Shown here piece after piece: positions 1 through 39,093 of a DNA stretch of 39,093 nucleotides (within the stretch, counting starts at the first letter, position 1; each line of letters starts with the position of its first letter). The DNA lies in contig JAUXMV010000105.1 in NCBI GenBank assembly GCA_030683155.1, positions 1 through 39,093 on the forward strand. The letters run 5' to 3'. This DNA is from Bacteroidales bacterium. Lineage in GTDB: Bacteria > Bacteroidota > Bacteroidia > Bacteroidales > F082. A program made the translations under genes and the position numbers. The notes under the pieces are model-generated. The model was not told where the DNA came from. It worked only from the letters and a program-made list of their open reading frames with translations, and did not search any database.

Positions 1-240
1 CTGATAGGTAAAATTCAAATTTCTGACTTGTATCATCTTTTAATCCTTCTTGTGATGGCAATAACCTGACTGTTGTTATTTAATTGGTTAACAATAATTC
101 TATGCCCATCAAAGATAAAAGATTCATGAATTGGTTACAATGAAATGATGGTTTTTGAAAACATAAACGAAAAATTAAAGTTACACCCAATGATAACTGA
201 AAACCCATCTGTAGTTCAAATGAAGAATAATTTCAGAAAA

Positions 241-291
241 CCAAAAAAAAATATGCTTCATGGCATTTACTTTTGCCAAAGAAGCATATTT
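241..291 (-). terminator. Hairpin with T-tract, distal terminator
   Basis: An inverted repeat pairs ATATGCTTC (251-259) with GAAGCATAT (281-289), and an inner TGGC/GCCA pair adds stability. Read on the minus strand the stem is followed by a run of T residues (A-run 243-250). It lies about 80-120 bp downstream of the secreted-protein gene that ends at 371, so it may act as a second terminator behind the hairpin at 316-343. Nothing else was recognised in bases 1-240. Confidence 0.6.
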
Positions 292-315
292 ATTTACAGT
301 ACAATTGTTGGTTGA

Positions 316-343
316 TAAAAAAGACTGTCGATAAAGCAGTCTT
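316..343 (-). terminator. Intrinsic terminator of the secreted-protein gene
   Basis: AAGACTG (321-327) pairs with CAGTCTT (337-343). On the minus strand the stem is followed directly by a T-rich run (A-run 317-322). It begins 28 bp after the stop codon at 371, the normal place for a Rho-independent terminator. Confidence 0.7.
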
Positions 344-370
344 ATCTGATTGTAAAGTTCAATAAAAAAA

Positions 371-1369
371 CTAATCAATATTTTCCTTCAGACGATTCAG
401 ACTAATATCAAGGAATTCTTTCAGCATACGTGAAGTTTCATTTCTGAATAAATCAGGATTGCAAGTTAGATAATGCGATGCACTCATGTTATTATGGTTT
501 ACAAAAACAACAGTCGCGTAATTTGGTATTGGTTTACTTGCTGCCGCCGCACTCTCCCTGAATTTGGTGTCTTTATCAAAAACAGGCTCAGAACTCCAGA
601 CGCCCTTTTTCAGTGTGGTATTAATTGCTGCTTCGGTTGCTGTAAGGTTTTTTCCGAATGCATAATTAACACCCGATAAAACTTGATTATTAACATCGCC
701 AAGTAGTCGTGCAAAATGGAAATTCGGTTTTCCGCTAACCTGAGAATAGCCTAAAAACTCATTGCTGAAGGTTTTCATCTCCACAAAGTAGAAGGTCATG
801 TTCACATCTGCTATTACGGCATCATTCAAATCCTTTGACAGGACGCCCGTATTGGCAAAAATTCCCTTCTTTTCTTTACCCTTTTGTGTTTCTCTTTTAA
901 TGAAATAGGTATATCTCTCTGGTGTAACTTTAACGAAACCAACGGATTGAGCGCTGTTCAATTCGCCACCTTCTTTCTTCACCCAGCCATTGAATGCACT
1001 TGCTTTTTCGGCTTCATCGGCAGAAATTATTTCGTAACCCATGTTTTTTAATTTTTCAACATAGTCGTTGTAGGCATTTGTAGTGATTTCCAGAAAATCT
1101 TTACTGTCGACGCCATCGAGAAATACGCCCATTGCCACATTGGTATTTCCCCTGAGTGTGCCAAGCATTTCTCCCCCTGTGGTTGATGCCCGCGCACTTC
1201 CAAATACCTGGAAGTAAACATTAAAGCTGTTGATGAAAATGCGTTTGGGTGCATTCTTGAATTGCTTGGTTTTAAAAGATCCATGGCTGACCACATCTTT
1301 ATCAGTGATCTGAGCCTGCATTCCGGCCCAAAGTAAAACTGCTGAGCAAAGTAAAAGTATCTTTTTCAT
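371..1369 (-). CDS. Secreted protein of unknown function
   Basis: This 332-residue protein begins with a clear Sec signal peptide (MKKILLLCSAVLLWAGMQAQ, cleavage after AQA/Q). There is no lipobox cysteine, so the mature protein is probably periplasmic or surface-located. The rest is soluble, mixed alpha/beta in appearance, with no transmembrane segment and no T9SS sorting domain. No family was recognised. It is transcribed in the same direction as the response regulator and kinase genes upstream, with a 163 bp gap that carries a TAGATTTG -7-like element and an 18-bp palindrome. It therefore probably has its own promoter and could be a target of that two-component system; this is inferred from position only. 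Confidence 0.8.
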   Translation of the reverse strand: MKKILLLCSAVLLWAGMQAQITDKDVVSHGSFKTKQFKNAPKRIFINSFNVYFQVFGSARASTTGGEMLGTLRGNTNVAMGVFLDGVDSKDFLEITTNAYNDYVEKLKNMGYEIISADEAEKASAFNGWVKKEGGELNSAQSVGFVKVTPERYTYFIKRETQKGKEKKGIFANTGVLSKDLNDAVIADVNMTFYFVEMKTFSNEFLGYSQVSGKPNFHFARLLGDVNNQVLSGVNYAFGKNLTATEAAINTTLKKGVWSSEPVFDKDTKFRESAAAASKPIPNYATVVFVNHNNMSASHYLTCNPDLFRNETSRMLKEFLDISLNRLKENID

Positions 1370-1384
1370 GATTTAATTTTTTCG

Positions 1385-1392
1385 CAAATCTA
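1385..1392 (-). promoter_or_regulatory. Bacteroidota -7 element (TAGATTTG)
   Basis: The minus-strand octamer TAGATTTG fits the Bacteroidota -7 consensus TAnnTTTG and lies 16 bp upstream of the ATG at 1369. No good TTTG -33 element is seen at the expected spacing, so the promoter may depend on an activator. Confidence 0.4.
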
Positions 1393-1414
1393 AAGCGGCA
1401 GATAGGTTAAATCC

Positions 1415-1432
1415 ATACGCAGTTCTGCGTAT
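1415..1432. promoter_or_regulatory. 18-bp perfect palindrome, candidate operator
   Basis: ATACGCAG-TT-CTGCGTAT is a perfect inverted repeat with a 2-bp centre. It lies 22 bp upstream of the -7-like element at 1385-1392, where an activator of the secreted-protein gene would bind. The nearest regulator is the LuxR-type response regulator encoded immediately upstream. Confidence 0.4.
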
Positions 1433-1532
1433 TTTGATGGGTCTGCGAAAGTATTGGATTCATTTCAAACCGTATAAGGCTTGAAATCAGTTTTATTGCG
1501 ACTTCACTCTTAACGGTTTAGCTTTACCAACG

Positions 1533-2180
1533 TCAGGTAAGTCGATTGTCGGAGGCTTTGTTTATTGCTTCAACTTTGTTGTTTACCTGCAACTTGCGGT
1601 AGATGTTTTCGATGTGTTTGCGCACTGTATGGTAACTGATCTGCAGATTGGAAGCTATTTCATCGTAGGTAAGTCCGTTTTTGAGTTGCGTCAAAAGTTC
1701 TAATTCGCGGATTGTAAGTCCGAAATCACGCTTTTCCTGTTGGTCAGCAGCGAAAGGTTGCCGGATGAGTTTGAGTGTTTTCAAAGCAATTGTCGGACTC
1801 ATTGCCGCTCCGCCGGTAAGGGTATCCATGATGGCTTCATGAATTTGTGTGGAGTCATCCTCTTTTAGAATGTATCCTGAAGCGCCTGCCATGATTGCAT
1901 TGAACAAATTCTCTTCATCATCAAACATGGTAAGTATGAGCACTTTAATGTGTGGGTAGTTTTTCTTTATTTCCGCTGTTGCCGTCACTCCGTCCATTTC
2001 GGGCATCTGAAGATCCATTAGCACAAGGTCGATGTTGGATTTTGACTTTATCTTTTTCAACAACTCCCTGCCATTCTCAGCAGTATATTTAATGACTAAT
2101 TCAGGATATTTTGTCAACCTGTCTTTCAGCGCCTGAAGCGCAAAACTGTTATCTTCTGCTATGGCTATGTGTATTGGCAT
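1533..2180 (-). CDS. NarL/FixJ-family response regulator
   Basis: The protein has 215 residues from the ATG at 2180. An upstream in-frame ATG at 2207 would add nine residues, but the receiver domain fold begins right after MPIHIAIAEDN, so the shorter start is preferred. The N-terminal receiver domain shows the acidic pair E9/D10, the phospho-acceptor D56 (LMDLQMP) and the conserved lysine in LKED. The C-terminal third is a LuxR-type helix-turn-helix (LTIREL..., GLTYDEIA, then the recognition helix SYHTVRKHI). It should bind DNA as a dimer after phosphorylation. The gene lies 142 bp downstream of the TPR histidine kinase in the same direction, so that kinase is the obvious partner. Confidence 0.93.
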   Translation of the reverse strand: MPIHIAIAEDNSFALQALKDRLTKYPELVIKYTAENGRELLKKIKSKSNIDLVLMDLQMPEMDGVTATAEIKKNYPHIKVLILTMFDDEENLFNAIMAGASGYILKEDDSTQIHEAIMDTLTGGAAMSPTIALKTLKLIRQPFAADQQEKRDFGLTIRELELLTQLKNGLTYDEIASNLQISYHTVRKHIENIYRKLQVNNKVEAINKASDNRLT

Positions 2181-2322
2181 CGAAAATGTTTTTAGCAAAG
2201 TTCGCAAACTATTATGAATGTGATTGATAATTCAAAGACTTTCTGGCTTTTCTATTCTCAGTAACTTACAGCAGGTAAATTTCTATTCACTTGAAGGTGC
2301 TTCCTAAAAATCTGAGCCTTAT

Positions 2323-4314
2323 TTAAATATTAAAAACCCCAAGGATAACTGTTCCCGTTTCAGATGAAGAGGATATTTTCAGCTCCCCTTTCAGTTCATC
2401 CATACGTGATTTCAGATTGGTCAGCCCAAAGCCTTCCCCTACTGTTGATTCATCAAACCCTTTGCCATCATCGGAAATTGAAAAATGAAGCCTCTTATTT
2501 TCGTCAGCTTCAATCTTTACATTGATCTTGCTGCAAGCGGCATATTTGCAGGCATTATTAACGCTTTCCTGAATAATTCTGAACAGATGCGTGCTTTGAA
2601 TATCGCTTATGGTTTGGTCTGTATTTCCGGAGGTCTGCACCGAAATTTTTATACCGCTCTGATTCAATGGCTTAAAAAAATCTCTTAACTGAAGTGCCAG
2701 TTCATCTACCGAAACAGCTGATTTATTGAGCATCCAAACCGTTCGCCTTAACTCACGCATGCCGGTAGAAATGACATTGCGCAAGGAGGGAACTTTTTGC
2801 TGAAATGTATTTTGTTCTGTTTCCGACAGATGCTCGAGCGATGCACTGATGAGGGTAAGGTAGGAGCCGATATTATCATGCAGCTCTCTTGAAATGCGCA
2901 AACGTTCGTTTTGAAGTCGCGTTAATTCCTTTTGTTCGGCCAGTTTTAGCTCCAGATTTGCTTCCCTCACCAAGGCTTCCTTTCGCTTGAACAGAGAAAA
3001 CATCAAACCTGAAACAAGCAAAATGACGCCAATCGTTAGAATGAGCCAGTTGTTGCGCTTTTGTATGTCAAGCTGTTTTTGTTTGATGATTTGCTGCTGC
3101 TCTAAAATGGATTTGTCCTTTTCGACTGTCTCAAACTTAAGCATCAGGTCTGCCACCTGCTGTACTCGCTCACGTTTTTGAATACTGTCATTAATTGTTG
3201 TGTGCTGAACCTGAATTTGATATGCTTTGTCAAACTCTTTGAGGCCATTGTATGCAAAGGCTTTTTGGCTCAGCAGATCGGACAGGTCAATCAGATTGTT
3301 CGTTTCCTGCAAGAGGTTTTCTGCGATGAGTATCTGCTCGAGGGCCTTTTTGAAATCTTCCTTTTTGTTGTATAATATTCCCAGGCTCGTATGCAAAGTT
3401 ATTCGTTGTTGCACGCTCATAAAGTCTTTCAGCTCCGACACTTTATTATAGGTTTTGATGGCCTCAACAAAATTGTTTTGATTTTTGTACAGATTGGCAA
3501 TATTAATTAGTGGATTACAAGCCGCGGAAGGATCGTTGCTGATCTCGGCATGGTACAAAGCCTGATTATAGTAATACATGGCGCTGTCAGCGTTGCCAAG
3601 GTTTTTGTGAGAAATGCCAATATTGTTGTAGGCTGCAGTCAATGATTTCAGGCTGGCAGATTTCTGTTTCAGCTGTAGACTTATATGGTAATATTCAAGG
3701 GCTTTTTCCTCATTCTTCAGGTCGTCGGCCCAAATATTTCCCAATTGATTATACACAATGGCTTTCAGCGGGTCATCCTTGTCGCTGACTATCTCGATGG
3801 CTTTTGTGTAGATATCTATCGATTTTTGAATATCTCCCGCATGGTAATGATACAGCGCCAGATCATTCAGATTGCGCGCCATCAGGAGGCTGTCGTTCTG
3901 CGCCTCAAAATGGCTCACTGCCTTTTCGCTGATCGCAATGGCCTTTGAATAGTTACCTTTTTCGTCAGCGATATCGGCCAGTTTCGATTGGGCTACGAAA
4001 TGATTCTCCCATAACTCAAGTTCGCTGAAAATAGCTGCAGATTTCCCATAAAAAGATTCAGCTTCGTCCAGTCTGCCCGTGTATTCATAGCACCTGCCCA
4101 GCCTGAAAGCGATGATTCCGGTTTCGCGGGAATATTCTTTCTCCTTCTGGAAAATATCGTTGTAAACATTGGCAGCATCACTATACATTCCAAGCTGATA
4201 GAGAGAATCTGCCTTTTGCATCAATTGTGCATTGGGTTGCGCACGCAGAGATGCAAACAAAATTATTTGCCAAAAGACTGCTGCCGTGAGCACAAAAAGC
4301 GGATTTCGATGCAT
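2323..4314 (-). CDS. TPR-repeat sensor histidine kinase (HisKA_3 type)
   Basis: This 663-residue protein starts with a signal peptide (cleavage near SLRAQ). About 350 residues of tetratricopeptide repeats follow, for example the A-x-x-YYNQAL and A-x-x-YYHISL motifs. Then come a coiled coil and one transmembrane helix near residues 423-440 (NWLILTIGVILLVSGLMF). The cytoplasmic part has a HisKA_3 dimerisation domain with H479 in SRELHDNIG. A HATPase domain follows with the N box (IIQESVNNACKYA) and the G boxes (DDGKGFD, GFGLTNL). The layout means a periplasmic TPR sensor, with phosphate passed to a NarL-type regulator. The downstream response regulator is the likely partner. Bases 4,040-4,387, covering the start of the gene and its upstream region, recur as a decayed copy at 8,522-8,872. 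Confidence 0.93.
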   Translation of the reverse strand: MHRNPLFVLTAAVFWQIILFASLRAQPNAQLMQKADSLYQLGMYSDAANVYNDIFQKEKEYSRETGIIAFRLGRCYEYTGRLDEAESFYGKSAAIFSELELWENHFVAQSKLADIADEKGNYSKAIAISEKAVSHFEAQNDSLLMARNLNDLALYHYHAGDIQKSIDIYTKAIEIVSDKDDPLKAIVYNQLGNIWADDLKNEEKALEYYHISLQLKQKSASLKSLTAAYNNIGISHKNLGNADSAMYYYNQALYHAEISNDPSAACNPLINIANLYKNQNNFVEAIKTYNKVSELKDFMSVQQRITLHTSLGILYNKKEDFKKALEQILIAENLLQETNNLIDLSDLLSQKAFAYNGLKEFDKAYQIQVQHTTINDSIQKRERVQQVADLMLKFETVEKDKSILEQQQIIKQKQLDIQKRNNWLILTIGVILLVSGLMFSLFKRKEALVREANLELKLAEQKELTRLQNERLRISRELHDNIGSYLTLISASLEHLSETEQNTFQQKVPSLRNVISTGMRELRRTVWMLNKSAVSVDELALQLRDFFKPLNQSGIKISVQTSGNTDQTISDIQSTHLFRIIQESVNNACKYAACSKINVKIEADENKRLHFSISDDGKGFDESTVGEGFGLTNLKSRMDELKGELKISSSSETGTVILGVFNI

Positions 4315-4542
4315 ATGTATTGAATCTTAGCACACGAAAATAGTAATTACTGTGAAATATAGGTGGATTGTGTTTATTTGTCAGACTGTAAAACTACTTG
4401 TTTAACGGTTACATATATGAAATGTTGGGGATTGCAGGCTTCGTCCCTGTCTGCCGACACAAACGCCGATGCGGGGCAGAATGCTTGATTTAACCACTTA
4501 AACCCCAATGTTTTATACACGATTTTGGCTGCTGGCCTTTAT

Positions 4543-4872
4543 TTACCATTGTTTTTCAATTCTCTTTAATGTGTCATTTTCAAATATAAGAATCACTCTT
4601 TCTAATCCAATCGAATCTTTTGTGAAATCCATCATGTCATAGAATCTATGTGATTTCAAATTTTCTCTAATCGACTCTTTTTTAAAATCTTTTGCATTTG
4701 TGATTAAAATAAATGAATTCAAGTCATTTTCTGTGTTTTCATATCCATCTCTCATGTAGGTTATAGTAATACCTTGGTCAATAATACTATAAATGCTAAA
4801 TCCGCTTATCATAAGCAAGATAATTAAGCAAATCCAAAATGCCAATCTCCATTTATTTCTTATCATCTGCAA
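4543..4872 (-). CDS. Small single-pass membrane protein, unknown function
   Basis: A 109-residue protein with one N-terminal transmembrane helix (about residues 9-29, FWICLIILLMISGFSIYSI) and a short, charged soluble domain. No family was recognised. It overlaps the end of the upstream membrane-protein gene by 20 bp, so the two are probably co-translated and may act together. An alternative ATG two codons later would also work. The local sequence is markedly AT-rich compared with the flanking kinase and T9SS genes, which suggests acquired DNA. Confidence 0.65.
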   Translation of the reverse strand: MQMIRNKWRLAFWICLIILLMISGFSIYSIIDQGITITYMRDGYENTENDLNSFILITNAKDFKKESIRENLKSHRFYDMMDFTKDSIGLERVILIFENDTLKRIEKQW

Positions 4873-5398
4873 TAATTATATAATCAAATCCAATCAGACT
4901 GCGATAAAAACACAATTCGACTTCTTGTCCTATAGCTGTCTTATACCAAAAATTGCGACTACAAATCAATCTTTGTGATTTACCTTTTATTGTAAAAATC
5001 AAAGAATTTATTTCAGGACTTCGAGAACGATATTCCTTTCTGTATTTATCATTTAATTCAAAACTATCACATTTATCAAGCGTTGAAATACTTTGGTTAA
5101 TCAGTGAACCAATTACTATAGAAAACCCAATAAGTCCAATGGAAATAAACATTCTAGGAATCCAAAAACTTTTCTCAATCTCTCGGTTTACCGCAATAAC
5201 TTTCTTTAGTTTATTAGTAAGATAAATTCCTAAGAGAAGCCCAATTCCACCAAAAATAAATCCAAAAATATATGGATTATTATAGTTCTCAATACGATTT
5301 ATTCCAATCGCTCCTGTAATCAATCCTACAATTACAACTATTGTTAAAGCAAGTCCTATCAATACAGGCTTCTGATTATTATTTTTTATTTTTGTCAT
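4853..5398 (-). CDS. Multi-pass membrane protein, unknown function
   Basis: A 181-residue protein with three hydrophobic helices near residues 13-32, 43-63 and 86-106, followed by a soluble C-terminal domain of about 70 residues with several cysteines. No family was recognised. It overlaps the next gene by 20 bp in the same direction, so the pair forms a small operon in an AT-rich island. The repeat at 5,431-5,673 begins just upstream. Confidence 0.65.
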   Translation of the reverse strand: MTKIKNNNQKPVLIGLALTIVVIVGLITGAIGINRIENYNNPYIFGFIFGGIGLLLGIYLTNKLKKVIAVNREIEKSFWIPRMFISIGLIGFSIVIGSLINQSISTLDKCDSFELNDKYRKEYRSRSPEINSLIFTIKGKSQRLICSRNFWYKTAIGQEVELCFYRSLIGFDYIIIADDKK

Positions 5399-5430
5399 AT
5401 CATAATTTGGTGTCGTAGCGGTTTCTCAGG

Positions 5431-5673
5431 CTTGCAGCCAACGAGCAAATACCCGCACTACTGCATCCATTTTCACTTTGTGTTTACATCCCATTTTCAT
5501 GGAATTATTTTTCTTCAAGGCATAAAGATAACAAACATACCCATCAACCTTCCAGGCCTGCTTGATTTTTATGGCATTGAAATCGAAATCAAGGAAAGTC
5601 AGTTCAATTCTTTCTTAAAACCATCAGAAACCATAAAAAAGTACATAACGCCTCTCTGGACTCTGGTGGGGAT
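5431..5673. repeat. Diverged direct repeat, copy A
   Basis: This 243-bp block resembles 6,830-7,074 in the same orientation, with roughly four in five bases matching by eye, for example TTCAAGGCATAAAGATA and TCTGGTGGGGAT. A 36-codon stretch (5,516-5,623, plus strand) stays open and codon-aligned in both copies, which suggests remains of an old coding sequence. No transposase family was recognised. The two copies flank the DUF1016 nuclease gene. This is the content of the 372-bp gap between genes. Confidence 0.75.
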
Positions 5674-5770
5674 ATAGGTCAATCCAGAAAATTCGGGAAC
5701 TCATTGCTTGGTTTCAGGCTTGCCGGAACAGATCGCTCAGAGGTCTATTTGTTAGCAGTTTGTTGCTTTC

Positions 5771-6772
5771 TCATTCCTTATTCTCAATCAGTTCTTTCAA
5801 TTTTTCCTTACTTGGTAAGACTGTTTGATATTTACTTGCAAAAATCTGCTCATTATTCTCAGGAAGCGTATATTGTACAACTGATTCGCTTTTGTTCTGA
5901 CACAGTATTAGACCTATTGTTTTATTTTCGTCTTTTAGTCGAATTTCCCGGTCATAGTAATTCACATACATTTGCATTTGTCCTATGTCCTGATGTTTTA
6001 ATTCTCCAATTTTCAAGTCTATAAGAACAAATGACTTTAAAATCCTATTGTAGAAAACTAAGTCAATGCGGAAATGCTTGTCATCAAACGATATTCTTTT
6101 CTGTCTGGCAACAAAAGTAAAACCGGTTCCTAATTCCAATAAGAAATGTTCAAGTTTATCAATTAATTTTTGCTCTAAATCACTTTCAGAATAAACGGAT
6201 TTTTCAGGAAGTCCTAAAAATTCAAGTATAAAAGGGTCTTTAATTGCGTCTTTTGGTTTTTCAATAACAAGTCCCTTTGCAGATAATTCTAAAACTTCAC
6301 TTTTATTTCTGCTTAATGATAATCTTGTGTACAAGGCGCTATCGAGTTGTCTTTGCAACTCACTATTACTCCAATTGTTTTTAATTGACTCAATTTCATA
6401 GAATTTTCTCTCATTCTCATCATCTATACGCATGAGCTTTAAATAATGAGACCAGCTTAATCTGAATTCGTCAGACACTGTCTGACCTTTTGAGTAAGTC
6501 AGATAAAAACTTCTCATTTGTTTTAAGTTAGTTGCAGAAAATCCCTTTCCAAACTCATCAGATAGCCTTTTAGATAATGCATTAATCAGATTCTGACCAT
6601 ATTTTGCTTTTTCTTTACCTTGCTGTTCTTCATCCACGATTAATCTACCTATTTTATAATAAGTTTGAACCATAGTCGAATTAACTGATTGGTAAACTGT
6701 CTTATGGGCAGATTTTAATAAATCTAATATTTTCGAATAAAACGTATCTATCTGTCGATTTAAGTCATTCAT
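5771..6772 (-). CDS. YhcG/DUF1016-family PD-(D/E)XK nuclease
   Basis: This 333-residue protein matches the YhcG/DUF1016 family. It has an N-terminal helical DUF1016_N domain (residues 1-150, with YYKIGRLIV and the F-SxTNLKQMRxFY motif) and a C-terminal restriction-endonuclease-like domain. The nuclease core is visible as E200, D237 in FRIDLVFY, and D252-x-K254 in LIDLKIG, followed by GQMQMYVNYYD. All catalytic residues are present, so the enzyme is probably active. Family members are scattered, often near restriction-modification loci, and are thought to act on DNA; the role is not settled. The gene stands alone between two diverged 245-bp repeats in AT-rich sequence, as expected of a mobile accessory cassette. 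No methyltransferase is nearby. Confidence 0.9.
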   Translation of the reverse strand: MNDLNRQIDTFYSKILDLLKSAHKTVYQSVNSTMVQTYYKIGRLIVDEEQQGKEKAKYGQNLINALSKRLSDEFGKGFSATNLKQMRSFYLTYSKGQTVSDEFRLSWSHYLKLMRIDDENERKFYEIESIKNNWSNSELQRQLDSALYTRLSLSRNKSEVLELSAKGLVIEKPKDAIKDPFILEFLGLPEKSVYSESDLEQKLIDKLEHFLLELGTGFTFVARQKRISFDDKHFRIDLVFYNRILKSFVLIDLKIGELKHQDIGQMQMYVNYYDREIRLKDENKTIGLILCQNKSESVVQYTLPENNEQIFASKYQTVLPSKEKLKELIENKE

Positions 6773-6829
6773 AAAATCAGTTTTTATTTCAAAGATAAAT
6801 TTATATCTCGAATTGCCCTGAGTGGGGGT

Positions 6830-7074
6830 CTTGCAATAACCGCTAACGAATATATTCCTGCAATACTGCGTCTAATTCCACCTTGTGTTTAAGCCCCATT
6901 TCGAATTGTTTTTTTTCAAGGCATAAAGATAAAAAACATAACCATCAACCTTGCTTGCCTGCTGGATTTATATGGCAGTAAAATTGAAATCAAGGAATGT
7001 CAGTTCAACTTTTTTTTAAAACCAGCAAAAACCGGCTATATGTGCATAGCGCCTTTCTAATCTCTGGTGGGGAT
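6830..7074. repeat. Diverged direct repeat, copy B
   Basis: This is the second copy of the repeat at 5,431-5,673, in the same orientation, on the other side of the DUF1016 gene. It occupies about half of the 501-bp gap between genes. The remainder (6,773-6,829 and 7,075-7,273) shows nothing recognisable. Confidence 0.75.
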
Positions 7075-7273
7075 GCGCTGTATCAGGCTTGTTATGATGT
7101 AGTTGAAAGTGAAGTCATCACTGGGTTTTTAAAATCTGAGACAACCCGTGAACCTGAAATTTTTCTTGCTCAGATCCTTATGGATGGAAATATCTTCCTG
7201 CCAGTTTTTTGGAAACCACAATCAATTTGTTTGGACCAAAAATCAAACTGCTTTCATCATATCAAAGCGGTTT

Positions 7274-8461
7274 TCACTGCTTCACAAACTTTGCTGTCTT
7301 CACCCTTGTGTCATCCGTAATTTTTATGAAATAAATGCCTTTTGGAAAAGCACTGACATCAACAACTGCTGTTGGATCAGTTATTTGGCACTGAAATAGC
7401 TGCTGGCCATTAAGATTAATTATTGCAAGATTTATGCGCTTTCCATCTGCACATTTTGTTTCGATGGCAATAATGTCAGTTGTTGGATTGGGATAAAGAC
7501 TAAAAGAAGACTGGTCTGCTGTAATTTCGTTTGTATTAATTATAAGCTGATTTATTGGACGTCCCCAGATGCCACCATATCCTTTTACGGCAAAGAACAT
7601 CTCATTATTGAAAGCCAAGGCATATGTCCAGGAACCTAAACCTGTATGGTCCCAAAACCAGCTATTTTCAGATAATTTATAAACACCTGTTTCACCGCAA
7701 AGGAATAAATTATTTCCAATTCGAAGAAACATTTCAAATTCCCCAAAATAATCCCAACCATAAGGAGTCCATAACTCAATCAAGCCGGTACTTACATTGC
7801 TTATATTACCGTTGGAGATGCGCTTTCTGTAAACTCCACCCTTGGAAGCTGCAATAATTGTGTCTCCCTTTATGCTCACTGCATTCCATTCAAAAACATA
7901 TGCAGGAGGCCAAAGTGTCCAGCTTAAACCCATATCAACGCTTTCTGCAATCCCGTTTCCCGCCACAACGATCCGGTTACCGTCAAAGTCAAAATCATAT
8001 ATTCCACCTACGGGACTACTTTCACATAGTGTTGTCCATGTATTGTCGCCTGCAAGTCTTTTGTAAATACTGCTATTGCCGGCTGCCAGAATAACACTGT
8101 CTTTCAAACAGATTTTCCTGATTTGACCATTCGGTAAACCTTCGTTGTAGGCCGACCAGTTCAGATTGTCTTTTGCTGACCTGTAAACTCCATTTGGGGT
8201 GGAGGCATAAATCAGAGAATCTCCTGTGATTAAATGTACGATGCCATTAGATTGGAAAAGATTACTTCCGGCCCATGAAACCCCATTGTTATAAGAAACG
8301 GTCAGATCAAAAGGGCCAAAGGATGTAGCGCCTGAAATAACAGTAGAATCGAAGGCAGTAACTGAAATATTTGGCTTAAAATTGCCGCTCAGTAACGTCC
8401 ACTGAGGATATGCCTTCAAAACCGCTGCACAGATGAAAAAAAGTATAATTATCTTTCTCAT
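7274..8461 (-). CDS. T9SS type A-sorted secreted propeller-like protein
   Basis: The protein has 395 residues from the ATG at 8461. An upstream in-frame start at 8524 would put 21 polar residues before the signal peptide, and the promoter-like elements at 8482-8513 lie between the two starts, so the shorter start is chosen. A signal peptide (MRKIIILFFICAAVLKAYPQ) is followed by repeated strands of the type GVYRSA, SSIYKRL, GGVYRKR and TGVYKLSE. These resemble the blades of BNR/sortilin-like beta-propellers. The last 75 residues are a type A T9SS sorting domain (SLYPNPTTD..., INLNGQQL, FPKGIYFIKI, ending in KFVKQ). The protein should cross the outer membrane by the Por system and be attached to or released from the surface. 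Its ligand is unknown. Confidence 0.88.
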   Translation of the reverse strand: MRKIIILFFICAAVLKAYPQWTLLSGNFKPNISVTAFDSTVISGATSFGPFDLTVSYNNGVSWAGSNLFQSNGIVHLITGDSLIYASTPNGVYRSAKDNLNWSAYNEGLPNGQIRKICLKDSVILAAGNSSIYKRLAGDNTWTTLCESSPVGGIYDFDFDGNRIVVAGNGIAESVDMGLSWTLWPPAYVFEWNAVSIKGDTIIAASKGGVYRKRISNGNISNVSTGLIELWTPYGWDYFGEFEMFLRIGNNLFLCGETGVYKLSENSWFWDHTGLGSWTYALAFNNEMFFAVKGYGGIWGRPINQLIINTNEITADQSSFSLYPNPTTDIIAIETKCADGKRINLAIINLNGQQLFQCQITDPTAVVDVSAFPKGIYFIKITDDTRVKTAKFVKQ

Positions 8462-8481
8462 TGTCTGGAAGTTGATAGCAT

Positions 8482-8513
8482 CAAAAGTACAGTTTTTTGC
8501 GCCTGTAGTCAAG
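8482..8513 (-). promoter_or_regulatory. Promoter of the T9SS propeller gene
   Basis: On the minus strand CTTG (8510-8513) is followed after 20 bp by TACTTTTG (8482-8489), a good match to the Bacteroidota TTTG-N19/21-TAnnTTTG pattern. The -7 element lies 20 bp upstream of the ATG at 8461. Confidence 0.6.
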
Positions 8514-8521
8514 CCCTTAAG

Positions 8522-8781
8522 CAAAAATAAAAGACTCAGCTACAGTCTTAAAGCATCCGGATAATCCGAAAGCGACTATGCGTTTTTTTGCGGAATATTT
8601 CCATCTCCTGTTGGAAAATCTGGCAATAGGCAATGCCAGAATCACAAAAGAGACCAAGCTGAAAAAGAGATTCTGCCTTTTGCATCATCTGTGTCTTGAG
8701 CTGCAATGTCAGACGTGCATACAATATCATTTGCGATAACAATATTACAATGAGCACAAAAATGGTTTGGCTGTTTAGCAA
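8522..8781 (-). pseudogene. Frameshifted remnant of a TPR histidine kinase gene
   Basis: The 77 codons from 8781 align with the N-terminus of the kinase encoded at 2323-4314. For example, QMMQKAESLFQLGLF matches QLMQKADSLYQLGMY, and IFQQEMEIFRK matches IFQKEKEYSRE. The frame then breaks at a run of seven A residues (minus strand, near 8584-8590). In the next frame the match resumes as IVAFGLSGC against IIAFRLGRC, with an AESF motif near the end. Nothing of the TPR body, kinase or ATPase domains remains. The similarity also extends upstream of the start codon to 8872. This is a dead gene start left by duplication and deletion. Confidence 0.85.
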
Positions 8782-8872
8782 TCTCCTTTCAGCAGATGAA
8801 AAATAGTAAATTCGGTAAAAGATGTCGGATATTTGATCTTTTCCAAACTTGCAATCGTTTATTGGTCAGACT
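8522..8872. repeat. Decayed duplication of the kinase gene 5' end
   Basis: The block corresponds to about 4,040-4,387 in the same orientation. Upstream of the coding remnant, GTTTATTGGTCAGACT (8857-8872) matches GTTTATTTGTCAGACT (4372-4387) at 15 of 16 bases, and GAAAAATAGTAAATT resembles GAAAATAGTAATT. The duplication therefore included leader sequence. It ends six bases before the Na/Pi gene stop. Confidence 0.75.
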
Positions 8873-8877
8873 CCAAA

Positions 8878-10470
8878 TTATTGCTCATCTTCAAGAGGCA
8901 TCATATTTATAAGTCGATTAAGAAGCCAGATGATTTTTTCGGTGATTATGGTCAGATCAAGCATACTTCCCTTGTCAATTGCTGAATTCAACGTATCGCT
9001 GTTAACATACATTTTACGGACTTGTTCCATTGAAGGGCTGTTTGTGGAACAAAGATTTTTGAACATGGTTATATCTTCGATGTCATTTGATTTCTGAGTA
9101 TCAAGGGCGAGATTCAGGAAGAAGTCTAACGACTCCATACAGGAAGTTGATAGTCCTTCGAGTGCAGTGTTTTTTCTGGTATTAATGATAATTGTCACTC
9201 CTTCAGCAACACTTTCAGCAATTTGAACAAGCAGTGTCTGCCGCGACTGACAGTATGCATGATCTTTGGCTGTCATGCGGTGCATTGGCATAGAAGCAAG
9301 TGTTGCTATTGCATCTGTTACTTCCCGTGAAAGCGTTTTAAAGGCCTCATAACGTGTTGCCGGGTCTGGCCCTTCATAGTTTTCTCGTGAACTTGAAAAC
9401 AAAGCAGTTATATGTTCAAACTCACGGTTTTGCTCCAAATGGATCAATTCAAGAGCAGAATCAGGATCTTCAGGTTGGAAATCCAACAGATATTTTGGTT
9501 GAGCAAGGCCTTCTTCCTCTGATGGAGGCGACTTCCTTGCCAGCCGGCCTGTCAATGGTTTGTTGATGATGATGAAAAAAGTTGCTGAGGTCAGATTGAA
9601 AAGAAGAAATACGATAGAAGCCTGATTTTGTAAATTGGGGGTAATGTAATTCAGTAGTGCCATCACCAAAGGAACATGAAGATAAACCTCGATATAGTAT
9701 AGGAGGATAAAAACTGTAGCCCCGAATATATTGAACATATTTACAAACCTGACGAGCTGCTGTGATGTACCACGGAAACCCTGTCCAAGCATGGCTTTAA
9801 ACAGTGTAGAACCGATAGCCGCGCCATACATGAACAGAAAAGTTTGAGGGCCTGTCAGGATATTTGCCTTTGCCAATCCTATTGCCACAAGTGCTACCGC
9901 TGTAGAAGATTGGGCGATGAAACCCAGCAGTGCGCCTGCAAAGATTGAAAGAAACGGATAACTGATACTAAAGGTCATCGCTGAAGTAAACCATTCTTCA
10001 TGTCTTAGTGGCTTTACTCCGGCAGTCATTATTTCAATTCCGAAAAAAATCAATCCCAACCCCATTCCGATAAGGAAGGTATTCCGGTATTTATCAATTT
10101 TTGAAAAATAAAGCGCTATTCCACTTATACCGACTACAAAGGTCACAGCAGTTTCGATTGGAAGAGTAACAAAGAATAACAGTATTGTGTTGCCGACACT
10201 GAATCCGGTTAGAATTGCGATAGCTTGAGAAACATTGAGGAGTCCGGCGGTGATCAGGCTGGCCAGTATCATCAAGGCAGCTGAAGTGCTTTGCATTACC
10301 ACTCCTGATCCAAGTCCAAACAGGAGAGCTTTTAAACGGGAGGATACAAAGCGGGCGGCAACTTTACGAAAGCTTCTGCTGCTCAATTGTTTAAGCCCTG
10401 TTGATAGTAGCTGAACTCCAGAAAACATTAATCCCAGACCCAAGAGGATTTTACCTATTATCTCAAACAT
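8878..10470 (-). CDS. Na/Pi-cotransporter family protein with PhoU-like domain
   Basis: A 530-residue inner-membrane protein of the NptA/PNaS family. It carries the two inverted Na_Pi_cotrans repeats, each with the signature QS(S/T)S/T motif: Q60-STS and Q187-SST. About eight to nine hydrophobic helices extend to residue 310. A cytoplasmic C-terminal part (about 340-530) is helical and resembles the PhoU-like regulatory domain found in this family. The predicted role is sodium-coupled phosphate uptake, though some bacterial members take part in phosphate efflux or nucleotide signalling. The gene is monocistronic. It shows no obvious -7 element upstream. Confidence 0.9.
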   Translation of the reverse strand: MFEIIGKILLGLGLMFSGVQLLSTGLKQLSSRSFRKVAARFVSSRLKALLFGLGSGVVMQSTSAALMILASLITAGLLNVSQAIAILTGFSVGNTILLFFVTLPIETAVTFVVGISGIALYFSKIDKYRNTFLIGMGLGLIFFGIEIMTAGVKPLRHEEWFTSAMTFSISYPFLSIFAGALLGFIAQSSTAVALVAIGLAKANILTGPQTFLFMYGAAIGSTLFKAMLGQGFRGTSQQLVRFVNMFNIFGATVFILLYYIEVYLHVPLVMALLNYITPNLQNQASIVFLLFNLTSATFFIIINKPLTGRLARKSPPSEEEGLAQPKYLLDFQPEDPDSALELIHLEQNREFEHITALFSSSRENYEGPDPATRYEAFKTLSREVTDAIATLASMPMHRMTAKDHAYCQSRQTLLVQIAESVAEGVTIIINTRKNTALEGLSTSCMESLDFFLNLALDTQKSNDIEDITMFKNLCSTNSPSMEQVRKMYVNSDTLNSAIDKGSMLDLTIITEKIIWLLNRLINMMPLEDEQ

Positions 10471-10693
10471 ATTTATTCAATAGAAAATTAAAGACCTTAA
10501 TAATGTAAAACCCAAACTAATTCTACCGCTCAAATGTCGTTACTTTCCTGTATACTCGCAAGAACTTTCGTTTTTATCAGTCGTTGAGGTAAAAGCCTGA
10601 CCAGCTCATTTTGTTATTTTTTAATAGGGCAAGGTTACCAACTTATTCTGCTGAAAGGTACTCCGATTGGTCGGCTTTTCCACAATAGGCTTA

Positions 10694-10735
10694 AAAAGCA
10701 GAAAAGAGGACGAAATCGTCCTCTTTTCTGCTTTT
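10694..10735 (-). terminator. Terminator of tRNA-Asn (19-bp perfect stem)
   Basis: AAAAGCAGAAAAGAGGACG (10694-10712) pairs perfectly with 10717-10735 across a 4-base loop. It begins 2 bp past the tRNA 3' end on the minus strand. A/T runs on both sides mean it could also stop transcription from the other direction. Confidence 0.85.
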
Positions 10736-10736
10736 G

Positions 10737-10810
10737 CTCCCCCTGCTGGACTTGAACCAGCGACCCTCTGATTAACAGTCAGATGCTCTAACCAACTGAG
10801 CTAAGGAGGA
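10737..10810 (-). tRNA. tRNA-Asn (GTT anticodon)
   Basis: The minus-strand sequence folds into a complete cloverleaf. The acceptor stem is TCCTCCT/AGGGGGA (with one G-T pair). The D arm is GCTC-AGTTGGTTAGA-GC, the anticodon arm CTGACTGTTAATCAG contains GTT, and the T arm is CTGGTTCAAGTCCAG. The discriminator base is G, as expected for tRNA-Asn. The CCA end is not encoded. It has its own promoter and terminator. Confidence 0.95.
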
Positions 10811-10831
10811 GTGTTTCTCTGTTTGAGGGTG

Positions 10832-10862
10832 CAAAATTACACGTTTTTTCAAAGTGGCCAAA
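10832..10862 (-). promoter_or_regulatory. Promoter of tRNA-Asn
   Basis: On the minus strand TTTG (10859-10862), 19 bp and TAATTTTG (10832-10839) match the Bacteroidota promoter pattern exactly. The -7 element lies 21 bp upstream of the tRNA 5' end. Confidence 0.75.
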
Positions 10863-10908
10863 TTTTTTTTCAAAAAACCTGCATCATATTTGCACAAACC
10901 CTCAGGCA

Positions 10909-10937
10909 CAAAAAAAAAGCAGGGTTAACCCCTGCTT
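10909..10937 (-). terminator. Terminator of the outer-membrane-type gene
   Basis: AAGCAGGG (10917-10924) pairs with CCCTGCTT (10930-10937). On the minus strand the stem is followed by eight or more T residues. It lies 22 bp downstream of the stop codon at 10960. Confidence 0.88.
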
Positions 10938-10959
10938 AAAAGATGTATGAAATATGATT

Positions 10960-11514
10960 CTACAATTTAAATGCTACACCTAAATTGAAATATGCAATCC
11001 CGGTGCCAAGCTCGACCATACCAGCAAGCTTATCGGTGAAATAATATCTTCCGCCTACATAACCTGAAAAAAGCACTCCACTGGATGATCCGCTATAATT
11101 TCCACCCAATGAGTTTCCAATTTCTTTACTGGTTACAACATTATAGCCAAGTAAAACACCTGCATAAGTATCAAGTTTATCCACCAAAGGATAGTGAAAT
11201 GATCCACGAGCTCCAATGATAAAGTTGGAAATCTTCCATCCATAACCAAGATATTCCCACTTGGCTGAAGTGTAACCTAAATATCCTCCTACGCCTATTG
11301 AACCAACATCAAGGACGCCATCCTTAATGCCTTGCTCATAAGAAATGGAGATTGGAGGTGTTTTGCTTGTGTAATAGGAGCCTGAGTAAAATCCAGATAA
11401 AAGTCCAATACCCAGATTAACTACTTTGTCACCTTCTTTAAAAAGGTTTTCCTGCGCTTTAAGCGTTGTTGTCATTGTGAGCAATGCCACAAAAATTGTA
11501 ATGATTTTTCTCAT
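10960..11514 (-). CDS. Outer-membrane beta-barrel-type protein
   Basis: A 184-residue protein with a signal peptide (MRKIITIFVALLTMTTTLKAQ). The mature part is rich in glycine and aromatic residues and in alternating strands such as GVGGYLGYTSAKWEYLGY and GLLLGYNVV. It ends in an aliphatic/aromatic strand (FNLGVAFKL), the normal C-terminus of small outer-membrane barrels. The size fits an 8-stranded barrel. No specific ligand can be assigned. It is a single gene with its own promoter-like element at 11568-11598 and a strong terminator. Confidence 0.8.
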   Translation of the reverse strand: MRKIITIFVALLTMTTTLKAQENLFKEGDKVVNLGIGLLSGFYSGSYYTSKTPPISISYEQGIKDGVLDVGSIGVGGYLGYTSAKWEYLGYGWKISNFIIGARGSFHYPLVDKLDTYAGVLLGYNVVTSKEIGNSLGGNYSGSSSGVLFSGYVGGRYYFTDKLAGMVELGTGIAYFNLGVAFKL

Positions 11515-11567
11515 AAGAAAGTTGGTTTATTAAAGGTTGTAATTAAAATATGATTAACAATTCAGGG

Positions 11568-11598
11568 CAAAAATAAATATTTAAATGAATTAAACAAT
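11568..11598 (-). promoter_or_regulatory. Promoter of the outer-membrane-type gene
   Basis: On the minus strand ATTG (11595-11598), 19 bp and TATTTTTG (11568-11575). The -7 element is a full match to TAnnTTTG and the -33 element matches three of four bases. It lies 53 bp upstream of the ATG at 11514. Confidence 0.5.
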
Positions 11599-11613
11599 CC
11601 ACGAAAAGGGGGA

Positions 11614-11644
11614 TTTCATATTTCTGACTATTGATTTATTTTTG
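11614..11644 (+). promoter_or_regulatory. Promoter of the second kinase/regulator operon
   Basis: TTTC (11614-11617), 19 bp and TATTTTTG (11637-11644). The -7 element is a full consensus match and the -33 element matches three of four bases. It lies 42 bp upstream of the ATG at 11687 and is divergent from the promoter at 11568-11598. Confidence 0.5.
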
Positions 11645-11686
11645 AAGTGTTATTAACAACTGCAAAATTATTAAAACCCAACACTT

Positions 11687-13639
11687 ATGAAAAGTAAGTT
11701 TCTGATGCTTCTGTCAGCTATTTTAGTCGTCTCCATAGCTTTGGCGTCAGAGACTGAGATCCAAAGAAAATCAGACTCTTGTATGCTTTTTTTACGCAAC
11801 TCACAAAATGATAGGGCGGCAATATTAGTAAATGATATAAAACGGCTGATTGTTATAAGAAACGAAAGTTTTGAAACGGGAGATGCACTGCGCATTATCG
11901 CCAGTTTTTTTCTCGAAAAACCTGATTATGATTCCGCGGTTTACTATTTTGACCTTTCAAATGCTATTGCATCCCGACTGCTTCCACCTGAAAACGACCT
12001 CCTTAAAGCACGGATTTTGTTTTCATATTCGCTTATGTATTATCGCAACGGTGATTTTGAAAAAGCAATTATGATGCTTCTTGAGGCAGAATATATTTTT
12101 ACTGAACTGAACGACAAAGACTGGATTGCTGAAACATGCAACAGACTGGGAGGCATTTATCTGGTGTTTGGAAATGCTGAAAAGGCTAAATACTATAATC
12201 TGAAAGCATACAATTTTGTGCAGGAATCCCACAATGTTTCATTGAAGAGCAAGGTGCTGAATGCCTATGGAAATTATTTGCTGGAGTCAGGAAAAGTGGA
12301 TAGTGCTATGATGCAATACGACCTTGCTATTTCAATTGCAATGCAAAGCGGTAACAAAAAAATTGTTTCTGATGCCTTATACAACAAGGCTTTTGCATTT
12401 TCAAAACAGGAAGAATATGAAAAGGCACTTCATTATTACAATGAGGCGCTTGAAGTAGCGCGATCAGGCAATCTCGACTACGATATTGTTGATGCATTGT
12501 ATAAATATGGACTCACTTTGTACTATATGGAACGTTTTGATCCGGCCCGCGACACCTTGCAAAAGGCCCTGAAAGCAGCCAAAGAAATGAAGGCAAGTAC
12601 ACTTCAGCGAAATATTTATGATGCGTTGAACTTTCTTGAATACGAGGCAGGAAACTTTAGGCAGGCATACGAATACCTCAGCAGTTATGTGGATTTGGCA
12701 CATGAAATCTTTACAGCGGATGAACAGAAACACATCAATTTTTTGGAGGCAAAATTTGAAAGCCAGAAAAAAGAAAGTCAGCTAATCATTCAAAAGCAAA
12801 AAATTCACCAACGCAACCTGGTAATTTTTATCAGCCTGACATTGCTGATTTCGCTTTCGATAATCATCTTGCTTATGGTAGGTCGTCACCGTAAAAAGAG
12901 GACCATTGCCATGCAGCAAATTGCACTGGCCGAGGAGCAACTCTCAAGGCTAAAACAAGAACAGGCTTTGCTTGCGGCACAAGCATCCATTAAAGGTGAA
13001 GAAAATGAGCGCAGTCGCATTGCCCGCGACCTTCATGATGGTCTGGGCGGAATGCTATCAGGCGTCAAGCTTACTTTAAATCACGCCATTGGCCGGCAGG
13101 TTTTTGAGGAGCAACAGGCCAATCAGTTTTACCATGTGCTCAACATGATCGACAGCAGTGTGACGGAACTTCGCAGAATTGCACACAATATGATGCCCGA
13201 AATACTTATCCGTTGTGGTCTTCGCAGTGCTTTGGAACATTTCTGTCAGGCTGTTTCCCCTCATGAAAAACCGAAAATCAGTTTTTCTTTCTTTGGAGAT
13301 TTCTTCAGGCTTGAGAAGAGTTTTGAGCTGATGATCTATCGTATTGTGCAGGAAATGACCACCAATGCTATCAGGCATGCAGAAGCTTCGGAGATAAAAG
13401 TTGAGCTGATACAAAACGAAGAATATTTAAGTATAAGGGTTATTGACAACGGAATAGGCTTTGATCTAGAAAGTATAAAAGATAAAAAAGGAAATGGTTT
13501 AAGAAATCTTCAATCCAGAGTTGCAAGTTTTGGTGGAATGTTCGACCTTAGCGCTGAAATTGGCGGAGGCACAGAAGTGATGGCTTCGTTCGATAATATC
13601 TACCAATTTAAACAAAATGATCAGGATATTGATTGTTGA
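11687..13639 (+). CDS. TPR-repeat sensor histidine kinase (HisKA_3 type)
   Basis: A 650-residue protein built like the kinase at 2323-4314. It has a signal peptide (cleavage after ALA), about 340 residues of TPR repeats (for example ALHYYNEALEVA and AKYYNLKAYNF), and a transmembrane helix near 380-403 (LVIFISLTLLISLSIIILLMV). A coiled coil follows. The HisKA_3 domain carries H450 in ARDLHDGLGG, and the HATPase has IVQEMTTNAIRHA, DNGIGFD and GNGLRNL. It overlaps the response regulator gene by 23 bp, so the two are translated together and are a cognate pair. The genes downstream encode T9SS-exported proteins, but nothing in the sequence proves control of them. Confidence 0.93.
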   Translation: MKSKFLMLLSAILVVSIALASETEIQRKSDSCMLFLRNSQNDRAAILVNDIKRLIVIRNESFETGDALRIIASFFLEKPDYDSAVYYFDLSNAIASRLLPPENDLLKARILFSYSLMYYRNGDFEKAIMMLLEAEYIFTELNDKDWIAETCNRLGGIYLVFGNAEKAKYYNLKAYNFVQESHNVSLKSKVLNAYGNYLLESGKVDSAMMQYDLAISIAMQSGNKKIVSDALYNKAFAFSKQEEYEKALHYYNEALEVARSGNLDYDIVDALYKYGLTLYYMERFDPARDTLQKALKAAKEMKASTLQRNIYDALNFLEYEAGNFRQAYEYLSSYVDLAHEIFTADEQKHINFLEAKFESQKKESQLIIQKQKIHQRNLVIFISLTLLISLSIIILLMVGRHRKKRTIAMQQIALAEEQLSRLKQEQALLAAQASIKGEENERSRIARDLHDGLGGMLSGVKLTLNHAIGRQVFEEQQANQFYHVLNMIDSSVTELRRIAHNMMPEILIRCGLRSALEHFCQAVSPHEKPKISFSFFGDFFRLEKSFELMIYRIVQEMTTNAIRHAEASEIKVELIQNEEYLSIRVIDNGIGFDLESIKDKKGNGLRNLQSRVASFGGMFDLSAEIGGGTEVMASFDNIYQFKQNDQDIDC

Positions 13640-14234
13640 GGACCATCCTGCGATGGTTGAAGGGCTTAGAAAAATTTTATCCGAATCTGATGAGATTACT
13701 ACGCTTGACGTTGCAACAAACGCTTCAAAATGTATGGCTCATGTAAAAGGCTATACGTATGATGTTATTTTGCTCGACATTATGTTGCCCGGAAGCAATG
13801 GCCTTGATCTTTGTTCCGAAATCATCAAGGTGAATCCTGAAGCTAAAATCCTGGCATTGTCCACCTACAACCAGCGCTATTACATCGAAACGATGCTTCA
13901 AAACGGTGCAAAAGGCTATTTGCTCAAAAACAACAGCAAGGAGGTTATTTTACACGCTATAAAAACTGTACATGCCGGAAACACCTTTCTCTGCGAAGAA
14001 GTTAAGCGTATTCTCCGGCAACATTCAGATCATTCCCTTGCACTTTCACGTCGGGAAATAGAGGTTTTAAGGCTTATAGCTGATGGCTTGACCAACAAAG
14101 AAATTGCTGACAAACTTTTTATCAGTCCGCTCACAGTCGATTCTCACCGAAAAAACCTGATCATAAAACTTGGGGCAAAAAACACAGCTTCTCTGATCAA
14201 AATTGCTATGTCTGAAGGGTTTGTGAGTGTATAA
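13617..14234 (+). CDS. NarL/FixJ-family response regulator
   Basis: A 205-residue regulator with a receiver domain (E8/D9 acidic pair, phospho-acceptor D54 in LLDIMLPG, lysine in LLKNN) and a LuxR-type helix-turn-helix (LSRREIEVLRLIADGLTNKEIA, recognition helix SPLTVDSHRKNL). The start codon lies inside the kinase gene, giving a 23-bp overlap that supports coupled translation. It should control genes in response to the TPR kinase; the targets are not known. Confidence 0.94.
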   Translation: MIRILIVEDHPAMVEGLRKILSESDEITTLDVATNASKCMAHVKGYTYDVILLDIMLPGSNGLDLCSEIIKVNPEAKILALSTYNQRYYIETMLQNGAKGYLLKNNSKEVILHAIKTVHAGNTFLCEEVKRILRQHSDHSLALSRREIEVLRLIADGLTNKEIADKLFISPLTVDSHRKNLIIKLGAKNTASLIKIAMSEGFVSV

Positions 14235-14258
14235 AAAATAAATCAATCCAAAATCAAA

Positions 14259-14549
14259 ATGATAGAGAACGCATCTTCTGCAAAAAATTCGCATCTGCAA
14301 AAAATCATTTCCGGCCTCATCGCTGTAAGTGATTATACGAGTGCCGATGACCTGATAGAGTCGGGTTTTGTTGTACAATCATCTCAGGAATTTCTTTCGG
14401 ATGACGGGCGAAAAATATTTGTTTCCGAGTACATAAAACACACACAAAAGGTTGTTTTCATTCAAATGACGGAGGATGCTTCTTCTGGGATACTGGCTCC
14501 GGAAATTCATGTGCTTGCGACTGCACCCTGGGAAAAACTTATGGAATAA
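14259..14549 (+). CDS. Small protein of unknown function
   Basis: A 96-residue soluble protein starting 24 bp after the response regulator, probably in the same operon. There is no signal peptide, membrane helix or recognised motif. The sequence has a helical N-terminal half and a strand-rich second half (KIFVSEYI, KVVFIQMTED, EIHVLATAPW). It may be an accessory to the two-component pair or an unrelated gene read through from it. Confidence 0.65.
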   Translation: MIENASSAKNSHLQKIISGLIAVSDYTSADDLIESGFVVQSSQEFLSDDGRKIFVSEYIKHTQKVVFIQMTEDASSGILAPEIHVLATAPWEKLME

Positions 14550-14681
14550 TGCTTAATATTTTGTTTCTTTTTGCACAGTGTAAATGGATCTTCTGATAAA
14601 AAAATCGTCTATTTCCTCTATTTAGGCCTTTGATTGAATCCTATTCCTTACTTTTATGCTTTCAAACAGATAAAATTTGGC

Positions 14682-17444
14682 ATGAAAAGACTTTACGACA
14701 TTGCTTTAATCCTCGGTTTTTTAATGTTTTATACCAATTTTGCTGCTTCTCAGCAACAAATTGGTGCTGTTGAGGATTTCAGTATTGTAATAACTTTTGC
14801 CCAACCTCAGGTCAATCCGCCAATAGTGAAAAAAGCACCTTTGAAATATAACAAAGCTTTTGCGCTTATTCTACATATGGATGATGGAAATCCGGCTGTG
14901 CATGATCAGGTCATGCCATTTTTCAAAGGACAAAGTGGAAATCCGGGTCTTTTTTTTACTGAAGGAAACATACAAAATAACCAGCCATTTAAGATGGATG
15001 CCGTTCAATTTTCATTTACGGCCTCAGGTGTTGATGTGCACAATTATATCCCGGGCTTTCTGCATTGGGATAATCTAATCAATCTTTGGGCAGGTGAGTT
15101 TGGGATTGTCAACCATGGTTTAACAAACCCACCTCAAAGCAATTCAGAGCTCGAAGTACGCCGCAATGCAAGCTATACCAAACGCAAAACTGCCAGCGGA
15201 ACCATTCCCGGTGGCTACGATATGAATGTACACGTGATTCCAAACAATGATGTTGCTCAGATTCCATTTGCCAAGCAACACAATTTAGTTGTGTATCATG
15301 ATGGTATCAATTCGTTGCAGAATCCACTCAGGGTTGAGTCCTTGCCTTCTATTACAGGCATTGAAATTTCAAGAGGAAGTATTACCAACAATTTATTTCA
15401 GCAGGTGCAGTCCATTGCCAATCAATGCGATGAAAACAATCATTTTATAGCAACGTTTTTCAACCATGGTTTTGGTGGGGTCGACATCACTTTTGATCAG
15501 TTTAAAGTACAGATGAATCAGATTGCCGCCACTTATGGCCGGGCAGGTCTCAACAATATCTGGTCTGCTACTTCAGCCGAAGTGTTCGAGTATCTCAGGT
15601 TGAAAGAGCTTATTACAGTTAATACAGAAATCAATGAAAACGTTTTGACAATAACGTTTTCAGGAAATAATATTCCGGATAATTTTAGATACTATGCCCT
15701 CAGTATCGTTGTGGAAGGTGAGTCGAACATCGTTAATATGGTAGTGCAGCAGCCCAATGATTTCTCATCATATCTATATTCTCAGAACAGGGCTTTGATC
15801 AATATGAAGTGGAATGGAAGAGCTATTCCGGATATCCCGCAGATTGCCGAAAATGCCGTAGTTGCTGCGGAATCTCAGGTCACTGAAGCCAACGCACTTG
15901 TAGCCATGGATTATGTGCAGATGCTGCCCGATGGAGATTTAAAGGAGTTGTTAAGAGAGCGGCTTTGTGCTTTGCCCGGGATAATCTATGAGTCCGGATT
16001 TTGCAGAAAGCTTGATTTTCTTGGGCCTGACACAGCACTTTGCCTGAACGACAGCATAATATTCACTGCACCAGAATCAGCTTCTTATCTTTGGAGTACT
16101 GGCGCCACAACGCGATCTATTACTATTGTGGCAGAAGAACCTATTGAAATTTGGGCGCGTGTAACTGACAATTTTGGATTTGTTATCGGTGACACCGTAA
16201 ATATTTCTGTGTTGCCATTGCCTGAAGTGATGATTGTTCCGGATCAGGCAACTATTGGTCCGGATACTGAAATACAATTGGTGGCATCAGGCGCCCAAAG
16301 TTATTTGTGGTCTAATGGAAGTGTTACGCCCATAATTATAGTAAGTCCCGTTCAGACAACACTTTACAGCGTTACAGGAACAGCTTTGAATGGATGTAAA
16401 GCCATCGCTGAGGCACAAGTTGAAGTAGTTTACACAACAAACATCGATTTCATGTACAATGATGTTTGCTTTGGCGACACAACTGTTTTTATTGCCCTCA
16501 TCGAATCAAATGATCCTGTGGTATCGGTAGAGTGGGATTTGACCGGTAACGGGCTTTTTAATGACGAATCAGGTGATACGCTTCAATTGATTTTCAGTGA
16601 GGTGGGAGAAAAACTTATTGGTTTGCGCGTGAAAACGCAAAGCGGAGGATTGCAAACGATTTATCACAGCATTGTAGTTGCAGATATACCGGTAGCTAAT
16701 TTTGAGGTGTCATTGCCATGTCTGGGAAAACAGACGCTTTTCACTGATAAATCAACGGTAGCTATTGGCAATGTGACGGATTGGAGATGGTCAACCGGTG
16801 ATGGTAATCTTTTCGGTGAAAAATCATTCGGTTATGAATACAATGTTATCGGGCTTTATGAAATTGAGCTTATAGTAACTTCGAATTATGGCTGCAGGGA
16901 TACAGTTACTTCTGTTCTGGAGATAAAGCCCCTGCCTCAGATTGATCTCAGGCTTCTGGATGGCACAACAGTAAATAACAACCAAACATTAACGATGCCG
17001 CGTGGAGGGAATTTAACCTTTAGAGTAAACAGTCCTTACGACAGCATTTTCTGGATTACTACAGTGATAACCGAAACTTTCAAAGTTATCAATGAGGGAA
17101 ACTTTTATGTGGACGTTTTTCTTGATGGATGCAGCGACAGGCGCAATTTCAGTGTCGTTGAAACCGGTGATCCTGTGAAGCCTGTTGTTGGAATTCTTAA
17201 TCTTATTACACCCAATGGCGACGGGTACAACGACGTTTGGCTCATACAGGATTTAGATAAAATTTCACCTGCACGTGTTGCTGTTTATACCAGAAGCGGT
17301 GCAATGGTTTACCAGAATAATGATTACAAGAATGACTGGAACGGATATTATAATGGCAATCCGCTTCCGGAAGGAACATATTACTATGTGATTGAAGGCA
17401 CGGGCGGTGCGGTTTACAAAGGCCCATTAAGTATTTTAAGATGA
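14682..17444 (+). CDS. Deacetylase-like, PKD-domain protein with T9SS type B sorting domain
   Basis: The protein has 920 residues from the ATG at 14682. A TTG at 14634 is in frame, but the signal peptide MKRLYDIALILGFLMFYTNFAASQ starts at the ATG. Residues 50-440 resemble a NodB/polysaccharide-deacetylase fold, with HMDDG (D67, D68) as motif 1 and NHGLTN as a motif-2 equivalent. The second histidine of the usual HxxxH is replaced by N, so activity is uncertain. Ig-like and PKD domains follow, including WRWSTGDG. The last 85 residues are a CHU_C/gliding-motility-type (type B) sorting domain, with LITPNGDGYNDVW, VYTRSGAMVYQ and LPEGTYYYVI. The stop codon overlaps the next gene's start (ATGA), linking it to the PorP/SprF-like protein. 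A paralogous N-terminal domain occurs in the gene at 18622. Confidence 0.85.
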   Translation: MKRLYDIALILGFLMFYTNFAASQQQIGAVEDFSIVITFAQPQVNPPIVKKAPLKYNKAFALILHMDDGNPAVHDQVMPFFKGQSGNPGLFFTEGNIQNNQPFKMDAVQFSFTASGVDVHNYIPGFLHWDNLINLWAGEFGIVNHGLTNPPQSNSELEVRRNASYTKRKTASGTIPGGYDMNVHVIPNNDVAQIPFAKQHNLVVYHDGINSLQNPLRVESLPSITGIEISRGSITNNLFQQVQSIANQCDENNHFIATFFNHGFGGVDITFDQFKVQMNQIAATYGRAGLNNIWSATSAEVFEYLRLKELITVNTEINENVLTITFSGNNIPDNFRYYALSIVVEGESNIVNMVVQQPNDFSSYLYSQNRALINMKWNGRAIPDIPQIAENAVVAAESQVTEANALVAMDYVQMLPDGDLKELLRERLCALPGIIYESGFCRKLDFLGPDTALCLNDSIIFTAPESASYLWSTGATTRSITIVAEEPIEIWARVTDNFGFVIGDTVNISVLPLPEVMIVPDQATIGPDTEIQLVASGAQSYLWSNGSVTPIIIVSPVQTTLYSVTGTALNGCKAIAEAQVEVVYTTNIDFMYNDVCFGDTTVFIALIESNDPVVSVEWDLTGNGLFNDESGDTLQLIFSEVGEKLIGLRVKTQSGGLQTIYHSIVVADIPVANFEVSLPCLGKQTLFTDKSTVAIGNVTDWRWSTGDGNLFGEKSFGYEYNVIGLYEIELIVTSNYGCRDTVTSVLEIKPLPQIDLRLLDGTTVNNNQTLTMPRGGNLTFRVNSPYDSIFWITTVITETFKVINEGNFYVDVFLDGCSDRRNFSVVETGDPVKPVVGILNLITPNGDGYNDVWLIQDLDKISPARVAVYTRSGAMVYQNNDYKNDWNGYYNGNPLPEGTYYYVIEGTGGAVYKGPLSILR

Positions 17445-18544
17445 AAAAGGGGTTAAAAAATATTTTCATTGTTTTTTTGATGTTCTGGGCATTCGATACC
17501 CAAGGGCAACAGTTTCCGATTTCGTCGCATTATACTGTCAACCCTTATTCACTCAATCCGGCTTTTGCAGGCGCTTCCAACAGGTCGGAGTTTTTCATGA
17601 ATTACCGCAGAGACTGGTCATCCATTCCCGGTAGTCCGCAAACTTACCGGATTAATGGCAACCGCCGCGTTTACAAAAACATGTACTTAGGCGGCGAGCT
17701 TTTGGGTGATCAGGCGGATATATTTTATCGCCTCAAGGCCGGACTTAGCTTCACCTATCGCTTGCAGATTGCTCACGAACAATACCTTAGCTTTGGACTG
17801 GCAGGGCATCTATACCAAAGCCTTATTCGCATCGACCAAACCAACGCAGATTTGGATGACCCCATTCTGAGAAATCTTGACCGGCTGTTAAATACCAGCT
17901 ACAATACCGCTTTTGGATTGGTCTATAATCGAAATAAGCTATTCCTTGGTTTTGGAATGCCAATCATGATGCGTACAAAAGAAGCTTACCTAAGTAGCTA
18001 TGAAAGTGTTTTCACGTTTGAAAGGGCATTTGATTTTTATGCGGGAAACAAATTTGATATCGATAATCGATGGGAATTTCAACCTTCATTTGTGCTCAGA
18101 AAGACATTGAATCAACCCCTTGTGGCGGACTTTTCCGGCTTATTTATTTATGAAAAGCAACTTTGGCTTGGCGTACTCTACCGAAGCACTGTGCTTTTTG
18201 GCCTTACTGCCGGTGCAAGTCTGCAAAACGGAATGCTCATTAATTATACTTATGAAGTGGGAGCCGGCGGTATTCACAACCGTTCGGGAGGAACGCACGA
18301 AATCACGCTTGGCATCCGCAAACCTGAAAGTGATGCACGCTACAACAAAAGCAGAACAAAACGCAAAGACTCATCCCCAAGCTATCAATCAAAAACACCA
18401 AGCACAGGAAAATCAACAGTGCGTCAAAATGAAACAAGAGAGAAGCAAAGGGTTTCGAAGACAAAAACAAAAAAACAAAAAGTTGACCGTAACAGACGCA
18501 GCCCATCAAAAATGCCTAAATATGCTCCATATGAAAAGTTTTAA
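17441..18544 (+). CDS. PorP/SprF-family T9SS outer-membrane protein
   Basis: A 367-residue protein with a signal peptide ending near DTQGQ and the PorP/SprF hallmark near the start of the mature chain (SSHYTVNPYSLNPAFAGA, then MNYRRDW). About 290 residues of amphipathic strands typical of the family's outer-membrane barrel follow. Family members partner with T9SS type B (CHU_C) cargo and help anchor it. Here the gene overlaps by 4 bp (ATGA) with a gene for such a cargo, which supports that role. The last 75 residues are an unusual extension rich in K, R, S and T (KTKTKKQKVDRNRR), not part of the usual family layout. Confidence 0.92.
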   Translation: MKKGLKNIFIVFLMFWAFDTQGQQFPISSHYTVNPYSLNPAFAGASNRSEFFMNYRRDWSSIPGSPQTYRINGNRRVYKNMYLGGELLGDQADIFYRLKAGLSFTYRLQIAHEQYLSFGLAGHLYQSLIRIDQTNADLDDPILRNLDRLLNTSYNTAFGLVYNRNKLFLGFGMPIMMRTKEAYLSSYESVFTFERAFDFYAGNKFDIDNRWEFQPSFVLRKTLNQPLVADFSGLFIYEKQLWLGVLYRSTVLFGLTAGASLQNGMLINYTYEVGAGGIHNRSGGTHEITLGIRKPESDARYNKSRTKRKDSSPSYQSKTPSTGKSTVRQNETREKQRVSKTKTKKQKVDRNRRSPSKMPKYAPYEKF

Positions 18545-18621
18545 TTTGATCGCTATGGGTTCTTAACGAGATGATTTATGCGTTTTTGAATTAATTTTTT
18601 AAAGAAAGGTGCTAAAAAGCA

Positions 18622-21600
18622 ATGAAATATAATTATGACATACAACTGGAATTTAATCTCAAGCTACTGACTGCCTTAATGGTTTTCATGCAGTTATTTT
18701 TTCCCTTGCCAGAAAAGGTTTTGCATGCTCAGGGAACTGCTGAACCGGGGATTCAGTTCATTATGGTTAGCTTCAATCAGCCTCCATCCAATGTGACGGT
18801 GCAAAAGGCTCCGCTTCGTTACAACAAAAAGTTTGCTTTAAGCTTTCATACGGACGATGGAATTGCAGATGTTTTTACCGTTGGTTTTCCTTTTTTTACT
18901 GGCATAAATACCTCTGGCACAAATCATCCCGGACTTTTTTATACTGATGGCTGTGGAAATGATATTTCTTTCAAACTGAGTTCAGCCTTGTTTTCGTGGA
19001 GCCGGTTCAACAATGAAGATATGCACCAGCCGGGCAATGGATATGGCACTGTGACGTGGCCGCAACTCGAACTGATGTACCTGAATGGCTGCGGAATATA
19101 TAATCATGGATTCACTTCAGATGCTTTTACAGATCTTCCCTTTATGCGGTATTCGATTCAACGGAATGAGAGTTTTATTCGCAGAAGGTTGCAAAATACT
19201 ACTCCCGAAGGTGTCAGAACAAGGGTTTTTGTGAATCCAAACGGTGCTACAGATTATACACCGGTTGCATTTAATGAAGGTTACCGTGCCACTTTTCGCA
19301 TGGGTGCATCAGGTGTGATTCCAAATGATGGCGTTAATGTAAATGCATTTTCAAACTGGGGTGGTGATCTGGAACTCAATCGTCAGCTTGCCGAAAGCGT
19401 AAATGTGCAGCAACTGGCCAATCAGCTTGCCGCAGCCAGCAACGACGGTGCCAATATGTGGATGCCGGTATTTACACACCGTATCATCGAAGACTATCCA
19501 CAGAACGCTTTTTTCAGTGATTTCAATTATATCGCTTCCACTTATGGTAAAAATGGATTGGATAATATCTGGATGACAACCGAGGAAGAAATCCTGAATT
19601 ACATGCATATACGCGATGCCACAACAGTTAGTCATATTGTCAGCGGAACAACAATGCTCATTACTTTCTCAGGGCAGATTCCAACCGACATGCGTTATTA
19701 TCCACTCAGCCTCGTTATACAGGCTGAGGGCGCCAATATAACTACCATTAATATTGTTGGCGGCACAAACAACACACATTCCGGTATCGGACAGAACAAT
19801 GCACTTATCAATCTCAGCTGGGACGGAAAAGCCAGTGTCAATCTATTTGAACTGGCTGAATCGTATGTGGTGGCTGCAGAACAAAATCCAACAGAATACA
19901 ATGGGCTTGTTGCGATGGATTATGTTTTTATGCTACCGGAAGGGCCACAGCGTGAAGGACTTAAAAACAGGCTTTGTGCTTTAACAGGTATAAACTATGA
20001 TCCCGGATTTTGTACAACATGCGATTTTGATCTGGGGTTTGATATCACTATCTGTAGCGGCACCTGCATCACCCTTGAAGCACCGGATGAACCCGGCTCA
20101 ACTTATTTATGGAACTCTGGCCAAACCACATCATCAATTACTGTTTGTCCGACAAATACTACAACCTATATTCTTCAACTTATGACCTCAGATGGTTGTG
20201 AGGCTTCAGATACTTTAATAGTAACGGTAATGCCCTCACCTCTTTTTGATCTGGGTGTTGATTTATCTGCTTGTCAGGGTGAAACCATCGTTGTCACCGG
20301 CCCAACGGGTTCAGGATATGGCTATGAGTGGTTTGCCAATGGTGTTCTTCTTCCCGAAACCAGTTCCACACTTACTTTGGAGCTTTCAGAAACAAGTTTA
20401 ATCCGGCTTAATGTTACAGCAGTAAATGGATGTGTTGGCTCTGATTCACTTACAGCAACAGTTTTACCCTCGCCGATATTTGACCTTGGTTCCGATCGAA
20501 CAGGCTGTTTGGGAGAAACAATCCTTATCGAAGGACCTGTGAGTGCCGTTTACACTTATCAGTGGTTTGCAAATGGCGTACTATTGCCCACAACAACATC
20601 ATTTTTGCAACTCAATCTGACCGATACACTGCTGATTCGTCTTGAGGTAACCAATTTTAATGGGTGTTTTGGGTCAGATTCATTGTGGGTATATGTTTGG
20701 GATAAACCTGAAGTAACTGTCACTCCGGCATCCTTATCACTTTGCGCCGGGTCTTCTCCTGTGAATCTTACGGCTTCAGCTATGTTTGCCGAAAGTTTGC
20801 TCTGGTGGAATGGTGAGACACTGACTGAAACTACGTTTATACCGGATACACCTGGTATTTATGAATTGTGGGTGCAGGCTATCAACGGTTTTGGATGCAC
20901 TTCAACAGACACATCCTACATTACAGTATTTGAAAATCCGGTTATTGCATTACAGATTGCTGAAGGCTCCTCAAATATTTGTGCCGGCGATACTATACGC
21001 CTCATTGTTAGCGCAGTAGGTGACCCTTCTCTTTTTAAAGTTGTCTGGAACGATACTGATACCATTCAGATGAATGGGCAATCGAGTGTATTCCATGATT
21101 TTATTTTGAGTCAATCAGCGACAATCAAAGCAACCGGAATCACTGCGCAAGGATGTTCAGACAGCAAAACAATATCAATATCAGTTACATCGCTACCTGT
21201 AGTTTCGGTGAATCCAGATACAGATATATGTCTGGGAGATTCATTTACGCTGCAAGCACAAGGAGGATCACAATGTGTCTGGTATGAAAACGGGATTCCA
21301 ATAGCAAACGGATATATAACCACTGTTTCACCTCTGGAAACAACTACCTATGTTGCTGTTGTCAATGGAGCCGGACCAACTTTTTGTTCAGTATCCAAAT
21401 CAGTAACCATTACTGTTCGTCCCATTCCGGATGTTTCTATTGGTGCTTCTTCGTTGCTTGTTTGCAGCGGAACCCAGGTTACGCTTACCGCAACAGGGGC
21501 AACCACCTATCTTTGGTCAGGTGGTCAGACAGGAAGCCAGATTGCTGTAAGTCCTTTGCAAACAACACTTTTTGAGGTTGAAGGCACATCGCTTTATGGC

Positions 21601-22380
21601 TGCATTTCAATCGATACCCTGACGATAAAAGTAAATCCATCGCCCACAACAACTTTCACAGGCCTTTTGCCCGTTTATTGTCAGAACGACCCGCCGGCTA
21701 TGCTTGCAGGTATTCCAACGGGTGGGTTTTTCACTGGTTCTGGCATGGATGGAGCAGGGTTTAATCCTACTATCGCAGGTCCGGGATTCCATGATATCAT
21801 CTATCATTTCACCAATGAATTTGGATGTACAGGCACTGACACTATTACTACCAGAGTGCTGGCTTTTAATCTCACAATCGACATCGGGCCAGATACTTCA
21901 ATTTGTCCGAACGATTCCATTACACTCGATGCCGGCGAGGGTTTTGCATATTATTTCTGGTCCACAGGTCAGTTAACCCAACAGATAATTATCCGTGGGA
22001 GCAGCTTTCTGCCCGGAACGAGCCGCGAAATACAGGTAGCAGGTATTCTCAATGGTTGTACTGCTAATGGAAGCATAAACCTTACGATACGTGATGACTG
22101 CTTTATCGGACTGAATGAAAATGAAAATTTGGCATTCTTCACAGTAACACCCAATCCAAATAGTGGTAGTTTCTCATTGATATGGCACAGAAGTTCAGAT
22201 AATATTTCCATGGTTCTGTACAATTCACAGGGGAGCAAAATGTGGCATTTAGATAGTATCGTTGTCAACGGTAAAGGTGAAAGAACTCAAATTGATATCC
22301 CAAAAGTGGCCGAAGGAGTTTACTTCCTAATCGTTTTTGAAAACCAGCGCCAGTACACAACAAAGATTGTAGTTGGCTGA
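18622..22380 (+). CDS. Giant deacetylase-like, Ig-repeat protein with T9SS type A sorting domain
   Basis: A 1252-residue secreted protein. A long N-terminus with a hydrophobic segment ends in LHAQ, the likely cleavage site. Residues 55-460 are a paralogue of the deacetylase-like domain in the gene at 14682, with HTDDG (D78, D79), NHGFTS and a matching LVAMDYVFMLP segment. The central part is a string of Ig/PKD-like repeats of about 80 residues. Two adjacent ones are nearly the same (PSPLFDLG / PSPIFDLG, YEWFANGVLLP / YQWFANGVLLP). The C-terminus is a type A sorting domain (VTPNPNSGSFSLIW..., VAEGVYFLIVFENQ, ending KIVVG). It is 77 bp downstream of the PorP/SprF gene and could be in the same operon. 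The substrate is unknown; a cell-surface or exopolysaccharide target would fit the fold. Confidence 0.85.
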   Translation: MKYNYDIQLEFNLKLLTALMVFMQLFFPLPEKVLHAQGTAEPGIQFIMVSFNQPPSNVTVQKAPLRYNKKFALSFHTDDGIADVFTVGFPFFTGINTSGTNHPGLFYTDGCGNDISFKLSSALFSWSRFNNEDMHQPGNGYGTVTWPQLELMYLNGCGIYNHGFTSDAFTDLPFMRYSIQRNESFIRRRLQNTTPEGVRTRVFVNPNGATDYTPVAFNEGYRATFRMGASGVIPNDGVNVNAFSNWGGDLELNRQLAESVNVQQLANQLAAASNDGANMWMPVFTHRIIEDYPQNAFFSDFNYIASTYGKNGLDNIWMTTEEEILNYMHIRDATTVSHIVSGTTMLITFSGQIPTDMRYYPLSLVIQAEGANITTINIVGGTNNTHSGIGQNNALINLSWDGKASVNLFELAESYVVAAEQNPTEYNGLVAMDYVFMLPEGPQREGLKNRLCALTGINYDPGFCTTCDFDLGFDITICSGTCITLEAPDEPGSTYLWNSGQTTSSITVCPTNTTTYILQLMTSDGCEASDTLIVTVMPSPLFDLGVDLSACQGETIVVTGPTGSGYGYEWFANGVLLPETSSTLTLELSETSLIRLNVTAVNGCVGSDSLTATVLPSPIFDLGSDRTGCLGETILIEGPVSAVYTYQWFANGVLLPTTTSFLQLNLTDTLLIRLEVTNFNGCFGSDSLWVYVWDKPEVTVTPASLSLCAGSSPVNLTASAMFAESLLWWNGETLTETTFIPDTPGIYELWVQAINGFGCTSTDTSYITVFENPVIALQIAEGSSNICAGDTIRLIVSAVGDPSLFKVVWNDTDTIQMNGQSSVFHDFILSQSATIKATGITAQGCSDSKTISISVTSLPVVSVNPDTDICLGDSFTLQAQGGSQCVWYENGIPIANGYITTVSPLETTTYVAVVNGAGPTFCSVSKSVTITVRPIPDVSIGASSLLVCSGTQVTLTATGATTYLWSGGQTGSQIAVSPLQTTLFEVEGTSLYGCISIDTLTIKVNPSPTTTFTGLLPVYCQNDPPAMLAGIPTGGFFTGSGMDGAGFNPTIAGPGFHDIIYHFTNEFGCTGTDTITTRVLAFNLTIDIGPDTSICPNDSITLDAGEGFAYYFWSTGQLTQQIIIRGSSFLPGTSREIQVAGILNGCTANGSINLTIRDDCFIGLNENENLAFFTVTPNPNSGSFSLIWHRSSDNISMVLYNSQGSKMWHLDSIVVNGKGERTQIDIPKVAEGVYFLIVFENQRQYTTKIVVG

Positions 22381-22784
22381 TTTTATGCAAGTTTGCAAAA
22401 TGCTAAAAAATTGAACGCATAACAAGCTCATTATCAATTACGACAAACTAATCAAAGAGTCTTTACTAGAAATAGTCATCAAACTAGCCAACATCAATTA
22501 TCTGAAATCAGAAACCTCATTCTTGACACATCAAAACATTTTCCGCAAAAAAAAATAACGTTTGACACACAAAACCACAACAAATTTCTGAGATATTCCA
22601 TTTATATTCAGCAATATCCAGATATGTTTTTCTGAGATAACTCAACTCTGAATGATTCATCAAACTGATGCGAAAAATGTTTGTCTTTATATCAAAAGTT
22701 AAGTATCAGTATTTTTGCATAATCCAATCTCCCTTGAAAAGCAAAAGATTCTATCATAAAGCATTAAAAAATCCAGTCAAAAAA
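22381..22784. other. AT-rich intergenic region, no gene seen
   Basis: About 490 bp separate the T9SS giant gene from the nucleotide-sugar dehydrogenase. The sequence is AT-rich with stop codons in all frames. A short element TTTCTGAGATA occurs near 22587 and a close copy near 22631. Apart from the promoter at 22785-22815, no RNA gene or convincing terminator was recognised. Confidence 0.5.
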
Positions 22785-22815
22785 CTTGTCTAAACTTATG
22801 CTTTAAGTAACTTTG
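22785..22815 (+). promoter_or_regulatory. Promoter of the nucleotide-sugar dehydrogenase gene
   Basis: CTTG (22785-22788), 19 bp and TAACTTTG (22808-22815) match the Bacteroidota promoter pattern with one mismatch in the -33 element. It lies 53 bp upstream of the ATG at 22869. Confidence 0.65.
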
Positions 22816-22868
22816 CCAAATAAAACAACCAAAACATCAAAAGAACCCCCTGTAACAATAATCTCTTT

Positions 22869-24158
22869 ATGGAAATCAAAAATATCGCTATTATCGGTCT
22901 TGGTTACGTTGGCCTGCCACTTGCCGTAGAATTTGCCAAACACCGCCCCGTCATTGGCTTCGACATCTCTGCAAAACGCATCAAAGAACTCAATCAAGGT
23001 CACGATCCAACCCTCGAAGTATCTGATGAAGACCTTCAGGCTGTCCTGATCAAGCAATCATTGAATGAAAAAAAGGGCCTTTACATCACCGACAGTCTCA
23101 TGAATATCGCTGATTGTCAAATCTATATTATTGCCGTTCCAACACCTACTGACAAAAACAATCGTCCCGATCTCACACCACTCGTGAAAGCCTCCGAGAC
23201 GGTTGGTAAAGTGCTCAAAGACGGCGATATTGTCATTTATGAATCCACTGTTTACCCCGGAGCCACCGAAGATGACTGTGTTCCTGTGCTGGAAAGCATC
23301 TCCGGCAAAAAGATGAACGAGCACTTTTATGTAGGGTACTCACCCGAACGCATCAATCCGGGCGACAAAGTGCATACCCTCACTACAATCAAGAAAGTCA
23401 CTTCAGGAAGCACACCCGCAATCGGAAAGGAAGTTGATGCGCTATATAAAGAAATAATCACTGCAGGAACGCACCTCGCTCCAAGCATCAAAGTGGCGGA
23501 AGCTGCCAAGGTCATCGAAAACTCGCAGCGCGACATCAACATTGCCTTCGTTAATGAACTCAGTAAAATTTTTAACAGAATGGGAATTGACACCCTTGAA
23601 GTGCTCGAAGCTGCCGGCACCAAATGGAATTTCCTTCCCTTCCGTCCCGGCCTCGTTGGTGGACATTGCATCGGTGTCGACCCATACTACCTCGCCCAGA
23701 AAGCTCAGGAAGTGGGCTACCATCCCGAAATCATCCTCGCCGGAAGAAGACTCAATGATGGCATGGGTGCATACGTTGCCGGCGAAGTTGTCAAGCTCCT
23801 CCTGAAAGCAGGTAAACCAGTAAAAGGAGCCAAAGCCCTCATGCTTGGAATCACCTTCAAAGAAAACTGCCCCGATATCCGCAATACACGGGCTATCGAC
23901 ATCAGCAACGAACTTCAAACATATGGAATGCAGGTAGATATCTACGACCCCTGGGCAAACACAGAAGAAGTGAAGCACGAATATGGTATCGAAATTCTAA
24001 CCCAATATCCTGAAAAGGATGGTTACCAAGCCATCATCCTTGCCGTTGCCCATAACGAATTCCGGGAGATCAATATGAAAATCCACAAACAAAATGGAGT
24101 CATCATCTATGATGTAAAAGGAATCCTGCCAAAAGAAATGGTTGACTCCAGATTATAA
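22869..24158 (+). CDS. Nucleotide-sugar dehydrogenase (TviB/WbpO-like)
   Basis: A 429-residue cytoplasmic enzyme of the UDP-glucose/GDP-mannose dehydrogenase family. The N-terminal Rossmann domain has [10 protein letters not shown] (about 10-19). The catalytic cysteine is C267 in [12 protein letters not shown], and a UDP-binding C-terminal domain carries [14 protein letters not shown]. It oxidises the C6 hydroxyl of a UDP-hexose to a carboxylate with two NAD+. The [13 protein letters not shown] segment is characteristic of the TviB/WbpO branch, which acts on UDP-GlcNAc or UDP-GalNAc for capsule or O-antigen; the exact substrate is not certain. No other sugar genes are in the window, so it is either a lone gene or separated from its pathway. 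Confidence 0.93.
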
Positions 24159-24232
24159 TACAATTAGACGAATTATCAAATTTACTATTTGATTTTTAAG
24201 GTTTTAAACCCTTATCTGTAGCGATAGATTTT

Positions 24233-25066
24233 TCAGGAAATAAGCTTGATGCCGTCTTCAAGAATGGCGATAAGGCGTTTTTTGTATAAGGCCCCAATAG
24301 ATTTTTTGAAGTTTTTCTTACTCATTTTGAAGATGCTGTAAATCTCAGTGGCATTGCTTTTATCGGTCACAGGTAGAAAACCATCACGTTTCTTTAGTAT
24401 TTCGATGATGCTTTGAGAGAATTCATCGATTTTTTCGTAGCCTGCCTTTTGAAGTGTGAGATCAATTTTTCCGTCTTCACGAATGTTATTGATGTAACCT
24501 TTGATGTGTTGTCCCGGGCGGAGGCTTTGAAACACTTCATTTTTATATAAGAGGCCTTCATGCTTGTGATCTATGATGGCTTTAAATCCGATTTCGGTAA
24601 TAGCCCATATAATGAGATCAACTTCCTGGCCAACTTTATAGTCATGTTCTGTTAAATCCAGAAATTGTTCAATTTTTGCGGAGGCAGCAATGCGGTTGGA
24701 TTCTTCGTCGAGATAAACAAAAACCAGATAGTGTTTTCCCACTTCCATGCGCATTTTCTGTTCACGGTAGGGTACAAGAAGATCTTTGTCAAGTCCCATA
24801 TCAAGAAAGGCACCAACATTATTTACATCGACAACACGCAGCATTCCAAACTGATTGACAGTGATGGCTGGTTTTGTTGTGGTAGCAATAATGCGATCGT
24901 TTGAGTCGAAATAGAGAAAAACTTCAAGTTTGTCGCCAGGCTGACAGTTTTTGGGCAACCATTTGGAGGGCAACAGAATTTCGCCCAGATTTTCTCCGTC
25001 GAGATAGACGCCAAAATCGACTATTTTAACTACTTCAAGGGTGTTGAGTTGTCCTGCCAGTGCCAT
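24233..25066 (-). CDS. cvfB: CvfB-family S1 RNA-binding protein
   Basis: The protein has 277 residues from the ATG at 25066. An in-frame ATG at 25108 would add 14 residues not expected in the family, whose members begin just before the first S1-like domain. It has tandem S1-type OB folds (NTLEVVKIVDFGVYLDG; LRVVDVNNVGAFLDMGLDKDLLVP; GFKAIIDHKHEGLLY; GYINNIREDGKIDLTLQ). A C-terminal winged helix follows (FKMSKKNFKKSIGALYKKRLI). CvfB/YitL proteins bind RNA and affect gene expression in Firmicutes; the role in Bacteroidota is not established. The gene converges with the dehydrogenase gene. Confidence 0.9.
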   Translation of the reverse strand: MALAGQLNTLEVVKIVDFGVYLDGENLGEILLPSKWLPKNCQPGDKLEVFLYFDSNDRIIATTTKPAITVNQFGMLRVVDVNNVGAFLDMGLDKDLLVPYREQKMRMEVGKHYLVFVYLDEESNRIAASAKIEQFLDLTEHDYKVGQEVDLIIWAITEIGFKAIIDHKHEGLLYKNEVFQSLRPGQHIKGYINNIREDGKIDLTLQKAGYEKIDEFSQSIIEILKKRDGFLPVTDKSNATEIYSIFKMSKKNFKKSIGALYKKRLIAILEDGIKLIS

Positions 25067-25160
25067 GCTATTGAATTTTAAATTTTTTGGTAAAGGTAAT
25101 AAAAGCAAAATTGGGCTTCACTTTTACTTCACATTAAAGATATTGCTCCAACGATGGCGA

Positions 25161-25550
25161 CTATTCCACCTTTGGCCAGTCGCCGGATAAGGCATTTTTG
25201 CGGGGGTCGCAGGTTTCGGTTTCAGGCGTTAGCGTAAGCTTCGTATCAGAAACAAGAAACTGGTATGTTGATTCAGAATTGCAGTCGGGATCGTCGAAGA
25301 TTTTGATTTTATTATCAGAAACGAGACTATACTTTACAGATGAACTTGTGTGGCCGGGAATTGTCTCAACAGGTTTCCATAAAAGAATTCCATCTTTGGT
25401 AAAGGAAAGCTGAACCTGGTAGGCTTGGCCGCCAACTAAATATGGCCTTTGGTAAGTGCCTGTTATATCGTTCTTTTCTTCATCTTTTTTACAACTGTAG
25501 AATGAAGTGAACGCTGCCAAAAAGAATAAAAGGATTGTAATCTTTTTCAT
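25161..25550 (-). CDS. Small lipoprotein, unknown function
   Basis: A 129-residue protein with a lipoprotein signal peptide ending at C20 (SFYSC). The following residues KKDEE fit the Bacteroidota lipoprotein export signal (X-K-(D/E)2-3), so it is probably displayed on the cell surface. The mature part looks like a small lipocalin-type barrel (DITGTYQRP..., YQVQLSFTKDGILLW, STYQFLVSDTKLTLT). It begins 23 bp after the ABC ATPase gene and may be the last gene of that operon. No precise family was recognised. Confidence 0.75.
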   Translation of the reverse strand: MKKITILLFFLAAFTSFYSCKKDEEKNDITGTYQRPYLVGGQAYQVQLSFTKDGILLWKPVETIPGHTSSSVKYSLVSDNKIKIFDDPDCNSESTYQFLVSDTKLTLTPETETCDPRKNALSGDWPKVE

Positions 25551-25573
25551 TTAATACAAGGGTTTTTGAACAT

Positions 25574-26386
25574 TTAGATATACTGCTGCTGCAACATGGC
25601 GGCAACTGACTCATCAAATAATTCTCTTTTCTGCACTCTGTTAAAAGTTTCGATAAGATCTGGAACACGGACGCGTTTCTTCATTTCGTCACGGTAATCT
25701 TCCACAATCTGACCGCGGTGCATCATGACGATTCGATCGGGCAGGTCGACTGCTTGCTGCATTGAGTGTGTAACCATTAAGGCTGTAAGGTTTTCCTTTT
25801 CGATGATATGCTTGGTAAGTTCGGCTACTTTGGCAGCGCTTTTCGGGTCGAGGGCAGCAGTGTGTTCGTCAAGTAAAAGGAGTTTAGGTTTCAGCCATGT
25901 AGCCATAAGCAAGGTGAGCGCCTGTCGCTGTCCGCCCGAGAGTGTCCCGATTGGATTATCGAGCCTGTCTTCGAGACCCATTTTAAGCATACGTACTTTT
26001 TCGGCAATTTCTTCTTTTACCGCTGCGTTGACAGCCAGACGCAAAGGCCTGCTCTGACCGCGTCTCATGGCCATTATGATGTTTTCGGCAATTGTCATTT
26101 CGGCAGCTGAACCCGCAAAAGGGTTCTGAAACACCCGGCCAATAAGGCTTGCCCTCTTATATTCCGGCCATGCGCTTATTTCCGTTTCATTTAAAAGAAT
26201 AGAGCCCTGATCGGGTATAAAAGTGCCGGCAATAGCATTGAGGAGTGTGCTTTTCCCAGACCCATTTGTGCCTATGATGGCAGTAAAACAACCTTCCTTT
26301 ATTGTTAAGCTTACATTGTTCAAAGCCCCGACTTCATTCACGGTGTTGGGAAAGAAAGTCTTACTGATAGCATTGATTTTAAGCAT
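25574..26386 (-). CDS. ABC transporter ATP-binding protein
   Basis: A 270-residue ABC ATPase with all motifs intact: Walker A GTNGSGKST (39-47), Q-loop Q87, signature LSGGQRQ (149-155), Walker B LLLLDE (169-174) and H-loop H207. It overlaps the permease gene by 8 bp. With the BPD_transp_2-type permease and the ABC_sub_bind protein upstream, it completes a set like the TrpXYZ or YtlC-type importers that bind small organic ligands. The substrate cannot be read from the sequence. Confidence 0.95.
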   Translation of the reverse strand: MLKINAISKTFFPNTVNEVGALNNVSLTIKEGCFTAIIGTNGSGKSTLLNAIAGTFIPDQGSILLNETEISAWPEYKRASLIGRVFQNPFAGSAAEMTIAENIIMAMRRGQSRPLRLAVNAAVKEEIAEKVRMLKMGLEDRLDNPIGTLSGGQRQALTLLMATWLKPKLLLLDEHTAALDPKSAAKVAELTKHIIEKENLTALMVTHSMQQAVDLPDRIVMMHRGQIVEDYRDEMKKRVRVPDLIETFNRVQKRELFDESVAAMLQQQYI

Positions 26387-27320
26387 GACGCGATCCTCCG
26401 AAAAATTTACTGCTTAATGATTTGAACATATAGGGCGCAACAAGGGCAAAGAAAACAAATACAGCCGTAACGAGTTTCAGGTCGTTTGGATTTAAGCCCC
26501 AGCGTAGCGCAATGGCAATGAGCAGCCGAAATAAAATTGTTCCCAGAATTGCACCTGTGATGGTGATTCCCAGACTGGATTTTCCAACCAGTGCCTCACC
26601 AATAATGATGCTTGCCAAACCCCAAACCATCATGCCGATGCCCATCTGTACATCTGCGAAACCTTGATACTGAGCTAGTAGCGCGCCCGACAATGCAACC
26701 AATCCATTAGAAAGCGCAAGGCTGAAGACAACCATTGTATTGTTGTTTACTCCCTGTGCGCGAACCATTTGTGGATTGTTGCCCGTGGCTCTAAGGACGG
26801 TACCAAAGTGTGTTTTCAGGAAGCGGTTGAGTAAAATGCCTGTGATAATGCAAATGATGGCAATGGTAATAAAAACAGCCATATCTGTGAGAGGTACAGG
26901 CCAGCCAAAGACATTCATTTTACTGGTGCCACCGGTGAACTGCTGCAATAGCTTTTCCGTACCACCGGAGATGGTCTCGGTGTCAAGCAAAGGAATATTG
27001 CTTCGGCCCATGATGCGCAGGTTGACAGAATAAAGAGCCGTCATAACAAGAATGCCGGCCAGAATTTCCTGAATTTTAAATCGGGTATGCAGAATTCCAG
27101 TTACCATTCCTGCAACTGCTCCAGCGGAGAAAGCCATTAAGGTGGCAAGCCATGGCGACCATCCTGCCATGATGAGCACTGCTGAAAGGGAAGCGCCGAG
27201 GGTGATTGATCCGTCGACAGTGATATCAGTGAATTTGATCATGCGAAAGCTGATCAACATACCAAGTGAAAGCAGCGACAGGATAAGACCCATCGTAAAA
27301 GCGCCAATGATTAAATTCAT
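26379..27320 (-). CDS. ABC transporter permease (BPD_transp_2 type)
   Basis: The protein has 313 residues from the ATG at 27320. This start gives an ATGA overlap with the upstream STAS gene stop and places the first helix (NLIIGAFTMGLILSLLSLGML) at the N-terminus. An earlier ATG at 27359 lies in polar sequence. About eight to nine transmembrane helices and the motif ITVDGSITLGASLSA place it in the branched-chain amino acid/TrpY-like permease family. A single permease gene implies a homodimeric channel. It is downstream of the STAS-domain protein and overlaps the ATPase gene. Confidence 0.93.
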   Translation of the reverse strand: MNLIIGAFTMGLILSLLSLGMLISFRMIKFTDITVDGSITLGASLSAVLIMAGWSPWLATLMAFSAGAVAGMVTGILHTRFKIQEILAGILVMTALYSVNLRIMGRSNIPLLDTETISGGTEKLLQQFTGGTSKMNVFGWPVPLTDMAVFITIAIICIITGILLNRFLKTHFGTVLRATGNNPQMVRAQGVNNNTMVVFSLALSNGLVALSGALLAQYQGFADVQMGIGMMVWGLASIIIGEALVGKSSLGITITGAILGTILFRLLIAIALRWGLNPNDLKLVTAVFVFFALVAPYMFKSLSSKFFGGSRHA

Positions 27321-28543
27321 AAAATACCCTCCATGTTTTGAATGGGAGCACACCAGCAAGCTCCACGAATGAGTGAACTTTGTCCAAGACCTATTGCAGG
27401 CCTGTTGTCGTCAGCCAAATGCATTAAAGCCTGTGGCGGTGGTCCGGAAAGTAACTTTTGAACGTTTTGAATAAGGTCAATTTTTCCGTTTTGCAATGGT
27501 TGATAAGGAAAAACAGCTGCATGAAAATGTCCGGACAATTCGGGGTTGGACGGCAGTGATGCAAGAAGTGGCATTTTCTCAAAAGCCCCATTTCTGGTCA
27601 CGACACCAAAAACCATTGCCTGATAACCGGAAAACACCCTTTCGCCGCAGAAAGAAAGCCATTCGCGGATTTCGGGAAATGGAATAATACCATTATTTTT
27701 TAAAAGACCTGGCGACTGTATGAGGTTGGCGCCAACGAGTCCATCCACCTCGGCAAGAACCACAAATGCAGCGGCATTGCACTTTGTGATTGAAAGTGCT
27801 TTCTCCGAAATATCAGACAATCCGAAAAATGCATTTTTTTCGTCAGGCGAAAAACGGAACAAATGCGACATTTCACCATTGCAATATAACGCCTGTATTG
27901 CTTGCATCTGAGGGATAAAGTCTTTTTCAGCCAAAAGATAGTCGGGGCGCGATTTAGCTTCAGGTGCCTGAAAAATGACATGGCCTCCAACGGCAACAAA
28001 CTCACCAAAATGGGATCGGGCTTCCTCAGGAGAATCTGCTGCACTGCCTATACCTAGCGCAAAAACTGAAGCAGGAAAATGAAGCTTTGAAATATTTTCT
28101 GCTTTTACTGTATTCCATGGCTGCCAGTCAGCAACAACCGATAGCGTGAGGCTGCCTGATGGATTAAGCACAAAAGACCCTTCATCAACCTGAGCAGATG
28201 AAAATGAATGATCAGATTTCAATGCCAACAGTTCTTTGGGAAAATCCTTGGAAATCCAATGTTTGAAGCCCGTCATTTCGATTGTTTTAACCACAAAATC
28301 CTGAGCATGTACGATCAGAAAGCTTCCTTTCACTGAGTGAAGCTCTTTGTTGATTCGCAACAATGACCTTATGCCCGCTGAACTTAGAAAATTCAATTCA
28401 TCGGCATCAATAATCAGATTGTGGTGGCCATTGCGGATAAGGTCAAGACAAGTTTCAGCAAAATAATCGGCCCAGGAAGCATCAAGCTTACCAATGGCTT
28501 TGATTACAAAATACTTTCCAAGCTGTTCTTGTATGAGTTGCAT
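27317..28543 (-). CDS. STAS-domain protein with unknown C-terminal domain
   Basis: A 408-residue soluble protein. Residues 1-100 are a STAS (anti-sigma-factor antagonist) domain with the characteristic FLSSAGIRSLL loop; S55 is the likely phosphorylation site by alignment with SpoIIAA/RsbV. The remaining 300 residues were not recognised. They contain VVADWQPWN, GIGSAADSPEEA, FRFSPDEKNAFFG and a closing GLGQSSLIRGACWCAPI. The gene lies 2 bp after the substrate-binding-protein gene and overlaps the permease by 4 bp, so it is embedded in the transporter operon. An RsbW-like kinase heads the same operon and would be its natural partner. Confidence 0.85.
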   Translation of the reverse strand: MQLIQEQLGKYFVIKAIGKLDASWADYFAETCLDLIRNGHHNLIIDADELNFLSSAGIRSLLRINKELHSVKGSFLIVHAQDFVVKTIEMTGFKHWISKDFPKELLALKSDHSFSSAQVDEGSFVLNPSGSLTLSVVADWQPWNTVKAENISKLHFPASVFALGIGSAADSPEEARSHFGEFVAVGGHVIFQAPEAKSRPDYLLAEKDFIPQMQAIQALYCNGEMSHLFRFSPDEKNAFFGLSDISEKALSITKCNAAAFVVLAEVDGLVGANLIQSPGLLKNNGIIPFPEIREWLSFCGERVFSGYQAMVFGVVTRNGAFEKMPLLASLPSNPELSGHFHAAVFPYQPLQNGKIDLIQNVQKLLSGPPPQALMHLADDNRPAIGLGQSSLIRGACWCAPIQNMEGIL

Positions 28544-28545
28544 AA

Positions 28546-31449
28546 TCAGTTTTTTTCGTTGGTAAAAACAATTGCTTTCTGTAAAAATCCTTCACTCAGC
28601 CGGAGCTTGAAAAGTTTAGCCAATTCAGGATTATACAAAAGCTTTTCGGATTGGGTATTGCTGAAAGCAATGTCAGCAGGATTCTCGCCTCGTAAAATGC
28701 GCACTGCTTTTTCAGCAGCTTCCAGACCAGCATCATAATAATCGCGTGCAAGGCATAAAACGCCCCCATCATGCATTTGATCACTGTCGAAGACAAAGAC
28801 AGGGATTTTATTTTCAGCAGCTTTACGCGCAATAAGTGCAAAGCCCGGGCGTGTCATATTGTCGACAATCTGGCAGACCACCTGCACATCTTTTCTGCAC
28901 AGTTCGGAGGCAGCTTGTGTAAGGTCGGCACTCGAAGTAACGGGGATGGTTATAAGGCCTATCCCCTCTTTTTCGAGTGCCTCGGCAAACCAATCTTTGT
29001 ATAACACGCTGTTGATTTCGGCAGGTGTAAACAAGGTGCCAACATTTTTAACTCCGGGCAAAGTTTCCTTAATGAGTTTCGCCATTCCGGAGAACGGAGA
29101 ACGGGTAGTGATACCTGTGACATTGGGCAGATGATCAGTTTCGCTTTTACCCGCTCCGGCTTTCACTGCATCACCAACGCCGGTGAAGACAATTTTTGTT
29201 TCATTGCCAGCCTGCCTTAAAGCAGCTTGCAGCGTGGGCGTTGAAATAACCATCAGTAAATCAGGTCGGTCAGATTTTATGGTCGTCATTATACTGGATA
29301 GCGTTGACATATCGCCTTGAGCATTAAAGACGCGCAATTCATAATCTTGTCCTTCGATATAGCCTGCTTTCCGAATGCCATCTATCAGCCCTTCATGGCA
29401 ACGCTCGGCAAATTCGGTATCGCTGTAATGCACGATTCTCAGTTTGAATTTTTTTTGGCTGACAGCAACTGGCTTCCCTTTTGGTTCTATTTTCAGCTGA
29501 ACTTCTGTTTCAGATAACGGCAGAAGAGATGCCGGAACACCAGCAATAACTTTGGCAGCCATTTTCCCGGATTGCTTACCCCACTCAAAAAAACTATCGC
29601 CATAAGCGCCGGTAGCACCCTCAGCAACAAGCTGCGGTTCGGTAGCAAATATGGGTATTCCACTGCCATCAGCAACACGGCGGATAGAAGCAAAGCCTGT
29701 GGTAACAAGGTTGTCGGCAGAAACAATGATTGCCCCTGCCCCTCTTTGAATCAGTGCCTGTGTTGCCATGCTGAGTTCAGTGACGTTGGAAGCTGTGACT
29801 TCGACCACCTTCATTTTTTTGTTTTTTCCTGCAACACGCAATTTCTCGACAGATAAAACAGAGTTCATCTGCGATGCGTCATATACAATGCCTACAGCCT
29901 TGAGCTTCGGATTGTATGCCATAGCCATTCCAAGCAGCGCCTCCACCGGAGGGTTATCATGAACCCCACAAACATTTTCAGGTCGTCCTTCAGGGAACAT
30001 ATTTAGTTTGTTGGGGTCGCTGGTAACGCATAAAACAACTGGTATTTCGGTTACTCTTTTCACAACCGCCATCATCACAGGTGTCGTAATAGTTACAATC
30101 ACATCTGGTTTTTCGCGTACAACAGCATCAATGATGGTCATCAACTGGCTTATTTCACCTTGTGCGCTATAGGTTTTGAAGCTGTAATCAATGTCGGGCT
30201 GCAGACCACTCCACTTCAGACCCTCTTCAACTCCCTGAATGGCCTCCTCAAGTGATTTGTTTTCAACCAGTGTAATTACAGCAAGCTTTGCAGGTCTTCC
30301 GTTTTTGAGAGCCACATTACGGAACAGATTTGCTGAATTTATTGTTTCTATATCCAGCTCGCTACCCTGATTTTTCATTTTGGCAAAATCAAGCTCAATA
30401 CGTTCAACCTCTTTTTCATTGTCAGACAAAGTAATGAGCGCCTGCAATTCAGGGCTTATGCTCCATGCATTGCCAAGAGAGGCAAGCACCTCAGTGTTGA
30501 TACGAAGCTCTTCAGGCACAACGTTTTCAATGCGAAATTCAGAAGGGCTTTTACCTTCCAGAATAGCTATTGCGACATCGGCGGTGTATTGTCCGACAGT
30601 GAAATAGTTTGCTCCAAGTCCAAAAAGTGCTCCTGTTTTCACGTCGATCGGGTCGTTTGTAAAGACAGGAATTCCCGCCTGCTTTGCCAGATTAACGATC
30701 ATCCCCAAAGAAGCAATTGCAACGGTATCCCCGCCAATCCAAATGGCTTCAATGCCTTTTGAGAGCAATGAACGTGCGGCTTCTGACACCTCTGAAGTGT
30801 TTGTAGCAATGGCTTCAACCAGTTCTATTCCCAGTTCTTTGCAAATCATTCTGGCTTCATACAAACAAGCTTCAGAGCACTGTTCGCCGGGATTCCAAAC
30901 AACGCCAACCCGTTTGATGTGAGGATTAAGTTTTTTAAGCGTCTGGAAAGCTGTTTTCACAGGTTGAAAAGTTCCGATGCCGGCCATATAGGGAGGATGC
31001 TGATCAGGCGCGGGACCGGTGATGCCGACGCCTGTGCCGTAAGGATAGGTGACGGCACCAAAAACATGCAGTTTTCCAACATTTTGGTTTGCTTTTGAAA
31101 ACACCTGTAGTGCAACCGTGCTTGAAGTTATCACAATTTTGTAGGGGCCGTTTGCAATTTCGCGTGCGATTGTATTGGCAGTGCTGAAATCACCCTGAGG
31201 GTTAAATTGACGAATGTTAGCATTTCCGGGAGCCACATATCCTTTTTCCATCAAGCGGTCAATGATACCGGCAACATGGGTGTCAAGCAATGGCGTTGAC
31301 GAAATTTGCATGATAGCTATAGGTGGGTATTCGCGGAGTTTGTCAGGCTTGCTGCTGCTGCGCTGTTCCATGTCAGAAAAAAGTAAAACAGCAGAAGCAC
31401 CGATAATTAACGTAACCGCGAGCCATAAATCCTTGAAGAGGTTTTTCAT
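28546..31449 (-). CDS. Triple-module ABC_sub_bind substrate-binding protein
   Basis: A 967-residue protein, about three times the length of a usual ABC_sub_bind (TrpX-like) protein. The N-terminus is a signal anchor (residues 9-26, WLAVTLIIGASAVLLF) with no lipobox. Three tandem modules follow, beginning near residue 42 (IAIMQISSTPLLD), 385 (LAVITLVENKSLEEA) and 690 (LRIVHYSDTEFAERC). Each holds an Ix-x-FNAQGD-like segment (FNPQGDFST, YSAQGEISQ, FNAQGDMST) and an IT(S/T)(P/S)T-type ligand loop. The three modules may bind three ligands or form one large sensor attached to the membrane. It lies between an RsbW-like kinase and a STAS-domain protein, and upstream of one permease and one ATPase. 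Confidence 0.88.
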   Translation of the reverse strand: MKNLFKDLWLAVTLIIGASAVLLFSDMEQRSSSKPDKLREYPPIAIMQISSTPLLDTHVAGIIDRLMEKGYVAPGNANIRQFNPQGDFSTANTIAREIANGPYKIVITSSTVALQVFSKANQNVGKLHVFGAVTYPYGTGVGITGPAPDQHPPYMAGIGTFQPVKTAFQTLKKLNPHIKRVGVVWNPGEQCSEACLYEARMICKELGIELVEAIATNTSEVSEAARSLLSKGIEAIWIGGDTVAIASLGMIVNLAKQAGIPVFTNDPIDVKTGALFGLGANYFTVGQYTADVAIAILEGKSPSEFRIENVVPEELRINTEVLASLGNAWSISPELQALITLSDNEKEVERIELDFAKMKNQGSELDIETINSANLFRNVALKNGRPAKLAVITLVENKSLEEAIQGVEEGLKWSGLQPDIDYSFKTYSAQGEISQLMTIIDAVVREKPDVIVTITTPVMMAVVKRVTEIPVVLCVTSDPNKLNMFPEGRPENVCGVHDNPPVEALLGMAMAYNPKLKAVGIVYDASQMNSVLSVEKLRVAGKNKKMKVVEVTASNVTELSMATQALIQRGAGAIIVSADNLVTTGFASIRRVADGSGIPIFATEPQLVAEGATGAYGDSFFEWGKQSGKMAAKVIAGVPASLLPLSETEVQLKIEPKGKPVAVSQKKFKLRIVHYSDTEFAERCHEGLIDGIRKAGYIEGQDYELRVFNAQGDMSTLSSIMTTIKSDRPDLLMVISTPTLQAALRQAGNETKIVFTGVGDAVKAGAGKSETDHLPNVTGITTRSPFSGMAKLIKETLPGVKNVGTLFTPAEINSVLYKDWFAEALEKEGIGLITIPVTSSADLTQAASELCRKDVQVVCQIVDNMTRPGFALIARKAAENKIPVFVFDSDQMHDGGVLCLARDYYDAGLEAAEKAVRILRGENPADIAFSNTQSEKLLYNPELAKLFKLRLSEGFLQKAIVFTNEKN

Positions 31450-31501
31450 AATTCAACTTTCTTTACAACTGTTCAAACCTGGTCTTTCAATGCATGTTTT
31501 A

Positions 31502-31936
31502 TCAGCTGCCAAAAGTCAGCTTTTTAGTCATCATCAGTATGTTTTTATTGTCAGCACGCTGATAGGTTACCTCATCCATCATTTTCCTGATAAGAAAAAT
31601 TCCAAGTCCGCCGATTGATCTTTCCTCTGCTGAGAGTGTTACGTCAGGATCGGCATTTTGCGTGGGGTCGTAAGCTTTGCCATCGTCGATAATTTTTATC
31701 GACAAAATATTGCCTGTTTTTTCAAAATCAATCCCGATGCTATGCAAGTCCTGATCGGTATAGGCATAGTTAACCACATTTGTAAAAGCTTCTTCGAGCA
31801 CAAGGTTCAAAGACATCGTCAAAGCCAACGGAATATCCCAGATTTCGGCAAGTTCTTCAAGGAAAACACTGATGGTTTCGAGCTCCTCCAATTTATTTTG
31901 AAGCTTCAGGGATTTGATGTTTTCTTCTTTCTCCAT
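31502..31936 (-). CDS. RsbW/SpoIIAB-like anti-sigma-factor kinase
   Basis: A 144-residue ATP-binding protein of the HATPase_c_2 family. It has the N box (LVLEEAFTNVVNYAY), G1 box (IIDDGKAYDP) and G2 box (GGLGIFLIRKMMDEV). This layout is that of RsbW-type serine kinases, which hold a sigma factor or other partner until a STAS-domain antagonist binds. It heads a minus-strand operon with a 52-bp gap to the substrate-binding-protein gene and with a STAS protein third in line. No sigma factor gene is in the window. Confidence 0.88.
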   Translation of the reverse strand: MEKEENIKSLKLQNKLEELETISVFLEELAEIWDIPLALTMSLNLVLEEAFTNVVNYAYTDQDLHSIGIDFEKTGNILSIKIIDDGKAYDPTQNADPDVTLSAEERSIGGLGIFLIRKMMDEVTYQRADNKNILMMTKKLTFGS

Positions 31937-31981
31937 TGTATTTTATTGTAATCATGATAAACACAACTGCTTCATCTGTTT

Positions 31982-32023
31982 GGCCTAAAAGGCAAAATTC
32001 ACAAAGGTTTTTGCCTTTCGGCC
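31982..32023. repeat. Strong inverted repeat, terminator or leader hairpin
   Basis: AAAGGCAAAA (31988-31997) pairs with TTTTGCCTTT (32009-32018), and an outer GGCC/GGCC pair (31982-31985, 32020-32023) extends the stem. It lies 46-87 bp upstream of the RsbW-like gene start and 94-135 bp past the stop of the peptidase gene. A long T-tract is absent, so it could be a weak terminator or a structured leader. Confidence 0.5.
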
Positions 32024-32116
32024 TTTCATGATGTCTTGAAATTCATATTCAAAACCTAGTTCCGTTTGTTTTGGTTATGATTCCTAAGCAGAAATAACCA
32101 TTAAAAATACAAAAAA

Positions 32117-35065
32117 TTAGTTTCCTAATAATTTTACTGAAAACATCCATTGCTCAGCAGGACCAAAACTATTCTCTAACTTTCTTGCATAGCCCGCAGA
32201 CCATGTTGTTTTAAGATAGGAAAACAGCACTAGTTCGAGGTCTATCTGTGCGCCGGCATTGAATACATTACGTCGGCTGATATCCTTATCAGGGTTGAGC
32301 ATTATATGCGTTCCAAACAATGATGTTTTTATAAAAGTAGGATAAAGCCAGGTGGTGCCGACATTGCGAAGACGAATAGGTTTGAGATTCAGTTCACCCA
32401 TTGTTTTAATAAAATTGTGGGCACTGAGTTCGTCAATTTCCGCTCCGGGGAAGGCAAGGATTTTTCGGTATTGCGAAGAGGGCTGCCAATCGACATAGTT
32501 ATTTCTGAATCCGCCGAAATAAAAAGTGGAAAATGAAGAACCTCTTTTACCAAACGACTGACCGACGCTGTTGCGAATCCAAAAGCTTGTGTTGCGGATA
32601 CCTGGGACCAACATTCCGATGTGCTGTTCAGAAATAATTGAAGGATAGAGATTTCCATTGGCATAGTAGCTGTAACCTGTGAGGTTCCATGTATAACCCT
32701 TTTCATCTTCTATGCCTCCAAGGGTGCGTCTGAGTTTTGATGTTCCGATATCAGCAGATATGCTTTGGAAATTTTTGATGGGTGAAGCTATGTTTTGAAA
32801 CTGCGGCAACACTTCCAAATCGCCATAGTGTGTCAAGCTAAAACCATAATTCCAACGAAAAGGGGCTTTTATTGCAAAGTTTTTTTTATAATTGAAACCA
32901 ACAGAATATCCCGCCCTGCTTCTTTTGGTCGGGCCAAAAAGGTCATAGAAATCTGTTTTGTTGTAGGTGGCGTGAACGCTCCAATTCCAATAATCCCATT
33001 GAATGTCGCCATGGATTTTTTGCTTATCCGGATTTGTGCTCCATGGAGATGTGCCGAGGAAGACACTTAGATTGGACAACCCAACCCTGTCGCGCCAGTT
33101 TAGTCTGTATCCAACTGCAGCTGTTTCCTTGAAACCGGCAATATCGGGATGAGCGCCTGTGAGTGACATGTTTTTTAATGGAAAATAAGGTGCTTCACCG
33201 GTTTTTAGTGAATCGATATTAACTTTGGAAATTGAAGGAAGAGAATAATCTCCAATATGAGGGCTTGTTTCATAGGCGAGATTTCCAAGATAGTTGATGG
33301 AGTTGGCTTCTGTAATTACGCGCATAGGGATTATGCCGGGCTGCATGCCGTTACGGTTAAATTTAACGACAAAAATAGAATCGTCATTAATCTGCTGTGG
33401 AGAGAAAAGTCCACTTTCGTCATTTGAAAGCAGTTCGAAGGATTTATCTTCAAGGTTAATGCGCCAGATATTCGAAACGCCTGTAAAGTATGATGTGCCA
33501 ATCAGGTAGCGGTCATCATTGGAGAAACGAAACTGTGTAAGTGTATTGTCTTCAGATTTATAAACTGTTTTAAATTCCTTAACGCCAATTTCAAGATCTT
33601 TCAGGTTGAATAATATCACCGACTGTTCACCTCTGATTCCTGTCAGAGTGGCGCTGAGGCTATTTCCTTCGTTTGAAACAGAAAGATCTAAAAGTGAGCG
33701 GCCAAATTCAGTCGTATACATTGGAGCTATCTCAGTATATGGTTCAACAATCTTTACAAGCGTTGCATAGCCATTGTCGTTTCGAACACCCCAAAGACTC
33801 CGGTCAGCAGGATTGAAAACCAGGTTAGATGTTCTTGAAAACTTTATCAGGGTTTCTTTTTTTCCTGAGGCAACATCAATCTTTACCAGACTTCGATATT
33901 TTGAATTTTGCTCAGTGATGAAAATCTGTTTCTTCTGAGGGTCGTAAGCAAGAAAAGTCACTGAATAAAGCATGGGCGAATCGAGCGTGGCAATTTTCTT
34001 TACTTTTCCTGTTTTGATATCAAGTTCGGCAATTTGAGAAATATCACCGGGATGGTTGATTGCAGCGTATATTTTTTGTTCTTCCTTGTCATAGCCTACT
34101 GTTGAGACGCTTCCCAACGGCTTATCCGTGATAGGTTTGAAATCTGTAAGAGTATATTCTTTTACGGCTTCTATATTTTTGGTTTGAAATTCTTTTTCAA
34201 ATTCAATCCATTTGGTCCATTCTTTCTGCACAGAAGTGCCATAAACTTTTTTGAACTGTGCGGCATAAAACGCCTTGCTATCGTCTGTGCGGTTGTAAAG
34301 ATCCTTCACTTTATCATCACCATATTTATGAGCCAGATAGGTGATGAAACGTGTTCCGTACAAATACGCATTGGCACCAACCTGAAAATCGATCGTTGTG
34401 CCTTCGGTTTCCAGACCAACAACTGAATAAAGCGGATAGTTTTCGTTTATGATGCTGCGGAAATACATTTCATCGTATGGGCCTAGCGCCCTGCCCAAAC
34501 CTCCGGATGTCCATGTTTCCAAATAACAGGCAATGCCTTCGTGATACCAGCGTGGGGCATACCAACGCGGTGTTGTGAGGTAGCTCCAAAAGGCGGTGAG
34601 AGGCATTTTTTCGTCTCTACGTACTTTTCCAAACAAAGCTTTTCGCCAAAATTCATCTGTTTTGTTTGGTTTATCAGCAAGGGTGATGTGTGTGAGCTCA
34701 TGCGCAAAAAGCCACTGAAAACGTTCGCTTGAAGGCGTGATGCTAAAGGCAAAGTTGAAGGGAGAAATGCCCAGAATAATCATGTTGTAGGGCATTACGA
34801 TTGCACCTCCATGACCATCATCCTCAAAATCAGTGAGTAACACATAGGTCATTTTATGATCATAGTCCCAATGCTTTTTATGAAAGTCAAGTGCATTGTG
34901 ATAAGTCCGTGCCACATGCGGCATGAGATAGGAGTATCTTTTCCCGAAATAAATCAGTTCCATCTCATCCGTCTTGAAACGGTTTATTTTCTGACTGAAA
35001 AGCATTGTTGCTGTCCCGCTTAAAAGGAACAGCAACAACAAATAGCGATTGAAAATCAGTTTCAT
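32117..35065 (-). CDS. Large secreted HELTH metallopeptidase with propeller and possible barrel
   Basis: A 982-residue protein with a signal peptide (cleavage near LFSQ). Residues 30-190 form a gluzincin-type peptidase domain: HELTH (122-126), and WYHEGIACYLE with E176 as the likely third zinc ligand. Residues 310-600 show repeated TolB/WD-like strands (SVSTVGYDKEEQKIYAAI, FSNDDRYLIGTS), consistent with a beta-propeller. From about 640 to the end the chain is strand-rich and aromatic (FNYKKNFAIKAPFRWNYGFSL...), ending in W-M-F-S-V-K-L-L-G-N, like an outer-membrane barrel. If so, the peptidase would be tethered at the outer membrane. Substrates are unknown. It stands alone between the ABC operon and the paralogue array. 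Confidence 0.8.
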   Translation of the reverse strand: MKLIFNRYLLLLFLLSGTATMLFSQKINRFKTDEMELIYFGKRYSYLMPHVARTYHNALDFHKKHWDYDHKMTYVLLTDFEDDGHGGAIVMPYNMIILGISPFNFAFSITPSSERFQWLFAHELTHITLADKPNKTDEFWRKALFGKVRRDEKMPLTAFWSYLTTPRWYAPRWYHEGIACYLETWTSGGLGRALGPYDEMYFRSIINENYPLYSVVGLETEGTTIDFQVGANAYLYGTRFITYLAHKYGDDKVKDLYNRTDDSKAFYAAQFKKVYGTSVQKEWTKWIEFEKEFQTKNIEAVKEYTLTDFKPITDKPLGSVSTVGYDKEEQKIYAAINHPGDISQIAELDIKTGKVKKIATLDSPMLYSVTFLAYDPQKKQIFITEQNSKYRSLVKIDVASGKKETLIKFSRTSNLVFNPADRSLWGVRNDNGYATLVKIVEPYTEIAPMYTTEFGRSLLDLSVSNEGNSLSATLTGIRGEQSVILFNLKDLEIGVKEFKTVYKSEDNTLTQFRFSNDDRYLIGTSYFTGVSNIWRINLEDKSFELLSNDESGLFSPQQINDDSIFVVKFNRNGMQPGIIPMRVITEANSINYLGNLAYETSPHIGDYSLPSISKVNIDSLKTGEAPYFPLKNMSLTGAHPDIAGFKETAAVGYRLNWRDRVGLSNLSVFLGTSPWSTNPDKQKIHGDIQWDYWNWSVHATYNKTDFYDLFGPTKRSRAGYSVGFNYKKNFAIKAPFRWNYGFSLTHYGDLEVLPQFQNIASPIKNFQSISADIGTSKLRRTLGGIEDEKGYTWNLTGYSYYANGNLYPSIISEQHIGMLVPGIRNTSFWIRNSVGQSFGKRGSSFSTFYFGGFRNNYVDWQPSSQYRKILAFPGAEIDELSAHNFIKTMGELNLKPIRLRNVGTTWLYPTFIKTSLFGTHIMLNPDKDISRRNVFNAGAQIDLELVLFSYLKTTWSAGYARKLENSFGPAEQWMFSVKLLGN

Positions 35066-35155
35066 AACATTTGTTTTAGTTTAAGCCATATCTTGTTTAT
35101 TTGCTTCCTTAGGAGTGAATTATGCTCAATCCTTTTTTAAATGATTAACACAGAC

Positions 35156-36112
35156 TCATATTATAATGGGAAAATCAATACTCAATAAATCTGTAGCACC
35201 AATGGCGTTCAGCAGATCATTGTTGCTATTGTAAAGTTGGAGTTGATCCAAACTCTTCAATTCTGACATATCGCTGTAAACAATACTGCTCAGATTTTCT
35301 ATTGCTGAAATCGAAGTCTGTAAATGAATCAGGTCGTTACTTCTGATATTGCCAATTATTTGTGAATCCAAAGTAAGCTGATTCTGGATATATGATTTCA
35401 ACTGTGTTTCAGCAACAACTTCTTTTATTCCTTCCTTATCATTAAGAAGTTTCTTTTTCCCCAGATAACTCAACACTGGTTTGTTTTGGGTGAAAAGCGC
35501 AGAATGCATAACATTCAGGGCAAGAATATCATGCGCATCAATGAATCTATATAGATACGCTTCTGGATGTGACTCGATGTAAGTGGCCATGGCATTCATG
35601 TAGTTTAACAGCACCTGATCATTGTTTCGGATGCGTGCAATGGCATTTTGTGCCTGATTGAGATAAGTCACAACAGGCACATCCTGATTTTGATCAATTG
35701 AAATGATGATATTCAAAGCTGTCAGAATATCTGTACGAGCCGTTTCAAGATAGGTTTTGAAATTGGTAAGGGCATTCGAATACAAAAAATTAATTTTTTC
35801 AAATTCGTATTCAGCAGTAGCTATAGCCAAAACGTGCTCCACATCGGATGACGTTCTCAAGGCCTGATAGTAGTAATAAAGCAGATATTGTTCATATTGA
35901 GCACGTTTTGTAGTGTCTTCAACAAGTTCATTGCGAAGAAGAATGTCTTGTTCAGTCATCTGAACATTTCTGAAACGGTCAACTTTTCCGATTGAGCCAG
36001 TCAGTTCATCTTTTCCCGGTTTTGGAAAATCCATAACCAAGCCGAATAAAAATCCAACGACCAATGCTGCTATCGCTATTAGCACTGTTTGATTTATAAC
36101 GTTCTTTTTCAT
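35156..36112 (-). CDS. Membrane-anchored paralogue family, member 1
   Basis: A 318-residue protein of a family repeated at least four times in tandem here. A short cytoplasmic N-terminus leads into one helix (residues 9-29, TVLIAIAALVVGFLFGLVMDF). A helical domain of about 210 residues follows, with conserved blocks GSIGKVDRFRNVQ, EDTTKRAQYEQYLLYYYYQAL, YSNALTNFKTYLE and QAQNAIARIRN. The tail after residue 240 is unlike the other members except for short SxIENL/SDMSEL-type motifs. No known family was recognised. Lack of a lipobox or cleavage site suggests an anchored periplasmic domain. It is the most divergent member. Confidence 0.75.
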   Translation of the reverse strand: MKKNVINQTVLIAIAALVVGFLFGLVMDFPKPGKDELTGSIGKVDRFRNVQMTEQDILLRNELVEDTTKRAQYEQYLLYYYYQALRTSSDVEHVLAIATAEYEFEKINFLYSNALTNFKTYLETARTDILTALNIIISIDQNQDVPVVTYLNQAQNAIARIRNNDQVLLNYMNAMATYIESHPEAYLYRFIDAHDILALNVMHSALFTQNKPVLSYLGKKKLLNDKEGIKEVVAETQLKSYIQNQLTLDSQIIGNIRSNDLIHLQTSISAIENLSSIVYSDMSELKSLDQLQLYNSNNDLLNAIGATDLLSIDFPIII

Positions 36113-36233
36113 TTTATAAAACTTTTTTGTTTACTACTCAAGCATTAATTTTGGACATAAGAGTCATTAAGTTCTATTTTTCGCGTTTTCTTTAAGTTAT
36201 AAAAACTGAATGGCAAAGTTTATGAGAGAAAAA

Positions 36234-37232
36234 TCAAGTGAATCCCGTGAATAATATTTCAATGTTGGAAATCTGCTCAAAACACGTAAGGTTTTCCATG
36301 CTGTTGAAAATGAGCTTCTGAAGGAATTGCTGGCTGCCCAAGTCGGAAACACTATTTAAAGCATTTGAGCAAAGTCTAAAATTAAGTGTTATAACATTGT
36401 CCAAAACAGCACTCTGAAGATTTTCCATACTCGTTACTTTAAGTTTCTCTGTATCAAAAGCAATAATCCCCTGAACCTTTTCAAAATCCATTATGATGTT
36501 ATCATTCATGTATAATTTCAACTGTGCCTCAGCTACAACCTCTTTCATCCCTTCTTTGTCATTGAGAAGCTTCTTTTTCTCCAGATAACTCAGAACTGGC
36601 TTGTTTTGGGTGAGGACTGCTGAATGCATGACGTTCAATGCAAGAATATCATGGGCATCATTCAAATCATTCAGGTAAGATTCAGGATTTGATTCGATAT
36701 AGGTAGCCATGGCATTCATATAGTTCATCAAAACTGCATCGTGGTTGCGGATGCGTGCGATGGCGTTTTGTGCCTGATTGAGATAGGCGACAACAGGTAC
36801 ATCCTGGTTTTGATCTATTGAAATAATCATGTTCAGAGCCGAAAGAATATCTACGCGGGCAGATTCAAGATAGGTTTTAAAATTCGTGAGCGCATTTGAA
36901 TAGGGATAATACACCTTTTCAAAATCTATTTCTTCTGTGGCAATAGCCAAAACACGTTCCACATCTGAAGAAGTTTTCAAAGCCTGATAATAATTATATA
37001 GCAGGTATTTCTCATATTGCGAACGTTTTGCTGTGTCTTCGACAAATTCATTGCGCAGAAGAATATCGTCTTCGGTGATTTGAACATTTCTGAAACGGTC
37101 GACTTTTCCTATGGAACCGGCAAGCTCATCGCTCTTGGTTTTTGGCAGATCAATAAACAATCCCATCAAGACCCCAATGGTCAAGGTTAAAACTGCGATT
37201 ATTCCAGCTTGTAAATAAGTGATCTTTTTCAT
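36234..37232 (-). CDS. Membrane-anchored paralogue family, member 2
   Basis: A 332-residue member. The N-terminus MKKITYLQAGIIAVLTLTIG is identical to member 3, and the body to about residue 240 differs at only scattered positions. The tail is divergent (SMENLQSAVLDNVITLN..., ALNSVSDLGSQQFLQ, SMENLTCFEQISNIEIL). Its 5' leader (GCTATTATTCCTTGATGT) is nearly the same as that of member 3, so the duplication copied leader and gene together. Function is not known; a sensor, adhesin or scaffold on the periplasmic side is possible but unsupported. Confidence 0.75.
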   Translation of the reverse strand: MKKITYLQAGIIAVLTLTIGVLMGLFIDLPKTKSDELAGSIGKVDRFRNVQITEDDILLRNEFVEDTAKRSQYEKYLLYNYYQALKTSSDVERVLAIATEEIDFEKVYYPYSNALTNFKTYLESARVDILSALNMIISIDQNQDVPVVAYLNQAQNAIARIRNHDAVLMNYMNAMATYIESNPESYLNDLNDAHDILALNVMHSAVLTQNKPVLSYLEKKKLLNDKEGMKEVVAEAQLKLYMNDNIIMDFEKVQGIIAFDTEKLKVTSMENLQSAVLDNVITLNFRLCSNALNSVSDLGSQQFLQKLIFNSMENLTCFEQISNIEILFTGFT

Positions 37233-37333
37233 GCTATTATTCCTTGATGTCGAATTTCTGAATTATCCTGTTAAATTTCGCTTTGATTGTTTCATATCCC
37301 GTCTTTAAACCTAATAAATCTCAATTACTTTGG

Positions 37334-38392
37334 TTAGCGGATATAGTTCAAGGATTCAATATCTGAAAGTTTCGTGATTCCCTGAATATTTTCCATACTA
37401 CTAACCATATCCTGAAGAAGTTGCTGATTTTCTAATCCTGAATGACTATTTAAATCATTAGACAGACTATTTATATATTGAGAAATACTATTTATATATT
37501 GAGAGATACTATTTAAAGCAAGTGAGCTAAGAGCCGAATTAATCGCTTCAATATCACTCAGAACAACACTCTGAAGGTTTTCAATGTCTGTAATAACAAT
37601 TCCTTGAAGTACATTCACTGAATTTATTGCATTTAAGCTTTCGACATCAGAAATGAAATGATCCTGCATAAAAGATTTCATACTGGCTTCGGCAACAAGT
37701 TCTGTCATGCCTTCTTTTTCGTTCATCAGCTTCTTTTTTTCGAGATAGGTAAGAACGGGTTTGTTTTGAGTCAACAGGGCTGAATGCATAACGTTCATTG
37801 CAAGAATATCATGAGCGTCATTCAAATCATCCAAATTGGATTCAGGGTTTGATTCGATATAGGTAGCCATAGCATTCATATAGTTTATCAGCACCTGATC
37901 GTGATTGCGGATGCGGGCAATGGCATTTTGTGCTTGATTTAGATAAGTCACAACAGGCACTTTCTGGTTTTCATCTATTGTTAGGATTAAGTTTAAAGCC
38001 GACAAAATATCTACACGGGCAGATTCAAGATAGGTTTTAAAATTGGTGAGGGCGTTTGAATAAGGATAATACACCTTATCAAAATCAATTTCTGCTGTAG
38101 CAATAGCCAAAACACGTTCAACGTCGGAAGAAGTTTTCAAAGCCTGATAATAATTAAAAAGCAGGTACTTTTCATATTGCGTGCGTTTTGCTGTGTCTTC
38201 AACAAGTTCGTTGCGCAGAAGAATGTCGTCTTCGGTGATTTGAACATTTCTGAAACGATCAACTTTTCCTATTGAGCCTGCAAGCTCATCGTTTTTGGTT
38301 TTTGGGAGATCTATAAACAATCCCATCAAAACACCAATGGTCAATGTTAAAACTGCTATTATTCCTGCCTGTAAGTAAGTAATCTTTTTCAT
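37334..38392 (-). CDS. Membrane-anchored paralogue family, member 3
   Basis: A 352-residue member and the longest complete one. The N-terminal anchor and body match member 2 closely. The tail contains an internal short tandem duplication, SISQYIN-SISQYIN, encoded by two near-identical 21-bp units around 37466-37507, and several SDIE/SMEN motifs spaced along the chain. The extra tail length arises partly from that duplication. Upstream, at 38458-38712, lies the deoxyhypusine-synthase-like fragment rather than the usual start of another copy. Confidence 0.75.
   Translation of the reverse strand: MKKITYLQAGIIAVLTLTIGVLMGLFIDLPKTKNDELAGSIGKVDRFRNVQITEDDILLRNELVEDTAKRTQYEKYLLFNYYQALKTSSDVERVLAIATAEIDFDKVYYPYSNALTNFKTYLESARVDILSALNLILTIDENQKVPVVTYLNQAQNAIARIRNHDQVLINYMNAMATYIESNPESNLDDLNDAHDILAMNVMHSALLTQNKPVLTYLEKKKLMNEKEGMTELVAEASMKSFMQDHFISDVESLNAINSVNVLQGIVITDIENLQSVVLSDIEAINSALSSLALNSISQYINSISQYINSLSNDLNSHSGLENQQLLQDMVSSMENIQGITKLSDIESLNYIR
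37466..37507. repeat. Two near-identical 21-bp tandem units within member 3
   Basis: The unit ATATTGAGAAATACTATTTAT and the adjacent ATATTGAGAGATACTATTTA differ at one position where they align. They encode SISQYIN twice, adding seven residues to the divergent tail without breaking the frame. The boundaries are approximate. Confidence 0.7.
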
Positions 38393-38457
38393 GCTATTAT
38401 TCTTTGATGTTAATTTTTTTGATAATCATATTTAATTCTCATTTATCGCTTCTGTAC

Positions 38458-38712
38458 TTGCCAAACTGAATAAATCTCATTGCATTTGGTGCGCTGTTGG
38501 ATGCGGCGAAAAGCGATGAAGCACACATGGATGTCGGCGGGAAAATGATGATTACCCTTGCCGGGGCAATGATTACAGCCGAATTGAGTATTTCTCTGGC
38601 CGAAATGATCCGTCGGATTAAAGTGCAAATAATCTCCTGCACCGGCGCCAACCTTGAGAAAGAACTCATGAATCACCTTGGGTACAGCCATTATAGGCGC
38701 GAGAGGGATCCA
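38458..38712 (+). pseudogene. Fragment of a deoxyhypusine-synthase-like gene
   Basis: The plus strand encodes, in frame from about 38473, FGALLDAAKS, GGKMMITLAGAM, TAELSISLAEMIRR, VQIISCTGANLEKELMN and a final HYRR. This is the N-terminal NAD-binding part of the deoxyhypusine-synthase-like family known in Bacteroidota, which is normally more than 300 residues. Only about 75 codons remain. The beginning is missing (a stop codon lies at 38467), some conserved positions are altered (AMITAELS for AMSTAELG), and the match stops at a GGATCC (38707-38712). It is a broken gene, or one side of a sequence joint. Confidence 0.82.
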
Positions 38713-39093
38713 ACTAATTCAATATCTGAAAGTTGCTCGATTCCCTGAATATTTTCCATACTACCAATCAAAAACTGTAGAAGTTGCTGATTTCCTAATT
38801 CAGAGATACTATTTAAAACAGTTGAGTTAAGTGCTGAATTAATCGCTTCAATATTATTAAGGAGTGAACGCTGAAGTTGTTCCATGCTTGCAATTTCTAT
38901 TCCCTTAAGTGTTTCTGTACTTGCCGCTGCATTTATACTTTCAACATCCATGATGAAGTGATCGTTCATGTATGATTTCAACTGTGCTTCAGCAACAACT
39001 TCTTTCATTCCTTCCTTGTCATTAAGGAGTTTCTTTTTCTCCAGATAACTCAGAACAGGTTTGTTTTGGGTAAGGACTGCAGAATGCATAACA
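38691..39093 (-). CDS. Membrane-anchored paralogue family, member 4 (partial)
   Basis: The gene runs off the right end of the window, so the N-terminal 200 or so residues are not seen. The visible 133 codons match the end of the conserved body (VMHSAVLTQNKPVLSYLEKKKLL) and a tail like that of member 3 (NIEAINSALNS, LGNQQLLQFLIGSMENIQGIEQLSDIE). After SDIELV the homology ends. The final residues GSLSRL and the stop codon come from the antisense strand of the deoxyhypusine-synthase-like fragment, so the C-terminus is chimeric. Confidence 0.75.
   Translation of the reverse strand, partial: VMHSAVLTQNKPVLSYLEKKKLLNDKEGMKEVVAEAQLKSYMNDHFIMDVESINAAASTETLKGIEIASMEQLQRSLLNNIEAINSALNSTVLNSISELGNQQLLQFLIGSMENIQGIEQLSDIELVGSLSRL

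Follow-up and report, generated by a model that had tools for sequence, protein, structure and literature searches.

The window, by which we mean the whole 39,093-nucleotide stretch of Bacteroidales DNA that was analysed, carries on its minus strand five tightly packed genes encoding an RsbW-like kinase, a substrate-binding protein (SBP), a STAS-domain protein that we refer to as STASx, a permease and an ATPase (Table 1). Along the operon 52 and then 2 bp separate neighbouring genes, after which come overlaps of 4 and 8 bp; these exact values take the ATG at 27320 as the start of the permease. An initial annotation of this DNA had described the five minus-strand genes, their order, gaps and overlaps, all of which are borne out by the ORF coordinates and the Pfam names. 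Two parts of that description need amending: the interval that it gave as five genes does contain them, but a sixth gene ends at 25161, and what it called a STAS-domain protein does have a STAS domain, but residues ~121–408 form another domain, with the predicted fold of acetolactate decarboxylase (ALDC) and PPC proteins. That description also made no mention of the ATPase tail or of a phosphatase encoded in trans, both described below. The sixth gene, lipoprotein-like by eye, has homologues downstream of the operon in four other loci among those searched (L054, L055, L066 and L068) and is a clade-specific neighbour that lies outside the operon core. The SBP (PF04392), permease (PF02653) and ATPase (PF00005) provide the components of an importer of the ABC_sub_bind type. 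Scans for promoters and terminators returned sites no more numerous than in shuffled sequences.

Table 1. Features of the operon and its surroundings, in coordinates of the window
Feature	Position	Strand	Size and basis
RsbW-like serine kinase	31502..31936	(-)	144 aa; HATPase_c_2 5.5e-26
SBP, three fused ABC_sub_bind (TrpX-like) modules	28546..31449	(-)	967 aa; PF04392 2.3e-133, three stretches
STASx (STAS + ALDC-like fusion protein)	27317..28543	(-)	408 aa
STAS domain of STASx, ~residues 1–110	28214..28543	(-)	PF01740 3.2e-14
S55 codon, predicted phospho-acceptor	28379..28381	(-)	Alignment with the SpoIIAA phospho-site motif
C-terminal domain of STASx, residues 121–408, predicted ALDC/PPC fold	27320..28183	(-)	AF2 and Foldseek
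Codons of H339, H341, H375 (HxH...H), possible metal site	27419..27529	(-)	Invariance; metal role inferred from fold
Permease, BPD_transp_2 family	26379..27320	(-)	313 aa; PF02653 5.6e-29
ABC ATPase	25574..26386	(-)	270 aa; PF00005 2.7e-30
ATPase C-terminal tail	25577..25639	(-)	Present in STASx-linked ATPases
Small lipoprotein-like gene (by eye)	25161..25550	(-)	129 aa; 23 bp after the ATPase gene

The STAS domain of STASx

The Pfam match to the STAS domain covers residues 10–99 of STASx. S55 lies in an SSAG loop, as initially annotated, and is the second serine of the motif FLSSAG. Both S54 and S55 are invariant in the two STASx alignments (17 and 35 proteins), and position 55 is Ser in 52/52 readable STASx proteins, a count from which L089 was left out, its N-terminal region failing to align. 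The alignment to SpoIIAA places S55 in the column that holds the first serine of the DSSG motif, the one that we take to be phosphorylated; chain 1tid_B, with D-A-S-G for this motif, carries Ala in that column. The Ser or Thr expected at the phospho-site of a partner-switching STAS domain is present in STASx. The predicted structure of the whole protein has a pLDDT of 89.8 and a pTM of 0.73, and Foldseek matches its STAS domain to SpoIIAA, RsbV and chain 6xbd_K of MlaFEDB (95 residues, E 2e-3), a chain taken to be MlaB.

The C-terminal domain of STASx and its predicted fold

The ~290 residues that follow the STAS domain are free of Pfam matches in the window STASx, and Pfam results for 35 STASx members contain, besides STAS, seven families, each hit by a single member with an E between 0.1 and 0.26, and no match to the ALDC (PF03306) or PCC profiles. 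The AF2 model of this domain (pLDDT 90.9, pTM 0.91) is predicted to adopt an ALDC/PPC fold. Fifteen PDB chains match it in Foldseek at E≤1e-3, of which 14 are ALDC or ALDC-like and one is the zinc protein PTD012, with a best E of 2.3e-6 and TM-scores by target of 0.55–0.64 between the predicted model and the 14 ALDC chains; PPC proteins appear at ranks 16, 34 and 45 with Foldseek probabilities of 0.97–1.00, among unrelated low-probability matches. Superposition on the ALDC/PPC/PTD012 fold is loose (rmsd 5–8 Å, ~10% identity). Profile comparison with hhalign did not reach sequence homology to ALDC (P 0.015, probability 3%) or to PCC (probability 0.7%), neither value being significant; in the best local alignment, GLG..GE..G and GxF are in register between the STASx and ALDC families.

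Three histidines, H339, H341 and H375, are invariant in 17/17 and 35/35 aligned STASx proteins. In the STASx alignment G180 is also invariant, and position 181 is always acidic (Glu in 30/35, Asp in 5/35). The HxH...H arrangement resembles the pattern in ALDC and most PCC sequences, with Cys in third place in some PCC rows, and the third histidine follows HxH after 33 residues in STASx as against 10–13 in ALDC/PCC. On the strength of the modelled fold, H339, H341 and H375 are a possible metal site.

Conservation of the operon core

Full-length STASx (E≤5e-41) was found in 17 of 247 genomes of the order, its own included, and one distant form was present in a further genome of this set (G100). 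A scan of genome contigs gave 36 STASx loci, and the final set comprised 53 unique loci including the window, with the duplicates L033, L034, L035 and L037 removed and L114, L146, L148 and L154 added. The taxa of the STASx records include Bacteroidetes, Desulfobacteraceae, Desulfuromonadales, Kiritimatiellae, Lentisphaerae, Akkermansiaceae, Puniceicoccales, Planctomycetaceae, Acidobacteria and Burkholderiales; all 36 scanned records are MAGs, and single taxon assignments may therefore be wrong. In G224 the operon lies on a contig of 2.66 Mb.

A permease or an SBP–permease fusion lies directly downstream of STASx in 51/53 loci, the two misses being a permease ORF cut at the contig end (L083) and a broken contig (L089). 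The STAS gene is in this way constantly placed beside an ABC permease and ATPase, as would be looked for in an MlaB-like protein. Immediately upstream of STASx a separate SBP is found in 43 of the 53 loci; elsewhere the SBP is fused to the permease (L114, L146, L148, L154), downstream (L076, L085) or one gene away (L073), and the remaining loci start at the contig edge (L067), end downstream (L083) or are broken (L089). The exact order RsbW–SBP–STASx–permease–ATPase occurs in five loci, those of the window, L054, L055, L060 and L062, the last with a STASx 50% identical to that of the window. The expectation that the five genes stay together in relatives holds for SBP, STASx, permease and ATPase, but for RsbW in part only, the exact order being kept in 5/53.

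The importer and its ATPase tail

Single SBP modules score 144–187 bits, those of the window SBP 144–160 bits, against the TrpX profile NF041285, whose cut-off is 390, and the 453 bits of the whole SBP are the sum of three modules. Identification as a tryptophan importer (TrpX) was rejected because the whole-protein score is such a sum, and with each module under the 390-bit cut-off tryptophan cannot be assigned as ligand. The C-terminal module matches 3lkv (7.4e-36), and both 3lkv and 3lft are SBP homologues; judged by length, the number of SBP modules ranges from one to four across loci. A PDB sequence search with the permease gave no match. As a clue to the ligand we looked for riboswitches with Rfam in the window and in L062, L045, L080, L082 and L077, which returned one tRNA only.

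The ATPases linked to STASx extend 13–21 residues beyond unlinked ones in 48/49 cases (the ATPase of L081 is cut by the contig). All of the unlinked ATPases, a control of five proteins from few clades, are without the tail, either wholly or without its last 13 residues; in two of these five (L147 and L150) the ATPase lies ~4 kb from the permease, and the pairing of the two is therefore assumed. The tail may mark the regulated importers. Distances between STASx proteins correlate with those of the ATPase (r=0.93), permease (0.87) and RsbW (0.82), values reached in 0/999 permutations; these correlations show shared descent, not contact.

Partner-switch proteins of the genome

The motifs of the window RsbW are intact (E49-x3-N53 of the N-box, DDG and GGLGI) and the protein aligns to B. 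subtilis RsbW 6m36; ExxxN and GGLG are kept in 15/15 separate RsbW proteins of the examined loci. SpoIIAB presumably uses Arg20 to hold its STAS partner, and no Arg was seen near the equivalent position of the window RsbW. In its own genome this kinase has no second match at E≤1e-10. Two other clear HATPase_c_2 matches (68 and 51 bits) sit in ORFs of ~500 aa, and two further ones are just over the cut-off. The genome has five STAS-domain matches, some with homologues near RsbW/SpoIIE in relatives, and a free STAS protein on contig C35 is 46–53% identical to the free STAS proteins of L036, L037, L045, L062 and L146.

A phosphatase of the PPM (SpoIIE) type is encoded in trans to the operon here and within it in some relatives. 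On another contig of this genome (G000:C27) lies a histidine kinase/REC-SpoIIE pair, of which the kinase is 46% and the REC-SpoIIE protein 74% identical to the pair inside the operon of L045, and the C27 pair is the likely phosphatase for the operon. The sole other SpoIIE match in the genome (C13, 39 bits) adjoins a gene that is hydrogenase-like by eye. For a SigB/F/G-type sigma factor, none of the six matches to TIGR02980 in the genome is over the cut-off (best 113 against 234 bits), which agrees with the initial remark that there is no sigma factor nearby; a sigma-factor target of RsbW was rejected on this ground.

Linkage of partner-switch genes to STASx

RsbW and/or SpoIIE genes are contiguous with STASx on the same strand in 18/53 loci, and within the examined flanking DNA in 24/53 (L089 included); in L040 an ORF on the opposite strand overlaps and interrupts the run of genes, and this locus is therefore scored as non-contiguous. 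When the count is confined to the 38 loci that have >5 kb of DNA upstream of STASx, contiguous partner-switch genes are present in 17. The other 29/53 loci have neither RsbW nor SpoIIE within the examined DNA, some of their contigs being short. Outside the five loci of exact order, RsbW has a STAS gene between it and the importer genes, forms a fusion with SpoIIE, lies farther off, or is absent from the examined DNA. A full set, in the order NMT1-type SBP–SpoIIE–RsbW–STAS–SBP–STASx–permease–ATPase, is found in L080 and L082 and again in L036, where the ATPase is cut by the contig; L062 reads STAS–NMT1–SpoIIE–RsbW–SBP–STASx–permease–ATPase, and L114 reads HK–REC-SpoIIE–STASx–SBP::permease–ATPase. 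A single ORF matches both SpoIIE and RsbW in L070, L072, L073, L077 and L084.

In the proteins scanned, Pfam confirms Cache-HAMP-SpoIIE for L062 and Cache-HAMP-SpoIIE-HATPase for L070, while L045 has a Cache-HAMP histidine kinase and L079 a REC-SpoIIE protein. The initial annotation had proposed a ligand-controlled switch that links transport with STAS phosphorylation. The link between partner switching and the transporter is conserved across relatives, but ligand control finds no such backing, the input domains in the relatives' proteins scanned being Cache/HAMP or REC, not a transporter ligand.

As a control we took 16 permease matches from outside the own genome (E<1e-50, 296 genomes of the phylum), three of which turned out to carry STASx and were counted with the STASx loci instead. 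In the 13 control loci without STASx a domain-level search found a SpoIIE domain, RsbW or STAS gene in 0/13, some of these contigs being short (L155, 5.2 kb). An earlier full-length search of the controls had matched short or cut ORFs in L153, L156, L157 and L158, which were taken for receiver domains.

At the level of genomes, RsbW (E≤1e-10) occurs in 62/247 of the order, in 18/18 with STASx and 44/229 of the others (Fisher 1.9e-12, kinship uncorrected; the 229 may include genomes whose distant STASx form escaped the search). The 18 STASx genomes are spread over 14 families, and in five of these (f33, f21, f13, f9, f55) one sampled member has both STASx and RsbW and another has neither. SpoIIE was discarded as a co-occurrence marker, being too common (179/247 genomes at 1e-10). 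RsbW lies outside the STASx operon, beside or fused to SpoIIE elsewhere, in G241, G203 and G187; two genomes of a single genus differ in this respect, the operon of G103 including RsbW and that of G203 lacking it, with a SpoIIE::RsbW fusion elsewhere in G203. A gene of 982 aa that lies upstream of RsbW is in L057 and L066 directly followed by the SBP gene, so the presence of RsbW in the locus varies.

Proposed mechanism and alternative readings

We suggest, with a confidence that stops just short of even, that the operon encodes a binding-protein-dependent ABC importer regulated by a subunit of its own, STASx, which is switched by phosphorylation and works by analogy as MlaB does on MlaF. Unphosphorylated STASx would use its STAS domain to dock on the importer, the probable site being the ATPase with its additional C-terminal tail, much as MlaB binds MlaF, and would set importer activity. 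Phosphorylation of S55 by RsbW would break or alter this contact, and removal of the phosphate by a signal-driven SpoIIE would restore it. The signal would enter through Cache-HAMP-SpoIIE proteins in some relatives and here probably through the histidine kinase/REC-SpoIIE pair of C27. Free RsbV-like STAS proteins would compete for the same RsbW, so that, in this proposal, what partner switching sets would be import and not a sigma factor. The ALDC-like domain would probably bind a metal and a small acid and report on a cytoplasmic pool. The proposal builds on the conserved gene order, the serine at position 55, the intact kinase motifs of RsbW and its co-occurrence with STASx, the SpoIIE genes in relatives' operons with a 74%-identical homologue on C27, and the ATPase tail that tracks STASx. 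Counting against it are the 29/53 loci with neither RsbW nor SpoIIE in the examined DNA, the difference between G103 and G203, the Arg not seen in the window RsbW, the small control set for the tail and the MlaB T52A result described below.

A wider claim, which we regard as rather doubtful, is that these operons represent an ABC importer class of several phyla gated by Ser phosphorylation of a STAS::ALDC-like protein, with one RsbW serving several STAS clients in a transport-control network that has no sigma factor at its end. In such genomes RsbW would act on the present importer, on a STAS-TCAD9 protein and probably on a second ABC cluster of amino-acid type.

The main rival reverses the flow of information, and we judge it unlikely. 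Here the importer would be a sensor: the ligand-loaded transporter would change STASx, and unphosphorylated STASx would sequester RsbW, so that nutrient state is reported to a cell-wide RsbW with the STAS-TCAD9 protein, the STAS protein of the second ABC cluster and free STAS proteins as clients. A kinase that is its genome's only match to itself at E≤1e-10 would suit such a hub, as would the five STAS-domain matches, some with homologues near RsbW/SpoIIE in relatives, and an SBP of one to four modules would suit sensing. Yet loci with no RsbW in the vicinity still have STASx beside the permease and ATPase, which suits a transporter subunit better than a reporter; nor was any consistently linked output gene seen.

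We think it improbable that STASx is mainly an enzyme, an ALDC-like metalloenzyme acting on the imported compound, with the STAS domain only tuning it or tethering it to RsbW. The predicted fold speaks for this, together with the invariant H339, H341, H375 and G180, the acidic position 181, and a histidine pattern like that of ALDC and most PCC sequences. Against it are the lack of a profile match to ALDC/PCC, both in Pfam over the 35 members and in hhalign, and the 33-residue spacing of the histidines, and a catalytic role would leave the ATPase tail unexplained.

Least probable in our estimation is that RsbW is a mere neighbour acting on other STAS proteins in trans while STASx is a phosphorylation-independent structural subunit: most operons do lack RsbW, and its coming and going in L057 and L066 would fit, but the 18/18 co-occurrence of STASx and RsbW, the invariant S55, the SpoIIE gene directly before STASx in L114 and the recurrence in several lineages of blocks of SpoIIE, RsbW and STAS, whether fused or contiguous, all argue against it.

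Significance and comparison with known systems

Protein switches of this kind normally control stress and spore genes. If the phospho-switched importer is real, partner switching gains a target other than transcription, and many uncultured bacteria may toggle nutrient import by phosphorylating a transporter-associated protein. The analysis also defines an unannotated STAS::ALDC-like protein family. A full-text literature search gave no description of the operon or of this protein among the matches listed, and in the main text of a review (PMC8256260) the terms 'ABC transporter' and 'MlaB' are absent. The parts are known; their combination we found undescribed among the matches listed.

The importer resembles the TrpXYZ type (NF041285, PF04392) in its SBP family, and relatives have the same three-gene importer; the related TrpXYZ-type importers that are without STASx differ in having no ATPase tail. 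The C-terminal domain is like ALDC, PPC (PCC) and PTD012 in its predicted fold and HxH...H pattern, and unlike them in its fusion to a STAS domain, its longer spacing to the third histidine and its want of a family-profile match.

With the RsbV–RsbW–RsbU and SpoIIAA–SpoIIAB–SpoIIE systems the locus and its relatives share a HATPase_c_2 kinase, a STAS domain with Ser in an S-S-x-G loop and a PPM phosphatase with a sensor domain, sometimes all in one operon. Unlike those systems, they are linked to an importer, no SigB/F/G factor is over the cut-off, and the STAS domain is joined to a large second domain. Partner switching of a non-sigma kind has a counterpart in SypA–SypE of Vibrio fischeri, in which, according to the available text of PMC10120452, a STAS protein acts below the level of transcription and is controlled by Ser phosphorylation. 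In contrast to STASx, SypA is a single-domain STAS protein, and that text mentions no ABC transporter for SypA–SypE.

The closest precedent for STASx, an imperfect one and drawn by analogy, is MlaB on MlaF. The two systems have in common a STAS protein with an ABC transporter, and 6xbd_K of MlaFEDB is a Foldseek match of the STASx STAS domain; differences from this importer lie in the permease family, the substrate and the MCE protein of Mla. In E. coli MlaFEDB, as reported in PMC7367683, the STAS protein MlaB sits on the ABC ATPase with its phospho-site Thr at the STAS–ATPase interface, and the phosphomimetic T52E weakened binding in a pull-down. T52A was non-functional and lowered ATPase activity with MlaB still bound, a result that makes the precedent imperfect and that the authors found hard to reconcile with simple phosphoregulation, leaving open whether MlaB is phosphorylated in cells (PMC7367683). 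MlaB is a single STAS domain for which no phosphorylation has been shown, whereas STASx is fused to an ALDC-like domain and has kinase and phosphatase genes linked to it. The same source (PMC7367683) poses for MlaB the question of phospho-regulation of a STAS protein that sits on an ABC transporter, and the presence in several lineages of STAS, kinase, phosphatase and transporter in one operon makes that question directly testable.

Substrate-binding protein variants and neighbouring genes

The substrate-binding protein (SBP) varies in form among relatives carrying the gene for STASx, the STAS and ALDC-like fusion protein of the importer operon, and in four fetched loci (L114, at 10069-12912 in that locus's own coordinates, L146, L148 and L154) it is joined to the permease in a single protein of about 945-1247 aa, with the STASx gene lying 5' of the fusion gene. 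The gene for the SpoIIE phosphatase is repeatedly adjoined by one for an NMT1/THI5-like SBP (L062:2691-3671 and others), which is perhaps a sensor SBP. The gene for the 982 aa protein of the window keeps its position upstream of the SBP gene in L054, L055, L057 and L066, whether or not RsbW lies between them.

Features of the window and of other contigs of the same genome (G000)
Feature	Location	Strand	Match
982 aa protein, upstream of RsbW	window 32117-35065	-	Peptidase_MA_2 (weak)
CvfB-like S1/winged-helix RNA-binding protein	window 24233-25108	-	
tRNA gene	window 10737-10810	-	
Second ABC cluster with partner-switch-like genes	G000:C87, L051:1-6411	+	
STAS domain and TCAD9/APH-like domain fusion	G000:C43, L049:5659-7890	-	PF19974 (9.8e-37)
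Divergent SpoIIE-like protein	G000:C13, L002:1000-2145	-	

Partner-switch-like genes elsewhere in the genome

The second ABC cluster encodes SBP_bac_3 modules and BPD_transp_1 in one fused protein of 875 aa, which is truncated where the contig stops, together with an ATPase of 360 aa, a protein of 251 aa, a STAS protein of 119 aa and a HATPase_c_2 protein of 494 aa. In a close relative (L055:12408-19215, minus strand), homologues of this cluster and of the STAS-TCAD9 protein adjoin the STASx operon in convergent orientation. The gene adjacent to that for the divergent SpoIIE-like protein appears, by eye, hydrogenase-like.

Homologues of the 494 aa protein lie close to RsbW and SpoIIE matches in four other genomes (G203:C55, G103:C1, G134:C54 and G098:C106), and it may therefore be a regular component of RsbW/SpoIIE modules.
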